Source: Promethearchaeia archaeon (GTDB taxonomy: Archaea > Asgardarchaeota > Lokiarchaeia > Sigyniarchaeales > SOKP01). From it: a stretch of DNA of 64,000 nucleotides. Positions 1 through 64,000 of this stretch are shown in pieces. Both the position numbers and the translations under genes were made by a program. The DNA is taken from NCBI GenBank assembly GCA_029856045.1, contig JAHQWG010000028.1, positions 204,547 through 268,546 of the forward strand, given 5' to 3'. The notes under the pieces are model-generated. The model searched no databases and had not been told where the DNA came from. It saw only the letters and a program-made list of their open reading frames with translations. Every line of letters starts with the position of its first letter. Position 1 is the stretch's first letter.

Positions 1-445
1 AAGGACCTCCATTAACTGAAGTGCAGAAGCATGTAGTTCTTGGTTCCAAGCAACCCATTCCGATTAAAGTTATATTTTCTAATCGATTCAAGATAAGTGG
101 GTCTTTATATTTCCCAAATGAGAAAAAAATTTTAAATAATGAAAAACCCATGGAATCACACGGTCTTATTCCAAGTATTACTGTCTTCTCGTATGGTGGG
201 TTTTCTATAATCTTTACTCCTTTTTCCTCCTTTTTATAGGAAAAAAGAGTGTCAATCATGGGAAAAAGCACGCTTTTTGCAGGAATTTTCGAATTTGAAT
301 AATCTAAACAAATTTCTTTTGCATCAGTAATCTCCTTAAACAATACTACACCTTCTTCTTTAACTGGACCAAATACTTTGAACTCTTTCTGTAATTCTTT
401 TATTAGATCAGATATTTTTTCTTTTGATATCATTTTTTGCACCAT
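1..445 (-). CDS. AsrA/HydB-like 4Fe-4S electron-transfer protein (partial, N-terminal 148 residues)
   Basis: Open reading frame that runs off the left edge; the ATG at 445 is preceded by a strong Shine-Dalgarno (GGAGGT at about 452-457) and lies 14 nt after the stop of the FrhB-like gene, so it is the last visible gene of the Hdr operon. The visible part has LGIRPCDSMG (residues 91-100), then GMGCLEPRTTCFCTSVNGGP near the cut end with Cys132, Cys139 and Cys141. This arrangement is characteristic of the family containing anaerobic sulfite reductase subunit A and the beta subunit of Pyrococcus sulfhydrogenase, which carries C-terminal 4Fe-4S clusters that would lie outside the window. Role inferred: cytoplasmic electron relay between the Hdr complex and a donor or acceptor flavoprotein. 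The family is clear; the partner is not. Confidence 0.8.
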   Translation of the reverse strand, partial: MVQKMISKEKISDLIKELQKEFKVFGPVKEEGVVLFKEITDAKEICLDYSNSKIPAKSVLFPMIDTLFSYKKEEKGVKIIENPPYEKTVILGIRPCDSMGFSLFKIFFSFGKYKDPLILNRLENITLIGMGCLEPRTTCFCTSVNGGP

Positions 446-459
446 TTCTTTACCTCCAT

Positions 460-1437
460 TTAATCCTCTTCTATCATAAATTCCTGTTTATCGTCAAATT
501 TATGAGTACCCATAGGTGGAAGGACTTCTAAACTTATTCCACTTTCGAAATCAAACCTCTCCTTAACAATTTTTTCTAACTTTCTCGTAATAAAATTCAA
601 GTCTATACCCATGGGGCAGACGCTACTACACGCTCCACAAGAAACGCATCTTCCAGCAACATGAAAGGCGCGAATCATATGGAAAATGAAATTATCGGAA
701 ATATCTGCGGTTTTTCCAAACCAAACTGGTTTGTTCTGATCAATAAAACATAAGGTACAATAACACATAGGGCATGCTTCTCTGCACGCATAACATCTAA
801 TGCATCTGTTTAATTCTTTTTTAAAGTATTCTATTTTATCTTTGGAACTCTTCGACTCGATCTCATTTAAATCCTTGAAATCATCTTTTAGTGGTTTTTC
901 GGGTTTTTTATTCCCAAGAATTATGTCAGAAATTGGTGGGATTTTATAGTGGCAAGTTATACATAGTTGATTAATATAATCTTGTAACGGAAGTGTTTTA
1001 TTGAAGTCTTTTCCCTTAATAATAATCTTATCATCTTCAATATCGGCTTCAATTATTTCTTTATCTCCTATTTCAACCATGATTTTTGCTCTATTTAAAA
1101 CACCTTCGCATGGAATTCCAATAATTGTGATATTTTCTCTATTTAGCTGTTTTTCTACTATTAAATGAACAATAGCGCGTCCTACGCACCCTTTTGAAAT
1201 TATCCCAATCTTTCTATCATCGTTCTTCGCTAGATACTTTGCGAGATTTAAATCACAACTTTGGTTCCAAACTAGCATATCTGTTTTGCTTGCATCAGTA
1301 ATAAAACATGGTCCAGAGCGAAGTGGAATAGATCCTTTCGTGTATCCAATAATCAGATCAACTTTTCCTTCTTCTAATAATTTCTTTGCAGTTTCTCTAA
1401 TGGATTTTTCTATGTCGTCTATTATTTTTCTCACCAT
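460..1437 (-). CDS. FrhB-like / 4Fe-4S dicluster electron-transfer subunit
   Basis: A 325-residue iron-sulfur protein. The N-terminal half (about 1-170) resembles the FrhB/FdhB family of F420-dependent oxidoreductase beta subunits, with conserved Cys44, Cys61, Cys84, Cys110, Cys159 and Cys162. Near residue 212 is a dense Cys cluster (C212, C215, C218, C222, with extra C225, C227, C230), followed by a second 4Fe-4S motif (C264, C267, C270, C274 then P). The start overlaps the upstream mvhD by 7 nt, which indicates translational coupling. Such proteins next to HdrA/MvhD connect an electron donor (F420H2, formate or NAD(P)H through a partner) to the flavin of HdrA. Which donor is used cannot be told from this gene alone. 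Confidence 0.75.
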   Translation of the reverse strand: MVRKIIDDIEKSIRETAKKLLEEGKVDLIIGYTKGSIPLRSGPCFITDASKTDMLVWNQSCDLNLAKYLAKNDDRKIGIISKGCVGRAIVHLIVEKQLNRENITIIGIPCEGVLNRAKIMVEIGDKEIIEADIEDDKIIIKGKDFNKTLPLQDYINQLCITCHYKIPPISDIILGNKKPEKPLKDDFKDLNEIESKSSKDKIEYFKKELNRCIRCYACREACPMCYCTLCFIDQNKPVWFGKTADISDNFIFHMIRAFHVAGRCVSCGACSSVCPMGIDLNFITRKLEKIVKERFDFESGISLEVLPPMGTHKFDDKQEFMIEED

Positions 1438-1877
1438 TCTTTATTAAATATTTTATTTGGACCTACTGATTTTACATTTTCAACAGTTTTTCGTACAACC
1501 TTTGCAAATCTTTCTCCTTCAGCAGCAGAGACCCAAGTAAAATTGAGTCTTTCAGGTTCAATTCCCAAAAATATCATCAAATCTCTTAAAATCGCAAACC
1601 TTCTTCTTGCAACATAATTGCCAGAGATATAGTGACAATCACCAGGATGACATCCTGAGACAAGAATACCGTCCCAACCATAAGCTAGGCTTTTTACTAT
1701 GAAGAATGGGTTAATTCGACCTGTACAAGGCACGCGAACAACTCGAATGTTTGGGGGATATTGAATTCGACTAACTCCCGCTAAATCAGCACCTGCATAC
1801 GAGCACCAATTACATAAAAACGCAATTATTTTAGGTTTCCACTCCTCTGTTAAATTTTCTTTACTTTCATCAGTCAT
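1431..1877 (-). CDS. mvhD: MvhD-like hydrogenase iron-sulfur (delta) subunit
   Basis: A 148-residue protein of the MvhD/FlpD family, the small [2Fe-2S] protein that passes electrons from a hydrogenase or dehydrogenase to HdrA. The five family cysteines are visible: LCNWCSYAGADLAG (C22, C25), PCTGR (C51) and SGCHPGDCHY (C76, C81). The ATG at 1877 uses a Shine-Dalgarno (GGGAGGGAA) that lies inside the last codons of the preceding hdrA. It is the shorter of two mvhD paralogues in the operon and lacks the C-terminal extension of the other, so it probably serves the adjacent fused HdrA. No hydrogenase large subunit is present in the window. Confidence 0.93.
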   Translation of the reverse strand: MTDESKENLTEEWKPKIIAFLCNWCSYAGADLAGVSRIQYPPNIRVVRVPCTGRINPFFIVKSLAYGWDGILVSGCHPGDCHYISGNYVARRRFAILRDLMIFLGIEPERLNFTWVSAAEGERFAKVVRKTVENVKSVGPNKIFNKEW

Positions 1878-1880
1878 TTT

Positions 1881-4800
1881 TTATTCCCTCCCCATTATCA
1901 TAGCAAATATTTGTTCACCTGTAAATCCTAATATATCGATTGCGGAGCATCTGCAATTCCCAGAACACGCTCCACAACCTTTACATAAAGCTTCATTAAT
2001 AACTGCAATTGTACCAAATCGACGATCTTCTTGAAGCTCAATTGCGTTATAAGCACAATTAAGAACACACAAACCACAACCAGAGCACCTAGTTGGGTCA
2101 ATTCGAGCAATTTTTCCTTCGGCTTCAATTTTATCTTTTGATAATATTGTACATGCTCTTGAAACAGTTGCTTTAGCTTGAGAAATACAATCTTCTATCG
2201 GTTTTGGTGCGTGAGCTAAACCTGCTACAAAAACTCCTTCGGTAGCAAAATCAACAGGTCTTAACTTAACATGAGCCTCTAAAAAGAAATTATCATCATT
2301 CAATGGTACCTTTAATTGCATTGCTAACTCTTCATTTTCATCTCTTGAAGAGACAATACCTACACTTAATGCCAATAAGTCTGCTTTAATCGAAATATCG
2401 CCAATATCTGGTTTTTTAACAATAATATCCAAATTTCCATTCGCTATCTTTACTTCAGGTTCTTGATTCTCATTGAATTGAATAAATAAAACTCCCATTT
2501 GACGGGCTTTTTGATAATACTTCTCTTTAAAACCATAAGTTCTAATATCTCTAAATAAAATGGTAATGTTAATTTCTGGGTTCAATTCTTTTATTTTTAA
2601 TGCATTCTTAATTGCTTCAGCACAACACATTTTACTACAATAAGGATGTTCTTCATTTCTTGAACCTACACATTGAATCATTACAATTGATTTAACATCT
2701 TTAAGTTCATTTGGACTTTTATAGATTTTTTCCTCTAATTCTGATTGTCTTATTATTCTTGGATCTTTACCATATTGATATTCAGTTGGTATATATTCAT
2801 TCGAACCTGTGGCAACAATAACCACGCCATGATCAAATTCCGCTGGAATTTTTGATTCACCATGTGTTATTGTGGTATGAAAGTTGCCAACATATCCATC
2901 AATTGCTTCAATATGGGTATTTGTATATAAATTAAGATTCTTTTGGCTCTTTATTTTCGTGATTAAATCATCTAGATATTCTTGCACATTCCCTCCTTCA
3001 AGTGTACTATAGATTTTCCGAGAAATACCTCCTAATTCGTTTTTCTTTTCGATTAGATAAGTTTCATAACCTTGTTTAGCAAAATCTAATGCAGCAACCA
3101 TACCTGTGATTCCGCCTCCAATTACTAAGGCTTTTTTTATAACATCTAAGGTCATTCTTTCCAACGGAAAAATTTTTCTTGCTTTATTAACTGCCATTCT
3201 AACTAAATCTTTTGCTTTTTCAGTTGCATTTTCTGGCTCGTGCATATGAACCCAAGAGCACTGATCTCTAATATTTGTCATTTGAAAAAGGTATCTGTTT
3301 AATCCAGCTTCTCTAATTGTTTCTTGAAATAATGATTCATGGGTTCTAGGAGTACAGGATGCAACAATAACGCGATTAAGATTATGCTCCTTTATCTTTT
3401 CTTTAATAATTGTCTGAGTATCAGCTGAGCAAGTATATAAATTTCTATCTGCCATAACTACATTAGGAAGTTTACCTGCATATTCTGTAACAGCAGGAAC
3501 ATCCACATACCCACCAATATTAATACCACAATGGCAAACAAATACACCTATTCTTGGAGGCTGTCCTCTTACGTCAATTTCATCTGGGAGTTCCTTTTTT
3601 GTAATTAAGGTATTTTTTACATCAGATAATAATACATTAACTGCTCCTGCAGCAGCACTTGCCTGAGTAACAGTTTCAGGAATGTCCTTTGGTCCTTGAA
3701 AAGCTCCACATACATATATTCCTGGTCTTGATGATTCTATTGGGTTAAATGAATTAGTTTCACAAAAATTATATTCATTTAATTTAATATTAAATGCCTC
3801 AGCAATCTTTTTCGCATCTTTAGGGGGATTTAATCCTACAGATAAAACTAACATATTAAAGATTTCTTCAACAACTTCGCCATTCTCAGTCTCATATCTA
3901 ATTTTTAGATCTTTGGATTCTGGAATCTCTGAAATTGAAGATATTCTACTTCTTATATATCTAACGCCATATTCATGTTTCGCCCTTTCTATATATTTAT
4001 CAAAATCTTTACCATATGCCCGAATATCCATATAAAAAATTGTTGGGTTGATTACATCAAAATGTTCCTTAGCAATTACTGCTTCTTTTGCAGTATACAT
4101 ACAACAAACTGAAGAACAATATGGTTGCCCTCTTTTTAGATCTCTCGAACCAACACATTGAAGAAATGCAATTTTTTCTGGAATATCTCCGTCAGATAAA
4201 CGTAAAACTTTTCCTGCAAATGGTCCACTTGCACTTAAAATACGTTCAAATTCGATACTGGTTATTACATTTTTATATTTTCCATAACCATATTCCTTTA
4301 TTGATTCTGGTTCAAATTCATCAAAACCTGGTGCTAAAATGATGGCTCCTATATTAATCTCCATTTCTTTATCTTCTTGATCATATTCTACTGCTCCTGC
4401 TTTACAGACACCTTCACAAACTCCACAACCAATACATTTTGCAAGATCTATTGAAAAAACCAGGGGAACTGCTTGGGGATATTTAACAGAAGTTGCTTTG
4501 CATTTAGCTAATCCTTCATTAAACACATCTATAGCTTCTATAGGGCATTTTAATGCACATACTCCACATCCAGTACATTTTTCTTCATTGATATATAATG
4601 CCCTTTTTAATAATTTTACAATAAAATTACCAGCTTCTCCACTAACTTCTTTAATATCTGCATTAATAATCAATTCAATATTATGATGTCTTCCAGTTTC
4701 AACCAATTTGGGTGAAACAATACACATAGCACAGTCATTTGTTGGAAATGTTTTATCCAATTGAGCCATTACGCCACCAATACTTGTGGTAGATTCTACT

Positions 4801-4895
4801 AAATAAACTTTATAACCAGATTCACCTAAATCTAAAGATGCTTGACTTCCACCTATACCTGCTCCAATAACTAACACAGATCCAATTTTATCCAT
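1881..4895 (-). CDS. hdrA: Fused double HdrA (heterodisulfide reductase subunit A-like, 1004 aa)
   Basis: Two HdrA modules in one chain; ordinary HdrA is about 650 residues. Residues 1-440 form an FAD Rossmann module (VIGAGIGGSQASLDL; DCAMC at C55/C58) with an internal two-cluster ferredoxin (C107-C117 and C154-C164). Near residue 446 a typical HdrA start appears (RIGVFVCHCG, C454/C456), then CSWVHMH and a second Rossmann fold (VIGGGITGMVAALD, about 590-603), ending with two more 4Fe-4S motifs (from C937 and C971). HdrA holds the bifurcating flavin in the Hdr complex. The gene is the fused counterpart of the two separate genes at 7330-8628 and 5672-7327. Start chosen from AAGGAGG 8 nt upstream; the ATG shares one base with the stop of the upstream mvhD. 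Confidence 0.93.
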   Translation of the reverse strand: MDKIGSVLVIGAGIGGSQASLDLGESGYKVYLVESTTSIGGVMAQLDKTFPTNDCAMCIVSPKLVETGRHHNIELIINADIKEVSGEAGNFIVKLLKRALYINEEKCTGCGVCALKCPIEAIDVFNEGLAKCKATSVKYPQAVPLVFSIDLAKCIGCGVCEGVCKAGAVEYDQEDKEMEINIGAIILAPGFDEFEPESIKEYGYGKYKNVITSIEFERILSASGPFAGKVLRLSDGDIPEKIAFLQCVGSRDLKRGQPYCSSVCCMYTAKEAVIAKEHFDVINPTIFYMDIRAYGKDFDKYIERAKHEYGVRYIRSRISSISEIPESKDLKIRYETENGEVVEEIFNMLVLSVGLNPPKDAKKIAEAFNIKLNEYNFCETNSFNPIESSRPGIYVCGAFQGPKDIPETVTQASAAAGAVNVLLSDVKNTLITKKELPDEIDVRGQPPRIGVFVCHCGINIGGYVDVPAVTEYAGKLPNVVMADRNLYTCSADTQTIIKEKIKEHNLNRVIVASCTPRTHESLFQETIREAGLNRYLFQMTNIRDQCSWVHMHEPENATEKAKDLVRMAVNKARKIFPLERMTLDVIKKALVIGGGITGMVAALDFAKQGYETYLIEKKNELGGISRKIYSTLEGGNVQEYLDDLITKIKSQKNLNLYTNTHIEAIDGYVGNFHTTITHGESKIPAEFDHGVVIVATGSNEYIPTEYQYGKDPRIIRQSELEEKIYKSPNELKDVKSIVMIQCVGSRNEEHPYCSKMCCAEAIKNALKIKELNPEINITILFRDIRTYGFKEKYYQKARQMGVLFIQFNENQEPEVKIANGNLDIIVKKPDIGDISIKADLLALSVGIVSSRDENEELAMQLKVPLNDDNFFLEAHVKLRPVDFATEGVFVAGLAHAPKPIEDCISQAKATVSRACTILSKDKIEAEGKIARIDPTRCSGCGLCVLNCAYNAIELQEDRRFGTIAVINEALCKGCGACSGNCRCSAIDILGFTGEQIFAMIMGRE

Positions 4896-5668
4896 TATAA
4901 AGCCTCCTTTAATGCATGATAGTAAGGGGTAATCCCATCTATTCTATTAAAATCGATAAGATTTTTTGCCTTTAATGAAACAACATGTTCTAAAATTAAA
5001 CTTGATTCGATATTCAATGATTTTGATAAATCTTTTACTGAAAGTGGTTCTTTTTCAAGTTTTATTAATATTTTATTACGTAAAAATTCTGAATTGAGAG
5101 CATCATCTATTTTTTTTTCATATTCTTCAAATTCAATGATTTCTTCATAAACATTTCCAAATTCTGTAATAGTTCGTTCCCTTCCAACTAAAGTACGTAA
5201 TCTATTATCAGATAAAGTTCTTTTTATTGCTTCTAAATCTTCTTTTAATTTTTGATTAGGTTTTGAACCACTAAATGGAGAAGCTCCTTCATTTTTAATT
5301 TGTTCTGTAAAGTTCGTTACCACTTGACCAAATCTTACACCTTCAGAAGCTGAAACCCACTCAAGACGAAATCTACCAGAAAGACCAATTAGTTGCAATG
5401 CTTTAGAAAGCAAGTCTAATTTCATTTTTTCTTCATAATTTCCATCTATATAATGGCAGTCTCCAGGATGACACCCCATTACAATAACTCCATCTAGCCC
5501 AGTGGCCAATGCTTCAACCACAAATACAGGATCAACTCTTCCACTACACATTACCCTAATAACCCTAATATTAGTTGGATATTGGACTCTACTTACGCCT
5601 GCAAGATCTGCCCCAGCGTATGAGCACCAATTGCATAAAAACCCTAATATTTTAGGTTCAAAACTCAT
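4895..5668 (-). CDS. mvhD: MvhD-like subunit with C-terminal winged-helix-like extension
   Basis: Residues 1-135 are an MvhD-family [2Fe-2S] protein with C12, C15, C41, C66 and C71 in the same contexts as the second copy at 1431-1877 (LCNWCSYAG, GCHPGDCHY). Residues about 135-185 look like a charged linker, and about 195-257 read like a winged-helix DNA-binding fold (repeated helices, LSVKDLSKSLNIESSLILEH, then a short beta wing). The good Shine-Dalgarno GGAGG just upstream supports the ATG at 5668. It sits between the split HdrA and the fused HdrA, so it could link the two HdrA units. Whether the extension binds nucleic acid or merely serves as a docking domain cannot be decided from sequence. 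Confidence 0.9.
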   Translation of the reverse strand: MSFEPKILGFLCNWCSYAGADLAGVSRVQYPTNIRVIRVMCSGRVDPVFVVEALATGLDGVIVMGCHPGDCHYIDGNYEEKMKLDLLSKALQLIGLSGRFRLEWVSASEGVRFGQVVTNFTEQIKNEGASPFSGSKPNQKLKEDLEAIKRTLSDNRLRTLVGRERTITEFGNVYEEIIEFEEYEKKIDDALNSEFLRNKILIKLEKEPLSVKDLSKSLNIESSLILEHVVSLKAKNLIDFNRIDGITPYYHALKEAL

Positions 5669-5671
5669 TTT

Positions 5672-7327
5672 TCATTTACCTCCTGAAGCTAAAATTTGAG
5701 CTAAAATTTGTTTTGTAGTGAAATGGTGATTAGTAATTGCCTTTTCAGGACAAGTAGCCCCACAAAGACCACACCCTTTACAACTTGCTTCTGTAACATG
5801 AGCTATTCCATTTTCATCCTTAGAGATTGCATTATATGGACAAATTTTGATACAAATTCCACAACCTATACATAAATCCTCATCTACCTCAGCGATAGCA
5901 CCTTCGACCTCTAAAACATTCTTTGATATAATAGTACTTGCTCTAGATGCTGCTGCATAAGCTTGAGAAATAGTATCGGGAATATCTTTTGGCCAATGAG
6001 CAGAGCCACAAACATATATTCCATCTGTAGCAAAATCTACGGGACGTAACTTTACATGAGCTTCTAAAAAAAAGTGATTTTCTTCTAATGGGACCTTTAA
6101 CATTTTTGCTAAATTTTCTGAGTCTGGGTTTGCAATTAAAGGAGTGGATAATACAACCATATCATATGGTATGCTAATATCCTGATTCAAATAATCATTA
6201 TATACTTCAATATTGCTTTCTTTAACAATTGGAAGTTTTTCCGGTATATATTTAATAAAAGTAATCCCTTTTTCTCTTGCTTTTCTATAATATTCTTCAT
6301 AAGTAGTTCCTTGAGTTTGAATATCTCGAAATAAAATGGTTATATTGGCATCTGGTTTAAGTTCTTTAATTAACATAGCATTTTTTAATGCGGTCATACA
6401 ACAAATATTCGAGCAATATCGTCTTTCCTCATTTCTTGCCCCAACACATTGAATCATTGCAATATTTTTAACATTTATTTTATTTTCTTTTAATAATTGT
6501 TCTAATTCTAATTGAGTAATAATATTTGAACCATTATATCCAAAGAGTCCTTCTGGTTTAAGAACTTGGGCTCCAGTAGCCACAATAATAATACCTGTAT
6601 TTATATCATAAATTTCGTCTCTTCTTTTTACTGAAACTTTATAATTTCCAATAAATCCTTCAATTTTTACTGGTTCAGTAGAAGTTAATACCTTAATTTT
6701 TTGATGATTTTCAACCAAATTCCTTATTTCTAATACCTTTGATGCATTATCATGGGTTGGATACAATTTGTAGAGGTATCTTAGCAAACCGCCTAATTCT
6801 TGCTCTTTTTCAATTAAAATTACCCTAAATTCTTGATTTGCTAAATTAAGGGCTGCAGTCATTCCAGCAATACCACCTCCAATAATTAAAGCAGTTGGAT
6901 TTATATCTATCGTAAATTTTTCTAATGGCTGCAATAATGATGCTTTAGCTACTCCCATACTAAGCAAAATCTTTGCTTTTTCAGTTGCTGCTTCCGTCTC
7001 TTTCATGTGAACCCAACTGCATTGATCTCGGATATTAACCATTTCAAATAGGTAAGGATTTAAACCAGCTTCTTGACAAGTACTTCTAAATAATGGTTCA
7101 TGAGTGCGAGGAGTACAAGAGGCAACTATTACGCGATTTAAATCATGTTCTTTTATTTTTTCTTTAATTACAGATAAACCAACTTCTGAACAAGTATAAA
7201 GATTATCTGTGGCAAAAGTTACATTTGGTAAGGTTTTTGTATATTCCACTAAACTTAGAACGTCCAAAAACCCTCCTATATTTGTTCCACAATGACAAAT
7301 AAAAACACCAATTCTTATATCTTCCAT
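5672..7327 (-). CDS. hdrA: HdrA-like protein, C-terminal half of the split pair (551 aa)
   Basis: Starts with the HdrA signature RIGVFICHCGTNIGG (C11, C13), followed by LYTCSEVG, VASCTPRTHE and CSWVHMK. An FAD Rossmann motif (LIIGGGIAGMTAALNLA) lies at about residue 145, and the MIQCVGARNEERRYCSNICC segment binds the unusual HdrA cluster. Two ferredoxin motifs close the protein (CIGCGICIKICP and CKGCGLCGATCP). It aligns along its whole length with residues about 446-1004 of the fused HdrA encoded downstream. Only 2 nt separate it from the upstream N-half gene, so the two products very probably form one functional unit. An SD-like GAGAGGGA precedes the ATG. Confidence 0.92.
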   Translation of the reverse strand: MEDIRIGVFICHCGTNIGGFLDVLSLVEYTKTLPNVTFATDNLYTCSEVGLSVIKEKIKEHDLNRVIVASCTPRTHEPLFRSTCQEAGLNPYLFEMVNIRDQCSWVHMKETEAATEKAKILLSMGVAKASLLQPLEKFTIDINPTALIIGGGIAGMTAALNLANQEFRVILIEKEQELGGLLRYLYKLYPTHDNASKVLEIRNLVENHQKIKVLTSTEPVKIEGFIGNYKVSVKRRDEIYDINTGIIIVATGAQVLKPEGLFGYNGSNIITQLELEQLLKENKINVKNIAMIQCVGARNEERRYCSNICCMTALKNAMLIKELKPDANITILFRDIQTQGTTYEEYYRKAREKGITFIKYIPEKLPIVKESNIEVYNDYLNQDISIPYDMVVLSTPLIANPDSENLAKMLKVPLEENHFFLEAHVKLRPVDFATDGIYVCGSAHWPKDIPDTISQAYAAASRASTIISKNVLEVEGAIAEVDEDLCIGCGICIKICPYNAISKDENGIAHVTEASCKGCGLCGATCPEKAITNHHFTTKQILAQILASGGK

Positions 7328-7329
7328 TT

Positions 7330-8628
7330 TTATCCCTCTCTTATAGCATTTTCAGCTGCTTTAGCTGCAGCTCCACTTGCATCTATAACTGAATTTGGAA
7401 TGTCCATAGGCGCTCTACAGCAACCACATAAATAAATTCCCTTTTTGGAGGAATCTAATGGTAAATATGCATTTCCTTTAAAGAAATTGTTTTTATCTAG
7501 ATCAATTCCCAAAATGTTAGCCAATTCAGGAGTATCTTTATTAGGAATCATGCTAGTTGCTAATATTACTAAATCAACGGGAAATTTTTTCACTTTGGAA
7601 GTGTTCATATCTTCATAAATAATAATAGGATTCTTCTCATCATCCTCAACAATTTTTGCTACTTTTCCTTTAAAGTAATTTATTCCATATTCTTTTTGCC
7701 CTCTTTCAATATATTCACGAAAACCTTTGCCCCCTGCCCTTAAATCTATATAAAAGATAAAAGATTGAATTGAATTATCATGCTCGTAAGCAATCATGGC
7801 TTCCTTTGTTGTATACATACAACAAACAGAGGAACAATAAGGATTATATTTAATGTCTCTTGAACCTACACAATTTATAAAGGCGAGTTTCTTCGGTTCT
7901 TTTCTGTCTGAAGGCCTTATCAAATGTCCTTTTAATGGGCCTGATGCACAAATCATTCTTTCAAATTCTAAACCAGTTACTACATTTGGTAAATGTTTAT
8001 AACCTAGATTTACCAATGGAGAAGGGTCAAAAGGTTCATAACCAGTCGCAACAATAATTGATTTTATATTAAGATTAATTTCAGAATCCTTTTGCTCAAA
8101 ATCGATTGCTTCTCTCTCACATACTTTCTCACAAATTCTGCATGCATCCTTAGTTAAATATAGACAATTTTCTGGATCAATAGCCATTATTGAAGGGACA
8201 CCTTGAAGAAAATAAATATAAATTGCCCTTCTTTTTCTTAAAAATACATCAAATTCATCATCAACTCTCATTGGGCATTTTTCAATACACATTCCACAAT
8301 TAATACATTCTTCCGCCTTGATATAACGTGCATGTTGAATTAATTTTGCTTTAAAATTTCCAGCCTTTCCTGTAATTTCTTTTACCTCAGCTAATGTATG
8401 TAATGTTATATTTGGGTGACGATAACATTCTGCGAGTTTTGGAGCCAAAATACAAATCGAACAGTCGTTTGTTGGGAATGTTTTATCAAGTTGAGCCATT
8501 CTGCCGCCAATACATGGTTTTTTTTCAACTAATTCAACTTTCATTCCTCTTTCAGCGAGATCAAGAGAAGCTTGAATCCCAGCTATCCCTCCACCAATCA
8601 CTAAGACACTATTTGAATTTTCTCCCAC
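7330..8628 (-). CDS. hdrA: HdrA/QmoA-like flavoprotein, N-terminal half of the split pair (432 aa)
   Basis: FAD Rossmann protein (VLVIGGGIAGIQASLDLAERG) with the HdrA/QmoA hallmark AQLDKTFPTNDCSICILAPK (C56, C59). An inserted ferredoxin has one regular cluster motif (CINCGMCIEKCP) and a second, spaced differently (CLYLTKDACRICEKVCE). The later segment CVGSRDIKYNPYCSSVCCMYT carries the HdrA non-cubane-type Cys set. It corresponds to residues 1-440 of the fused HdrA downstream. The start is GTG (residue 1 then GENSNSV); no convincing Shine-Dalgarno is seen, so the start is the weakest part of this call. Separation by 2 nt from the C-half gene implies coupled translation. Probable role: flavin-based electron splitting. 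Confidence 0.9.
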   Translation of the reverse strand: MGENSNSVLVIGGGIAGIQASLDLAERGMKVELVEKKPCIGGRMAQLDKTFPTNDCSICILAPKLAECYRHPNITLHTLAEVKEITGKAGNFKAKLIQHARYIKAEECINCGMCIEKCPMRVDDEFDVFLRKRRAIYIYFLQGVPSIMAIDPENCLYLTKDACRICEKVCEREAIDFEQKDSEINLNIKSIIVATGYEPFDPSPLVNLGYKHLPNVVTGLEFERMICASGPLKGHLIRPSDRKEPKKLAFINCVGSRDIKYNPYCSSVCCMYTTKEAMIAYEHDNSIQSFIFYIDLRAGGKGFREYIERGQKEYGINYFKGKVAKIVEDDEKNPIIIYEDMNTSKVKKFPVDLVILATSMIPNKDTPELANILGIDLDKNNFFKGNAYLPLDSSKKGIYLCGCCRAPMDIPNSVIDASGAAAKAAENAIREG

Positions 8629-8650
8629 TATAATACACCATAATAAGAAT

Positions 8651-9541
8651 TTATTTATTTGGGGCGTCTAAAATTTTAATTTTTTGTAATAAATTATTAA
8701 CCCTTACACGGTGAAATTTGAGACCGATTTCTTCACCTTTAATTCCTAAGGCAAGAGCTATTAACTCAGTTAAATAAAAAACTGGGAAATTGAAATCTGT
8801 ATTAAGATTTTTGTTAAGTTCCCTTTGATTAAAATCAAATTGTTGATAACATGCAGGACAAACACAAACTATACAATCAGCACCAGCCTTTTTTATGCTC
8901 TCAAGTTTATTTAATAATAATTTTTGTGAAAGTTCTTTATTACTTTTTTCAAGCGGATTTCCACAACAATCTTTCTTCAATTCATAATCTACCGGTTCGG
9001 CTCCAAGAGCTTCAACTATTACATCCAACGTTATTGGTTCAAATGGATCATCCCATTGTATGATTTCAGATGGGCGTAGATAATGACAACCAGGGTGACA
9101 TGCAACTTTTAAATCCTTTAGTGGTTTAATTATATTCTCTTTAATTAAATCAAGATTTTCAAATAATACTTGGGCAAAATGCTTAATATTAATATTACCT
9201 TGATATTTTTTACCAATCTTATTTAAGATTGAATTAATTTCTTTCTTTTCTTCAGGGTCATTATTTAAAATATGTTGCACAGCTTTAAGAGTTTCTGTAC
9301 AACCAGAGCATAGACTTAAAACATCACTATTATCATTCTCATAAAGACTTAAATTTCTGGCTCCTAGAGCTAACCAACTCTTATGATCTAGTGCAGCAAC
9401 TCCTGTTGGATCAGGACAACAAGAATATTGAGTCTGATCAGAAACATTAATACCAAGTTTTTCAAAGATTTTTCGAGCTGAGGCTTCTAAATAAGGTAAT
9501 CTTCCTGGAATAACACAACCAAAAAAATATTTATAAGTCAT
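8651..9541 (-). CDS. hdrB: Heterodisulfide reductase subunit B-like protein
   Basis: 296 residues with two CCG domains, the signature of HdrB: first set C9, C41-C42, C78, C81 (FFGCVIPGR, YSCCPDP, CSGC) and second set C148/C152, C192-C193, C228/C231 (CHPGCHY, DCCGNP, CPAC). In HdrB these hold the two non-cubane 4Fe-4S clusters where the heterodisulfide CoM-S-S-CoB is reduced. In non-methanogens the disulfide is replaced by another, often unknown, thiol or disulfide acceptor. It lies 6 nt downstream of hdrC. All cluster cysteines are present, so the enzyme should be active. The true substrate is unknown. Confidence 0.93.
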   Translation of the reverse strand: MTYKYFFGCVIPGRLPYLEASARKIFEKLGINVSDQTQYSCCPDPTGVAALDHKSWLALGARNLSLYENDNSDVLSLCSGCTETLKAVQHILNNDPEEKKEINSILNKIGKKYQGNINIKHFAQVLFENLDLIKENIIKPLKDLKVACHPGCHYLRPSEIIQWDDPFEPITLDVIVEALGAEPVDYELKKDCCGNPLEKSNKELSQKLLLNKLESIKKAGADCIVCVCPACYQQFDFNQRELNKNLNTDFNFPVFYLTELIALALGIKGEEIGLKFHRVRVNNLLQKIKILDAPNK

Positions 9542-9547
9542 TTTTTA

Positions 9548-10078
9548 CTACTTCTCTCCTTTTTCTGTTTTTAAATATCCATTTGTATTAATTTTTTTTT
9601 CAAAATTTGTAGCTTCTAATAATTTTCCAATTTCTTCTATGTTTGCTGATTCAACACTTGGAAGCCCCAATTGCTGCCTTCGTCTAATTATGGGTGCGGT
9701 TAAAGGAATTGCTAACCCATATTCTAAAATAGCATTTCCTTGAACATTATAAGCTTCGGGATAATTTCCTGTTTGAACAATTTTGTTTTTTAAATTATCA
9801 AATATTTCTGTTAAAAATACGTTTTGAGGACATTCCTCTACACACATCTGGCATGTACTGCATAACCATATATTTGGCTTTTGATCTTTTATTAATAATT
9901 CTTTCAAGCCTAATAATGATTCTTCAATAATTTTTCGAGGATTATATTCACCTTCAGTAGCTAAAGCAACAGGACACGCACTTGAGCATGCTCCACATTG
10001 ATAACAATAATTTAAGGAGAAATCTTCTTTTACTATCTCTTTACGAAATTCAAAATCTACCTTTAACATACCCATCAA
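9548..10078 (-). CDS. hdrC: Heterodisulfide reductase subunit C-like ferredoxin
   Basis: 176-residue two-cluster ferredoxin with C25, C28, C31, C35 (CYQCGACSSACP) and C73, C76, C79, C83 (CSTCQMCVEECP), the HdrC pattern that wires HdrA to HdrB. It is the first gene of the nine-gene minus-strand operon, with the 660-nt gap upstream as the likely promoter region. Three ATGs are clustered at the start (MMGMLK); with no Shine-Dalgarno visible the transcript may be leaderless or short-leadered, so the exact start among them is open. There is no membrane anchor, so the complex is predicted to be soluble. Confidence 0.92.
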   Translation of the reverse strand: MMGMLKVDFEFRKEIVKEDFSLNYCYQCGACSSACPVALATEGEYNPRKIIEESLLGLKELLIKDQKPNIWLCSTCQMCVEECPQNVFLTEIFDNLKNKIVQTGNYPEAYNVQGNAILEYGLAIPLTAPIIRRRQQLGLPSVESANIEEIGKLLEATNFEKKINTNGYLKTEKGEK

Positions 10079-10738
10079 ACTTAATTCTATTAATTTTTAA
10101 TTAAATAATATTGGAAATTCACAAGTACAATTATTGCATATTTTTTTAAAATCTCTTTTGGTATTAAAGAGTTTTATTATTTTTGATAAAATATCTTTTA
10201 CATTTTCTTAATTTTTATATTTTCATTATTTTAGATGCTTCTATTTAATAGTCTTGTCTAATTATATATATACTTTTCTTAATTATTAAGGAACTCCTTA
10301 TACAAATTTATGGAAATTACTGAAATCATACATTCTTTTTAACAAATAGTTTCTAATTTTTACTTTTTTAATTATTTTGATGGAAATTTTAAATTATTAT
10401 AAAAAACAAATATATTATAAAAATTAATGATAGAAATCAAAAAATCTATTATAGAATATACTTATTTTTTAAAAAAAGAGAAATAAAATGTTCTAATTCG
10501 ATAATCTAAATCTATTAATCATTATATAATATAAACATTTTAATAAACGTAATTTAAACATAAAATTCTATAAAAACATAACTTATTTGAAATTTTTAGC
10601 ATTATAATTGCGTTATTATTGATAAGATAATAAAAAAAATAGAAAAAAATTATTAAAAAAAAAATACAAATAAATAAAATGGCTAAAATTATTATTTTCT
10701 TGATTTTAAAAAAAAAACTTTAAATAAAGAAATTTAGC
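10079..10738. promoter_or_regulatory. Divergent intergenic region between hdrC and the Roadblock-GTPase gene
   Basis: A 660-nt, extremely AT-rich gap with no open frame that looks coding. It must hold the promoters of the nine-gene Hdr operon (minus) and of the GTPase gene (plus), since the genes diverge from it. Several TATA-like runs occur (for example around 10262-10275), but composition is so skewed that none can be singled out with confidence. No clear inverted repeat or riboswitch was recognised. Confidence 0.4.
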
Positions 10739-11701
10739 ATGGATATTAATAAATTACAGACAATACTTAAAAATTACCGAGCGGATCTTAATCTCATTGC
10801 CGTTGCAGTGGTTGACCAAAATGGGTTCATCATTGCTTCTGAGATGAAGAATATAGAGGAAGATGATACTGTAATTGGTGCAACGACAGGTTTAATTGAT
10901 TCTTATTTTGAAAGAATCAAAAAGGAGTTTGGATCTAAAGCAGGATTTTTTAATATTACATCAACAGAAGATAAAAAATTCGCATATTGTGGTGCTGGAA
11001 CCGATGCAATCCTAACCAGTATTTCATTTAAAGATATTCCTGACATTAAATTGAAAGTATATTCGCTCCATATTGCTGAAAAAGTTAAAAGGATACTTGA
11101 GGGTGAAGAAAATATTTCACCAGAAATTCCAGAAATTGTAAAAGTAATGGGGAACATGAAAGAAGGGACTTTACCAAAAGGAGAATTTACATCGAAACTT
11201 ATTGTTACTGGTGATTTTCAAGTTGGAAAAACTAGTTTGATCAGGCGATATGTTGAAAATAAGTTTTCCGAAAGTTATATCTCTACTATTGGTGTTGATA
11301 TATCGAAGAAATCAGTAAATTTAAGTGGAAATTGTACGATAAATTTTATTATTTGGGATATTGGAGGTCAAATTAGTCAGATGGCGCCCTATAGAAGTAG
11401 ATTCTATCATGGGACTAACACAGTTTTTATTGTTCTTGACCGTACAAGAAGGTCAACCTTGGATGGTATAAATAAATGGTATAAAGATATGAAAAACTCA
11501 TTTCCTGACATTAAAAACATTCCTATAGTTCTCCTTGGTAATAAATCAGATCTAATCGAAAATATTGAAGTTACGAGTGAAGACATGAAAAGAAAAGCTG
11601 AAGAGTGTGGCTTTCATTTTATTGAAACAAGTGCAAGAACTGGAGAAAATGTTTCTGATGCTTTCAATTATATTGCTTATCGCATTCTGGAGCGTTTTTA
11701 A
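10739..11701 (+). CDS. Roadblock/LC7 domain fused to a Ras-superfamily small GTPase
   Basis: 320 residues. The first 110 or so form a Roadblock/LC7 domain (LNLIAVAVVDQNGFIIASEM ...), and residues about 152-320 form a small GTPase. Visible GTPase motifs are the P-loop GDFQVGKTS (158-166), the switch I threonine in STIGVD (182-187), switch II WDIGGQ (206-211, keeping the catalytic Gln211), NKSD (268-271) and ETSAR (296-300). The C terminus has no cysteine, so no prenylation site is expected. Fusions of Roadblock to small GTPases are known in Asgard archaea; Roadblock proteins regulate GTPases in the bacterial MglA/MglB and eukaryotic Ragulator systems. The fusion implies self-regulation or dimer control. 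It is monocistronic. Confidence 0.94.
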   Translation: MDINKLQTILKNYRADLNLIAVAVVDQNGFIIASEMKNIEEDDTVIGATTGLIDSYFERIKKEFGSKAGFFNITSTEDKKFAYCGAGTDAILTSISFKDIPDIKLKVYSLHIAEKVKRILEGEENISPEIPEIVKVMGNMKEGTLPKGEFTSKLIVTGDFQVGKTSLIRRYVENKFSESYISTIGVDISKKSVNLSGNCTINFIIWDIGGQISQMAPYRSRFYHGTNTVFIVLDRTRRSTLDGINKWYKDMKNSFPDIKNIPIVLLGNKSDLIENIEVTSEDMKRKAEECGFHFIETSARTGENVSDAFNYIAYRILERF

Positions 11702-11793
11702 TTTTTTTATAATAAATGAACATTTTTAATATTTTCAATATTAATTACTTATGTAAACATCATTTAAAAAAAAATGGAGGTGGATTAAAGAGA

Positions 11794-11979
11794 GTGCTGA
11801 AAGTTCTTTTTAATAACATTTGCATAACTTGAGATAACCGTGGATATTTATTCGGATTTTCTATTAGAGAAATTTCATATAAGGGAAGACATCTGTTTTA
11901 TCTTGGGAAGGAAGAATTTTCAGGTCCTTGGTTCAGATTTAGAAGATCTGATCTTAAAGGAACTGAGGCCTCAGTACTT
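11794..11979 (+). other. Upstream coding extension of the 11980-12711 gene, interrupted by an in-frame TGA
   Basis: A perfect Shine-Dalgarno (GGAGGTGG, 11775-11782) precedes a GTG at 11794 that opens the frame LKVLFNNICIT, then TGA at 11830-11832, then DNRGYLFGFSIREI and so on without stops into the downstream gene. The stretch after the TGA reads like ordinary protein and has no ATG or GTG, only the TTG at 11980. So the natural N terminus is probably here and the TGA is either a nonsense mutation, a consensus error (TGG to TGA), or recoded. The sequence before the TGA gives a Cys-x-x-(TGA) spacing. Confidence 0.55.
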
Positions 11980-12711
11980 TTGAAAAACGTCGAACCAACT
12001 CCAATTTATAAGTTACTAAACACAAAAACAGGAGGGTCAATTGATCGAGTTACAATAGATCTAGATCTCAATGAATACTTGAAAAAGAATATACATGATA
12101 TAAATGGAGCAAAGAATAATTTAGATCTTTCTAAATCCATCTATATTAGAAAATATATTGATGTATTTCAATTTAAACAACCTTATAATATCGCTTTTTT
12201 CACGTTTAAAAATATTGCTCCATTCAAATTGGAAGATGTGTCTTTCTATATGTTTCTTGATTTTGATATCAATGGATTAGATGGATTTGATAATGATTTA
12301 GGCGTATTCGATGAAGAAGATGGAATCATTTACCAATATGATGATACCAATACTTATGCTGGTTTCTGTTCTGTTATACAACCTAGTAGTTTTGAAATTT
12401 CAAATTCTAATAAAATGTTATCGCGAGTAAAATCAATTCCATTAAATAATATCATTGAAGGTAAACCCGGTGAAATAACTTCTGCACTTGCATGGAACTT
12501 TGGAACATTAAATGAGGGAGAATTGCTACAAATACCTATTATTATCTCTGGTGGATTAAGCAAGGAAGAACTATTGTCAAATCTAAAAGAAGGCAAAGAA
12601 AGAGCTAATTCATTAATTCCGCAGGTATTAAAATCGATAAATTCGGGAGCAAGACAAATTCAAGATGAAAAATTTTTAAAAATGAATGAGACCACTACAG
12701 AAGAGTGCTAA
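11980..12711 (+). CDS. Unknown beta-rich protein (243 aa from TTG; real start probably further upstream)
   Basis: I do not recognise the family. The TTG at 11980 is the first conventional start after an in-frame TGA at 11830, but coding sequence continues upstream to a GTG at 11794 behind a strong Shine-Dalgarno; the full protein would be about 305 residues. The visible sequence alternates hydrophobic and polar residues as in beta-sandwiches, with an acidic stretch (LDFDINGLDGFDNDLGVFDEEDG) that could bind calcium, and ends in a helical tail (about 190-235). No signal peptide or membrane helix is seen. It lies 176 nt before a GH38 mannosidase on the same strand, so a carbohydrate-related role is possible, but this is only context. 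Confidence 0.65.
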   Translation: MKNVEPTPIYKLLNTKTGGSIDRVTIDLDLNEYLKKNIHDINGAKNNLDLSKSIYIRKYIDVFQFKQPYNIAFFTFKNIAPFKLEDVSFYMFLDFDINGLDGFDNDLGVFDEEDGIIYQYDDTNTYAGFCSVIQPSSFEISNSNKMLSRVKSIPLNNIIEGKPGEITSALAWNFGTLNEGELLQIPIIISGGLSKEELLSNLKEGKERANSLIPQVLKSINSGARQIQDEKFLKMNETTTEEC

Positions 12712-12887
12712 GGTTCTCAAGTTTATAAAAAATCCAATTAATGATTCAATTAACTAAAAAGTTTATAAGTAATTGATGAAAGGCTGGCCTAGCTTTGGAT
12801 TTTATTAAATAATTCTTTTTTTAAAACTTAATTAACAATCCCAACATTATCTTTAATATAGAATATAATCGATTTACGGATTTTTTT

Positions 12888-15665
12888 ATGAATGCTAATA
12901 AGATTGTAATTACACCAGAAACTCATTGGGATAGGGAATGGTACTTACCCTTTCAAGAGTATAGAGCAAGACTTGTCCAGCTTATGGATAGATTATTAGA
13001 AATTTTAAGGAAGGATAAAAATTATTCTAATTTTACATTAGATGGACAAACGATCCCAGTATTAGATTATTTAGAAGTAAAACCCCAAAAGAGAGAAGAA
13101 ATAGAAAAATATGTAAAAGAAGGTCGCCTTTCGATTGGACCTTTTTTCATTTTGCCGGATGAGTTTCTTATCAGTGGTGAATCAATGATAAGAAATTTAA
13201 TGTTAGGGCATAAAATTGCCAGATCTTTCGGAAGAATAATGAAAGCAGGATATATTCCAGACCCATTTGGACACATTGCACAGCTTCCACAAATTTTAAG
13301 CGGTTTTGAATTGCCATCCTTTTTATTTATGAGAGGATTTGGTAATGAATTTGAAGAAAACAACCTTAATATGGAATTTAATTGGCAAGCTCCGGGTAAT
13401 GCAGCCTCAATTTTAGCGATACATTTAATAATGGGGTATGGTTCAATTGCAAATATTAATACAAATATACATAAAGGAAAGTACAAAAGCGCTTTAAGAC
13501 AAATAAGAAGGCGAGTTAAGAATTTGGAAAAATATATTACATCTGACGTAGTTTTATTGAATAATGGTTCAGATCATTTGAATGCTCAACCTGAAATCTC
13601 TATAATTGTGAAACAGTGGAATGAAGAATATGGTAAAGATAAGATTTTAGTCCAGCAAGATTTTGAGTATTATATTAAAGAAGTATTAAAATCTAATCCT
13701 ATATTAAAGAATTATCAAGGAGAATTAAGATGGGGTAAATATTTTCATTTATTATCTGGTGTATTTTCAGCCAGAATGTGGATAAAGCAACAAAATACTA
13801 AAATTGAACATTTTTATGAAAAATACGCAGAACCATTCTCTACAATGGCTTGGGCGTTAGATAATATCTGTTCTTTTGAATATCCAAAGGATTATTTATG
13901 GACAGGATGGAAATGGTTGATAAAAAATCATCCACATGATAGTATTTGTGGGTGTAGTATTGATGAAGTCCATCAAGAAATGAAAACAAGATTTCAATGG
14001 GCGGATCAAATTGGAAATGAAATTTTAAAGGATTCGTTTTTAGAAATTGTTAAACAAGTAAATTTGGACAAAACTGGGGATAAAAAAATTGCTCTATTTG
14101 TTCTTAATCCTCTCCCATGGGATCGAAAGGATATTACATTTTTTGATTTAATAATTCCTATAAAGGAAAAGTCAGAACAATATCCAAATCCCATTAGATT
14201 GGTTGATAATAACGGAAAGGAAATTCCGACACAGAACTTTTTGATTGAAGAACAACCAAGATACACAGAAGAACATAATAGCACTTATCGCTTCACATTT
14301 TTAGCAGATGTCCCGGCATTAGGTTATAGAGTCTATTATTTTATTATGGGAGAAAGTCAAAAAGATCTCAGCAATCAAAAAAATTTAATCTTAAAAGCAG
14401 AAAAGAACACATTAGAAAACACATATTTTAAAATCATAATTAACGAAGATGGAGCATTAAATGTATTAGATAAACAAAATGGCAAAAATTATAAAAATTT
14501 ATGTGTATTCGAAGATGTTGGAGATTGGGGCGATGAGTATGATTATTCATGGCCCAAAAGTGGTACAGGAGATAGACGAATATTATCAACTAGTTTTAAA
14601 GATTGGAAATATAATCTTGTTGTGAAAGGACCTACCCAAATAACTGGTAAAATTGAATACACTTTCAATCTTCCAGTATCATTATCTAAAGATCGTTCTG
14701 AACGAGCCAAGGAATTAATTAACAATCAATTGTCTCTATATATTAGTCTATATGAAGATATAAAGAGAATTGATTTCAAGGTAGAATATAATAATGATAG
14801 CAAAGATCATCGATTACGAGTTCTCTTTCCCACAGGCATTAAGAGTAAGGTAGTTCATGCAGATGGACATTTTTATGTAGTTCCAAGAAATGTGGAGTTA
14901 CCTAATGATGAAAGATGGGCCCAAAAAGCACTTGGAACCAATCATGAAAAAGATTTTGTTGCGGTTAATGATAATAGGACATGTATAGCTGTTTTAAACA
15001 AGGGTTTACCTGAATATGAGGCAATACAGAATGAAGATGGAACAATAACTTTTGCAATAACATTACTAAGGTGTGTTGAGTGGTTATCAAGGGCAGATTT
15101 AGCTACTAGAAGATCAAATGCAGGTCCCGATTTAAAAACACCTGAAGCACAGTGTTTAGGAGACCATACTTTTGAATTTTCACTGGTAATCCAAGAAGGT
15201 TTAGGTGATTGGTTAAATTCAAGAATACACATTTATGGTAAAGAATTCAATTGTCCCTTAATTTCATTTCTTCCTTCAAGTGTAAATTCAATGTATCATG
15301 CATTAAATAAAATCCTTTTCTTAGGAATGACTTTTTTAAAATTGGAATTACAACATAAACCAAAAAATCTTCCATTAAGCTTTAGCTTTCTAAAAATTGA
15401 CAACCCCAATGTGCAGTTATCTGCCTTAAAAAAGGCTGAAAGTGGAGATTATTTAATAATTCGACTTATAAATATATCAAACAATACTGAAAAGGCAAAA
15501 CTTAGTTTTTATAATAATATTAAAAATATTGAAATTCTAAATCTTTTAGAAGAGAAACCAACTAATAGAATAAAAGCAAAACTTTTTCAAATCGACACAA
15601 ATCAATTGGAAATTATATTAGAACCCCATGTATTAGCTAATATTAAGGTAATAATTTCAAAATGA
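12888..15665 (+). CDS. Glycoside hydrolase family 38 alpha-mannosidase
   Basis: 925 residues, the normal size of long GH38 enzymes. The zinc/catalytic signature is intact: THWDREW (H13, D15), YIPDPFGH with the predicted nucleophile Asp125, NNGSDH (225-230), and HPHDSICGCS (348-357). Residues from about 500 on resemble the beta-rich GH38 C-terminal domains. The enzyme hydrolyses alpha-mannosides, retaining configuration; relatives include mannosylglycerate hydrolase (MngB), which cannot be ruled out. No signal peptide, so it should act inside the cell on glycans or on mannosylated osmolytes. Ends in TGA. It follows the unknown beta-rich gene and precedes an adenine methylase by 45 nt. Confidence 0.92.
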   Translation: MNANKIVITPETHWDREWYLPFQEYRARLVQLMDRLLEILRKDKNYSNFTLDGQTIPVLDYLEVKPQKREEIEKYVKEGRLSIGPFFILPDEFLISGESMIRNLMLGHKIARSFGRIMKAGYIPDPFGHIAQLPQILSGFELPSFLFMRGFGNEFEENNLNMEFNWQAPGNAASILAIHLIMGYGSIANINTNIHKGKYKSALRQIRRRVKNLEKYITSDVVLLNNGSDHLNAQPEISIIVKQWNEEYGKDKILVQQDFEYYIKEVLKSNPILKNYQGELRWGKYFHLLSGVFSARMWIKQQNTKIEHFYEKYAEPFSTMAWALDNICSFEYPKDYLWTGWKWLIKNHPHDSICGCSIDEVHQEMKTRFQWADQIGNEILKDSFLEIVKQVNLDKTGDKKIALFVLNPLPWDRKDITFFDLIIPIKEKSEQYPNPIRLVDNNGKEIPTQNFLIEEQPRYTEEHNSTYRFTFLADVPALGYRVYYFIMGESQKDLSNQKNLILKAEKNTLENTYFKIIINEDGALNVLDKQNGKNYKNLCVFEDVGDWGDEYDYSWPKSGTGDRRILSTSFKDWKYNLVVKGPTQITGKIEYTFNLPVSLSKDRSERAKELINNQLSLYISLYEDIKRIDFKVEYNNDSKDHRLRVLFPTGIKSKVVHADGHFYVVPRNVELPNDERWAQKALGTNHEKDFVAVNDNRTCIAVLNKGLPEYEAIQNEDGTITFAITLLRCVEWLSRADLATRRSNAGPDLKTPEAQCLGDHTFEFSLVIQEGLGDWLNSRIHIYGKEFNCPLISFLPSSVNSMYHALNKILFLGMTFLKLELQHKPKNLPLSFSFLKIDNPNVQLSALKKAESGDYLIIRLINISNNTEKAKLSFYNNIKNIEILNLLEEKPTNRIKAKLFQIDTNQLEIILEPHVLANIKVIISK

Positions 15666-15710
15666 ATTTCTTATAATTCTCTTTTTATAATATACAACTA
15701 GGGGAGGAAT

Positions 15711-17255
15711 ATGTCAAAAAAGAAATCTATATCTAACGTCAATCAGTTTATTTCTTTTGTTGAAACTCCTTCTGAAATATCTCAATTAATGGTAACATTA
15801 ATCAATCAACCCAAAAATTGCCATATTTTGGATAGTGGTTGTGGTAAAGGCATTTTTTTAAAGAGTTTAATATCATCTGGTTTTACTAACATTGATGGAA
15901 TTGAAATAGATCCGGGTTTATGTGATTATCTTAAGTCATCTTTTAAGGAGATTGAGTTATATAATGATGATTTTTTAATTTGGAAAAGTCCTAAAAAGTA
16001 TAATGTGATTATTGGAAATCCCCCTTATTCACATTATAATTCATTACCAAAGAAAATTCAAAAAGAAGTTTTTTCTTTAACGAAAACTGGAGAATCTGAT
16101 ATATATTATGCTTTTATTATTAAATCAATTGAATTACTCAGAGAAAATGGAGAATTAATCTATATAGTTCCTTATCAATTCTTTTATAATACTCATGCAG
16201 AAATTGTAAGGAAAAAAATTTTAGAAAATGGCTATTTTGAAATTTTAATTGATCTTGACGAAGTTAGACTATTTGAGGGGGAACACCCCGAAACTATTAT
16301 TTTTAAATTTGTTAAAACAGAAAATACAAGTTATAAAAACATTGAAGTATTTCGAATAAAACATAGGAGAGCAAGACCAGAAAATATTTTTAAGAAATTT
16401 GTTGAATCTCTTAAAGAAAAAAAGGAGAATGAACTTTTTTTCTACTACACTAAACAAAATTTTAGTAATTATAGAGAAATTTGGTCTTCCTATCCTTCAA
16501 TTGATATTCCAGAGTATAAGAAATTAAAAGACATTGCCTTTGTTGGAGTTGGATTAGTTTCTGGTTTTGATAAGGCGTTTAGGATTAAAATAAATGAAGA
16601 TAAACATTATAATGAAAGAGAAAAGAACTTAATCTTTAATTTTATTAAAGCTATGAATTGTAAAGGTTTTAGGGTCGAAGGTTTTGAGAAATATATTCTG
16701 ATGGATGAAAAAATAAAAGATGAAATATATCTAAGCAAAAATTATCCAAATATATATAAAAAGATGGTTGAATTTAAACAACCAATGTCCTCTAGATATA
16801 TGCCGAATCATAAAAAATGGTTTCATTGGCAAGCCTTGAGAAATAAAAAGATTTTAGATAAATATATGGAATTACCAAAAATTTTTGTCCCAACTTTGGA
16901 TCGAAGTAAAGTAAATAGATTTAGTTTTAGTGATATGAAAGTTTATCCTTCAGGTGATGTGTTAGTGATTATTCCTTTTAATATAGATCCATACTTTTTA
17001 TTAGGATATTTAAATAGTGCCTTTTTTCGGGAGTATTATTTATCTCATGGTGCGAAAAGAGGTTATAGAATTGCTTTTACCCAGAGAATTATGTCAAACA
17101 TAAAAATTCCTGTATTTGGGAATGAAGAATTAAAAAATATAGCGAATATCTCTAAAGAAATACTTAATACCAATGATTTTATTAAACGAAAATCTATTGA
17201 TGATATTATTAGTAATGCCTTGAAAAAAATAAAGCAATTACACAAAAGTAAATAA
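15711..17255 (+). CDS. N6-adenine DNA methyltransferase (TaqI/Eco57I-like), apparently orphan
   Basis: 514 residues. Motif I is LDSGCGKGIFLKSL (SAM binding), motif IV is IIGNPPYSHYN, followed by a typical gamma-class order (YYAFIIKSIELLRENGELIYIVP, motifs V-VI). The C-terminal 250 residues resemble the target-recognition domain of TaqI-type enzymes. An excellent Shine-Dalgarno, GGGGAGGA, precedes the ATG. No restriction endonuclease or specificity subunit is adjacent. Downstream is a decayed patch containing a toxin-antitoxin-like pair, so the methylase may be a lone survivor of a restriction-modification island, or a free-standing regulatory methylase. Confidence 0.88.
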   Translation: MSKKKSISNVNQFISFVETPSEISQLMVTLINQPKNCHILDSGCGKGIFLKSLISSGFTNIDGIEIDPGLCDYLKSSFKEIELYNDDFLIWKSPKKYNVIIGNPPYSHYNSLPKKIQKEVFSLTKTGESDIYYAFIIKSIELLRENGELIYIVPYQFFYNTHAEIVRKKILENGYFEILIDLDEVRLFEGEHPETIIFKFVKTENTSYKNIEVFRIKHRRARPENIFKKFVESLKEKKENELFFYYTKQNFSNYREIWSSYPSIDIPEYKKLKDIAFVGVGLVSGFDKAFRIKINEDKHYNEREKNLIFNFIKAMNCKGFRVEGFEKYILMDEKIKDEIYLSKNYPNIYKKMVEFKQPMSSRYMPNHKKWFHWQALRNKKILDKYMELPKIFVPTLDRSKVNRFSFSDMKVYPSGDVLVIIPFNIDPYFLLGYLNSAFFREYYLSHGAKRGYRIAFTQRIMSNIKIPVFGNEELKNIANISKEILNTNDFIKRKSIDDIISNALKKIKQLHKSK

Positions 17256-17262
17256 TTATTTA

Positions 17263-17431
17263 TAAACATATTGATACTATTGTACATGCATCAAAAAAGG
17301 ATATTAGTTTAGTAATAGAAACAATTAATCCATATATTATAATTCCTGTCCATATAGATAATCCTAGTTGATTTATTGACAATTTTGATAAAGTAGTTCC
17401 TGTAAAAGAAGGTTACACTTTTAAATTTTAA
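17263..17431 (+). pseudogene. C-terminal remnant of a beta-CASP/RNase J-like metallohydrolase (copy 1)
   Basis: Frame reading HIDTIVHASKKDISLVIETIN..IIIPVHIDN, the C-terminal RMMBL-type end of RNase J-like beta-CASP proteins, with an in-frame TGA at 17369-17371 and ending at TAA 17429-17431. The position of the TGA is a tryptophan (TGG) in the homologous remnant at 18607-18777. The rest of the enzyme (metallo-beta-lactamase and beta-CASP domains) is missing, so this is a dead fragment. Confidence 0.7.
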
Positions 17432-17474
17432 AATAAATGCTTGTTTACCATAAAAAAGCAATCTCTTGAAAAAT

Positions 17475-17536
17475 AAAAGATAAACAGCTTTAATCCTACT
17501 TAAATTCGCTGATTAAAGTGTTTATTTTATCTTTTC
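17475..17536. repeat. Imperfect inverted repeat in the decayed patch
   Basis: AAAGATAAACAGCTTTAATC (about 17476-17495) is matched by the reverse complement of GATTAAAGTGTTTATTTTATCTTTT (17511-17535), leaving a loop of about 15 nt. The gap 17432-17721 otherwise holds no gene. It could be a transcription terminator, a structured RNA, or a transposon-end relic. Confidence 0.5.
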
Positions 17537-17721
17537 CCTTAACCTATCCTAAACTAAAATGAGGGGTATATCCTTTCTTAAATCGATTACTATCGTTTGG
17601 ATTATATAAGTGACCATTTTTGGTTAAATTCAAAAATAAAGGAATCTACTAAGAATTCAATAAAATAATATAACAAAATATTTATTTATATGATTCTATA
17701 TAGTTTTTTAGTGAAGTAGAA

Positions 17722-17964
17722 ATGACGACAATTCCCGTGAAAAAAGAACTCTTAGAAGAACTCGTCGATTTAAAAATGAAATATTTACACGATGAGGTTG
17801 AGAAAATTTTGCAGAAATGGAATTATGATTTACCAACCAAATTTTTCAATCATGCGAAGGATGGTACTTTAGAGGAAGCAGAAGATGACGCAATAACTTT
17901 AAAACATTTGCTGGATCAAAGGGAAGAATTATTATTATTAAAAAAAAACTGGAATACCAATTAA
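17722..17964 (+). CDS. Small helical protein, putative antitoxin
   Basis: 80 residues, predicted all-helical and strongly charged (MTTIPVKKELLEELVDLKMKY, then a Glu/Asp-rich middle). It is followed after 29 nt by a gene whose product resembles DUF6516/TumE-type toxins, so by context it is the antitoxin of a type II pair. I do not recognise the family itself. TATA-like AT sequence (TATTTATATGATTCTATATAG) lies 20-45 nt upstream. Confidence 0.6.
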   Translation: MTTIPVKKELLEELVDLKMKYLHDEVEKILQKWNYDLPTKFFNHAKDGTLEEAEDDAITLKHLLDQREELLLLKKNWNTN

Positions 17965-17993
17965 TCCAATAAAACCACATCTCATTCTATTCT

Positions 17994-18377
17994 ATGTTAA
18001 GTATTGAAAAATTAATTAGATCTAGATTAATTTTAGAAGAAGAATTATCTATTTATATAAAAATTTTGACTTTTGAACCTAAATTAGCGAGAATTCATGT
18101 AATTTTAAGAGATAAAGTTCAACTCTTTATAAGATATAATAATCATGATGAATATAGTTATAGTATCATCTTTTCCCAAATGGAATTAGATCGATGCAGA
18201 TTTGATAACTATGACGATAGATGGGATGTTTTAACAAGACCAAATCATTATCATCCACGATATAATAAATTGGGTTTTGAAAGTCCTATGAATGGTAATC
18301 CAGATCATGATATTCCAAAATTATGTAAATTAATAAAATCAGGTAAAATACTTTTTAAAAATTTCAAGTTTATTTAA
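17994..18377 (+). CDS. Putative DUF6516/TumE-like toxin
   Basis: 127 residues. After an N-terminal helix it has a beta-sheet region and the segment RCRFDNYDDRWDVLTRPNHYHP, then PDHDIPKLCKLIK; an RxDN-x(n)-HxH layout like this is typical of the small DUF6516 (TumE) toxin family. Encoded directly after an 80-residue helical protein in a patch of broken genes, the usual setting of mobile toxin-antitoxin modules. Function not proven; the alternative is an unrelated orphan. The gene overlaps the end of a GNAT remnant on the other strand. Confidence 0.6.
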   Translation: MLSIEKLIRSRLILEEELSIYIKILTFEPKLARIHVILRDKVQLFIRYNNHDEYSYSIIFSQMELDRCRFDNYDDRWDVLTRPNHYHPRYNKLGFESPMNGNPDHDIPKLCKLIKSGKILFKNFKFI

Positions 18378-18612
18378 TAAATAAATGGAATTCATTCTAT
18401 CGACATATTCTCCTACTAAGATCATTTTAGTAGAATAGTCAATATTGACAAGAGGTCGAATTCTTTTATGACCAAAGGAATGAACGTAACTAAAAAACTT
18501 TAGATATCGATCTTGTTTTCCCATCGAATAATAAAGCTCTTGAAGCATTATTTCGTCAGTCGGTTTCACGGGCTGGATTTTTATCGTTTTTCCATCTAAT
18601 AATTTTATGAAA
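18339..18612 (-). pseudogene. Remnant of a GNAT-type acyltransferase domain
   Basis: Minus-strand frame reading KLLDGKTIKIQPVKPTDEIMLQELYYS..YLKFF..VNIDYSTKMILVGE. This is the start of the GNAT domain seen in fusions with acyl-CoA ligases/hydrolases (pattern: LRDG-x-IRP-x-PTDE ... Y-x-RFF ... IDYD-x-EMA). The upstream enzyme domain is missing, a stop lies just beyond 18612, and the GNAT domain is cut after about 80 residues. A fragment of 76 residues from an internal ATG is open but is unlikely to be functional. Confidence 0.65.
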
Positions 18613-18777
18613 GAATATCATATATCGGGACATGCATCAAAAAAGAATATTAAATGGGCAATAGAAACGATTAATCCCGATGTTATAATTCCAGTTCATA
18701 CAGATAATCATTGCTGGTTTAATAACAATTTCGATAACGCAGTTCCTATAAAAGAAAGTTATACCTTAAAATTTTAA
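18607..18777 (+). pseudogene. C-terminal remnant of a beta-CASP/RNase J-like metallohydrolase (copy 2)
   Basis: A 56-codon open frame, MKEYHISGHASKKNIKWAIE then VIIPVHTDNHCWF, which is the conserved SGHA and PVHT(E/D)N end of RNase J-like beta-CASP nucleases. It is similar to the remnant at 17263-17431 at both DNA and protein level, but without the TGA. Coding-like sequence extends a few codons upstream into the junction with the opposite-strand GNAT remnant. Too short to fold into the nuclease; called a pseudogene tail. Confidence 0.7.
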
Positions 18778-18948
18778 AATAATTGCTGATTCCCAAAAAA
18801 TAAAATTTAATCTTGAATATTATTATTATAATCTTAAAAATGTTTCAAAATTGAAATCCAAAAAAAAATTATTTATTAAAAATAAAAGTTAAAAACTTAA
18901 ATGAAAAGGATTTTATTATTATAAAGCGTTAAGGATTAAAAAGTTAAT

Positions 18949-20811
18949 ATGTCTCAATCTCAAAATATAGCAAGATTGGATTTTATAAATTTTCCTCAGA
19001 AAATTTTAATTCCTAATCAAGATTTTCAGTTGAATTTTCAAATTACAAATAATTCTGCAAATTCAGAACTTTATAAATTAATTATTAGTGGAGAGAATTT
19101 AGAAATTATACAGTCCGAAGAATTAATTAAAGGTATACAATTCAAAGAGAATGAAACTAAGCAGTTTAAAATAAATTTACGCCCTAAGATTGATGGACAA
19201 GGAAAAATTACTTTTAATATAACTCATGTGAAAACTGTTCAATACACAGTTAAAGTTAAAAAAATAAGAGAGATTGTGTCAATAAGTAAAATTAATGAGA
19301 TTTTTGGTAAAGAATACATTACTTCATCAGACATGGAGGATCTTTTTTTTAAAGATGAGTTCGTAGAAAATATGAGCAATTTTGAAATTCAAGAAGCTCT
19401 TAATAAATTGGATTTACCCGATGAAAACCCTGTTGCATCAGAATATGGTGAAGAACGACAAACTCCATTTTGTCCTCCTGAACAAAAAAAAATCCTAATA
19501 AAAAAAATAGCAAAAGCCTACTTTACGAAAAAGGAACTTGTAAAATCATTTAAAATAATTGAAAGATTATCAGATGTTAATGAGCGATGGGGATTATACT
19601 CTGATTTGGTTAGAGCATATGCATTTATTAATGTTAAAGAAGCCGTTGATTATGCTGGTGTGATTCCTGATAAGAAAAAAAAAGATAATTTGCTTAAAAA
19701 TATTGCATTAGATATAATTTTAACTGATGCTGAACAAGCAAGTCAAATTGCATTACTAATTGATGACTCTAAATTAAAAGAAACAGTCTTATCAGAAATA
19801 TTATTCAAATGCGTAAAGGGAGAACCTTTATTAGCTATAAAAATATCAAATCTTATTGAAGATTTAACTTTAAGGATATTAGTTTTATTTGAAATTTGTT
19901 CTTCATTATTGGCTCAAAATAACAAATTAAAAGTATTAGAACTTATACAAACCGTTTTAAAAATACTTCTTTCCGAAAAATCCGTTAATTTAGCAGAAAA
20001 TAATTTTAATAATTTTAATTTTCATCTATTTATAAATTCTATTCATGCTCTTGCTGAATTGGATTCTCCAAAAGCTGCTGATGCTTACATAAAATCACTT
20101 AAAGAAAAAAAATTGAGAAAAAAAATCAAAGAGGACCTATTTGATATAATCTATAAAATGGTTGATGAAACACGCACAAGAATTGATTCCTTCATTGTAA
20201 TTAATCAATATTTCTTGATAAATACATATTTTTCAACTATTTTTGAAGAATTATCAAATTTTGCAAATATGGATGGTAATATAAGTGAAAATATATTATC
20301 TAAAAATTTTAATTTTAAAATATTAGTATTTTGTCTATTTGGGTATTCATTTCATACATTTCCCTTTTTTGATAGGATTTATAATGAATTAAAGAAAGAA
20401 AACAGTGATTCATTTGCATATTACACATTACCCGTAAAAGGAAAGCATAATGAAAGTGATTCTATCATAATAAAAAAAACAATTAAACATTTTTTCAAAT
20501 CAAATTTTTCACAAATGAATAATGACATTTATGTTTTCAATTTGGATTTCATTCCGTATTTAAATGCACCTACAATTATTATGGAGTCTGATCCCGCTAT
20601 AAATATTTCGATTCAATCAAAAATAATCAGTAAATTGGGAAATAAAATAAGTTTTATTCTCGATAATGGAGTTTTTAAAGGTGGGGATATCCCAGAAATT
20701 TTAAAATCCATATTTACTAACAGCAATTTTAAAATTATCAATTTAGTATTATCTTATGAAATATTAAACAATTATATTTTATTTAAGCACTTTCTTAAGG
20801 CATTGCTATAA
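18949..20811 (+). CDS. Unknown protein with N-terminal Ig-like domain and long helical region
   Basis: 620 residues, family not recognised. Residues about 5-110 look like an Ig/MSP-type beta-sandwich (PQKILIPNQDFQLNFQITNNS ... FKINLRPKIDGQGKITFNI), resembling eukaryotic-type beta-sandwich adhesion or scaffold folds. Residues about 175-440 are a run of amphipathic helices with HEAT/TPR-like spacing (KKIAKAYFTKKELVKSFKIIERLSDVNERW ...). The last 150 residues are alpha/beta (YTLPVKGKHNESD ... NKISFILDNG). No signal peptide or membrane helix. It is 15 nt upstream of a GCS2-type ligase, and both precede an amidohydrolase, so it probably acts as the scaffold or recognition subunit of that operon. 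Confidence 0.75.
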   Translation: MSQSQNIARLDFINFPQKILIPNQDFQLNFQITNNSANSELYKLIISGENLEIIQSEELIKGIQFKENETKQFKINLRPKIDGQGKITFNITHVKTVQYTVKVKKIREIVSISKINEIFGKEYITSSDMEDLFFKDEFVENMSNFEIQEALNKLDLPDENPVASEYGEERQTPFCPPEQKKILIKKIAKAYFTKKELVKSFKIIERLSDVNERWGLYSDLVRAYAFINVKEAVDYAGVIPDKKKKDNLLKNIALDIILTDAEQASQIALLIDDSKLKETVLSEILFKCVKGEPLLAIKISNLIEDLTLRILVLFEICSSLLAQNNKLKVLELIQTVLKILLSEKSVNLAENNFNNFNFHLFINSIHALAELDSPKAADAYIKSLKEKKLRKKIKEDLFDIIYKMVDETRTRIDSFIVINQYFLINTYFSTIFEELSNFANMDGNISENILSKNFNFKILVFCLFGYSFHTFPFFDRIYNELKKENSDSFAYYTLPVKGKHNESDSIIIKKTIKHFFKSNFSQMNNDIYVFNLDFIPYLNAPTIIMESDPAINISIQSKIISKLGNKISFILDNGVFKGGDIPEILKSIFTNSNFKIINLVLSYEILNNYILFKHFLKALL

Positions 20812-20826
20812 AAGTGTAATAAAAAA

Positions 20827-22575
20827 ATGACAAAAGGGAAAAAAGAGAAAAAGAAAAAGAAAGAAGATGAAGAACCCTCAAGTGCTGGATTATTTTCAGC
20901 TCTTAGTGGAGGGGCAGAAAAAAGAGATGTTTCTGACTTAAATCCGCTATTTCAAGCCAATGTGGCATCTTTCTCAGATTTTAAAAAAGGAAAAAAGTCT
21001 GTTGAACCCAGAACTATTTCTGAAGTTAGACACGCAACATTGGGCTCTAAAGTTGAAAAAAAAGATAAATTATCTGTTGGAACGGATTATCAAGAAATTA
21101 TTCTTCCAGAGATCTCATGGGGTGAAATGCTTGCAGATATAACTAATTGGACGCCACTCCCTTTTACGCATGGAATAGAGATGGAGCTTATAATCTGTGA
21201 TGATGATGGGAATTATCCTCCTGGTGATGAAATGGTTTTTAGAATGAAAGAAATTGTTAAAGAATCTATAAAAATAATAAATGAGATTATCTATGAGGGG
21301 CGAGAGGATTTTTTACCAATGCCTGATTATATTCGAGGGAAAATCATGCAAGCTCCCTTTGGAAAGGAGGATATCGAAAAAGGGTATGTAATGAATATTT
21401 CATATAATCTTCAAGGAACCGAATTAAATATTGATAGTTTTGGAAGAGATGGAAATGTCACTGCCATTACTTATATTTTAGAATTAGTCACTCCCCCCTG
21501 TGAATACGTCGAAGAATTAGCTTACTGGTCCTCAACATTATTTTTATTAGCAAAAAAAACACTTCCTAGAGATTTGCATATAGTAGCTTCTGCTATAAAT
21601 CCTACATCAAAAGAGTATCAAAGAGGTTTATCGCAAGCAGATCATCATCATTTAGGTGATTTTAATTCCGAATTAGAAAAAATGCAAGCTTATTGTATGA
21701 TAAGAAATTTCATACCTCATATTATTGCATTATCAACTAATTCCCCTATTATTAATAATAGGCCTACAGATGTTATCAAAATAATCAATAATAGAATAAC
21801 TGCTCCTAACTGTGTTCGTTCTTTAAGATTAAAATATAATTTAACTATGTTGTCCAATAACGATCCCAAATTTTTTATGCCTTATCTTAGTGAAGGTGGT
21901 GAAAATGGGCTTAATTATTTTTTGCAAGTAGTTAATAAAGCCAGTAGAGAAGATGGACGATTTCAAGATATTTTTCCATTTACAGATTGGGGAACTATTG
22001 AAATAAGAGCAATGGATGCACAAATTTCAATTTGTCGAAGAATTGGATTAGGATTACTTGTTCAAACACTATGCTATAAAGCTAGAAAATTGTATCAAAA
22101 CAAACAATGGGTTCCAGATGCAGGTTCTGAAACAATTGCCTTTAATCGTGCGAGCGTAATTAACAGAGGGTTAATTGCCCTATTTAAACCAATAAATCTA
22201 ACAAAAGAAACACTAGTAGAATATGACCCTGAATTTGCTGAAGCATATCTTGGACCTGATAATAATCCTAATCGCTATATGTTTCAAGCAGTTCAAAGGA
22301 TGTTCATATATCTTAAACCGGAATTGGAAGAATTGGGTTTTTTATATTCTCCTTTTTTAAAGCCACTTTTACAATCAGTTTTTGGAAATGTTTCATATGC
22401 TGAACCCCCAATAACCGAAGCAGAATATCAATTAAGTCTTTTTCAGTATAAAATAGATAATGATCAATTTCCAGATGTTCTTGAAGATTTAATTTATTTT
22501 ACAATTGAATATTGTCAAGACCCACTAAATCAACCTCTAACTGGTACTTTACTTCTTCCGAAAGAAATGAGATGA
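20827..22575 (+). CDS. GCS2-type carboxylate-amine ligase (glutamate-cysteine ligase family)
   Basis: 582 residues. The first 80 or so are lysine-rich and low complexity (KGKKEKKKKKEDEEP), an unusual extension. The catalytic region has family motifs: GIEMEL (116-121, metal-binding Glu), SQADHHHLGDF (269-279), STNSP (303-307) and TIEIRAMDAQ (390-399). GCS2 enzymes activate a carboxylate with ATP and join it to an amine; haloarchaeal GshA and bacterial YbdK are relatives. The substrate here is not known. It lies between the Ig/helical gene and an amidohydrolase, which could hydrolyse the amide that this enzyme makes. Ends in TGA, 22 nt before the next gene. Confidence 0.82.
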   Translation: MTKGKKEKKKKKEDEEPSSAGLFSALSGGAEKRDVSDLNPLFQANVASFSDFKKGKKSVEPRTISEVRHATLGSKVEKKDKLSVGTDYQEIILPEISWGEMLADITNWTPLPFTHGIEMELIICDDDGNYPPGDEMVFRMKEIVKESIKIINEIIYEGREDFLPMPDYIRGKIMQAPFGKEDIEKGYVMNISYNLQGTELNIDSFGRDGNVTAITYILELVTPPCEYVEELAYWSSTLFLLAKKTLPRDLHIVASAINPTSKEYQRGLSQADHHHLGDFNSELEKMQAYCMIRNFIPHIIALSTNSPIINNRPTDVIKIINNRITAPNCVRSLRLKYNLTMLSNNDPKFFMPYLSEGGENGLNYFLQVVNKASREDGRFQDIFPFTDWGTIEIRAMDAQISICRRIGLGLLVQTLCYKARKLYQNKQWVPDAGSETIAFNRASVINRGLIALFKPINLTKETLVEYDPEFAEAYLGPDNNPNRYMFQAVQRMFIYLKPELEELGFLYSPFLKPLLQSVFGNVSYAEPPITEAEYQLSLFQYKIDNDQFPDVLEDLIYFTIEYCQDPLNQPLTGTLLLPKEMR

Positions 22576-22597
22576 AAATTAATAGGTATCTTTAAAA

Positions 22598-24157
22598 ATG
22601 TTAACTGTTAAAATTGAAAGCACAAAAAGAACATACATAAAAAATTTATTTGTTATAGATGCACATTCCCATCTTGGCGAAGATGTAGATGGAGCTACAA
22701 TGATGAATCCTCTTGCTCCTGGTTCCGGAACTTTTGATTTCTGGACAAAAGTACAAGCCAAATTAATTGAAGAATGGAATAAAACAGGAGAAAAATCTTT
22801 CCAAACTACAATGGACGGTGAATTAATAAAATTAACTTTTGATTTTACACCTATACCTTTTATTAAAAAGATTTTTGAAAATTTGCAAACATTAAATGGA
22901 AATTTTTCAGATGTAAATGAAAAAACAAGCCATACTTCATTTATTGACCAAGCTGTGGTTTTTCCCTTTCAAGATACTTTTAGAAATAAACGACCAGAAG
23001 CCTTGTATCGTGCAAGTAATATTAATATATCAAGATTCACAACGCGCTTTCCATTTTCATTTAAATTGATTGGATATTGTCGCGTTGATCCTATGGAAGG
23101 AGAAAAAGCAGTAAATGAAGTTAAATATGGTAATGAAGTTTTAGGTCTTAGAGGTTTAAAATTGCATCCTCGTTCTGAAGGCTGGATTGATCATGTAAAT
23201 ACACAAAAACCGATTAATGTTTTAATCGAAGCTGCAAAGCATTCAATGCCTACTCTTTTTGATACTAGAGGAAGGCAGACAATCCTAGATATTCGAGATC
23301 TTATTACTAACACACGAAATTTAATTCAAAAATCATATCCGGAATTATTGCCCCATTTTAAAGTCATTATTGGTCATTGTGCGCAAGGAAATGTTGAAGA
23401 TTATGAAGTTTATGAGGCAATAATACAACCAAATACAATTGGAGAATTATCAATGCTTCATGGTTCAGGAGCGGGAAATTTCTTTGCAAGTTTTAGAAAT
23501 TGGTATATTAAAAACAATAAAGAAAAAAGCACAGGAAAAAAATGGTCTGAATTTTTACTTTATGGCTCTGATTATCCATATTTCGGTGATGTTCACGCTG
23601 AAAAATTAATAATTTATATTATTAATAAACAATTTTTTGATTCTGGTGGAACCTTAAATGATGCTGAAAATATTCTGGGATTAAACCTTATTAAACTTCT
23701 ACCAGAATATAATTTACCTCAAATAGAGAAAAATAATGTAATGGTTAGATCTACTCTTATACCAAATATCCAATTAGGTCAAGGTCCCCCTCAAGATAAC
23801 ATACCATTAAACATTGGCACAAAAATAATCGCCAAACTATTATCTGATAACACAATTGACATCTCTAAGCTATGTTTCCAATTTAAAGAATCTTTTGAAA
23901 ATTATAATAATGAAGCACTGTTGAAAACGGTATCTAAAACATCACCAAATAAAATTGCAAATTTATTGTTCATGAATTTACTTCAAAATCAACTTGCAAT
24001 CATCACTCCTCTTAAAAATGATGCAATATGGAATAAATTTGGATATAAATATTTCAGTATTGAAGATCATGAGCTTTTTAATTCAGTCCTTAGCAATAGC
24101 TATCCCACTAACAACATTAATCAAGCAACACAAATAATTTCTCAAATATTTCAATAA
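22598..24157 (+). CDS. Amidohydrolase-superfamily enzyme (amidohydrolase 2 type) with extra C-terminal domain
   Basis: 519 residues. Metal-site residues of the amidohydrolase 2 fold are visible: DAHSHLG (H23, H25), GLKLHPRSEGW (Lys188/His190), IIGHCAQGN (His260) and LLYGSDYPY (Asp325). After about residue 390 there is a roughly 130-residue extension (SKLCFQFKESFENYNNEALL ...) not typical of the family. The 22-nt gap from the ligase gene implies co-transcription. Members hydrolyse amides or decarboxylate aromatic acids; with a carboxylate-amine ligase upstream, cleavage of a peptide-like or gamma-glutamyl-like amide is a reasonable inference. Third and last gene of the operon. Confidence 0.82.
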   Translation: MLTVKIESTKRTYIKNLFVIDAHSHLGEDVDGATMMNPLAPGSGTFDFWTKVQAKLIEEWNKTGEKSFQTTMDGELIKLTFDFTPIPFIKKIFENLQTLNGNFSDVNEKTSHTSFIDQAVVFPFQDTFRNKRPEALYRASNINISRFTTRFPFSFKLIGYCRVDPMEGEKAVNEVKYGNEVLGLRGLKLHPRSEGWIDHVNTQKPINVLIEAAKHSMPTLFDTRGRQTILDIRDLITNTRNLIQKSYPELLPHFKVIIGHCAQGNVEDYEVYEAIIQPNTIGELSMLHGSGAGNFFASFRNWYIKNNKEKSTGKKWSEFLLYGSDYPYFGDVHAEKLIIYIINKQFFDSGGTLNDAENILGLNLIKLLPEYNLPQIEKNNVMVRSTLIPNIQLGQGPPQDNIPLNIGTKIIAKLLSDNTIDISKLCFQFKESFENYNNEALLKTVSKTSPNKIANLLFMNLLQNQLAIITPLKNDAIWNKFGYKYFSIEDHELFNSVLSNSYPTNNINQATQIISQIFQ

Positions 24158-24310
24158 TGCATTTAGAATCCATAAACAGTTAAAGATTTTTAATTTATGA
24201 ATTGGCAAATTTAAAATTAATGTATGTTTTTAAAAAACTCATTTTGTTATAGATTATTCAAAAAAAAAAGAAATTTAATATTAACGCTTTAAACAGTTCT
24301 AGTAGATGCT

Positions 24311-24700
24311 TTATCCTAAAAGTTCAAAAACTTTTCCCAATGCCATCATTTTTCCTAATCCACGTAATTTTATTTTCCGAGTAATCCAATTTTTCATCAA
24401 TGTTCCTGTAGATAACCCTTCACCAAAAACACCTAGAAAAATTTCCATAGGTGCTTCAAATATACCATCTGGTTTCAAACTTTTCAATGTTTCCTTGTCA
24501 TTTTTAACGGCTTCTGCATCTATTTTACCCTTATCTATCTTTAATAAAGCGGCATACCTTTGATCTTTAGGATTAAGCAAAATATTTACAGTTGTATCAC
24601 TAAACTCTTTTTTAAACTCGTCTATATAATTTAACGCTTCAATTTGCATCCACAATAATCCTGCAAGCCCTCTTCTTACTTTTTTTTTTGGAAACGACAT
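24311..24700 (-). CDS. SCP2-like (sterol carrier protein 2 fold) protein, copy 1
   Basis: 129 residues, matching the small SCP2 fold: beta strands with ILLNPKDQRYAALLKIDKGKIDAEAV, then DKETLKSLKPDGIFEAPMEIFLGVFGEGLSTGTLMKNWITRKIKLRGLGKMMALGKVFELL, whose KIKLRG-x-GKMMALGKVF end is the usual SCP2 hydrophobic-pocket helix. Such domains bind lipids or acyl-CoA. It is the last gene of the corrinoid protein/methyltransferase operon (55 nt after the methyltransferase). Paralogue at 27997-28386. Binding of a hydrophobic methylated substrate or cofactor is inferred from context only. Confidence 0.75.
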   Translation of the reverse strand: MSFPKKKVRRGLAGLLWMQIEALNYIDEFKKEFSDTTVNILLNPKDQRYAALLKIDKGKIDAEAVKNDKETLKSLKPDGIFEAPMEIFLGVFGEGLSTGTLMKNWITRKIKLRGLGKMMALGKVFELLG

Positions 24701-24755
24701 TTTAAATCACATTTAATATAAATTTAATTAGTTTTTTTCAATTTTATTTGATTTT

Positions 24756-25964
24756 TCATTGATTTTTAGATATTTTTTGCTTCCACTCTTTGAATGATTC
24801 CCGTTTTGGTATCTTCAATTCAATATCATCAAGATTATCAGCTATGGGATACCGACCATATGTATGTACGGCTGCAATGCCAGCATGAATATGATCAGAA
24901 GGAGCATCAGCTGGGAGATTACCAAAGAGAAATTGTACACTATGTTCTCGGGCAAAAGCATCGATGATACGTTTAACCGCACTGATGATTTTCTCCACTG
25001 GACCATCTCGGATCAACCGAGCATTTAACGTTGCAATAATAGACGCATTTATGCCTTGTTCCCGATATTTAGCTAAATAATCTAGGACCGGTTCCAAAGG
25101 ATAATCTTGCCAGCGTCCCATGCCCAGAAATAGAGAGGGAGCACCTTGACTTGCTATTTCAACATCAAAACAGCCATGAAGCACGTTAGCATCAAATTTT
25201 TCTAGGCGTTCCTCGCAATAATCACCACTTACGTTCATAGCCATCACACCAATTTTCTTGGCCTTTTCCAATAATCTTTCGTTGTAAGGTACAACCCACT
25301 CCTTCATGTCCTTAACCGAGAGATTTGGAACACATGCCCATGCATCAGCACCAACAGCTATGAGTATATCACAAACCTCATTTTGCACCTTAAGATAGGG
25401 TAGCAACACATCATCTGTGATAAAAGTAAATAATTCATGAGCAAATTGCGGTCGTTTCCTCATGTCTTTAATCAATGCAGGGAAACTACGCATTCCCACT
25501 GCCATGCTGAAAGGACTGCAAAACATCCCCAAATTTGACCCATACTCTAGGCTTAGTTCGATACATCCCAATACATAGGGTAACCGTCCATCATTACGCC
25601 AATCCACCTCTTTAGCTTTAAGTTTAGTTAAATCCTCAGGATTCTTGATAAGAGGCTCACGAAAATCAATTGTGGGCATTGAATTCTCACCATAAATCAT
25701 TTTCGCCCCCATTGCCTCTATCTCATAGTTATAAAGATCGGCAAAAGGATTAAACATATCGAAATCGTAATAACCAGTAACATCAGCCATAGCATCAACA
25801 ATCGCATTGGCATCATAATAGAATTTCTTGGCTGGTACTTCAGCTAATATCATTGTATGGTCATGCATTTGAGCCAAAACTTGAATCCAAGGTCTTTCAC
25901 CCCCAGATATGGCACCCGCTAATCCCTTACTTCCTGAACCCTTTTTGGTTTTTTCTTTCCCCAT
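24756..25964 (-). CDS. Uroporphyrinogen decarboxylase-family methyltransferase (MtaA/CmuA-like), copy 1
   Basis: 402-residue UROD-fold protein directly downstream of a corrinoid protein gene (1 nt spacing), the arrangement of corrinoid-dependent methyltransferases. Recognisable family regions are YGENSMPTIDFREPLIKN, SPFSMAVGMRSFPALIKDM, FDANVLHGCFDVEI and LNARLIRDGPVEKI. Canonical MtaA has a zinc site HxC...C; here the HICG-like position reads MNVSGDY, and the only H-x-C is His263/Cys265 (HGC), so zinc binding may be altered. The N terminus is Lys/Gly-rich. Expected role: transfer of a methyl group from a substrate onto the corrinoid protein. Base composition is visibly richer in G+C than that of neighbours. 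Confidence 0.82.
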   Translation of the reverse strand: MGKEKTKKGSGSKGLAGAISGGERPWIQVLAQMHDHTMILAEVPAKKFYYDANAIVDAMADVTGYYDFDMFNPFADLYNYEIEAMGAKMIYGENSMPTIDFREPLIKNPEDLTKLKAKEVDWRNDGRLPYVLGCIELSLEYGSNLGMFCSPFSMAVGMRSFPALIKDMRKRPQFAHELFTFITDDVLLPYLKVQNEVCDILIAVGADAWACVPNLSVKDMKEWVVPYNERLLEKAKKIGVMAMNVSGDYCEERLEKFDANVLHGCFDVEIASQGAPSLFLGMGRWQDYPLEPVLDYLAKYREQGINASIIATLNARLIRDGPVEKIISAVKRIIDAFAREHSVQFLFGNLPADAPSDHIHAGIAAVHTYGRYPIADNLDDIELKIPKRESFKEWKQKISKNQ

Positions 25965-25965
25965 T

Positions 25966-26613
25966 TTAACTAACCTCCATCAATTTCTTAGCCTTTTCTG
26001 CAGCGTCAACTGCATCCTTGCCCCAAGCATCAGCTCCAATCTCATCTGAAAATTCCTGGGATGTAGGAACTCCACCAACCATCACCTTAACGCTGTTGCG
26101 CAGACCATTTTCTTGAAGTTTTTTGATAATATCCTTCATATCCAACATCGTGGTTGTCATATAACAACCTAACCCTAAAATGTTAGGTTTGAGCTCCTTA
26201 ACTTTTTCTATGAAGGTTGCGATTGATACGTCCTCTCCCACGTCGATAACCTCAAATCCAGCACTTCGTAACATAACTATCACTATTATTTTGCCCAGGG
26301 TGTGCATATCACCAGCCACTGTTCCAATTACTACTTTCCCCGTTGCTCCGAATTCTCCAGCAGTTAAATGAGGTTCAATGATTTCCATTGCCATCTTGAA
26401 AGCTTCGGCACTCATCACAACATCTGGCAGAAAATATTCGTTTTTCTTCCATAATTCTCCTGCCTCTTCAATTCCCGGTATAATACCTTCATTCACTATG
26501 TTCAAGGGTTGAATATTCTCTTCGAGAGCCTTTTGAGCCAAGCTTTGGGCTAAATCATCCTCACCTTCAAGAATTGCATTTTCTAATTCTTTTAAAGTAT
26601 TTGTAACAGCCAT
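25966..26613 (-). CDS. Methyltransferase corrinoid (B12-binding) protein, copy 1
   Basis: 215-residue MtaC/MtbC/MtgC-type protein: N-terminal helical cap (residues 1-85), then the B12 Rossmann domain with DMHTLG (D102, His104 as lower cobalt ligand, G107), DVGEDVSIATF and MVGGVPTSQEF. It carries the methyl group between methyltransferases. First gene of the operon; the next gene begins 1 nt after its stop. It differs from copy 2 (29701-30348) at only about six residues, for example Leu/Ile30, Glu/Gln32 and Ser/Ala near 189, and is almost identical in DNA including silent positions. Confidence 0.95.
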   Translation of the reverse strand: MAVTNTLKELENAILEGEDDLAQSLAQKALEENIQPLNIVNEGIIPGIEEAGELWKKNEYFLPDVVMSAEAFKMAMEIIEPHLTAGEFGATGKVVIGTVAGDMHTLGKIIVIVMLRSAGFEVIDVGEDVSIATFIEKVKELKPNILGLGCYMTTTMLDMKDIIKKLQENGLRNSVKVMVGGVPTSQEFSDEIGADAWGKDAVDAAEKAKKLMEVS

Positions 26614-26857
26614 ATTAATTTTATCTCTTTTTTTAATTTATATATTAATTTTATTTTTGCTTTTGATTAAACTAATAGTATTTATAATATTATACGATCA
26701 AAAAAACTTTATTTGAGTTGAAAAATGAAATATATAAAAATTAAAGATTTTGAATGATTATTTATTATATTTGAAATAAAAAAAGATATATTAAAGTTGG
26801 AAAACAATTATTTGATTAAACAACTTTTTAAAAGTTAAATATATTAGACCGTTTTAA

Positions 26858-27742
26858 ATGTCTCAACTTATTATTGACGAACTAAAAGTGTTCTTAAAAA
26901 GTGCAAATCTTTCTAATTATGAGATAAATGCATATATAACATTATCAATATCGAATCCTTTAAAAGCACGAGAAATAAGTGAAAGATCAGATATACCTAT
27001 TGGAAGAATTTATGATATATTAGAAAAATTAAAAGAAAAAGGATTAATAGAAAATCAAGAAGTACGACCAAAAATGTATAAATCTTTGCCTTTTAGTTTT
27101 GCCTTTCAAACTCTAATTGACCAAGTAAGTAATGAAAATCAACAAAAAATATCCGTATTATATGAAAAGGCAAGAAAAATTGAATCAAAAATTTTTAATT
27201 CAAATTTATCAATGAATAAACAAATATCAAAGACATTTTGTTCAATAGAATATGATAGAAATTCGATTTTATCATTATATATTAGCAATGTGAAAGAATT
27301 AAAAGAAGAGTTGCTTACAATGAGTTTTTTAAATGAAGAAATTCTGAATTTTATTTCTATTGGAGAAAATTATTTCTTAGAAATCCTCGAAGCTATGAAT
27401 CGAGGTGTCCAAGTGAAATATCTTTGGACCCTTAAACCTGGTATAAACCCTTTTACGAGTAATCTAACTAATAAAAATCAAAAAATTTATCATAAAATAG
27501 AAAAAATAATTAATGATAAATATAATCTTTCCATTGATATTAAAGGATTTGATATGAAATATGTCCCCAAAATAATTCCAACTCAATTTAGTATTTTTGA
27601 TAAAAAAAGAGTTATATTTAAAATACATAATCCTTTTAGAACATCAGAAATTTTATTTGCTTTGAATTTATTAGATCCAAACTTAGCGATGAAATTGAGA
27701 GAAATATATCTCAATATTTGGTTTTTTGATGTAACTGACTAA
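26858..27742 (+). CDS. TrmB-family HTH transcriptional regulator
   Basis: 294 residues. The N-terminal winged helix reads LSNYEINAYITLSISNPLKAREISERSDIPIGRIYDILEKLKEKGLI, the typical TrmB domain, followed by a coiled-coil linker (about 85-120) and an effector domain. It is divergently transcribed from the corrinoid/methyltransferase operon with a 244-nt shared intergenic region, so it probably controls that operon in response to a substrate. The copy-2 position carries a different TrmB-like protein that aligns only in the HTH. Confidence 0.85.
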   Translation: MSQLIIDELKVFLKSANLSNYEINAYITLSISNPLKAREISERSDIPIGRIYDILEKLKEKGLIENQEVRPKMYKSLPFSFAFQTLIDQVSNENQQKISVLYEKARKIESKIFNSNLSMNKQISKTFCSIEYDRNSILSLYISNVKELKEELLTMSFLNEEILNFISIGENYFLEILEAMNRGVQVKYLWTLKPGINPFTSNLTNKNQKIYHKIEKIINDKYNLSIDIKGFDMKYVPKIIPTQFSIFDKKRVIFKIHNPFRTSEILFALNLLDPNLAMKLREIYLNIWFFDVTD

Positions 27743-27831
27743 AAAAAATAAATAAAATTCGAATATTGTTGCAACTAATAAGTTAAAAATTAATTTTAAA
27801 TTTTTTAATTATTTTAAACGTTTAATAAATT

Positions 27832-27906
27832 ATGTTAAATTTTAAGAGAGAACAACAAATATTAGATATTGGTGGAATAAAGCTTGGAATTAATGTATAT
27901 TTTTAA
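27832..27906 (+). pseudogene. Truncated mtrH stub (24 codons) at the duplication junction
   Basis: ATG at 27832 opens MLNFKREQQILDIGGIKLG, nearly identical to the first 19 residues of MtrH encoded at 31841, then continues with INVYF and a stop. The switch falls at about 27888, where sequence becomes that of the region downstream of the SCP2-like gene. The roughly 60 nt upstream also match the leader of the intact mtrH, so a promoter may still drive this stub. Confidence 0.85.
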
Positions 27907-27996
27907 AAAACTCATTTTGCTATAGATTAATCAAAAAAAAAAAGAGAAAAAAAAGAAACCTAATGTTAACGCCCTTTAAAAGTTCTAATGTAAGCC

Positions 27997-28386
27997 TTAT
28001 CCTAAAAGTTCAAAAACCTTTCCTAATGCCATCATTTTTGTTAATCCACGTAATTTTATTTTCCGAGTAATCCATTTTTTCATCAATGTTCCTGTAGATA
28101 ACCCCTCACCAAAAACACCTAAAAAAATTTCCATAGGTGCTTCAAATATACCATCTGGTTTCAAGCTTTTCAATGTTTCTTTGTCATTTTTAACGGCTTC
28201 CACGTCTATTGTACCTTTATCAATTTTTAATAAAGCGGCATATCTTTGGTCTTTAGGATTAAGTAAAATATTTAGACTTGTATCACTAAACTCTTTTTTA
28301 AACTCGTCTATATAATTTAAAGGTTTGATTTGCATCCACATTAATCCTGCAAGCCCTTTTTTTACTTTTGTTTTTGGAAACGACAT
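27997..28386 (-). CDS. SCP2-like protein, copy 2
   Basis: 129 residues, about 90 percent identical to the copy-1 protein at 24311-24700 and the same length. Differences are scattered (for example MQIKPLNYID versus MQIEALNYID, DTSLNILL versus DTTVNILL), with the SCP2 core SLKPDGIFEAPMEIFLGVFG unchanged, which argues that both copies are functional. It ends the second methyltransferase operon, about 100 nt after the methyltransferase. Confidence 0.75.
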   Translation of the reverse strand: MSFPKTKVKKGLAGLMWMQIKPLNYIDEFKKEFSDTSLNILLNPKDQRYAALLKIDKGTIDVEAVKNDKETLKSLKPDGIFEAPMEIFLGVFGEGLSTGTLMKKWITRKIKLRGLTKMMALGKVFELLG

Positions 28387-28487
28387 ATTAAATCATATTT
28401 AATATAAATTTAATTAATTCTTTTCATTTCAATTTGATTTTTTTTTTAATTTTTTATTTTTATTTAATTAAATCACATTGTTTTTTA

Positions 28488-29699
28488 CTAGATTGTTCCA
28501 TCAGTTAATTTTTTCTTCCATTCTTTAAATGATTCACGTTTTGGTATCTTAAATTCAATATCATCAAGATTATCAGCTATGGGTAACCGACCATAGGTAT
28601 GTATAGCCGCAACTGCAGCATGAATATGGTCAGAAGGAGCGTCAGCTGGAATATTATCTAAGAAAAAAGATAAACTATGATCTCGGCCAAGAATATCGAT
28701 ATAATGTTTGATAGTATCAACGATTTTTTCTACTGGACCATCTCGGAGTAACCGAGCATTAACACCAGCAGTAATAGTCACATTAATACTTTCTTCCCGA
28801 AGCTTGGCTGTATAATCTCGGACTGGTTCTAAAGGGTAGTCTTGCCAGGGACCATAAAGTAGGAATAACATTGGCGCGCCTGTACATGCAATTCCAACAT
28901 CAAAACATCCATGCAAAATTTCAGCATCAAACTTATCTAGTTGTTCTTCGCTGTAGGTACCACTGCTGCACATTATCATAACTCCCAATTTTTTGCATTT
29001 CTCCCTCAACCGCTCTGTATAAGGTACTACCCATTCTTTCATATCCTTAACTGATAGGTTTGGAACAGACGCCCAAGCATCAGGAGCAAAAGCCATGAGG
29101 ATATCAGTATAATCATTTTGTACCTTAATGTATGGTACTAATACATCATCTATAATAAATGTAAATAGCTCATGGGCAAAATCTGGGCGCTTTTTCATAT
29201 CCTTGATTAATGCTGGATAACTTCGCATTCCTACTGCCATGCTAAAGGGAGCACAGAACGATCCTGCTACCCCTTCATAGTCTAGGCTAAGATTAATACA
29301 CTCTAAAGCATAAGGTAACCGCCCATCATTATACCAGTCCACTTCCTTTTTCTTGAGTTTATGTAAGTCCTCAAGATTTTTAATTAGAGGGTCTCGAAAA
29401 TCTATGGTTGGCATTGAATTTTCACCATAGATCATTTTACCCCCCATTGCCTCTATTTCAAGATTGTAAACATCAGTGATAGGCGTACAAGAATCTAGCT
29501 GGTAATAACCTGATACATCAGCTGTGGATTCAACAAACACCTTAGCATCATGATAGAATTTCTTGGCTGGTTCTTCAGTCAATGTCATTATGTGGTCGGG
29601 CATTTGAGCAATAACTTGAATCCAAGGCTTTTCTGGATCTATAATAAGACCAGATAATCCCTTACTTCCTGCACCCTTTTTGGATTTTTCTTTCCCCAT
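28488..29699 (-). CDS. Uroporphyrinogen decarboxylase-family methyltransferase (MtaA/CmuA-like), copy 2
   Basis: 403 residues, paralogue of the enzyme at 24756-25964 with the same landmarks (YGENSMPTIDFRDPLIKN, CAPFSMAVGMRSYPALIKDM, DAEILHGCFDVGI, NARLLRDGPVEKIV, PADAPSDHIHAAVAAIHTYGR). It is markedly more diverged from its paralogue than are the SCP2 or corrinoid partners, especially at residues 15-90 and 270-340, which suggests that the two enzymes accept different methylated substrates. The HICG-like position is again altered (MIMCSSGTY) while HGC is kept. Begins 1 nt after the corrinoid gene. Confidence 0.82.
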   Translation of the reverse strand: MGKEKSKKGAGSKGLSGLIIDPEKPWIQVIAQMPDHIMTLTEEPAKKFYHDAKVFVESTADVSGYYQLDSCTPITDVYNLEIEAMGGKMIYGENSMPTIDFRDPLIKNLEDLHKLKKKEVDWYNDGRLPYALECINLSLDYEGVAGSFCAPFSMAVGMRSYPALIKDMKKRPDFAHELFTFIIDDVLVPYIKVQNDYTDILMAFAPDAWASVPNLSVKDMKEWVVPYTERLREKCKKLGVMIMCSSGTYSEEQLDKFDAEILHGCFDVGIACTGAPMLFLLYGPWQDYPLEPVRDYTAKLREESINVTITAGVNARLLRDGPVEKIVDTIKHYIDILGRDHSLSFFLDNIPADAPSDHIHAAVAAIHTYGRLPIADNLDDIEFKIPKRESFKEWKKKLTDGTI

Positions 29700-29700
29700 T

Positions 29701-30348
29701 TTAACTACCCTCCATCAATTTCTTAGCCTTTTCTGCAGCGTCAATGGCATTCTTGCCCCAAGCATCAGCCCCAATCTCATCTGCAAATTCCTGGGATGTA
29801 GGAACTCCACCAACCATCACCTTAACGCTGTTGCGCAGACCATTTTCTTGAAGTTTTTTGATAATGTCCTTCATATCCAACATCGTGGTTGTCATATAAC
29901 AACCTAACCCTAAAATGTTAGGTTTGAGCTCCTTAACTTTTTCTATGAAGGTTGCGATTGATACGTCCTCTCCTACGTCGATAACCTCAAATCCAGCACT
30001 TCGTAACATAACTATCACTATTATCTTACCCAGGGTGTGCATATCACCAGCCACTGTTCCAATTACTACTTTCCCCGTTGCTCCGAATTCTCCAGCAGTT
30101 AAATGAGGTTCAATGATTTCCATTGCCATCTTGAAAGCTTCGGCACTCATCACAACATCTGGCAGAAAATATTCGTTTTTCTTCCATAATTCTCCTGCCT
30201 CTTCAATTCCCGGTATAATACCTTCATTCACTATGTTCAAAGGTTGAATATTCTGTTCGATGGCCTTTTGAGCCAAGCTTTGGGCTAAATCATCCTCACC
30301 TTCAAGAATTGCATTTTCTAATTCTTTTAAAGTATTTGTAACAGCCAT
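29701..30348 (-). CDS. Methyltransferase corrinoid (B12-binding) protein, copy 2
   Basis: 215 residues with DMHTLG (cobalt ligand His104), GEDVSIATF and GGVPTSQEF, near-identical to copy 1. Same operon position: first gene, followed after 1 nt by the methyltransferase. The high identity, even at silent sites, compared with the diverged methyltransferase alongside suggests recent gene conversion or strong selection on shared partners (the MtrH acceptor and a reactivation factor). Divergent from a TrmB-like regulator gene across a 263-nt gap. Confidence 0.95.
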   Translation of the reverse strand: MAVTNTLKELENAILEGEDDLAQSLAQKAIEQNIQPLNIVNEGIIPGIEEAGELWKKNEYFLPDVVMSAEAFKMAMEIIEPHLTAGEFGATGKVVIGTVAGDMHTLGKIIVIVMLRSAGFEVIDVGEDVSIATFIEKVKELKPNILGLGCYMTTTMLDMKDIIKKLQENGLRNSVKVMVGGVPTSQEFADEIGADAWGKNAIDAAEKAKKLMEGS

Positions 30349-30611
30349 ATAAAATTCTTCCCTTTTTAGATCTACATTCTAATTTTCAATTATATGAATA
30401 AAAGAACGGATGGTTTGCTCCCATCATTTTAATTGGTCTATTATTTCTTTCAATTTATCAGGATTTTTGGAAAATATCATAAATTCTGATAACCTAATTT
30501 CAACTTACTTTATTTATATTTTAAATTCAAATATCTTTTAGAAATAGATTAAAGTTATATTTAAATTTTTTTATGTTTATAACATTTCAACACTCTTTTA
30601 TATTTTAAAAA

Positions 30612-31592
30612 ATGAATTTAAAATTGATGCCTAGAAAAAATAAAGAAAGGGAATTGATCGAAGTATTTCAAAATTCAGGTTTAAATTACAAAGAGGCTCT
30701 AATTTATTTTACTTTAATGAAATTGGGACAAAAAGGATGTATGGTTAGGGATTTAATACACAGATTATCTATTGAAAGAACGACGATATATTCTATTCTG
30801 CGAAAGTTGATTAAATATGGATATATAAAAAAGGGTGAGAAATCTGAAACAATAAAAAAGGCAACTATTTTTATTGCAATAGAACCAGAGTCATATTTCT
30901 CTAATCTTATATTAAAAAAAGAAAGCGAAATTAACGAATTAAAAAAGATTAAACACAAATATTTTAGACTCTTTCAAAATATATATCAAAATGGATTAGA
31001 ATATTCATACGATGAGCTTGATTCTTTTATTCAGCCCTATTTTAAGCCTTTATTAGAGAAAGGTTGGAAAGTTAGATCTTACTATGTTAAAAAAAAAGTA
31101 CCAATATTTAATTACACGGTTTATGATTGTTCACTTCAATCTCCTAAAGTGAAATATATAAAGATCAGTGCCTTTCATGTATTTATTTTTGATTATAACA
31201 TTGAAAAAGACGAAAATACCTTAAAATATTTTATTAACAGACTTAAAAGACACTTTAGAGAAGAGACATTATATCATACCGATTTAAAAAAATTTGTGGT
31301 TGAAGAAGACGAAATTAAGATATTTGGAAATATTTATCCTTCATTTAATTTGAAAATAAATATTGAAGAAATAAAAAACTCAAGATTTTTTTCCACTTAT
31401 TTCGAAGATATTGTTGATTTTAATAATGATAAACATAAAAACCCAAATAATTTTAGAATTGAAATAATTTCTGTATTATTTCCAATTAAAAATAAATTAT
31501 TCTTTCTATTTTCGGAATCTCGAGAAACTTTAAAGGAAATGGTGGAGCCTATTTTAAAAATCGAAAGAAATGCTATTAAAAATATAGGCTAA
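30612..31592 (+). CDS. TrmB-like HTH transcriptional regulator
   Basis: 326 residues. N-terminal winged helix: SGLNYKEALIYFTLMKLGQKGCMVRDLIHRLSIERTTIYSILRKLIKYGYI, then an effector region of alpha/beta character with no recognised domain. A second ATG at 30630 (MPRKNKE) is an alternative start. It is placed like the 294-residue regulator of copy 1, divergent from the corrinoid/methyltransferase operon and upstream of mtrH, but the two proteins align only in the HTH. Either one regulator was replaced or the pair diverged rapidly to sense different substrates. Confidence 0.8.
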   Translation: MNLKLMPRKNKERELIEVFQNSGLNYKEALIYFTLMKLGQKGCMVRDLIHRLSIERTTIYSILRKLIKYGYIKKGEKSETIKKATIFIAIEPESYFSNLILKKESEINELKKIKHKYFRLFQNIYQNGLEYSYDELDSFIQPYFKPLLEKGWKVRSYYVKKKVPIFNYTVYDCSLQSPKVKYIKISAFHVFIFDYNIEKDENTLKYFINRLKRHFREETLYHTDLKKFVVEEDEIKIFGNIYPSFNLKINIEEIKNSRFFSTYFEDIVDFNNDKHKNPNNFRIEIISVLFPIKNKLFFLFSESRETLKEMVEPILKIERNAIKNIG

Positions 31593-31840
31593 TATAATGC
31601 ATATTTATATATATTTTTTTTTAAAATTAAATGCCTTCTATTTATTCTAAATTAAATTATTGAATAAAAATTATATATTTTTTTTTTGCCTTTTTTCCAA
31701 ATTACCAAAATTTGATTTTTATTCTCCTTTATTTGTTATTATTACATTATAATTAAATTAAATTTAATTCGCATATTATATAGATAATAAGTTAAAAAGT
31801 AATTTTCAATTTTTCAATTATTTTAAACGTTTAAGAAATT

Positions 31841-32776
31841 ATGTTAAATTTTAAGAAAGAACAACAAACAATAGATATTGGCAGAATAAAAATTGGCGGA
31901 CAAATTGGTAAATATCCCACGGTTTTAATCGGTAGTATATTTTATGAAGGAGATAAAATAGTATCAGATGAAAATAAGGGGATTTTTGATAAAAAAAAAG
32001 CAGAAGAATTAATTTTTTTACAAAAAGAGCTTTCCGATAAGAGCGGCAATCCATGCATGTTAGATGTAGTTGGTACTTCTGAGGCTGCTTTTCGAAAATA
32101 TATTGATTTTGTTGCAAATTTAACTTCCGATCCATTTTTATTAAATGCTACATCTGCTGAGCTTAGAATAAAACTAATAAAATATATAAAAGAAATAGGT
32201 TTAACTGATAGAATAATATACAATTCAATTAACTATACGTTTTTAGAAGAAGAAGTTAACGCTATTAAAAAATATAATATTAAATCTGCACTAATACAAT
32301 CATTAAATCCGACAAATTCAAGAATTATTGGTATGTTAAAATTATTGAAGGGAAAAGATGATAAGGAAGGATTGGTAGAAAAATCTTTAAGAGCTGGCCT
32401 AAAAAATATACTACTTTTTACAAATGTATTTGAAATACCAACTATAGGACTTGCCTCTAGAGGAATTTATAGGTTAAAAGAAGAATTTGGACTTCCTACT
32501 GGAACCGCACCTGTAGGTGTAATTGGTAAGTGGTGTATAAAAAATAATGTATTTAAAGGAAATTTCAAAAGTGCATGTGAATCTGCTGGAGTTGCCTTGG
32601 CACAAGCTATGGGTGCAGATTATATAATTTATGGTGCTCTAAAAAAAGCAGAACATATTTTTCCATCTGCAGCAATTATTGATGCAATGATTTCTTTGAA
32701 CTCAAGAATTACTTTTGGACTAAGAACAATTGAGAAAAATCATCCAATTAACAAACTATATTTCCCATTAACATAA
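31841..32776 (+). CDS. mtrH: MtrH-like methyltransferase (methyl-corrinoid:tetrahydropterin)
   Basis: 311 residues of the MtrH family, a TIM-barrel that moves a methyl group between a corrinoid protein and tetrahydromethanopterin or tetrahydrofolate. Landmarks: DIGRIKIGGQIGKYPTVLIGSIFY, PCMLDVVGTSEAAFRKYIDFVA, NATSAELRIKLIKYIKEIGLTDRIIYNSIN, and GLPTGTAPVGVIGKWCIKN. No other Mtr subunit (A-G) is nearby, so it does not act in a sodium-pumping complex here; rather, as in MtgA-type systems, it should accept methyl groups from the neighbouring corrinoid proteins and feed them to the C1 pool. A shortened duplicate start lies at 27832. Confidence 0.93.
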   Translation: MLNFKKEQQTIDIGRIKIGGQIGKYPTVLIGSIFYEGDKIVSDENKGIFDKKKAEELIFLQKELSDKSGNPCMLDVVGTSEAAFRKYIDFVANLTSDPFLLNATSAELRIKLIKYIKEIGLTDRIIYNSINYTFLEEEVNAIKKYNIKSALIQSLNPTNSRIIGMLKLLKGKDDKEGLVEKSLRAGLKNILLFTNVFEIPTIGLASRGIYRLKEEFGLPTGTAPVGVIGKWCIKNNVFKGNFKSACESAGVALAQAMGADYIIYGALKKAEHIFPSAAIIDAMISLNSRITFGLRTIEKNHPINKLYFPLT

Positions 32777-32971
32777 TAAAGTTTTAAATGATTTAAATCC
32801 CAAATTAGAAAAAAGATTAATTCTTTTTAATACTTACCTATTCTTTTTTTAATTCTTTTAATTTTTTTTCCTTATCCTTATCAATAAAGGTTTTTTGAAG
32901 AAATTCTTCTTTAATTAGTTCAATTTTTTTATATCTATTTTAAGATAAAAATTGAAAAAATAGAAAAAGAC

Positions 32972-33430
32972 TTATTCTGGAGTAATTTCATCCAAATCTG
33001 ATAAATCCAACCCGGAATCCATCTCAGAGGGCATCTCTGCTAAAAATTCATCTAGTACTTCTTTTAACTCTTCCCCACTACGTTTTAAAATTAGCCTAAT
33101 TAGACCAAGATTTACTTCTGGATCCGATATTAAAGTTAGAACCCCGCGCCCACAGGAGCTCGCAAATATTTTACCATTAGCGAATTCGGAAGTGACAATT
33201 TCTAAAAGCCCTAATTCAAGGTTCTTACCCTGTTCCTCAGAAGCACAAAATACTGCACTTGCAATAGCACCAATACCGTCAACATCGGTGGGGAAATACG
33301 AGAATTTTGATACACTGGCAATTGTTAAGCCCGTTCTATCGACTAGAATTACTTTTTTAATCCCACTTTCAGATTTAATTATTTTACTAAGGATTTTGTC
33401 AAAACTTTTTGTATCAAGAGAAATTTGAAT
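32972..33430 (-). CDS. Roadblock/LC7 domain protein with apparent ATT start
   Basis: Minus-strand frame of 152 codons that has no ATG, GTG or TTG near its start. Reading from ATT at 33430: IQISLDTKSFDKILSKII, then GIKKVILVDRTGLTIASVS, DVDGIGAIASAVFCASEEQG and LELGLLEIVTSEFANGKIFASS, the complete Roadblock/LC7 fold (helix, central strands, helix, strands). An acidic tail follows (SEMDSGLDLSDLDEITPE). A Shine-Dalgarno-like CGGAG ends about 6 nt before the ATT, supporting initiation there; alternatively the consensus has an error. Predicted to regulate a small GTPase such as the one at 10739-11701. Confidence 0.78.
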   Translation of the reverse strand: MQISLDTKSFDKILSKIIKSESGIKKVILVDRTGLTIASVSKFSYFPTDVDGIGAIASAVFCASEEQGKNLELGLLEIVTSEFANGKIFASSCGRGVLTLISDPEVNLGLIRLILKRSGEELKEVLDEFLAEMPSEMDSGLDLSDLDEITPE

Positions 33431-34022
33431 ACATCTCCGAGATTTATTTCATTAATCAAAACTAAAGGAAATTTTCTTAATAATATAAAGACAATTTATT
33501 ATATAAAAATTTATTCTTATAAATGATTGAGATTTTCGCCATATTACTCATTATAGTATAATTAGGATTTGAAAAATATTTTATTGATTCATGGAATGAT
33601 ATTATTTTTTGAAAACTTCACTTTTTTCCATTTTAATTTTTATTTTAATAGATATTGGAGTTATTTACACTTATACATTTATTCTTTTTAATAATTAAAT
33701 AAATTCAAATATATTTAGTGGAATTTTTAATATTCTATTTTCGCATCTTAATAAAGCCGCTAATTTTTATAATATTTGCAATAAATCCTAGGCTCTTTTT
33801 TTCCAAGTTGAGCAATCATTCTTTTCCCATAAAAGATACTATATAGAAAAATAGGTACTATCAAAAAGAATAGGTTTTCCCCCTATTCAGTTAGTCTTTA
33901 TCTCGTATATATAACTATTATCAAAATTTTTCAATAAGATTGAGATTTTCTAGTGAATTAAAAAAGTTTAAATATAAATCACATTTCTTATATACTCAAT
34001 TAATCATCTCAGTTGATTAGAT
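33431..34022. other. Intergenic region with a short hydrophobic gene remnant
   Basis: 592 nt without an intact gene. On the minus strand at 33760-33864 a short frame (TTG start) reads IVPIFLYSIFYGKRMIAQLG then a stop, a membrane helix plus basic tail that looks like the end of a lost membrane protein, though a 34-residue peptide is possible. At about 33964-33977 the sequence TTTAAATATAAA is a plausible TATA element for the plus-strand gene starting at 34023. Nothing else recognised. Confidence 0.4.
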
Positions 34023-34670
34023 TTGAAATTACCAAGAAAATATGCTGGTTTATTAGGAATAATTGCGGGAATACAGTTTATCATTCTAACAATAATAGCA
34101 ATGCTTATTTATCCTGGAGGCTACACATTCTGGGAACACTTTTTCAGCAATTTAGGTTGTGTTGAAGCGTATGAACCAGGAGGTTTAGCCAGAGGTCTGT
34201 CAAATATCCCATGCTATATAATCTTTGTAATTACATGTACAACTGCAGCAATTCTTGTAATACCCTTTGGCCTTGGATTAAATGATCTCTTTAAAGAAAG
34301 CAAAATAGAAAAATATCTAAGTACTATTGGAACTATTTTTATTATAGTAGCTGCTCCTAATCTCTCCTTATTAGCAATATTCCCAAGTGATGTTCTTAAT
34401 ACTCCCCACATCTTAACTACGCAATTTTTCTTCTTGTTTTATGGTATAGCTATAATAATCTTTTCTGTAGCAATCTTATTCAATAAAAATTATGCAAATT
34501 ATTACAGCTATATTGGATTTATTATAGCGACATTTCTTATATTATATACATTTGTTTTTCTCTTTAATGCTATGTTTCAAAAATTAACTGTCTATTTAAC
34601 AATTTTATGGAGCGTGGTTCAGGGAATTAAGCTATGGAAAAGCGATATTAGATTAAAACAACCTTCATAA
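34023..34670 (+). CDS. DUF998-type integral membrane protein
   Basis: 215 residues with six predicted membrane helices (about 8-30, 57-85, 98-122, 130-150, 155-178, 180-203). The first loop carries the DUF998-like YPGGYTFWEHFFSNLG motif. Function unknown for the family. Start is TTG at 34023, supported by an upstream TATA-like element and by a typical first helix; there is no Shine-Dalgarno. Convergent with the histidine kinase gene, 6 nt between stops. Confidence 0.75.
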   Translation: MKLPRKYAGLLGIIAGIQFIILTIIAMLIYPGGYTFWEHFFSNLGCVEAYEPGGLARGLSNIPCYIIFVITCTTAAILVIPFGLGLNDLFKESKIEKYLSTIGTIFIIVAAPNLSLLAIFPSDVLNTPHILTTQFFFLFYGIAIIIFSVAILFNKNYANYYSYIGFIIATFLILYTFVFLFNAMFQKLTVYLTILWSVVQGIKLWKSDIRLKQPS

Positions 34671-34676
34671 TTCCTT

Positions 34677-36530
34677 CTATGAAACCTTTGGAATTAATAC
34701 AATAAAGTTACTTCCTTTTGAATAATCTCCCTGAATTCTATCCTCTACCCAAATTTCTCCGTTATAACTTGTTATGATTTTTTTAACTAAGGACAATCCT
34801 AATCCCATACCTCTTCCCGTTATTCCTTCCTCAGTGGTTCTTCGAAAAATAACTTCTTTTCTATTATTTGGTATTCCTCTCCCGTTATCTATAAACTCAA
34901 GTTTAAGAAAATTATTTCTTTCTTTCTGTATTTCTGTAACTCTAATTAAAATTTCCACTATAGAATTATCATTATGTCTTATACAATTAATTAAGATATT
35001 TTCAAAAATATCTATCAATAATTCATTTGCTTGGACGTAGATCTGTTTAATGGTCGAATCCATTACCATATTAATTTTTCTTTCTTTGAAACCATTCTTT
35101 ACATTCTCTAGGGCATTTTTTAAAACATTAAAAATTTCCGTTAATTGGGTTTTTATATGTGTTTCTTCCAGTTTTGATAATTTTTGTACATTTAAAATTA
35201 ATTTTGCACCTCTTTTAACTTGATTTTTCATAATTCTCAATATTTCATCCATTTCTTTGAATTTTTCAGGATTTTTTATGTATAAGGAAAGTAATTCTCC
35301 AGAAGATGATATATTTTGAAGAATGTTATTCATGTCGTGAGTAAATAAATCTTTGTAAAAATTAACACGATTATAGGCTTCACGATATTTTTCTTCAGAT
35401 TTTTTTAAATTAAGCTCGATTTTTATACGTTCGGTAATATCCCTTGAGATTATTAACAATTTCCGATTTCCATCATCATCTCTAAACGTTATACCTTTAA
35501 TATCAAACCAAATCCATTGTCCATTTTTATGTCTTATCCTTCCTTCACGCCTAAATTCCCCAGTTATAAGTGCTTTCTTTATTAATCGGATTACTTGCCC
35601 GAGCTCATCTGGATGAATAAGCTTTCTTCCAAATTTTCCAATTAAATCTTCTTTTGAATAACCTATTAATTTTAAATGAGCAAATTCATTAATATATTCA
35701 ACTTCAATTTTATCATTAAAAACCCGAATTAAATCATTCGCATTTTCCGAAATAAGACGATATTTTTCTTCAGATTCTTTTAATTTTTGTTCTGCCTTCT
35801 TGCGCTCGGTAATGTCTCTTACAACAGATATTACTGTGGGTTCTCCACCAAATTCAAATAAATGGGAATTTATCTCAACAGGTAGCTTTTTACCAGTTTT
35901 GGTTACATTTACTAATTCAAAAAGAATATATTTTTCAGAAATAAGGTTCTTCATAAAATTAGGAGCAATTCCAAATTTTTTAGGTGTATCAATATCCCCA
36001 GGTGCTAAATTTAGAAATTCTTCTCTTGTATAGCCATATCTCTGACAAGCTATATCATTAACTTCGAAAAATCTACTAGGACGTCCATCTTTTGTTACTC
36101 TCCAAACAAAAACGGCATCACCACCACTGTTAAATAAAATTTTATATTTTTCTTCGGATTCTTTTAATTCCTTAGTCCTTTTTTTTACCTTTTGTTCTAA
36201 TATTTTTAGGTTTTCTTTGGATTCTCTTAATTTTAGTTCTTGTTCCTTTTTATCTGTAATGTTTTGAATTACACATTGTATATATGTTCCAGTATTTAAC
36301 TTAAGTAAAGAAGAATTTACTTTTACCCAAATCAAATTACCATTCTTTTTAAGAAGTTGAATTTCTAATGGTTTTAGAGAATTTCCTTTATCTATTTTTT
36401 CTTTTCTTTTCTTTAATAAAGGTATTGATTCTTGAAAGTATGCATTCATCGCTAGGTAATTTATACCAATCAAATCGCTTTTTTTATATCCAAACATCTC
36501 TGTTGTCGCGGAATTGCAATCCATAATCAC
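34677..36530 (-). CDS. PAS-domain sensor histidine kinase (soluble); N terminus likely extends to about 36641
   Basis: 617 residues from GTG: PAS (1-95), coiled coil (95-125), PAS (127-245, ends VVRDITERKKAEQKL), PAS (253-370, ends ISRDITERIKIELNL), a DHp-like segment with His398 (THDMNNILQNISSSGELL), and HATPase with N box NCIRHN (515-520), DNGRGI (548-553) and GRGMGLGLS (572-580). No membrane helix, so it senses an internal signal. The first PAS is cut by this start: coding continues upstream as YNHLFESSPDSIVLLNSQGV back to 36641, where only ATT is available before a stop. No response regulator or output partner is adjacent. Confidence 0.88.
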   Translation of the reverse strand: MIMDCNSATTEMFGYKKSDLIGINYLAMNAYFQESIPLLKKRKEKIDKGNSLKPLEIQLLKKNGNLIWVKVNSSLLKLNTGTYIQCVIQNITDKKEQELKLRESKENLKILEQKVKKRTKELKESEEKYKILFNSGGDAVFVWRVTKDGRPSRFFEVNDIACQRYGYTREEFLNLAPGDIDTPKKFGIAPNFMKNLISEKYILFELVNVTKTGKKLPVEINSHLFEFGGEPTVISVVRDITERKKAEQKLKESEEKYRLISENANDLIRVFNDKIEVEYINEFAHLKLIGYSKEDLIGKFGRKLIHPDELGQVIRLIKKALITGEFRREGRIRHKNGQWIWFDIKGITFRDDDGNRKLLIISRDITERIKIELNLKKSEEKYREAYNRVNFYKDLFTHDMNNILQNISSSGELLSLYIKNPEKFKEMDEILRIMKNQVKRGAKLILNVQKLSKLEETHIKTQLTEIFNVLKNALENVKNGFKERKINMVMDSTIKQIYVQANELLIDIFENILINCIRHNDNSIVEILIRVTEIQKERNNFLKLEFIDNGRGIPNNRKEVIFRRTTEEGITGRGMGLGLSLVKKIITSYNGEIWVEDRIQGDYSKGSNFIVLIPKVS

Positions 36531-36641
36531 TCCTTGTGAGTTTAAAAGAACTATGGAATCTGGAGAACTCTCAAATAAATGATTGTATTTTGCTTTTAAA
36601 TCGAGGAAATTCTCTCTAATTATATTTTTTTCTGTTTTAAT

Positions 36642-36951
36642 AAAATATCACTCTCATTTAAAAAAAGTTAAAATAAATATTAAATGGATATAATTTAGAC
36701 ATAATTGTATTTTTATCTATTTTAATAATATTCTCATAATTAAAAATACTATGCAAAATAATTCTTGTTCTGATATATGGGAAAAGTTTCTTTATTTTCG
36801 GGAAATATTTTTTTACATTTGGATTACATAATTTGAGGGATCTAATACTATTTTTCGTTAATCAAAAATAAATAGCTGATTAAATACATCGAATTAAATA
36901 AAAATTATATAATATTTTTCATAATTTTCAATAGAGATGTTTTTTTTCTCG
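36642..36951. other. Intergenic region between two minus-strand genes
   Basis: About 310 nt, very AT-rich, between the kinase N-terminal extension and the stop of the wHTH gene. It should hold the kinase promoter; an ATG at about 36657 opens only MRVIFY before a stop. No coding segment or repeat stands out. Confidence 0.35.
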
Positions 36952-37287
36952 TTAAGGCCATTCAACGTGCACAATAAATCGTTTAGCCGTCGCATGATAA
37001 TATTTTTCCTTGATTCCATATTTGTTGATTACAATACGGGGCTCAGCTACCAATTCTTTAACCCGCAAATCATCCAAATGACGTTTTATAGTACCCGGGT
37101 TCATTTTCAGTTCTTTCTTCAAGTCCATAATATTTTTTTCCCCACGCATTAAAAGTTTCAAGATAGCTTGCTTTTTCTTGTGAAAGAGCACTGAAACCAC
37201 TTCCGGATCTGAAATTTTGATTTCCGGGAGCAAAATTGCATTGAATTTCTCTGGAGAGAGTGAATTACTTTTTCTCATCAACCTCAC
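36952..37287 (-). CDS. ArsR-type winged-helix protein
   Basis: 111 residues. Core helix-turn-helix: SDPEVVSVLFHKKKQAILKLLMRGEKNIMDLKKELKMNPGTIKRHLDDLRVKELV, then a wing EPRIVINKYGIKEKYYHATAKRF. Its start overlaps the upstream membrane-protein gene by 23 nt (first ATG at 37287; a second ATG at 37278 would reduce the overlap), so the two are translated together. Likely autoregulates this pair; a candidate operator lies at 38291-38312 upstream of the operon. Confidence 0.82.
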   Translation of the reverse strand: MRLMRKSNSLSPEKFNAILLPEIKISDPEVVSVLFHKKKQAILKLLMRGEKNIMDLKKELKMNPGTIKRHLDDLRVKELVAEPRIVINKYGIKEKYYHATAKRFIVHVEWP

Positions 37288-38158
37288 TAGCTACATAAGT
37301 CAAAGAGTTATAAATACGAGTAGTAATTAAAGTTAATATTGGAAGCTCTAAGAAAAAGGTGATTATTGTCTCCGCAAAATAGAGTGTATAAGACCAATAT
37401 TTCCAAAGGACTGAATAATGGGGAATTATTAATAATAAGATATAGTAATTAATAATATCTATAAAGACCCAAGGCACAGTGAATATTAAGAAGAAGAATA
37501 AGAGAGAGATAAAAATACGTTTCCAATTGAGACTTAACAAACGCCAATTCTCAGAGAAAGCTTGTTTTATTCCGCCTTGTGCGGTTAAACTTGGATATAT
37601 TTGGATAAATAAAGTCATCCAAAAAAGATTGAAAATACATAGAGTAATATTTATTGTCGCATAGGAAAAAACATGGTAAGGTAAGGTTTCTGGTTCTATA
37701 ATTGGATGCCATAATATTGAACTTATGATTCCTCCATAAACTAAGGGTCCAAAATTAAGGAGGAAGAACAAAAGAATATATTGCCACCAATATCGACGAA
37801 AGTAGTGGAAAAGACTTTTAAATTTGGTGAATAGGTTACCACTCGACATAATATCATAAGATAAGCCAAAAGAGCATCCAAAAAATACAGAATATACTAT
37901 AATTCCGATTAAAGATCGGATACTCGCTATTATTGATAACCAAACTGGATTATAGGGAAGAGAATCGCCACCATTAAAAACTATCACAACATTCCATAAA
38001 TCCCATGGTTGCGGCTGAAATAAGAGAAAAATTATAACACTGATTATTTGAGCACTCAAAAACGGTTTGAAATTGGACTTATACAACTTCCAACTTAATT
38101 TAAGATCAACCAGCGCCTCGTGTGTATGACTCTGAACTTGTAACCTTTTCTTATTCAC
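37265..38158 (-). CDS. Multi-pass membrane protein of unknown function
   Basis: 297 residues with about six hydrophobic helices (near 30-50, 82-105, 125-150, 160-190, 215-240, 255-280) separated by short polar loops; many Trp/Tyr/Phe at helix ends. Family not recognised, although the layout resembles DUF4013-type proteins. Paired by overlap with a downstream wHTH gene. No transporter motif seen. Confidence 0.7.
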   Translation of the reverse strand: MNKKRLQVQSHTHEALVDLKLSWKLYKSNFKPFLSAQIISVIIFLLFQPQPWDLWNVVIVFNGGDSLPYNPVWLSIIASIRSLIGIIVYSVFFGCSFGLSYDIMSSGNLFTKFKSLFHYFRRYWWQYILLFFLLNFGPLVYGGIISSILWHPIIEPETLPYHVFSYATINITLCIFNLFWMTLFIQIYPSLTAQGGIKQAFSENWRLLSLNWKRIFISLLFFFLIFTVPWVFIDIINYYILLLIIPHYSVLWKYWSYTLYFAETIITFFLELPILTLITTRIYNSLTYVASEVDEKK

Positions 38159-38290
38159 CGGATTACATATCTCCTTCTTTATATTTATTTAATTCTTGGG
38201 AAATTACTTGTAGAATCTCTACTGGACAGAAATTTTTTATTTTGCTTTTTTTACAAAATGAAAACAGTAAGCGGAATATATAAATTTTAG

Positions 38291-38312
38291 CATTTGCAAA
38301 ATATGCAAAATG
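38291..38312 (-). promoter_or_regulatory. Candidate operator/promoter of the membrane protein-wHTH pair
   Basis: CATTTGCAAAATATGCAAAATG contains two TGCAAAA half-sites (imperfect palindrome) just upstream, in the minus direction, of a TATA-like element (AAAATTTATATATTC, 38274-38288). The start codon is at 38158, about 90 nt further on. The gap 38159-38468 holds nothing else recognisable. Binding by the operon's own wHTH protein is inference. Confidence 0.35.
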
Positions 38313-38468
38313 GAATTTTATTAAAAAAACTGTTTTCTAAAAATAATAAAAATGAAAAATTGAAAGAGTTTAAGGTAATACATCCTCTTTCTCTTCTAGA
38401 ATAGAACTAAATTTTCTAAACCCTAAGAATAACAAGAAATATGTAGTATTTTAAAAAAGATATTAAAT

Positions 38469-39659
38469 CTAAAGATAATCATTTTTGACTCGCGTAAATA
38501 TTGTGAGTATAATTATTAGAATTCCTATTATTATAAAAAACGCAAAAATGTTCCACATTACTATGATTCCAATAAAAGGATAAATAATTGCTTGGATAAG
38601 ACTTCCAAACATATTAATAGTGCTAAGAACAGTTGCCCGATTTTCAGATTCAACCTGACTATTAATTCCATTTATAAATAGTAAATATCTTGGATACCCA
38701 AATGCTACAATAATCAATATAACCACAATACCCAAAAATATATTGGTGGTTAAACCTAAAAAGATATACGAGAAACCAGTTATTAAATTAAACAAAATTA
38801 AAAGTTTGATTTTACTTTTAATCCGTTTTGAAAATTTTGGTATTAAATTAATAAAAATAGCATCAATAATATTCATCATAGAATTAATAAGACCAAAAAA
38901 TAAGATATGAACATTAATTTCTTGGAGATAAGGCTGATAAGTCCAAAATAAAAAAAATATTAACACATTTATGAATAATCTATCAAAACATAGAATTCTT
39001 AATATTTTATTTCTTTTAAGTTCTCTAAAACCATCCTTAATTATACTCAAATATCTTTCTGATTTATTATGATTTTTATATTTAGGTTCTTTGAATGTCA
39101 ATGACGCAATAAACGCTCCCATATAAACAAATGCTAAACACGTCATAGAAAATTGGTATGAAATAAACACTGCAATAATTGACCCAATTGGAGCAGAAAG
39201 GGTTAATGCAATCAAATTCATTGTTCGATTTCTTGCTAAAATTTTTGGTAGTTCATCTTCTTTTCCTAACTTTCTCAATGTATTATATAAAAAAGCTTCT
39301 TCGGTGCCTGACATTAATGCTAAACCTAGAGCCCAAAAAGTCTCTGCAAATATAAATAATAGAAAACTCGGAAAAATACTATATAAAATCGCTGCAAATG
39401 CTACCGAAAGTGCAGATAACGATAACGCAGGTTTTCTCCCAATATAATCCGCAATGGCTCCTGATGGAATTTCAAGAAGAAATACCATAAATGTAAAATA
39501 ACTTTGTAATAACATTATCTCAAAAAATGTAAGCTGCCCCCAAATAGTGAAATACGGAATAAATATACCCCTAACCGTATGTATACCTAAAATGAAATGG
39601 AAGATATACGATTTATAGATGTTTGATTTAAATTTTCTGTTATTTGCTTCTAATTGCAT
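38469..39659 (-). CDS. Major facilitator superfamily transporter
   Basis: 396 residues, 12 predicted membrane helices in two halves of six with a cytoplasmic middle loop (EPKYKNHNKSERYLSIIKDGFRELKRN). The A-like loop between helices 2 and 3 reads SGAIADYIGRKPAL, the MFS signature (G-x-x-AD-x-x-GRK). Closest in style to drug/multidrug or unknown-substrate MFS carriers; substrate cannot be inferred. It stands alone, with short gaps on both sides. Confidence 0.88.
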   Translation of the reverse strand: MQLEANNRKFKSNIYKSYIFHFILGIHTVRGIFIPYFTIWGQLTFFEIMLLQSYFTFMVFLLEIPSGAIADYIGRKPALSLSALSVAFAAILYSIFPSFLLFIFAETFWALGLALMSGTEEAFLYNTLRKLGKEDELPKILARNRTMNLIALTLSAPIGSIIAVFISYQFSMTCLAFVYMGAFIASLTFKEPKYKNHNKSERYLSIIKDGFRELKRNKILRILCFDRLFINVLIFFLFWTYQPYLQEINVHILFFGLINSMMNIIDAIFINLIPKFSKRIKSKIKLLILFNLITGFSYIFLGLTTNIFLGIVVILIIVAFGYPRYLLFINGINSQVESENRATVLSTINMFGSLIQAIIYPFIGIIVMWNIFAFFIIIGILIIILTIFTRVKNDYL

Positions 39660-39830
39660 GTTATTATGCTTTAATCATACTTAAAAAATTAATAAAATTT
39701 TTGATTTTTTTTTATAAGAAATCGTTGTTATGGATGCTTTTATGCAATCCACCCTATATCTAGTTCTTCAAGCTTTATTCTTGTTAGAATTCCATTCTCA
39801 TCAAAAAATTTCCTTCCAATTTTTCGTTAT

Positions 39831-40319
39831 TTACCATTCGATTTCATCTCCAATTTGTTTCAATGGCCAAATCCAGTAAGATTTTCGCTTTTTGACACCT
39901 TTTTCTTTTAATTCTTTAAACAATTTGATTTTTTGCTCTTCTATTAATCCATCAGGGTCAAATAAAATTTTTCCATCATTCATACAATCCAAAATTAGGT
40001 CAACTTTATTCTGAATTAGGTTTTTAAACTCAGTTTCCTTAACCCATATTGAATCTATACCAGAAAGAGACAATCCCATCAAATCTAATTTTACTTCAGT
40101 TAATTTTTTATGATCTTCAGGAATTTCATTATCAGAAAAAATTACGATTAAATCAATATCACTTAATTTTTCTTCTGAATGAATAGCTTTATTTCTTGCT
40201 AAAGAACCAAATAAAATTATTCCCTTTATTCTTTTTCCTGTTTGGAATAATTTATTAAAATATTCATTTAGTATTTTTAAAAAATATTCATCTTTAATAA
40301 ACGAAAGATTTATACCCAT
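39831..40319 (-). CDS. MNT-type nucleotidyltransferase (antitoxin of HEPN/MNT pair)
   Basis: 162 residues. Minimal nucleotidyltransferase motif: GSLARNKAIHSEEKLSDIDLIV (GS at 38-39, D54 and D56 as metal ligands), with a slightly longer spacer than usual, then a third acidic residue in DLILDCMNDG. The start overlaps the HEPN gene by 10 nt. In HepT/MntA pairs the MNT enzyme adds AMP to the HEPN toxin and neutralises it. Just downstream, frame-shifted coding-like sequence (IGRKFFDENGILTRIKLEEL, about 39735-39820) suggests that a C-terminal part may have been lost. Confidence 0.85.
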   Translation of the reverse strand: MGINLSFIKDEYFLKILNEYFNKLFQTGKRIKGIILFGSLARNKAIHSEEKLSDIDLIVIFSDNEIPEDHKKLTEVKLDLMGLSLSGIDSIWVKETEFKNLIQNKVDLILDCMNDGKILFDPDGLIEEQKIKLFKELKEKGVKKRKSYWIWPLKQIGDEIEW

Positions 40320-40831
40320 TTTTTTAACTCATCCATTAATTTTTCAAATTGCATTAATTCATCAATTTGTTTATCCGTTAATTTAAAAGATTCCTTTAGC
40401 AAAACCAAAAAAAAATTTATAATTATTCCAAGATATTTAAGAAATTTTTCAATGTCTTTGATAGTAGAATATATTTCCTCAGAGATTATTAATTCTCCAT
40501 TTTTAAATATTCCATATCTAGTCTTTGTGCCCTCTTCTTCAAAAAATTTAGAATAATTACAGATTTGTTTGAGTATTTCCCTTGTTTTTTCATCTATATT
40601 AATAGATTCTTCATTTTTGAGAACATCTTTTAATATAATAGATGGTGTATGCGTTTTAATACTTTTTATTCCCATTAAATTCAAAATTGATTTGTTTAAT
40701 TTCTCTACGGCAAATTGACACCTAAAAGCAATATCTGCAAAATCCTCCGTTTTAAGATCCTTTAAAACTCTATCTATATCATGTATAGCTGAAATAATCC
40801 ACTTTCTAGCTTGGGAAAAATTAGTTTCCAT
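40310..40831 (-). CDS. HEPN-domain protein (toxin-like partner of MNT)
   Basis: 173 residues, helical. The HEPN start is recognisable: ARKWIISAIHDIDRVLKDL then DIAFRCQFAVEKLNKSILNLMGI and KTHTPSIIL, matching the fold of archaeal HEPN proteins. The catalytic R-x(4-6)-H motif of RNase-type HEPN toxins is not seen anywhere, so RNase activity is doubtful. About 30 extra residues at the end form one more helix. Overlaps the MNT gene by 10 nt, the usual two-gene arrangement. Confidence 0.8.
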   Translation of the reverse strand: METNFSQARKWIISAIHDIDRVLKDLKTEDFADIAFRCQFAVEKLNKSILNLMGIKSIKTHTPSIILKDVLKNEESINIDEKTREILKQICNYSKFFEEEGTKTRYGIFKNGELIISEEIYSTIKDIEKFLKYLGIIINFFLVLLKESFKLTDKQIDELMQFEKLMDELKKWV

Positions 40832-41002
40832 TCCTTAATCATTATAAAAAAGATTAATTTCCTTATTAAATATTTGATATTACTAATTAAATTATTTAAT
40901 AAAAAAAATCGTTATTTCTTGTAATTAAATTAATTTTTCATGCAATACTAGACATAATTAACATAAAAAATATTCTTAAAATAAAATTAATCGAGAATTA
41001 TT

Positions 41003-41203
41003 ATGAAAGATCAAAAAGAAAAATTAAAAAAGTATTTACAATATTGGAACGACCATAATTCTTCACATTTGGAAAAATTAAATGTTCGAATTGAAATGGC
41101 AACTGAAATGGGTTTAAAAGAAGTGGCTGAAAAAATCAAAGAAGCGGTTGAATTTATGAATAAAGCAAATAAATCATTATTAGAAGCATTTAAAATGGTA
41201 TAA
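41003..41203 (+). CDS. Small helical DUF8180-like protein
   Basis: 66 residues, two predicted helices: KKYLQYWNDHNSSHLEKLNVRIEMATEMGL and EVAEKIKEAVEFMNKANKSLLEAF. The W-x-x-HN-x-x-H pattern near the start is shared with small archaeal proteins of this type that often accompany metal or cofactor genes, and could bind a metal. Single gene, just before a tRNA pair. Function unknown. Confidence 0.65.
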   Translation: MKDQKEKLKKYLQYWNDHNSSHLEKLNVRIEMATEMGLKEVAEKIKEAVEFMNKANKSLLEAFKMV

Positions 41204-41336
41204 TATTGTAAAAATATTTAGCATTAATGTCTATAGTATAAATAGTTTAAGATTCTTTAAGATAGAGATAAAATATTTATTAAGATTAAACAATTTATAA
41301 TAATTGCATTGGAATAGAAAAATATTAATAAAAACT

Positions 41337-41434
41337 GCCTCAGTTGCTTAGCCTGGTAGAGCGTTGCCTTGGTATCAAATCCGTAGGTTTAAACAGAAAG
41401 GCAAAGGTCGCGGGTCCGACTCCCGCCTGAGGCT
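41337..41434 (+). tRNA. tRNA-Thr (GGT) with a 24-nt intron
   Basis: Acceptor GCCTCAG/CTGAGGC (41337-41343 and 41427-41433), D stem GCTT/GAGC, anticodon stem TTGCC (41364-41368) with GGCAA (41400-41404), T stem GCGGG/CCCGC with loop TCCGACT. The anticodon loop reads TTGGTA then A, giving anticodon GGT (41371-41373). Twenty-four extra bases (41375-41398) sit at the canonical archaeal position between 37 and 38. The discriminator base T agrees with archaeal tRNA-Thr. CCA is not encoded. Confidence 0.9.
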
Positions 41435-41448
41435 CAATATTCGAAAAA

Positions 41449-41616
41449 GTCGGTGTGGCTAAGCTTGGTTACTAAAGCGCTAAAAAGCGTTAGCGCCAAC
41501 AAGCGCCAGACTCATAATCTCTTATGAAGAATTGGGTCAGAAAATAAGACATCTGGAGATCGGGGGCTCAAAAAAAAAAGCACTTCGCTTTTATTGAGTA
41601 GATCCCCCCACCGACA
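41449..41616 (+). tRNA. tRNA with anticodon CAT (elongator Met, or Ile2) holding about three introns
   Basis: Acceptor GTCGGTG (41449-41455) pairs with CACCGAC (41609-41615), discriminator A. Anticodon stem CCAGA/TCTGG with loop CTCATAA, anticodon CAT at 41513-41515. The gene is 168 nt, about 94 too long. Extra segments: about 30 nt in the D arm (near 41471-41501, hairpin CTAA..CGC/GCG..TTAG), 34 nt after position 37 (41517-41550, helix TCTTAT/ATAAGA), and about 30 nt inside the T loop (hairpin AAAAGC-ACTTC-GCTTTT). G1-C72 argues against initiator tRNA. Exact splice points of the D- and T-arm insertions are uncertain. Confidence 0.82.
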
Positions 41617-41694
41617 CTCTTTCTTTCTTTTAAATTAATTAATATTTTCGCCAACATAGATATCTTTTAATAATGTGGTATCAATTTTTTTGTT

Positions 41695-43257
41695 ATGTAT
41701 AAATTGAATAAATTAAACTTCTCTAAAACAATTTCCAGTTCCCAAATGGCTTCAGAGGATAATAATTCTGAATGGTTGGGTATTCCCAAGAATTTATTAA
41801 TGGAATGTGCAGGTTATTCATTCACTCAAAATATTATTGAATATTATAATTTGAAGCCATATCAACGAGTTATTATATTTTCTGGGCTTGGTAATAATGG
41901 TGGTGATAGTTTTGTAATTGCTCGTCATTTATCGAGTATGAAAATATATGTGGATTTAATTTTAATAGGATTACCTGAGAAAATAAGAACGGAGGAGTCG
42001 CGATTAAATTGGAATATAATTCAAAATCTAAAGTTAGCGATTCAAATCAGAATTATAAAGGATTCTTCAGAATTTAAAAATCTTCAAGAAGAGTTAAATA
42101 AAATCAAGTTTGAATTAATTATTGATGGACTGCTGGGAACTGGCATTAAAGGAAAAATAAGAGAACCAATATCATCTGCTATTGATTTAATTAATGAATT
42201 TCAATCTAAAGGCATTAAAATCACCTCTATTGATGTACCCTCTGGAATGAATCCTGATACTGGAACTATATTGGATAAAGTAATTAAAGCTGATTATGTG
42301 ATAACTTTCCATAAATTAAAAAATGGTTTAAAGGAAAATACTGAATATGCAAAAAAGGTGGAAGTATGTCCAATTGGAATACCACTTGAGGCAAACCTAT
42401 TCGTTGGTAGGGGTGACTTAATACCAACAATTAAAATTCACCCCGAATCTTCGCATAAAGGTGAAAATGGCAAAATATTAGTAATTGGAGGAAGTAAAGA
42501 TTATTCTGGGGCACCCGCATTAGCATCCCTGGCAGCAATTAAAATAGGGGTAGATTTAGTTAGAACATTTGTACCTGAATCAATCTCAGAAATTATAAAA
42601 AAATATTCACCTAATCTAATTGTAAACCATGGGAGTGGAGATTATATTTCTGTTGAACATTTGGCTTCTCTAAAAGAATTGATTGAATGGGCTGATGCAA
42701 TTTTAATCGGTCCAGGAATGGGAATTAATAATATTACTCAAGAAGCAACCTTAAAAATATTAGATATTTTATCTGAATTAAACAAACCTTGTGTTATTGA
42801 TGCTGATGCCTTGAAATTAATTAAAAATAATCTTAAATTAATACAACGTTCCAATATCATATTAACACCACATGAAGGAGAATTTAAGATAATGACTGGA
42901 GAATCTCTACCTCCAATGGAAAATTTTATTGAAAGATTAGAGAATGTCTCAAGAGTCGCAAAAAGATATGGAGCGACATTTTTAGTTAAAGGGAAATATG
43001 ATCTAATATCTAACGGTTTAGAGAGAAAAATTAATCAAACAGGATGTTCCCAAATGACCGTAGGTGGAACCGGTGATATCCTTGCAGGATTGTGTACCGC
43101 ATTTATGTCTGTGAAAAATAGCGCTTTCAACTCAGCATGTTCAGCGGCTTTTTTAAATGGATTAGCTGGAGAATTATGTTTAGAGGAAGTTGGAGATTTT
43201 TTCACAGCCTCCAACATGATAGATAAAATTCCAGCGACTCTAAAAAAAATATTATAA
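41695..43257 (+). CDS. nnr: Bifunctional NAD(P)H-hydrate epimerase / ADP-dependent NAD(P)H-hydrate dehydratase
   Basis: 520 residues. N-terminal YjeF_N (epimerase) domain: MECAGYSFTQNI, FSGLGNNGGDSFVIARHL and DGLLGTGIKGKIREP with the catalytic Asp, to about residue 240. C-terminal ribokinase-like dehydratase: HKGENGKILVIGGSKDYSGAPALASLAAIKIGVDLVR, ILTPHEGEFKIMTG and the ATP/ADP-site GGTGDILAGL (about 460-469). Repairs damaged NAD(P)HX in the cytoplasm. Both domains are complete. Follows the CAT-anticodon tRNA gene by 78 nt. Confidence 0.95.
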   Translation: MYKLNKLNFSKTISSSQMASEDNNSEWLGIPKNLLMECAGYSFTQNIIEYYNLKPYQRVIIFSGLGNNGGDSFVIARHLSSMKIYVDLILIGLPEKIRTEESRLNWNIIQNLKLAIQIRIIKDSSEFKNLQEELNKIKFELIIDGLLGTGIKGKIREPISSAIDLINEFQSKGIKITSIDVPSGMNPDTGTILDKVIKADYVITFHKLKNGLKENTEYAKKVEVCPIGIPLEANLFVGRGDLIPTIKIHPESSHKGENGKILVIGGSKDYSGAPALASLAAIKIGVDLVRTFVPESISEIIKKYSPNLIVNHGSGDYISVEHLASLKELIEWADAILIGPGMGINNITQEATLKILDILSELNKPCVIDADALKLIKNNLKLIQRSNIILTPHEGEFKIMTGESLPPMENFIERLENVSRVAKRYGATFLVKGKYDLISNGLERKINQTGCSQMTVGGTGDILAGLCTAFMSVKNSAFNSACSAAFLNGLAGELCLEEVGDFFTASNMIDKIPATLKKIL

Positions 43258-43376
43258 AAATCATTAAATCTCCAATCTATTTTACACATAAAATTTTATA
43301 TATTTTTAAATTATTATAATAAATAGTAAAGAATAAAAAAATAATCACTATAAGTATAATAAGGGTTAGGGTTATA

Positions 43377-44198
43377 ATGGTTCAAGTCTTCAAAATTTTA
43401 GATACCGGGGAAACTGAAGAAATTAAAGATACTGGCAATCCAATTAAGGATATCCTAGACATTTCTGAAGTATATATTATAATCAGCGAACATCGGGATA
43501 AAACAATTTGGTTATGGAAAGGTGCAAAATCATCGGTTAGAAGAAAATTCATTGGAGCCCAGAAGTCGCAGGACGTTCGAGGGCAGGTAGGAATGCAATA
43601 TTCAGTGTTTCCTGTAGATCAAGGCGAGGAAAAACCAGATTTTATAAAAATTATTGGGGGTAATCCCAGTGAAGGATTTGCGAGAGAAATTAAAGATGAT
43701 AGTGCTGGACTAGAGACTCATCCTTTAAGGCAAAAGCAAATTTTTGAACCACCAGAACCAGCAGAAGGGATGAAAATCGGACCATCACCTCAGGCTCAAG
43801 CTGGAATAGGGCCTTTATATACTGGAGAGGAATCAATATCTAAATATTTAGAACCGAATACTGTTGATTTTAAATCGGTGATGCAAAAATTAGAAGAAAT
43901 TGCTACTCCGGAAGGTTTCGAAAGAGAAATGATTATTATTGGCTCCCAAACCTTTGCGGTTGTCGAAAAAGTTCAAACATTTTTGGGTAAAAAACAGATT
44001 GAGAAAGTTATTGAGCGTATTAGTTCAATCCCTGAAGGTGTTTTTTTTGCTGAAGGCTATACGCCTCGAATTTTATCAGAAAATGGAAAAGTCTTAGCTG
44101 TAGAATTTTTAAAAAAATCAAATAGTAATAAAAATAATAATCCTAATAAAAAGAATATCTTAAAAAATCAAATAAACCAACAATTAGGTTCTTCCTAA
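43377..44198 (+). CDS. Gelsolin-like domain protein (Asgard eukaryotic-signature type)
   Basis: 273 residues. Residues about 25-105 match a gelsolin repeat: DISEVYIIISEHRDKTIWLWKGAKSS, then RRKFIGAQKSQDVRGQVG and YSVFPVDQGEEKPDFIKIIGG, the last being the usual EGxExxxF end of the repeat. A Pro-rich linker follows (about 120-155), then a second alpha/beta domain (FKSVMQKLEEIATPEGFEREMIIIGSQTFAVVEK ... PEGVFFAEGYTPRILSENGK), and a Lys/Asn-rich tail. Gelsolin-fold proteins of Asgard archaea bind actin in vitro. It opens a three-gene group with a Roadblock protein and a vWA protein. The second domain is unassigned. Confidence 0.72.
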   Translation: MVQVFKILDTGETEEIKDTGNPIKDILDISEVYIIISEHRDKTIWLWKGAKSSVRRKFIGAQKSQDVRGQVGMQYSVFPVDQGEEKPDFIKIIGGNPSEGFAREIKDDSAGLETHPLRQKQIFEPPEPAEGMKIGPSPQAQAGIGPLYTGEESISKYLEPNTVDFKSVMQKLEEIATPEGFEREMIIIGSQTFAVVEKVQTFLGKKQIEKVIERISSIPEGVFFAEGYTPRILSENGKVLAVEFLKKSNSNKNNNPNKKNILKNQINQQLGSS

Positions 44199-44295
44199 TA
44201 ACAAGAATTTAAAATAAATGATATTAACAAAAAAATATTAAGTCACTTTAATTGTATTCTATAAAATTAAATAATTTTTAAAATAAAATCTAATA

Positions 44296-44688
44296 ATGAG
44301 CGATTTAACACCACAAGAAGCTCAGAATTTATCCGAGTTCTTAGGAAATATCACTGAACATACTGATTTAGAAGCATTGGCGTTAGTTACTCGAGAAGGT
44401 TTAAGACTTGCTTTTTCATGCGTTCCGGGTTATAACATCAATCCTGATTTATTTTCGTCTATGAGCGCTGTTGTATTAAAAAGCGGGGACGATGCTATTC
44501 AAGCACTTGAATATAATGATCTTCTTGAAGTTATTCTTCGAGGAGATAACGCATTCATAATTTTAAGCAACGCTGGACGATTCTTCCTAATGGGAGCAAG
44601 TAGAGAGATTAAAGATTTAGGAAAAATAGTCTCAGTCTTTAGATACTATTCAAAAGAAATCTCTAATAGATATCCAAAATTATCTTAA
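44296..44688 (+). CDS. Roadblock/LC7-like domain protein
   Basis: 130 residues with the Roadblock order: helix (SDLTPQEAQNLSEFLGNI), strand LEALALVTREGLRLAFSCVPG, helix LFSSMSAVVLKSGDDAIQAL, strands DLLEVILRGDNAFIILSNAGRFFLMGAS, closing helix LGKIVSVFRYYSKEI. Such proteins dimerise and dock on small GTPases. It lies 97 nt downstream of the gelsolin-like gene and 244 nt upstream of the vWA gene, all on the plus strand. Confidence 0.82.
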   Translation: MSDLTPQEAQNLSEFLGNITEHTDLEALALVTREGLRLAFSCVPGYNINPDLFSSMSAVVLKSGDDAIQALEYNDLLEVILRGDNAFIILSNAGRFFLMGASREIKDLGKIVSVFRYYSKEISNRYPKLS

Positions 44689-44932
44689 AATTACCTAATT
44701 CTTTAATATTTAAGGAAAATATTGTTATTACAAAGCGTACAAATCTTCTAAGTTTCATAATTTTTTTAAAATACACAAGACATATATTTCAAAATTTTAT
44801 TAATATTGAGTAGAAGTCCGTTTAAAATTTTTTAATGATTAAAAATAAATTATAAATAAGAATTCTAACATTTTATACTAATGAATATTTATTATGTTCT
44901 CAAAGGAATATTAATATTATAAAGGGTTAATC

Positions 44933-47098
44933 ATGTCTAAAGAGCCAATAATGTTGTTTGTTGAGGTTTTTGATTCAGATTCTGCAAAAGTAATAATCTC
45001 TAATGAGAATCTTGAAAAATTAGGTGTTAAGAATGGAGATATTGTTGAAGTTATAGATAAAGATACAAATAAAACTACATCAGCATTTATTGAGGGCTCT
45101 ACGAATGTTCTTGAATTTGCTGGTAAATTTTCTAAATTGATATGTGATAAATTAGGTTTTAAAGGAGTGGAATTAGGTGTTCAAGTAAGATCTGATATTT
45201 CCATAACTCCTGAGCTTACTCCCTCTGAAAAAATTTCAATTCCAGTAACCCCACCTACTGAAATAAAACCCCCTAAAATTGAATTCGATATTGAACAACC
45301 GCAACCAATGAAACCTCAAACTCCCACTTATGCACCTCCAGAACCACAACTACCAATTCCTGGAATTACTCCCCCACCGTCCCCACCTGGATTGACTCCA
45401 ACGCCACCACCCCCTCCACAACCATCACCAACATATGCACCTCCAAAACCGCAAATGCCAACACCTGGATTAACACCCCCACCACAACCACCACAAATAG
45501 ACCAATTAGGAGTTCAACCAAGTGGATTACCCGAAACTGAGATAGCTCCTGCTTACACCAATCAAATTGATATATATACTTTGCAGACTCAAAAAAGTGG
45601 CTTAATTTTAACACCAAAAGTAGTCGATGATATGGAAGGAAGGATTCATTTAAGTGAGAATAATCTCCGAAAATTAGGATTGGGTGTAGGAATGTTAATT
45701 GCATGGGAAGATCCCTTGACACGCTCTGTAGGTTCAGCGAGAATTTCTATGGGTCTTAACGTTCCAGATAATCAAATCATAATGGATCAAAATACAAAGG
45801 AAGATACTAATCTCCTTTCTGATCAAGTTGTAGTTTTTTCTACTGAACCACCCATTCAGAAAATGGAGGAAATTTCCCTGGAAGTTAATTCAAAACCAGA
45901 ACTTAGTGGTTTTTGTCATGTTAGCCCTAGGATAATGCATTCACTCTCTGTACAACCTGGTAATATCTTAGCTTTTGAAGACGAATTAACTGGCGCTATT
46001 GGAGCTGCAAAAGTTCAAATTAATGAAAGAATGCCCTCCAATCAAATTGTTATTGATAATGAGATATTAGAAGCTTCCGGAATCGGTAGTTATGAAGTTA
46101 TTGTAAGAAAAAACCCAAGACAAATTATTTCTTTACAATCAATAACTTTAGGTTTAAGTCCAATTAAAGGAGAAAATATGTGGGAGCTTGTAAGTACAAT
46201 ACGTCAAAACGTTGACGCCTTAAAAAATTGGCTTATGAATTATATAATATTTAAAGGAATTAAATTAAGATGGAATGTAGCCAATGTTGCATGTTCTGTC
46301 ATAGATTGCATACCTGATTTAACAGGAGATATTTTTGCACAAGTATCTCCAAATACTACATTAAGCTTGAGTCCAACGGGTCTTATTCCGTTTAATGCAA
46401 TATTAATTATTGACATTAGTAGGAGTATGATGGCGCGCGATGTAGAAATTAGAAATATTGCTCCTGCAATCGAGGGAATTAAGGCAGCCATGTATTCCCC
46501 AGAAATTCAAGAATTTTTAAAAAAATTTAAGGAAGGTATTTCAGTTCCACGTCGAATAGCAGCCGCTTTTGCAGCAGTTCTATTCTTAAGTGAGAAAGTG
46601 GGAAGAGGATTCGGAGAAAAAGTGAGTGTTATACGTTTTGCTGATGAAGCGCAAGTATTACCCTTCCAAGGAGGGTTGTATATGGATTCTGCCAGCGGTG
46701 AAAAAGGAATTCTTGAGGATTGTGCTCGAATGATTGTTGATAGGATTGGGAACGCTTATGGTCAAGCAACAAATATGGGTGCCGCAATGCTTGCAGGAAG
46801 GGAAGTTCTATACACTTTTGAACAAATAAATCCCGATCAGCCAACAATGTTAGTAATATTAACTGATGGTGTTCCTACCGATGTAGATAATTTTCTTGAA
46901 GCTATTAAGCAATTCAGTGAAAACCCAAATGTTGTAATATATATTGTAGGTCTGGGAAATCCTGATGATCAATTAATGAATAGAGCTGCTAATTTATGTG
47001 GTGGAGAATACTTTAAACCAAATGATGCAGGGGAATTATTGATCTGGTACTCAAAAAGGGCAAGAGATCTAACGGTAAAACTTAAAGCTCATAAATAG
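44933..47098 (+). CDS. von Willebrand A protein with Cdc48-N-like barrels and a polyproline linker
   Basis: 721 residues. Residues about 5-85 resemble the double-psi barrel of Cdc48/VAT N domains (VFDSDSAKVIISNENLEKLGVKNGDIVEV). Residues 103-200 are proline-rich with a duplicated unit (TYAPPEPQLPIPGI and TYAPPKPQMPTPGL) and runs of PPP. Two more barrel-like repeats follow (238-300 and 328-395: HLSENNLRKLGLGVGMLIAWED and HVSPRIMHSLSVQPGNILAFED). Residues 487-690 are a vWA domain with a complete MIDAS: DISRS (494-498), Thr613 and TDG (644-646). No signal peptide. Role unknown; context with gelsolin and Roadblock suggests a cytoskeletal or AAA-adaptor function. Confidence 0.85.
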   Translation: MSKEPIMLFVEVFDSDSAKVIISNENLEKLGVKNGDIVEVIDKDTNKTTSAFIEGSTNVLEFAGKFSKLICDKLGFKGVELGVQVRSDISITPELTPSEKISIPVTPPTEIKPPKIEFDIEQPQPMKPQTPTYAPPEPQLPIPGITPPPSPPGLTPTPPPPPQPSPTYAPPKPQMPTPGLTPPPQPPQIDQLGVQPSGLPETEIAPAYTNQIDIYTLQTQKSGLILTPKVVDDMEGRIHLSENNLRKLGLGVGMLIAWEDPLTRSVGSARISMGLNVPDNQIIMDQNTKEDTNLLSDQVVVFSTEPPIQKMEEISLEVNSKPELSGFCHVSPRIMHSLSVQPGNILAFEDELTGAIGAAKVQINERMPSNQIVIDNEILEASGIGSYEVIVRKNPRQIISLQSITLGLSPIKGENMWELVSTIRQNVDALKNWLMNYIIFKGIKLRWNVANVACSVIDCIPDLTGDIFAQVSPNTTLSLSPTGLIPFNAILIIDISRSMMARDVEIRNIAPAIEGIKAAMYSPEIQEFLKKFKEGISVPRRIAAAFAAVLFLSEKVGRGFGEKVSVIRFADEAQVLPFQGGLYMDSASGEKGILEDCARMIVDRIGNAYGQATNMGAAMLAGREVLYTFEQINPDQPTMLVILTDGVPTDVDNFLEAIKQFSENPNVVIYIVGLGNPDDQLMNRAANLCGGEYFKPNDAGELLIWYSKRARDLTVKLKAHK

Positions 47099-47127
47099 TA
47101 GATATAAATAAAATTTTCCAAAAATTT

Positions 47128-48666
47128 TTAGGTTTTTACTTTTATTTCTTGTTCAATTACTTTCGCTGGTGATTGCCGTATTTTTAAATCTTTATACATA
47201 TTATTTTCTTTTAATTGAAGACTAATTATATCTTCAGAGATCCCCATAGAACGAAGCATTTGGTAACCATTTCTTATTACTGCTTTAATGAATCTAGGGA
47301 CTTGGGGAAGCATCCAATTGAATTTGGAAAAGGGGTTAATATAACGTTTTGCTACCATTTTGAGCCAATCTCTGCCCATATAATAATCAGCATAAGCTTC
47401 TCCCACTAACCCATACATCTCGTGATTACTTAATTGTTCTGTTCTCATCATAGAATGGAAGAGATCGTAGTACTTATAGTTATTAGTTGTAATCATATTT
47501 TTACTCTTCATCTCATCGTAAAAGGGAGTGCCAGGAAAGGCGGTAATTGGTGTAAATTGTACAATAGTCAAATTAAGTGATTTTGTGAATGAAATATTTT
47601 GCCGGACCATTTCTTTGGTTTCACCTGGATAACCAATTATTACACCACCAAAAATAGAAATACCGTGATCTTGCAGCATTTTAACAACTTTTGTTATCTT
47701 AGCAGGTGTAGTATTTATTTTACCCATAGCATCAAGACTTTGTTGATGAACAGATTCAATGCCAAGAAATACTTGTCTCATACCTGCCTTTTGCATAAGA
47801 TCAACTAACCATGGATTTTGGTAAAGTGTATCAACTCTTGATTGGCAGCTAAAATAGAATTTATTTGGAAGCCCCGTCTGGATAATAGTATCTAAAATTT
47901 TTTTGGTACGTTTAGCATTAATAGTAAAATTATCTTCACAGAAAAAAATAAAATTATGACCCAAATTCACATCATATATTTCTTGCATGATTCTTTTTAG
48001 GCTTTTAGTTCGATACGAGATATGGTGGATGGGATCTTTCCACATTTTAATGATACAACAAAATTTGCACGAGTGGGGACACCCTCTTGATGTTTCAAGT
48101 GGAGCCACTCTTGTACCTAAATAAATATACTTTTTCCATTTTAATAAATCTCTTCTGGGCATAGGAAAATTATCTAAGTTCGTTTCTAATCTGCGATCCT
48201 TATTATGAGTAACTTTTCCATTATTATTGCAATATGAAACACCATCTATTTCTTTTAATGTTACATGATTTTGGTTTCCATCAATATAATCAATTATTTC
48301 TTTAAAAGTATGCTCACCTTCACCCCGAATTGCATAGTCAACTGATTGATCTCTAGCTACATAATCCGGATCAAGTGTTGGATGATATCCGCCAATAATT
48401 GTTGTACAACCCTGTTCTTTAGCCAATTGTGCCACTTCAAGCGCATGATCGATTTGAGGTGTCATACTTGTAATCGCAACAACATCATAACGGTTTAATT
48501 CGCGTTGAAATCGTTTTTCGTAATATTTTTCAATTTTAAAATCAAATAATTTTGCATCATGATCGGGAACCATAGCTGCGATTGAAATAAGACTCAATGG
48601 TGCGCCTTTAATAATTGCATCAAGCCCAGACTCGAGTCGAGCCGGATTAACATAAAGAATTTTCAT
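47128..48666 (-). CDS. B12-binding-domain radical SAM protein
   Basis: 512 residues. N-terminal cobalamin-binding-type Rossmann domain (LKILYVNPAR replaced here by KILYVNPARLESGLD ... IIGGYHPTLDPDYV) to about 150, then a radical SAM core with SRGCPHSCKFCC (C196, C200, C203 for the 4Fe-4S cluster) and FFCEDNFTINAKRTKKIL, IGYPGETKEM. Related proteins carry out methylation or ring closure in lipids, cofactors and tetrapyrroles. The C-terminal about 100 residues are unassigned. Monocistronic; the substrate is not evident. Confidence 0.9.
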   Translation of the reverse strand: MKILYVNPARLESGLDAIIKGAPLSLISIAAMVPDHDAKLFDFKIEKYYEKRFQRELNRYDVVAITSMTPQIDHALEVAQLAKEQGCTTIIGGYHPTLDPDYVARDQSVDYAIRGEGEHTFKEIIDYIDGNQNHVTLKEIDGVSYCNNNGKVTHNKDRRLETNLDNFPMPRRDLLKWKKYIYLGTRVAPLETSRGCPHSCKFCCIIKMWKDPIHHISYRTKSLKRIMQEIYDVNLGHNFIFFCEDNFTINAKRTKKILDTIIQTGLPNKFYFSCQSRVDTLYQNPWLVDLMQKAGMRQVFLGIESVHQQSLDAMGKINTTPAKITKVVKMLQDHGISIFGGVIIGYPGETKEMVRQNISFTKSLNLTIVQFTPITAFPGTPFYDEMKSKNMITTNNYKYYDLFHSMMRTEQLSNHEMYGLVGEAYADYYMGRDWLKMVAKRYINPFSKFNWMLPQVPRFIKAVIRNGYQMLRSMGISEDIISLQLKENNMYKDLKIRQSPAKVIEQEIKVKT

Positions 48667-48844
48667 TAGTTTAATCGAATCGTTTCTTATTAAATTTTTT
48701 AATTTTTTAAAATTATTGTTGAAAATACATAGAGGATAATAATATTTAAACTTTTTGTTGGTTCTACATAGTTTTTGTTTAGCCTACATATAAAAATTAG
48801 TACAAAAAAATTAAAAAAATAAGAGGATTTGAAAAGTTCTATTC

Positions 48845-50023
48845 TCAAAATTTCAACGTCCACTCTAATTGATCGATGATTTCTATTAGATCTAAGATTT
48901 CAAATCCCATTTTAAATTTTTCATTTGCATCGCTTAAATTTGTTCTACAAAATGGGCATGTTGAAGATACAATTGATGCCCCAGTTTCTTTTGCTTCTTC
49001 TAATCTTTCCTGTGATATTTCAACAGACCAATCTGGATATCCAATTTTAACACCTCCTCCAGCACCACAACACCATGCATGATTCCGATTTCGTCTCATT
49101 TCTACAAAATCTATTCCAGGAATCTGTTTATAAACATCTCTTGGGATTTCATATATACCAGAATGTCTGCCTAAATGACATGGATCGTGATAGGTTACAG
49201 TTTTATTGTAATTTGATTTGAATTTTAATCTACCTTTTTCTATTAATTCCTTAAGCAGTTCACAAGTATGATATAGTTTAAAATCATAATCAACACCAAA
49301 TTTTTTAAAATCATTCTTTAATGTTCGGTAACACCCAGCACAGGAAGTAATTACCTTAACTGCACCTGTTTCTTTTATCTTTTCTATATTATAATTCATA
49401 AATTCTTTTGAAATAGAAATTTGACCCGTTCTTATCATAGGAGATGTACAACAATGTTCATCGATTAGTGTAAAATTAATATTTGCCCTTTTTAGAAAGT
49501 TTAATGTCGCATCTCTTAAGGATTGTTGGCGATAATTTGAAGTACAACCTATAAAATAGACCCATTCTGCTTTATCGGGTAAGTTATACTTTTTCTTTAG
49601 CTCCTCATTATCAGAATTGGGCTCATCATAAGGATTGAATTTTTTGATCGCTCGCTCAATTAGTTTTTCTTGGTTTTGGGCTGGACCAATATGTTTCACC
49701 GCTAACTCTCTCAAGGCTTCTATCATATCAACAATATAATCTGCATGTGGTGCTTGACATGCATCCATGCAAGCTCCACAAGTAGGGCATGCAAAAATGG
49801 CATCCTTTAAATCATCGCTCCATTCTAAATCTCCATTTAATACTCCACGTATAGTTCTTATCTTTCCAGATGCCCAAAACGATTCAAACAGGAATTTTTC
49901 GCCTGAAGGACAAGAGGGCTCAAAAGTCTTATATCCATATTTACAAGTGCTACACTTGATACAGCGTTCAAAAGCCATTTCTAAATATTCTTTACCCATT
50001 AAGGTTTTATCTACTTCTACCAT
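48845..50023 (-). CDS. Fe-S protein with two CCG domains (GlpC/LldE/HdrD-like), start at 50023
   Basis: 392 residues from the ATG at 50023, which overlaps the stop of the FAD oxidase gene (TAATG) and sits behind GGAGGTGG; an in-frame ATG at 50071 would add 16 residues and overlap the upstream gene by 49 nt, so it is less likely. The N-terminal ferredoxin region has CIKCSTC and CPTCGACMDAC; two CCG domains follow (GCTSNYRQ / EHCCTSP / SCAGC and DPCHLGRHSG / WCCGAGGG / TCPFC). Electron-accepting partner of FAD-dependent 2-hydroxyacid dehydrogenases, probably transferring electrons to a quinone-like or Hdr-type acceptor. Confidence 0.9.
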   Translation of the reverse strand: MVEVDKTLMGKEYLEMAFERCIKCSTCKYGYKTFEPSCPSGEKFLFESFWASGKIRTIRGVLNGDLEWSDDLKDAIFACPTCGACMDACQAPHADYIVDMIEALRELAVKHIGPAQNQEKLIERAIKKFNPYDEPNSDNEELKKKYNLPDKAEWVYFIGCTSNYRQQSLRDATLNFLKRANINFTLIDEHCCTSPMIRTGQISISKEFMNYNIEKIKETGAVKVITSCAGCYRTLKNDFKKFGVDYDFKLYHTCELLKELIEKGRLKFKSNYNKTVTYHDPCHLGRHSGIYEIPRDVYKQIPGIDFVEMRRNRNHAWCCGAGGGVKIGYPDWSVEISQERLEEAKETGASIVSSTCPFCRTNLSDANEKFKMGFEILDLIEIIDQLEWTLKF

Positions 50024-51498
50024 TACGTGTTCCACCTCCCTGGATTGAAGATTCCATTGGGATCCATACATTTTTTTATTTTTTCAAATAAGTTTAGCCA
50101 GCCAGGGTTAATTTGGTTGCGCATCTTTTCCGTCATCCAGGCAGGCGTTTTATAAGGAATACATCCTAATTCTAAACAAGTATCAGTGATTTCTTCTAAT
50201 AACTTATGAATTCTTTCCTCATCCTTAAATTTATCAAAGCGTATTATTGGTCTAAATATGGAATAATGTGAATATTTCATACTTTTCATGTAAAGGTACA
50301 ATGGAATATTATATTTTTTAAAAAGTTTATCTACTTTTTTTGATAATTCTTCTATTTTATGAGAGGGAGCATAACTACCAAACCATGTTAAACCAGAATA
50401 TTCAAATAAAGATAAAACCATAGATGGTAAATCAACTAAACTACGAAGTCTTAAGTTAAATAATTTTACAAATTCATCAAAATCTATTGAATATACTCTA
50501 ATACCCTCTTGTTTAATTTTCTCAATTATATTTAAATATATCTCCTTTTTTGCTTTATATTGATTCTCTGTATGAGCTGTTATTGTGGAAATCGACATCA
50601 TTCTTGGTTCTTCTGGAAATCTTTTAGGTTCCGGAATTCCACAGCACATTTTGACTATTTCAATGCTTCCAAGGGCAATATCATCAATAACCTCCGTCCT
50701 TCCAATTTCTCTACAAATTTCTCCTACATCCTCCAAATTAAAAATTACTAATGCTTCAAATTTTCGAATTGATTTCTTTGGCCATAATTGAACTGCGCAT
50801 TTTGTTATTAACCCGGTCATACCTTGCCAATTAACAAATAATCCCATTAAATCGGGCATTGGATAACGACTCCACCAACTATCGGGGTCAGCTTCATCCT
50901 TTCCATAAAAACATGAACCTATCCGTGTGATATTTCCATCAACTGTAATAACTTCTAAACCGTTAATAGAATCCCCCATCGATCCTATTTTACAAGATAA
51001 ATTATTCATTCCGCTTAATATAGCATTTCCTACTACACCTGCATAGGGTGGTGCAAAAGGATAATTATATCTAAGGTGCGGGTAATTTTCATCTAAATGC
51101 TTTTTTAATTGTCCAAATGTCACTCCAGGTTCTAATAGAGCATACATCATATTTTCATTTATATATAAAATTTTATTCATTTTTTTTCCGAAATCTACGA
51201 TAATTCCCCCCCGTTCTGGAATTGTAAGCCCCCCAACATTATTTCCAGAGATATAGGGAACGATAGGGATTATATTTTCATTACAATATTTAACTAATTC
51301 TACTAATTGTTCTTTATTTTCTGGGATTACAATAAAATCCGGCATATTCGGAGCGCATTCGGTCATATCGTAAGAATAAGGATATAAATCAACACTTTTA
51401 CTTGATACATTCTCCTTTCCAAAAATTTCAACTAATTTTTTATAAACTTCTTCTTTATTGACTTTTTCAAAAATATTTATTTCTTTAGTGATTGTCAT
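50023..51498 (-). CDS. FAD-linked oxidase (GlcD/LDH-D type, VAO fold)
   Basis: 491 residues. FAD-binding PCMH domain in the first half (IPIVPYISGNNVGGLTIPERGGIIVDFGKKMNKI; NNLSCKIGSMGDSINGLEVIT), FAD-oxidase C-terminal domain in the second (IYLNIIEKIKQEGIRVYSI ... FNPGRW). Such enzymes oxidise lactate, glycolate or other 2-hydroxyacids, or aromatic methyl/alkyl groups in the VAO class. Co-encoded with a Fe-S CCG subunit (TAATG overlap downstream) and an SCP2-like protein (12 nt upstream). Substrate unknown; the SCP2 neighbour hints at a hydrophobic one. Confidence 0.88.
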   Translation of the reverse strand: MTITKEINIFEKVNKEEVYKKLVEIFGKENVSSKSVDLYPYSYDMTECAPNMPDFIVIPENKEQLVELVKYCNENIIPIVPYISGNNVGGLTIPERGGIIVDFGKKMNKILYINENMMYALLEPGVTFGQLKKHLDENYPHLRYNYPFAPPYAGVVGNAILSGMNNLSCKIGSMGDSINGLEVITVDGNITRIGSCFYGKDEADPDSWWSRYPMPDLMGLFVNWQGMTGLITKCAVQLWPKKSIRKFEALVIFNLEDVGEICREIGRTEVIDDIALGSIEIVKMCCGIPEPKRFPEEPRMMSISTITAHTENQYKAKKEIYLNIIEKIKQEGIRVYSIDFDEFVKLFNLRLRSLVDLPSMVLSLFEYSGLTWFGSYAPSHKIEELSKKVDKLFKKYNIPLYLYMKSMKYSHYSIFRPIIRFDKFKDEERIHKLLEEITDTCLELGCIPYKTPAWMTEKMRNQINPGWLNLFEKIKKCMDPNGIFNPGRWNT

Positions 51499-51510
51499 AA
51501 ATTTTACCTC

Positions 51511-51933
51511 TTATCTGGTCTTCTTATTCAATTCAAAATAATTGGTATTAGGTTCTGCTGCAACCATTTGCATAGAAACCATAAAAATGTTATAAAATTT
51601 AACCAATAAATCACTATCATTACCTAACCCTTCCATCTCCATTAAACCATTTTCCATACCAAAAATAGGATTTTCCCTACCATAAGCAAAATCTAGCATA
51701 GTTTGTAAGTTAAGCTTTACTTTCATATCTGCTTTATCAGATTCTCCCATCTCGAACTTTATATCATTACCTTCAAAAATGACAGTTAATGGATAAAATG
51801 GTTCTATATGAATGACCACTTTCTTATTCCAATTAGTTACAAGTTTAACAAATTCCCTATCATCTTTTCTGTAGCTAAAAATGTTATGAAGCGATATCGA
51901 AATTAAATCCTCGGGTTTTTGTATAGAAATCAT
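51511..51933 (-). CDS. SCP2-like protein preceding an FAD oxidase
   Basis: 140 residues. Pattern typical of the SCP2 fold: central strands VVIHIEPFYPLTVIFEGNDIKFEMGE, KADMKVKLNLQTMLDFAYGRENPIFGMENGLMEMEGLGNDSDLLVKFYNIF. First gene of the operon with the FAD oxidase and the Fe-S protein. Lipid or acyl binding is known for the family; delivery of substrate to the oxidase is inference. Divergent from the ACS-like gene. Confidence 0.72.
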   Translation of the reverse strand: MISIQKPEDLISISLHNIFSYRKDDREFVKLVTNWNKKVVIHIEPFYPLTVIFEGNDIKFEMGESDKADMKVKLNLQTMLDFAYGRENPIFGMENGLMEMEGLGNDSDLLVKFYNIFMVSMQMVAAEPNTNYFELNKKTR

Positions 51934-52017
51934 TTTTTAATCACATTAGTTTTGGAAAATATTATTTATGTTATTATTTGATATTAGTTATAATTAATTT
52001 TTATTTTTATTAAGTAT

Positions 52018-52797
52018 TTGAAAAGTGAAATAAAAATAGAATACTTGCAAAATCTAAGGAAAATCATTGAAGATTTTAAAGAAAATAATGAAAATATTAA
52101 AATTTATAAAGCTCCTCAAAATATATCAGAATATTTGATAAACATAGGAATAGATGTTAAACTAGACACATATAAAGAGATTATTTTAGAGGAGGAAACT
52201 CAGATAGAATTAGGAGGTATTAATAAATACTCTACTTCTGTAATTTTTCCATTATCCAATAAAAATAACATTCAAAATGGACAAATAACATTAATTGGCC
52301 CGGAAATTCAAGAAATCCGAGAAAATAATATCGATTTTGGTCAAATAATAATTATTGGAGGAAAAAAAATATCAGAATCTCACTACAATGATTTCCAGAG
52401 ATTGCAGTTTATTTCAGATGGAATACAAGGTTTCGTGATTCGCTCAATTCCTCGAAGATTTTGGTGTAGAATAAGTAAAGATGCGATTAAAAAAGGTTTT
52501 TCATTTAATTTATTAGGAAATTCAATTATATATCTATTCAAAAAACAATTTCCGGAGTTAATAGAAGCCATAGAAATAATTTTTATAAGCGCTAGTGAGC
52601 TAAATATCAAAAAATTTGAAGAAGTTATTTCAAAAATTAGAGAAATATATAAAAGAAATTGGGCTAAAAAAATTGAAGAATGGAAAGAACGTGTAGATTG
52701 TAATTATGATTGGGTCTGTGATGTGTGTCCTTATAACGAAACATGTTATAATATTTCAGATATATATGAACTAAGAAAAAATATTGAATTTGATTAA
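52018..52797 (+). CDS. Acetyl-CoA synthase (CdhC/AcsB)-like fragment protein with a four-Cys motif
   Basis: 259 residues from TTG. Segments such as TLIGPEIQEIRENN, QFISDGIQGFVIRS and RISKDAIKKGFSFNLLGNSIIYLFKKQFPELIEAIEIIFIS match the front/middle domain of the CODH/ACS beta subunit (GP-x-I ... RISK-x-A ... FP-x-VE). The A-cluster domain (CGCFEC-type) is absent. Instead the protein ends with DCNYDWVCDVCPYNETC (C228, C234, C237, C243), likely a metal or Fe-S site. It is 14 nt upstream of a CooC-type ATPase, so a role in CODH/ACS assembly, nickel delivery or CoA binding is suggested. Confidence 0.6.
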   Translation: MKSEIKIEYLQNLRKIIEDFKENNENIKIYKAPQNISEYLINIGIDVKLDTYKEIILEEETQIELGGINKYSTSVIFPLSNKNNIQNGQITLIGPEIQEIRENNIDFGQIIIIGGKKISESHYNDFQRLQFISDGIQGFVIRSIPRRFWCRISKDAIKKGFSFNLLGNSIIYLFKKQFPELIEAIEIIFISASELNIKKFEEVISKIREIYKRNWAKKIEEWKERVDCNYDWVCDVCPYNETCYNISDIYELRKNIEFD

Positions 52798-52811
52798 TTA
52801 TAATCATTATT

Positions 52812-53612
52812 ATGAGCCAAAAAAAGCCTTATATTGTAGCAGTTATAGGAAAAGGTGGTTCAGGAAAATCAGTATTTTGTGCTATTTCAATAATGATAAT
52901 TGCTAATATGAAAAAATTTAAATTATTTGCTGTTGATGCAGACCCAACTCATTCTCATTTATCTGATCTTCTTGATGTGAAAATTGATAAAAGTTTAGAA
53001 GCAATCAGGAAGGAAATTATTAAAACTGCAGCACAAGGAAGAGAATCTGGAAAAATAAAATTGGCAGAAGACATAGATTATAAAGTTTATAATGCAATCG
53101 TTGAAAATAAAGATTTCTCCTTATTAGCTGTAGGACTGCCCGAAGGTCCTGGTTGTTTTTGTCCAGCAAATAGTTTACTGAAAAAAGTAATATCTTCAAT
53201 ATCTTTGGATTTTGATATAGTTCTAATTGATTGTGAAGCCGGTTTGGAGCAAATAAGTAGAGAAGTAATCAGCAATGTGGACACAATAGTAATAATATCA
53301 GACATTTCAGTTAGGAGTATAGAAACAGCTAAAACCCTACTCCAAAACTCTAAAAAATTTACAAAATATAAACATATCGGGATTGTCGTTAATAGAGTTC
53401 GAGGAGATATATCTTATCTAAGAAAAAAAATTAAAGATATGAATTTACCTATTTTTGGAGAAATCCCTGAAGATGATAATGTTATAAAACTTGATATTGA
53501 AGGCAAATCTATAAGATATTTATCACAAGCCGCACCAATATATAAAAATATTGAAAAAATTATACAGAAAGTTTTAGGTTTCAGTGTATCATTAGAAGAT
53601 TTAAAGATATAA
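52812..53612 (+). CDS. cooC: CooC-type nickel-insertion ATPase (MinD/ParA family)
   Basis: 266 residues. Deviant Walker A GKGGSGKS (13-20, signature Lys14), VDADPTHSHLSDLL, then GPGCFCPAN with the CooC-type Cys115-x-Cys117 pair for metal binding at the dimer interface, and switch LIDCEAGLEQ. CooC loads nickel into carbon monoxide dehydrogenase. CODH/ACS structural genes are not in the window apart from the ACS-like gene just upstream. Confidence 0.9.
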   Translation: MSQKKPYIVAVIGKGGSGKSVFCAISIMIIANMKKFKLFAVDADPTHSHLSDLLDVKIDKSLEAIRKEIIKTAAQGRESGKIKLAEDIDYKVYNAIVENKDFSLLAVGLPEGPGCFCPANSLLKKVISSISLDFDIVLIDCEAGLEQISREVISNVDTIVIISDISVRSIETAKTLLQNSKKFTKYKHIGIVVNRVRGDISYLRKKIKDMNLPIFGEIPEDDNVIKLDIEGKSIRYLSQAAPIYKNIEKIIQKVLGFSVSLEDLKI

Positions 53613-53637
53613 TAAAAAAAAAATAAAAAGTTATATT

Positions 53638-55038
53638 TCAGACACTTACTTGTTTTTCTAATTTTTCTTTATGTAATTTATCAGATTCCAATTTTATCTG
53701 TTCATATTTTTCCTTATTAATTGGAAATCGACTCATTGATACGATTCCAATGCATAAGGCAATCGCTGGGAAAATAAATATCAAACTTCGAAGACCAAAA
53801 ATAGTAAAATCTGTAACTTCTTCAGGCTTAAAAACTGTCCAACCAACATTAGTAAAAACTATACTAATTGTAAGAAATATTAAAATTGTTGATAATTTTG
53901 TTATCAAGGCATTTATTCCGTAATAACCCCCTTCTCGTCTTATTCCCGTAGTTAATTCATCCTCATCAATGACCGTAGCTAAAACGAGATCCACATATAA
54001 TAAATCTCCTGCAAGACCTATTCCAACAATAAAAAACGCTATAAAGCCAGTAATAACATCAGAAATGAACATGAATGGAAGAAGTGTGATAATAAACGTA
54101 GCCATTGACATCATTAGACCTTTTTTTACTCCAACCTTAACAACTACCCAACGCCAAAAAAATACAAATATAGCTGCAGAAATAAATGTTACTCCTAATA
54201 AAAGACCTAATATTGTTGAATTTGTTTCCTTCAATACAAATTCACCATAGAGTGGAACAATGGTAGGAAGCATTCCTATAACATACCAATGTCCAAGATT
54301 TGCAATAATAAAAGTTCTAAATCCTTTGTTCTTTATTGAAGCTTTTAAAGATTTCAATAATGATGGAGCTGTTTTATAATCCTCAGAAAATTCAGTTCTT
54401 TCCCGTACACCAAATTTTATTAAGATAATTCCGCCTATTGCTATGCAAATGCACATAAAAATCCCTGCATAACTGTATTCGGTCAAATAAACAGGATTTG
54501 CTAATTCAGGAATGAAAAATGTTGGCATTATAAAAGCAAATATTAGACCAATAACCGTAAAAAGCTGCTTAATAGTATTAGCCTTTGCTCTATCACTTAA
54601 TTTTAAAAACATTTCAGGAAATAAAGATGCATAGTTTAAATCAAACATCGTATAGAAGAATTCCCATATGATTATTATAACTAAAAAATATGTGAATTTT
54701 GTAATATCAGTTGTAAGAACTGGAGTCCACAATAAAATCATTACTATACATAACGGGATAATGGCAGCAATAATATACGGTTTTCTTCTTCCCCATTTTG
54801 TTCTCGTGCGATCAGATAATGCACCCAATAGAGGATCATTAAATGCATTCCAAACAGACCAAATAATAAAACCAACCGTAATATAAATTACATCTAATCC
54901 AACTACAGCATAATAAAATGTAAAAATTAAGAATGTAAACATTTGAGAGGCAATTGTATCCGAGAATTGACCTACTCCATAGGTTGCTGCATTTCTTAAT
55001 GAAAATTGCTCTTCTATTTTTTTAGTTTCTTTACTCAT
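53638..55038 (-). CDS. GPH-family sugar:cation symporter (MFS superfamily)
   Basis: 466 residues, 12 predicted membrane helices. Signature of the glycoside-pentoside-hexuronide family: AATYGVGQFSDTIASQM, then WNAFNDPLLGALSDRTRTKWGRRKPYI (loop 2-3) and the middle loop VRERTEFSEDYKTAPSLLKSLKASIKNKGFRTFI. Probable import of a sugar or glycoside with Na+ or H+. The C-terminal tail is charged (EKYEQIKLESDKLHKEK). Convergent with cooC, 25 nt apart. Confidence 0.9.
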   Translation of the reverse strand: MSKETKKIEEQFSLRNAATYGVGQFSDTIASQMFTFLIFTFYYAVVGLDVIYITVGFIIWSVWNAFNDPLLGALSDRTRTKWGRRKPYIIAAIIPLCIVMILLWTPVLTTDITKFTYFLVIIIIWEFFYTMFDLNYASLFPEMFLKLSDRAKANTIKQLFTVIGLIFAFIMPTFFIPELANPVYLTEYSYAGIFMCICIAIGGIILIKFGVRERTEFSEDYKTAPSLLKSLKASIKNKGFRTFIIANLGHWYVIGMLPTIVPLYGEFVLKETNSTILGLLLGVTFISAAIFVFFWRWVVVKVGVKKGLMMSMATFIITLLPFMFISDVITGFIAFFIVGIGLAGDLLYVDLVLATVIDEDELTTGIRREGGYYGINALITKLSTILIFLTISIVFTNVGWTVFKPEEVTDFTIFGLRSLIFIFPAIALCIGIVSMSRFPINKEKYEQIKLESDKLHKEKLEKQVSV

Positions 55039-55184
55039 TTTTATTCATTTACTTTAAATTTGAATTTAATTATATTGAATAGATTTTCATCAACAAATTA
55101 TATAATATTTTAGTTTGGGAAATATAATTTATAGTTAAATAATTCCTCTAAATATTAAAAAGTATCAACAAACCGTTCAATTCT

Positions 55185-56168
55185 TCATTTTTTTAATGTG
55201 GTAATTGGACGGCTTTGTAATATGTATATTTTATCATTTTCTATTGCCCATTCAATATCTTGAGGTAAATTGAATGTATTTTCAATTTTTAATCCTAAAT
55301 TATGAAGTTGGCGAAGTTGTTTTTCGTTTATAGAGCAGACTGTCCTGGATTGTGGGTCTGTTTCTATCAAAATTGAATATGGACCTTCAGGATTCTTAAT
55401 CGATTTTTTCTCTTTTTTACCGATAATCTTCTTTATAATTTCGAATTGATTTTTTTTAATTATAATAGTATCTGGGATTATTAAATTATCAGCAATAGTA
55501 TCACCAAGCCCCCATGCGGAATTTATCAACATTTGGTTCGAATCATTATTTATTACATTAGCTGTAAAAAAAACTCCTGATATTTGTGAATTAACCATTT
55601 GTTGAACAATAACAGCCATATAAATATCAGACAATGAAATATTTAATCCTTTTTTCCGCATTTGAAGGATGTAAAGCATTGATCGAGGGGAAAATAATGA
55701 GAGCCAGCAATTTTTTAAAGATGCCATAATATCATAAATGTTATTATTATACAAATAGGTGTCAGCTTGTCCTGCAAAGGAAAACTTATTTGTATCTTCA
55801 ATTGTTGCTGAAGATCTAACTGCGAAAGAATTTTTACTCCCAATATTTTCTTTAATTTTATCGAATGCTACTCTGATTTCATCGATTATTTTTTTCGGAA
55901 TTTTTGATTTCAATATTAAATCTCTGATTTTTATTGAGTGTTGTAGAATTTCTTTAAAATGAAACTGTTTTGATAATAATTTCATCAATTCACTGCTGTA
56001 TTTAGATTCTTCAAGGAATTTTCTATAAGATTTTGTATTGATAATGAATCCGGGAGGGATCATTACTCCTATTTCTATTAATTTGATTAAATTGGATCCT
56101 TTACCTCCCAATAAATCAGTATTAGGTGTTACTTCTGAAAAAAATACAACGTATTCCGAAAGTTTCAT
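55185..56168 (-). CDS. Stand-alone PEP synthase/PPDK N-terminal (nucleotide-binding) domain protein
   Basis: 327 residues, exactly the length of the ATP-binding domain of PEP synthase. Motifs: LLGGKGSNLIKLIEIGVMIPPGFII, SFAVRSSATIEDTNKFSFAGQ, VQQMVNSQISGVFFTAN, SAWGLGDTIADNLIIPD and the end DIEWAIENDKIYILQSRPIT. The swivel (His) and PEP/pyruvate-binding domains are missing from this chain, but a swivel domain is encoded 270 nt away on the other strand. Such split arrangements occur in phenylphosphate synthase and related phosphotransferases. The substrate phosphorylated here is unknown. Confidence 0.88.
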   Translation of the reverse strand: MKLSEYVVFFSEVTPNTDLLGGKGSNLIKLIEIGVMIPPGFIINTKSYRKFLEESKYSSELMKLLSKQFHFKEILQHSIKIRDLILKSKIPKKIIDEIRVAFDKIKENIGSKNSFAVRSSATIEDTNKFSFAGQADTYLYNNNIYDIMASLKNCWLSLFSPRSMLYILQMRKKGLNISLSDIYMAVIVQQMVNSQISGVFFTANVINNDSNQMLINSAWGLGDTIADNLIIPDTIIIKKNQFEIIKKIIGKKEKKSIKNPEGPYSILIETDPQSRTVCSINEKQLRQLHNLGLKIENTFNLPQDIEWAIENDKIYILQSRPITTLKK

Positions 56169-56438
56169 AGATATTCTTTGAAATAGTAATAAATAAAATA
56201 TATTTAATTAAATATTAAAAATTTTTATCATTTTAAAATAACTCCTTTATTATTTTTATTTAATTTAATAAAAATAGCAAACCCAAGTTTCCTAATTTGT
56301 TAATTTTTTAATTTTTAAGATATCATATAGCATATTTTTATTTGAATCTTTTAAAAAATAAAGTATTTATTAGATATTAAAAATAAAATTATAAACTGAT
56401 ATTTTTTCAAAATAATATTTTTAGTATAGTTGATTTAG

Positions 56439-56795
56439 ATGAAGAAAATTGGGGAAGGATTATCTTGTTCGTCCAATTCAGAAGTTGAAGGAGAATTAGT
56501 GTATATTCAATCCGTTCAGGACGTAATAAATTTATTTGATGATGCCAATGGGAAAATATGTATAGTTGAGGATTCTGGTACTACTACTCTTGGTCCAATT
56601 TTATCAGAATTAACAGGAGTATTATGCCCACTCGGTTCTGCAGGCTCACATCTCGCCATAGTTTCAAGAGAATTCGAAATACCTTGTATAATGAGTGTAG
56701 AATTTTTAATAGACGATTTATCCTCACTGACTGGGAAAAAGGGAAAAATAGTTACGGAAAGTGAAGACAAGGGGATTATTTATTTACTTGAGTAA
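56439..56795 (+). CDS. Stand-alone PEP-utilising mobile (phosphohistidine swivel) domain protein
   Basis: 118 residues: NGKICIVEDSGTTTLGPILSELTGVLCPLGSAGSHLAIVSREFEIPCIM, the swivel domain with His71 as the phospho-acceptor (canonical TSHAAIVARELGIP). The usual GG-x-TSH is here SAGSH. It would be phosphorylated by the ATP-grasp protein at 55185-56168 and donate phosphate to a third component. Followed after 102 nt by an unrecognised 454-residue protein on the same strand. Confidence 0.85.
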   Translation: MKKIGEGLSCSSNSEVEGELVYIQSVQDVINLFDDANGKICIVEDSGTTTLGPILSELTGVLCPLGSAGSHLAIVSREFEIPCIMSVEFLIDDLSSLTGKKGKIVTESEDKGIIYLLE

Positions 56796-56897
56796 TTAAT
56801 AAAATTATTTTCCATTTAAATTTAAAAATATTATATTTAGAAAATGAGTTTAAGTAATTAAAATCTTAAAAATATCAAATTATAAGGTGTTGTTTAT

Positions 56898-58262
56898 ATG
56901 TTAGGTGATATTAGCGACCAAGAAGCAAATGAACTAATCGCGTTGATTTCTAAGGGCGTTGTAGAAAATATTCTAAAGCGAGGAATGGTTGAAAGTAAAA
57001 TATTTCCGGTATCGCATTACATTGGCGTTGCTTGTTATATTTTATACGATCAATCTTATCAATATAATATCTTAAAAGAAGTTGCAAGTAAGATATCGCC
57101 TGAGGAAATCGCCAGAAGATCGAAATCCTTGGGCTCATATTTAAACCAATTGGCTTTTTATTCTACGTGTATGTTGTATTTGCATGGTCGAGCTCAAGTT
57201 ATTTATGATAACCTCAATAAAAAAAAAGCTGGCGAAACTAATATCGTTGTTGAGCCTGAAACGAAGAAAAAAGAAACAAAATTCATTCTTGACTTTTGGA
57301 AAAGATTGAGTCCCAATTATCTCAATGACGAGACACTAATATTGAAAAATAAAAAAATTACGTGCCTTTCCGACGATTATATTGAAAAATTAAAAGATAA
57401 TATGATCCCTATAAATAATAATAAAGAGATAACCAAGCGTTTAAAGCAAACCATCGCCCATTTAACCAACTATAGTTTCCTTTCCCGAGCCGAGTGTAGA
57501 ATGAGCATATCTGAGCATGGACCATATTATTTTAAAGACAACACTGAACCTTTAATATTCAAAGAATTCCTAGAACTACATACTGGGGATGTAATGTTTG
57601 GAATAGATATGACTGGAAATATGCCATATAAAATCACCAAGATTGCGCCGTTTTCAAATGTGATATTTGGAATGACGCTGAAAGATATGAAAAAAATCGA
57701 GTTTAATGATTGGAGCACTTTATTTGCCGATCCAACCGATTTTTCTTCAAACATAACATCAATAGGGATTTGGACAAGAGAATTATCGCACCCAAAAGAT
57801 CTTAGATATCCTGATAATTTAGGTGAATTAAAACCCCTCTCGCTTAATATCTTAGAGGAACTGTCGAAATTTGCAAAAAGTGCCATGAAAGAATTATATA
57901 TTGATATATCGAAATGGAACTCTACTAAAAAATTGCTTTTTGGGAGTAACCTTTATATTAATAGCCTCTTAAGTATGTGTGCCCAATACGCAGGTATAGA
58001 AGATAATTTTAACTGGAATTGGGCTTTTGACTATGCATCGGGTAAACCACTTAAAACTGACTTAATAGACAAAGATAGAATAAAGTTTTACATTGATAAA
58101 TTAGGGAAAAAAATAAAGTCTAACCTAGATGAAACACAAGTAGAGAAATTGTACATTACAGCTTTAGAAAAATACGAAGGGGTACATCCCAATCTTACGC
58201 GAATGTTTAGGAGTAGAAAAGCCCAAAAAATAGACCCGTTTTATTATAATTTACAAGATTAA
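56898..58262 (+). CDS. Unknown 454-residue protein next to the split PEP-synthase-like genes
   Basis: Family not recognised. The N-terminal about 110 residues are helical (DISDQEANELIALISKGVVEN ... AFYSTCMLYLHGRAQVIYDN), then a Lys/Glu linker, and a mainly alpha/beta or all-alpha body with several conserved-looking patches: HLTNYSFLSRAECRMSISEHGPYYF, HTGDVMFGIDMTGNMPY, WNWAFDYASGKP. No P-loop, membrane helix or signal peptide. Codon use is like that of the neighbours. Its place beside the swivel-domain gene makes it a candidate substrate-binding subunit of the split phosphotransferase, which is inference only. Confidence 0.7.
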   Translation: MLGDISDQEANELIALISKGVVENILKRGMVESKIFPVSHYIGVACYILYDQSYQYNILKEVASKISPEEIARRSKSLGSYLNQLAFYSTCMLYLHGRAQVIYDNLNKKKAGETNIVVEPETKKKETKFILDFWKRLSPNYLNDETLILKNKKITCLSDDYIEKLKDNMIPINNNKEITKRLKQTIAHLTNYSFLSRAECRMSISEHGPYYFKDNTEPLIFKEFLELHTGDVMFGIDMTGNMPYKITKIAPFSNVIFGMTLKDMKKIEFNDWSTLFADPTDFSSNITSIGIWTRELSHPKDLRYPDNLGELKPLSLNILEELSKFAKSAMKELYIDISKWNSTKKLLFGSNLYINSLLSMCAQYAGIEDNFNWNWAFDYASGKPLKTDLIDKDRIKFYIDKLGKKIKSNLDETQVEKLYITALEKYEGVHPNLTRMFRSRKAQKIDPFYYNLQD

Positions 58263-58328
58263 TTGTCAATTGTAGATTCAATAATAATAAAAAGTAAAAT
58301 AAAATAGTTCAAACTTCAGTTCTTAGTA

Positions 58329-59315
58329 TTAATCCCGCGTTGTGGATAAATACTCCGAAATGCCATCACCTTCTTTTCCATTGCACGTGAATATTGCTAC
58401 TTGCTCGTAAATTTCAGTTAATCCTTTCTCAGATGGAAGAGGTAAATATTGCGAAAATATTGTTTTTGATTCTATGGTTCTTTTCTTTCCATTTTCATCC
58501 GTTAAGATAAATGTTGATGAAACAGGTGTTTTTTCGTTTTCTTTCGTTTTTGTGGTCACTTCTATGTTTTCTATTCTAATATTATCAGCGCCTTTAGAAT
58601 AAATTATTCCATCTTGTTTTACTTCACCAAGGGCTTCAGCTTTATAAAAATTAATTGTCTCATCTTCAAACTGGGCAGAAACCCAATTCCATGCATCAAT
58701 TCCAGCCCAATCCCTAATACCCCAGCTGTGATCACGATGACCGAGACCCTTAATGTTTCTTGTTTCAATTATCTCCCCATTTTTCTTCAGATCTAAAGTA
58801 CCTGTAGCTATCATAGGTTGCTCATAATGCATCTGAGCAAATACTTGATCTGTCTTAATTTGATCCTTCTTAAGAAAAGCTAAGGGATCTTCACCCTCAG
58901 CTGAATTAAATATTGGAAACCTTCCCTCAAATTTAATATCTAAATTAACTCTACTATTTTTAAATTTAATTCTCCATTGTTTCATTGGTTTGATGCAATA
59001 ATACTTAACTTTCGCATCGAATTCCCAATTATCAGGCATTTTTTCAAGGGGAATTTCCTTAAAATAGGTTTTCGTCTTACCATCAATTACTAATAATAAT
59101 AAAATTAGAGATTTCTTTTTATCCATGTGGTAGGATAATCTAGTAATAAGAAAAACCCTATTTGGTCGATCAATAAAATTAAAGTACCAACTCTCGTTGT
59201 GGAATGGTGGGAATTTTCCCCAATCATGTCTATATTCATCCTTTTCGGATAATTCAAAACCTATATTAACTTGTTTTTTGAGTTTTTTCTCTTTTGTCAT
59301 AATATTCCCATTCAA
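58329..59315 (-). CDS. DUF7065-like protein with GLGHRDHSWG motif
   Basis: 328 residues. The only strong landmark is GLGHRDHSWGIRDW (191-204), which is the signature of a beta-rich (lipocalin/CrtC-like) family annotated as DUF7064/DUF7065 and common in aromatic or lipid metabolism contexts. Two acidic/aromatic strands precede it (AQMHYEQPMIATGTLDL). No signal peptide, no membrane helix. An internal Met at residue 6 is an alternative start. It follows the 2-hydroxyacyl-CoA dehydratase-like operon after 105 nt and may be its last gene. Reaction unknown. Confidence 0.65.
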   Translation of the reverse strand: MNGNIMTKEKKLKKQVNIGFELSEKDEYRHDWGKFPPFHNESWYFNFIDRPNRVFLITRLSYHMDKKKSLILLLLVIDGKTKTYFKEIPLEKMPDNWEFDAKVKYYCIKPMKQWRIKFKNSRVNLDIKFEGRFPIFNSAEGEDPLAFLKKDQIKTDQVFAQMHYEQPMIATGTLDLKKNGEIIETRNIKGLGHRDHSWGIRDWAGIDAWNWVSAQFEDETINFYKAEALGEVKQDGIIYSKGADNIRIENIEVTTKTKENEKTPVSSTFILTDENGKKRTIESKTIFSQYLPLPSEKGLTEIYEQVAIFTCNGKEGDGISEYLSTTRD

Positions 59316-59420
59316 AAATTTTGTCCTAATAAAAATTAATAATAAATATCTAAAATTATTTAAAAATCTTCTTTACTCGATCTTCCATTTTTGTCCTGCC
59401 AACCATTTCTTTAACTACTT

Positions 59421-60683
59421 TTATAATAATGTTTTTGTAAACATTCTAATCTTATCCTTCACAGTTTTAATAGAGGCAAAGCGCTTGTCACCGACATCTA
59501 TATCTATAATTAATAAAGGTATTCCTAATTCATCTCGCAAGGCTTCCCTAAGAATTTGGGGTAAAGCTCCGAACTGTTTGCAACCTAAATGAGAAGTAAA
59601 TATCCCACAATCAGCTTTAAATTCTTTTGTAATATTTATAAATTCTGGAATGAAATCATCATAAAAACCAACAGATTGCTTAATCATTGGAAAATTCATT
59701 GCTTTTCGTGCCATATCTTTAAACATTTTATCTTCCGAACTTGTATCTACAGGATTATATAAATTGTAAGTAAAAACATCTAATAAAACTGACATCCCAA
59801 TTTCTCTATCCAACCATTCACATAAAGCTAAATCAAAGAATATGGTCATATTAGGCCAGATTGAACGAATTTGTTCTTCTATGGGACTTTCTTTCTTTTT
59901 ATATCTTTTTTTTGCTAGATCTAGCACATTTTCATAAAGATCTAATTTCTCTGGACGTCCTGCCATAAATACTGCAGCAGCAGCAGATATTGGGTTTATC
60001 ATACTCTCAAGTGGGCAAGGAACAGCTTTTTTTAATTCATATAATTCTAATTCAAGTTTTATTGATTGATTTTCAATTTCTAAAGATTTCTTCAGTTTAT
60101 CGAAATCTGGTTCTTGACCAATTATTTTGCCAATTTCACTTAATCCTATTTTGATTTGCTCAGCAAAAAATTCATAACTTTTCTCTTCTTGGATAAAGGG
60201 CATGTCTGTAATAACTAAAGGAATATCTTTATATTTAAAGAAAGGGTATGAGGCATATGTATTATCGCAGGGAGCAGTTGGAGTGGTTATTACATCAAAT
60301 TTAAATAGATCATCCAATACCATACCCATTACTCCCTTCTGGGAAGAACATGTATGGTAGGGGTGTCCCCAGTTAGTAATTAAGTCATAATATTTTTCTG
60401 AACCGTTAGGAAGTAATGCCGCCAATAGATATGATGTTCCTTCAATACAAATAGGAACACAATCAAAACAATGTAAAAATTCTGCTGGACATGCAAAATG
60501 ATAACCGATTATTGGCAATCCTTCTTCTGCTTTTTGAATATAGTCAATTAAGCATTTTTCTAAATTTTTTAATCCCATTTTTAAAACTTGCATTTCATGT
60601 TCTGGAACAATTCTCCATACTAACTCATATGAATTTGAAACAACTTCTAACAACATTTTATAAGGGATAACTTTTTCTTTCAT
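59421..60683 (-). CDS. 2-hydroxyacyl-CoA dehydratase / benzoyl-CoA reductase-type subunit (HgdB/BcrB-like)
   Basis: 420 residues of the HGD-D/BcrC family: PIIGYHFACPAEFLHCFDCVPIC (region of cluster Cys), THTCSSQKGVMGM preceded by GHPY, TAPCDNTYASYPFFKY, SIWPNMTIFFDLALCEWLDREIGMSVLLDVFTYN, and SHLGCKQFGALPQIL near the end. These enzymes use a 4Fe-4S cluster and ATP-driven one-electron reduction to dehydrate 2-hydroxyacyl-CoA or to reduce benzoyl-CoA. No activator ATPase (HgdC/BadF type) is encoded in the window. Partner subunit is the next gene upstream, 28 nt away. Confidence 0.85.
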   Translation of the reverse strand: MKEKVIPYKMLLEVVSNSYELVWRIVPEHEMQVLKMGLKNLEKCLIDYIQKAEEGLPIIGYHFACPAEFLHCFDCVPICIEGTSYLLAALLPNGSEKYYDLITNWGHPYHTCSSQKGVMGMVLDDLFKFDVITTPTAPCDNTYASYPFFKYKDIPLVITDMPFIQEEKSYEFFAEQIKIGLSEIGKIIGQEPDFDKLKKSLEIENQSIKLELELYELKKAVPCPLESMINPISAAAAVFMAGRPEKLDLYENVLDLAKKRYKKKESPIEEQIRSIWPNMTIFFDLALCEWLDREIGMSVLLDVFTYNLYNPVDTSSEDKMFKDMARKAMNFPMIKQSVGFYDDFIPEFINITKEFKADCGIFTSHLGCKQFGALPQILREALRDELGIPLLIIDIDVGDKRFASIKTVKDKIRMFTKTLL

Positions 60684-60711
60684 TTTTTATATCCTAATTA
60701 TGTTTTTACTA

Positions 60712-61860
60712 TTATTTTATCATTTCCAAAAAAGCTTCAATACGAGTTTGGAGTCGTGTTGTATCGGTTTGTACATATTCCCTATCAATATTTAATACTG
60801 GAATTTCTAACTCTTTTAGTTCATGCTCGAACAACATATTGTCACATCCATGAAGATCACAATTATTTATTCTTTGGAGTATGACACCATCAATTTTTGC
60901 TGTTTTAATCTCATCTTTTAAAAATTTTAATCTTCGCTCGTGATCATCCATCATGCGTGGACAGGATAATTTATGATACACACGTTTTGAAATTTGTTCT
61001 AAGGGATTACTTCCAATTTGTACATCATCTAAAAAATTACGGGTTCCAAAACACAAAAAATCTGACACAATTAACGCTCCAGAATTCTCAATCAAATTAA
61101 TAAACTTTAAATCATCTATAATGCTTCCAACTAACATAATTCTTTTTCGGAGATCTTTTATCCCTTCACTTTCTTTTAACTTATAATTAATTCGATATAA
61201 TTCTTGATTAGTAATACTTTTAGGAATAGAACTATTTGCAACTGAAATCTGTAATGCTTCAGCACCAGAAAGTTTTGGGTTTTCTAAAATTCGTAGTCTA
61301 TGAATCTCTCTTAATAGTGTACGATTTTCATTATGAACCTTAATTGAATTTTCAAGGTTATTATCAGTTATATCTATATTATAGACTGTTTCTAATTCTT
61401 CCTTTAATTCTACAATTTCTTGCCAATACCAATTAAATCCTTCTTCTGATATAATATGTGGTACAGAAAAATAAAACCTCGGAACTTTCTTTTTAAAGCC
61501 CTCTCGATTAAAAACTTTCATATTAAAAATTTCAAACATCCTACGACTATGGTCACAGCTGTTACATATAAGGTATCCATCAAAAAAATCAAAACCACCT
61601 CGTAACGCTAAATCGAGTGATGCTCTTACAAAACTACAAGTGAATCTCACCATATATATATCTCCAAGTTCAGTTTTATCATTTCCAGTTGCCCGTATTC
61701 TAAAAGGTAATAAATTAGCTGCATACAATAATTCTTCAGGGATGTAAGTGCAATAATAACCAATAACTTTTTTTTTACTTGCTTGCCATTCTTTAATGTA
61801 TTGATTATTAATCGAATTAGAAATATTCAGAAATGGGTCATTTTGTAGACTCATCTTCAT
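60712..61860 (-). CDS. 2-hydroxyacyl-CoA dehydratase / benzoyl-CoA reductase-type subunit (BcrC/BzdN-like)
   Basis: 382 residues, second HGD-D family subunit: KKVIGYYCTYIPEELLYAANLLPFRIRATG, RFTCSFVRASLDLALRGGFDFFDGYLICNSCDHSRRMFEI, and INNCDLHGCDNMLFEHELKELEIPVLNIDREY at the end. The cluster-ligand cysteines (CS, NSCD, CDLHGC) are present. The ATG overlaps the stop of the SCP2-like gene by 4 nt (ATGA), a coupled pair, and the other subunit follows 28 nt downstream. The substrate (2-hydroxyacyl-CoA or aromatic acyl-CoA) cannot be decided; absence of other benzoyl-CoA genes favours a dehydratase-like use. Confidence 0.85.
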   Translation of the reverse strand: MKMSLQNDPFLNISNSINNQYIKEWQASKKKVIGYYCTYIPEELLYAANLLPFRIRATGNDKTELGDIYMVRFTCSFVRASLDLALRGGFDFFDGYLICNSCDHSRRMFEIFNMKVFNREGFKKKVPRFYFSVPHIISEEGFNWYWQEIVELKEELETVYNIDITDNNLENSIKVHNENRTLLREIHRLRILENPKLSGAEALQISVANSSIPKSITNQELYRINYKLKESEGIKDLRKRIMLVGSIIDDLKFINLIENSGALIVSDFLCFGTRNFLDDVQIGSNPLEQISKRVYHKLSCPRMMDDHERRLKFLKDEIKTAKIDGVILQRINNCDLHGCDNMLFEHELKELEIPVLNIDREYVQTDTTRLQTRIEAFLEMIK

Positions 61861-62345
61861 TCTCCTTTATCTTTGATTTTATACATTTCACGCTTTCCTA
61901 TTGCAATACATCTCAATAGTTTTATAGTAGCTCTTAAAGAACCACTCATTTTAATTTTTCCGGTAATGACATACTTAATAAAGAAGCTTAATATTCCAAA
62001 AATATTATTTTTTGTTCGCACTATAGCACTTACTACACGAACCACTTCATCTCTTTTTACATTCAAAGTCACGCACGAAATAGGATTTATAGATCTCCCC
62101 TTTCGAGGGTCAAAATTATCTTTATTTTTTACAAGTACAAAAGTTAGATAACCATTTAAAGAGGGAAAATAGAATTCAACTTCTTGTCCCTCTCTTTTGC
62201 CAATTTTATTAAAAGGTTCATTGAATCCATATATTTCGATTAAAAGTTTAGCTAACCTTGCAATATTAAGTAATTTTGTTTCATTTATTAAGTCATGGGC
62301 TTTTTTTTCCCGATTTAAAATATGGGTATCATTTTTTTCAATCAT
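61857..62345 (-). CDS. SCP2-like protein leading the dehydratase-like operon
   Basis: 162 residues. N-terminal helical part (DLINETKLLNIARLAKLLIEIYG), then strands EVEFYFPSLNGYLTFVLVKN, VTLNVKRDEVVRVVSAIVR and a hydrophobic C-terminal region FGILSFFIKYVITGKIKMSGSLRATIKLLRCIAIG, whose KIKMSGSL-x-ATIKLL end matches the SCP2 pocket. A 4-nt overlap with the dehydratase subunit gene shows strict coupling. Probably first gene of the operon. Binding of an acyl-CoA substrate is plausible. Confidence 0.65.
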   Translation of the reverse strand: MIEKNDTHILNREKKAHDLINETKLLNIARLAKLLIEIYGFNEPFNKIGKREGQEVEFYFPSLNGYLTFVLVKNKDNFDPRKGRSINPISCVTLNVKRDEVVRVVSAIVRTKNNIFGILSFFIKYVITGKIKMSGSLRATIKLLRCIAIGKREMYKIKDKGE

Positions 62346-62617
62346 TTAATCATCACGATATAGGATTAATAATATCTTTATAAATTTGGTTTGTGATCAT
62401 TTATTTTAACTTGTTCTTTTTTTATAAAAAATTAATTATTGATGTAAAGTGTTTTTGATTTTAATTAATTTTTATATTTCAATAATCAATTTTAAAAAAG
62501 AATAGAAAAAATTTTTAAAATATTGTCACTTATTTTTCAGAATAGGTTATATCATTTCGTGAGTAAAGTTAAAAAAGTAAGGAATAAAAGAATTAAAGAT
62601 TTATTGGAGATATAAAA

Positions 62618-63031
62618 ATGATAAAACAAATTTCAATATTTTTACCAAATCACCCTGGTGTTTTAGTGGAGTTAACAAAATTATTAACGGATAATTCCAT
62701 TAATTTGAGAGCTCTCACGATCTCAGAAACTACGGATTACGGTATTTTAAAGATAATAGTGGACAAAACTAGTGAATGTATTCAGATTTTAGAAAGGGAA
62801 AGTTATTTAACGGCAGTGACAGAAGTTATTGCAATAGAGATTCCAGATAAACCAGGTTCTCTACATGAAGTCATAAAATTATTGGGAGAAAATGAGACCA
62901 ATATCGATTATTTGTATTCCACAATTGTTAAAAATGGTGCAGTTATAATTCTTAGAGTTTCTGACAATAAAAAAGTAATTGAGTTATTAAAGAGTAAAAA
63001 TATTAAAGTACTCGATAAAACTGATTTTTGA
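62618..63031 (+). CDS. Tandem ACT-domain protein
   Basis: 137 residues with two ACT domains: residues 1-65 (IKQISIFLPNHPGVLVELTKLLTDNSINLRALTI) and about 70-137 (VIAIEIPDKPGSLHEVIKLLGENETNIDYLYST). Each has the small-molecule loop (P-x-HPGVL / PDKPGSL) that binds an amino acid. Stand-alone double-ACT proteins are likely sensors, often linked to amino-acid or phenylacetate-type CoA ligase genes. Shine-Dalgarno TTGGAG precedes the ATG. Ends in TGA. Confidence 0.88.
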   Translation: MIKQISIFLPNHPGVLVELTKLLTDNSINLRALTISETTDYGILKIIVDKTSECIQILERESYLTAVTEVIAIEIPDKPGSLHEVIKLLGENETNIDYLYSTIVKNGAVIILRVSDNKKVIELLKSKNIKVLDKTDF

Positions 63032-63119
63032 ATATTTTAGTTTAAAACAGCATTATTTCCTTCCTTCTTGAGATAACCTAAAAAACATACATTATTAGAA
63101 AATTTATAAAATTGATTTG

Positions 63120-63164
63120 CTAAAGAGTAAAAATATTAAAAAAATAGATAAAAGCGATATTTAA
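63120..63164 (+). pseudogene. Tail remnant of a second ACT-domain gene
   Basis: Fourteen codons reading LKSKNIKKIDKSDI then TAA, nearly identical to the last residues of the ACT protein just upstream (LLKSKNIKVLDKTDF). No domain precedes it, so it is a partial duplication or the remains of a paralogue. Confidence 0.6.
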
Positions 63165-63194
63165 ATTTTTAATTTGCATTTTTGAAATATGAGA

Positions 63195-63665
63195 TTAATA
63201 TCTAATTCTATTTCTATTTGGATCTCTAAGTTTATCCTTATTTCCTCTCTCCTTATGTGATATATAAAGTCCCATCATTCCACCAACCAGTATGCCAATA
63301 ATTGTAGCTACAATAAAGATTTCGAAAAATAAACTAAGAGTTAAATAAAAATCGAAGCCGGCGTTCGGTAAAACAAATACAAAGAAAAGAAATATTATTA
63401 TTGAAATTACAGATAAAAGTGCTCCGAAAAATCCTACAATGAACCCTATGTGAATGGGATTATCACCTACTTTTCGAGCTTTTAATGCTAAAATCACCCC
63501 AACGATAGCTCCAAATAAAACATGGAGATCTCCTAAAAAAAAAAGAGAAATTGGATTAATTAGATAAGCAATAAATGCAATCAAATCGAAAATGATAATT
63601 CCGGAAAAGACATTGTGTTCTTTAGATTTTTCATATAGATCTTGAATAAATGGAATTTTTGGCAC
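63195..63665 (-). CDS. Small four-helix membrane protein
   Basis: 156 residues with four hydrophobic segments (about 20-42, 45-63, 71-97, 105-130), the last two Gly-rich, and a very basic C-terminal tail (HKERGNKDKLRDPNRNRIRY). Family not recognised. Lies 28 nt downstream of the ABC ATPase gene on the same strand, so it may be co-transcribed, yet nothing in it resembles an ABC permease. Confidence 0.65.
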   Translation of the reverse strand: MPKIPFIQDLYEKSKEHNVFSGIIIFDLIAFIAYLINPISLFFLGDLHVLFGAIVGVILALKARKVGDNPIHIGFIVGFFGALLSVISIIIFLFFVFVLPNAGFDFYLTLSLFFEIFIVATIIGILVGGMMGLYISHKERGNKDKLRDPNRNRIRY

Positions 63666-63693
63666 CCATCTTGAATAATTACTTTCAATCGTT

Positions 63694-64000
63694 TTATGAA
63701 GGAAAGTGAATAAGATTCATTTCCGTTTCACTGTCAAAAACATGAATTTGATCTGGAGAGAAAGATATATATGCAATATCACCCATTCGTCCAGGATAAA
63801 ATCCAGGTGTAACCGCCATAGCGGAAATTTTATCAGGAAATTCGTAAGTAATAATCGTTTCTGCACCAAGATATTCAATAACAGTAATTTCAACTTTGTA
63901 TGAATCTTGATGAGTTTGAGTTGTAACCTTTATGTGTTCAGGTCGAATACCTAAAATCAAATTTTCAAAACTTGCTTTAACTAGCTTGTTAGCAATATCT
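63694..64000 (-). CDS. ABC transporter ATPase, MalK/UgpC-type, C-terminal (TOBE) fragment, cut by the right edge
   Basis: The frame is open to the window end, reading DIANKLVKASFENLILGIRPEHIKV and on through EITVIEYLGAETIITYEF, the TOBE domain of sugar-type (CUT1/MalK) ABC ATPases whose LGIRPEHI motif is diagnostic. The nucleotide-binding domain lies beyond the window. A start within the window (TTG at 63960) would be artefactual. Probably part of a sugar uptake system. Confidence 0.85.
   Translation of the reverse strand, partial: DIANKLVKASFENLILGIRPEHIKVTTQTHQDSYKVEITVIEYLGAETIITYEFPDKISAMAVTPGFYPGRMGDIAYISFSPDQIHVFDSETEMNLIHFPS

Follow-up and report, generated by a model that had tools for sequence, protein, structure and literature searches.

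Small GTPases control actin in eukaryotes, and Asgard archaea encode actin, profilin and gelsolins along with Roadblock proteins and a large number of small GTPases. Gelsolin domains are actin-binding, and Roadblock proteins are dimeric GTPase platforms in known cases. Vesicle coats offer a further parallel: in COPII, Sec23/Sec24 combine vWA-type and gelsolin-like domains and work alongside a small GTPase. Of the Asgard proteins, gelsolins, Roadblock proteins and actin-related proteins (ARPs) have each already been described (PMC9433394, PMC10933270, PMC9834061), and in MK-D1 small GTPase genes are reported, as a rule, not to share operons with Roadblock genes (PMC10933270). In the open-access literature searched, we found no report linking the GTPase regulators of Asgard archaea to their actin set at the level of genes. 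A widely conserved gelsolin-Roadblock gene pair, located by an ARP operon in one family and by a Ras-like gene in another, would give such a link; it bears on the origin of eukaryotic GTPase control over actin, and it is accessible to testing with small soluble proteins.

Here, we analyze such a pair, gel and robl, together with a third gene, vwa, in a 64,000-nucleotide stretch of Lokiarchaeal DNA (the window). The initial annotation, made from the window's letters, proposed that the three genes form a module joining actin regulation, GTPase control and an adhesion-type domain, and was not aware of any such system; likewise, we found no report of the gel-robl pair or its neighborhood in the open-access literature, a scope that leaves subscription papers and preprints outside.

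Results

Gene layout and domain composition

The three open reading frames were found consecutively on the plus strand, as annotated: gel at 43377..44198 (273 aa), robl at 44296..44688 (130 aa) and vwa at 44933..47098 (721 aa). On the same strand, nnr (41695..43257), encoding an NAD(P)HX epimerase/dehydratase, precedes them; it is the constant upstream neighbor of gel in six families and probably a housekeeping neighbor. With gaps of 97 bp (gel/robl) and 244 bp (robl/vwa) in the window, one transcript for the three genes is no more than a possibility, and the AT-rich intergenic sequence of the region makes promoter boxes uninformative.

The product of gel was described as a gelsolin-like repeat protein; the gelsolin homology stands, the repeats do not, i.e., there is a single gelsolin domain (approximately residues 15–96) followed by a linker, a conserved C-terminal domain of unknown fold (approximately residues 160–250) and a C-terminal helix. 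The window protein scores below the Pfam gelsolin cut-off in a single-sequence scan (14.3 bits, E 0.037), while an orthologue from another Asgard family (f25 in our numbering) scores above it with 22.1 bits. A phmmer search of the PDB retrieved the Lokiarchaeal 2DGel (E 2.4e-7) as well as a lone gelsolin domain of Asgard origin (E 1.5e-6), and a profile built from 29 gel sequences reached a best E of 2.7e-11, with gelsolin-family chains making up 29 of the 31 hits at E ≤1. The WxG signature is retained in the family (W47 in 39/41 sequences, G49 in 41/41). By homology across the gelsolin repeat, this signature included, gel belongs to the gelsolin superfamily. The AlphaFold2 model of gel is weak (pLDDT 59); in Foldseek its best four matches are gelsolin or adseverin with a probability of 0.89–0.97, but with E values of 0.09–0.2. 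The C-terminal domain appears in this weak model as a helix, five strands and a helix, with a confidence too low to assign its fold, and Foldseek gave no convincing match outside the gelsolin part. A further Roadblock domain in this position was considered and ruled out (hhalign probability 0.2%).

With its one gelsolin domain, gel differs from the calcium-regulated severing gelsolins, which have two or more. Position 56, which by the alignment to the PDB match corresponds to the helix position holding the calcium-binding Glu of the type II site in calcium-regulated gelsolins, is K, R or S in 40/41 sequences, so that calcium control at this site appears unlikely; the Asp position of the same site is occupied by E, K, R, Q, S or M.

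The second protein is a Roadblock/LC7 protein, as had been proposed, scoring 27.3 bits against a curated Pfam cut-off of 23 (E 3.1e-6). Genomes carry 9 to 17 Roadblock genes each. Its family membership suggests that robl would bind a GTPase.

For vwa, all of the features previously listed are present, namely Cdc48-N-like barrels, a duplicated proline segment and a vWA domain with complete MIDAS. The protein is laid out as a barrel (1–88), a proline-rich linker (88–206), two more barrels (214–304 and 313–393), a beta segment (403–481) and the vWA domain (488–700). Pfam recognizes VWA with E 1.2e-8 and CDC48_N with E 2.5e-5, the latter under its family cut-off. The three barrels are modeled by AlphaFold2 with pLDDT mostly 80–91, and their best Foldseek matches are p97/Cdc48-type proteins (E ~1e-11); the N-terminal and central domains are therefore predicted by the model to have the Cdc48 N-domain (double-psi barrel) fold. 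The MIDAS residues (D494-x-S496-x-S498, T613 and D645) are invariant in 29/29 orthologues.

The proline-rich linker is disordered and contains a duplicated segment (45323..45492, plus strand), a direct repeat of 65-nt units with 77% identity and a spacing of 105. Profilin had been suggested as the ligand of this tract. This is not borne out: the linker is 25–43% proline in the 29 orthologues, its longest run is just 2–5 prolines, and Lokiarchaeal profilins reportedly show no polyproline binding (PMC8410842). The proposed adhesion-type role of the vWA domain is also unlikely, because no membrane-like hydrophobic segment was found in the protein.

Conservation of the gene order

A scan of named genomes yielded 44 loci, all in Lokiarchaeal metagenome-assembled genomes. 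The order nnr-gel-robl-vwa recurs in dozens of these genomes, so that the grouping passes the linkage test set by the initial annotation, with gel and robl co-oriented in 34/35 loci and robl and vwa in 35/36. Most orthologues are approximately 50–65% identical to the proteins of the window, i.e., the conservation of the block reflects more than just recent divergence. The flanking genes served as an internal control: the block genes recur in essentially every locus spanning them, whereas homologues of the four genes preceding nnr turn up, on average, in just 1.5 to 4.5 of the 43 other loci. A gene order that is kept in dozens of genomes while its flanks are not is more than chance.

Among the 65 genomes of the window's family, a gel orthologue is found in 49 and the vwa protein, whole or in part, in 48. 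The two co-occur (Fisher P 1.9e-6, with shared ancestry not corrected for), and three genomes (G010, G062 and G064) keep gel-robl with vwa missing.

The gel family extends beyond the window's family; a profile search found it in 131/228 Asgard genomes and 44/62 genera. We read 40 gel loci outside the window's family, from 13 families, and in five of these (f2, f3, f18, f25 and f28) robl lies ≤400 nt from gel. Assuming approximately 14 Roadblock genes per genome and a gene number taken as ~3,300, the probability of chance adjacency in any one family is ~0.8%, giving a binomial P of ~5e-8 for five of 13. The gap in several f18, f25 and f28 loci is only 2–31 bp, or is replaced by a few-base overlap, and robl points the other way in some f3 genomes yet remains adjacent to gel. 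The other eight families lack a robl gene within this distance, f6 and f7 having one within ~1.1 kb. We take gel-robl to be a gene pair of old standing in Asgard archaea. Two f25 genomes show the order Ras-family GTPase, nnr, gel, robl; together with the Roadblock family membership, this supports the link to GTPase control made by the initial annotation. Outside f25, small GTPase genes in the loci examined are only scattered and more distant, none standing inside the gel block.

The actin-related-protein operon

In the window's family, a tight operon lies downstream of vwa with the gene order AbrB/ACT-like regulator, coiled-coil protein, ARP, CHAT-like, PLD-like and methyltransferase-like protein. 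It is on the same strand as vwa in 33/33 loci placing both, is the direct neighbor in most of the family, and is nearly restricted to this family. In the window's own genome the operon is on the same contig but ~90 kb off and on the other strand, consistent with what one inversion would produce. In G010, G062 and G064, where vwa is missing, gel-robl adjoin the first gene of the operon, G010 having additional genes between its first and second genes. The presence or absence of gel, vwa and the ARP gene tends to coincide (for gel and ARP, Fisher P 1.6e-4 in the 65 genomes, again with shared ancestry not corrected for).

The ARP matches Pfam Actin with E 6e-44 and PDB actins with E 2e-36, and shares ~26% identity with the lokiactin encoded in the window's genome. 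The equivalents of actin Q137 and D154 are replaced in all members checked; this divergent ARP is probably non-hydrolysing. An active CHAT protease in the operon was considered and rejected: the family alignment has G-N in place of the usual G-H and shows no invariant Cys, and the Pfam E is only 0.0034. Of the earlier actin-regulation reading, the conserved linkage and the gelsolin homology hold up, and the ARP operon next door in relatives strengthens it.

Discussion

If Roadblock proteins are GTPase platforms and gelsolin domains bind actin, a conserved pair of the two is most simply read as a GTPase-to-actin adaptor. Our preferred reading, to which we give a probability of roughly one half, is that a cytosolic Roadblock-gelsolin adaptor couples a small GTPase to actin-family filaments, with vwa as a scaffold. 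From the domains, linkage and co-occurrence observed we infer a physical complex, GTPase binding, actin binding and a direction of regulation. Briefly, the products of gel and robl most likely work together in the cytosol; a Ras-like GTPase would dock on robl, and actin or an ARP on the gelsolin-like domain of gel. The pair may thereby tie the state of the GTPase to actin-family filaments, with calcium probably exerting no control. The Cdc48-N-like/vWA protein would have joined in Lokiarchaeales as a large, metal-dependent cytosolic scaffold, and in the window's family the operon for the divergent ARP, with its coiled-coil and CHAT-like proteins, would then have become the neighbor. A bolder version, which we regard as rather doubtful, places a complex of the gelsolin protein, its C-terminal domain and Roadblock in an early Asgard ancestor, as a pre-eukaryotic pathway leading directly from Ras-like GTPases to the actin cytoskeleton that Lokiarchaea elaborated with the Cdc48-N/vWA scaffold and a dedicated non-hydrolysing ARP. 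The adaptor reading and the alternatives below partly overlap and are not mutually exclusive.

It is conceivable, if somewhat unlikely, that vwa belongs to a separate modifying module and meets gel-robl in Lokiarchaeales merely as a neighbor. Homologues of vwa adjoin genes for c13, a GCS2-like ligase-family protein and an amidohydrolase-like protein in nine families (f3, f4, f5, f6, f7, f15, f19, f20 and f28), and this trio is a second, older and phylum-wide partner set of vwa. The window has its own copy on the same strand as nnr and 17.5 kb upstream of it (18949–24157), beginning with c13 (18949..20811, plus strand; 620 aa, no Pfam match), followed on that strand by the GCS2-like gene (20827..22575) and the amidohydrolase-like gene (22598..24157), an orthologue of which in locus L100 matches Amidohydro_2 with E 6e-8. 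A module of this kind would also suit the three genomes in which gel-robl persist in the absence of vwa. Against it, gel and vwa co-occur, and the two sets have been linked more than once: gel adjoins the amidohydrolase-vwa-GCS2 set in f20 and f4 (L203–L206), and c13-GCS2-amidohydrolase adjoin gel-robl in f3 (L094, L229 and L230). Taken with the trio of the window and with a genome of the window's genus (L155) that has two of the trio genes 4.4 kb upstream of nnr, this indicates that the gel-robl and vwa-GCS2-amidohydrolase sets meet repeatedly.

A second alternative dispenses with actin binding: gel, robl and vwa would build a membrane or scaffold assembly under GTPase control, in which the gelsolin-like domain has a structural part comparable to that of its counterparts in Sec23/Sec24. 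The domain types of the three proteins bring to mind Sec23/24 together with a regulator of GTPases; the gelsolin domain has diverged, the calcium-site helix Glu is replaced by K/R/S in 40/41 sequences, and outside the window's family gel-robl occur with no adjacent actin-family gene. We consider this unlikely, as the ARP operon is the immediate neighbor in most of the window's family, the best sequence matches of gel are actin-regulating gelsolins rather than Sec23/24, and the vWA-type trunk domains of Sec23/24 are not known to carry a MIDAS, in contrast to the invariant MIDAS of vwa.

Lastly, nnr, a metabolite-repair gene with no evident cytoskeletal role, shows linkage to gel in just as many families as does robl. 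The synteny may therefore reflect co-expression only, with unrelated genes (nnr, gel, robl, vwa and the ARP operon) held together by shared regulation or low rearrangement; moreover, the ARP operon need not stay with the others (it lies apart from them in G000 and G019, and G007, G038 and G053 have it without gel and vwa). We consider this improbable given that gene order decays at once outside the block, that gel and robl stay adjacent in f18 and f28 although nnr is not their neighbor there, and that gel, vwa and ARP are present or absent together.

Comparison with known systems

The adaptor proposed here shares parts with several described systems. The Asgard gelsolins (Loki2DGel, Thor2DGel and the single-domain ProGel) have the WxG gelsolin domain in common with gel, which is homologous to the structures 7whg and 7c2f/7c2h; gel departs from them in combining one gelsolin domain with a C-terminal domain of unknown fold, in the replacement of the type II helix Glu by K/R/S and in the adjacent Roadblock gene. 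The Asgard Roadblock/longin GTPase platforms (PMC10933270) include dimeric platforms of the same Roadblock family as robl, whose gene is here paired with a gelsolin gene. Like the Asgard ARPs (PMC9834061), the ARP here is a member of the actin superfamily, its gene standing beside actin-regulator-like genes in relatives; it differs in forming a divergent clade, with its low identity to the lokiactin of the same genome and its replaced Q137/D154 equivalents. The double-psi-barrel N domain is common to vwa and the Cdc48/p97 proteins, but vwa has no AAA+ ATPase domain and combines three barrels with a proline-rich linker and a vWA domain bearing a MIDAS. Compared with Sec23/Sec24, gel and vwa are separate proteins with the MIDAS intact, and neither a zinc finger nor a sequence match was found. 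A candidate for functional likeness is the polarity system MglA/MglB/MreB of Myxococcus, where a Roadblock protein, a Ras-like GTPase and an actin-family filament act in one pathway (PMC9481161 for MglA/MglB); here the candidate GTPase is given by gene proximity in f25 only, and the locus adds a gelsolin-like partner.

Gelsolin-like paralogues and the actin-related-protein operon

Several paralogues with the gelsolin-plus-C-terminal-domain architecture are frequent within single Asgard genomes. A second protein built like gel, the gelsolin-like protein of the module, is encoded in the window's own genome (G000) at L131:6460-7215 (contig C7). Locus L209 (G174:C1:940000-954000), which lies in a single-contig genome of 1,418,269 bases, holds a Ras-family GTPase gene (561 aa), nnr (NAD(P)HX epimerase/dehydratase), gel and robl (Roadblock/LC7) in one tight run; published 2DGel surveys report no 2DGel in Odinarchaeota. 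The G000 operon of the divergent actin-related protein (ARP) is located outside the window (L140:3141-11148, contig C36), separated from the module by ~90 kb and read from the opposite strand, and comprises AbrB/ACT, coiled-coil, ARP, CHAT-like, PLD-like and methyltransferase-like genes.

Other features of the window

Another GTPase-related gene (10739-11701) encodes a single fusion protein that combines an N-terminal Roadblock-like region, assigned by eye, with a Ras-family GTPase (E 1.6e-38 against Pfam Ras). Upstream of the module, Rfam places a tRNA at 41337-41434 (49.4 bits), which, unlike Rfam, ARAGORN did not detect; at 98 nt, it is therefore probably intron-bearing. Adjoining HEPN and nucleotidyltransferase genes on the minus strand (39831-40831), which match the Pfam families HEPN at E 4e-12 and Polbeta at E 7e-10, make up a toxin-antitoxin-like pair. 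Two successive, near-identical three-gene sets, recognized by eye at 24311-30348 (minus strand), each encode a corrinoid-type protein of 215 aa, a protein of ~402 aa and one of 129 aa, and apparently arose by recent tandem duplication. The consecutive c13 (620 aa, without Pfam match), GCS2-like and amidohydrolase-like genes (18949-24157) have homologues that adjoin the vWA family in many Asgard families, which suggests that this trio is a separate, undescribed Asgard module.
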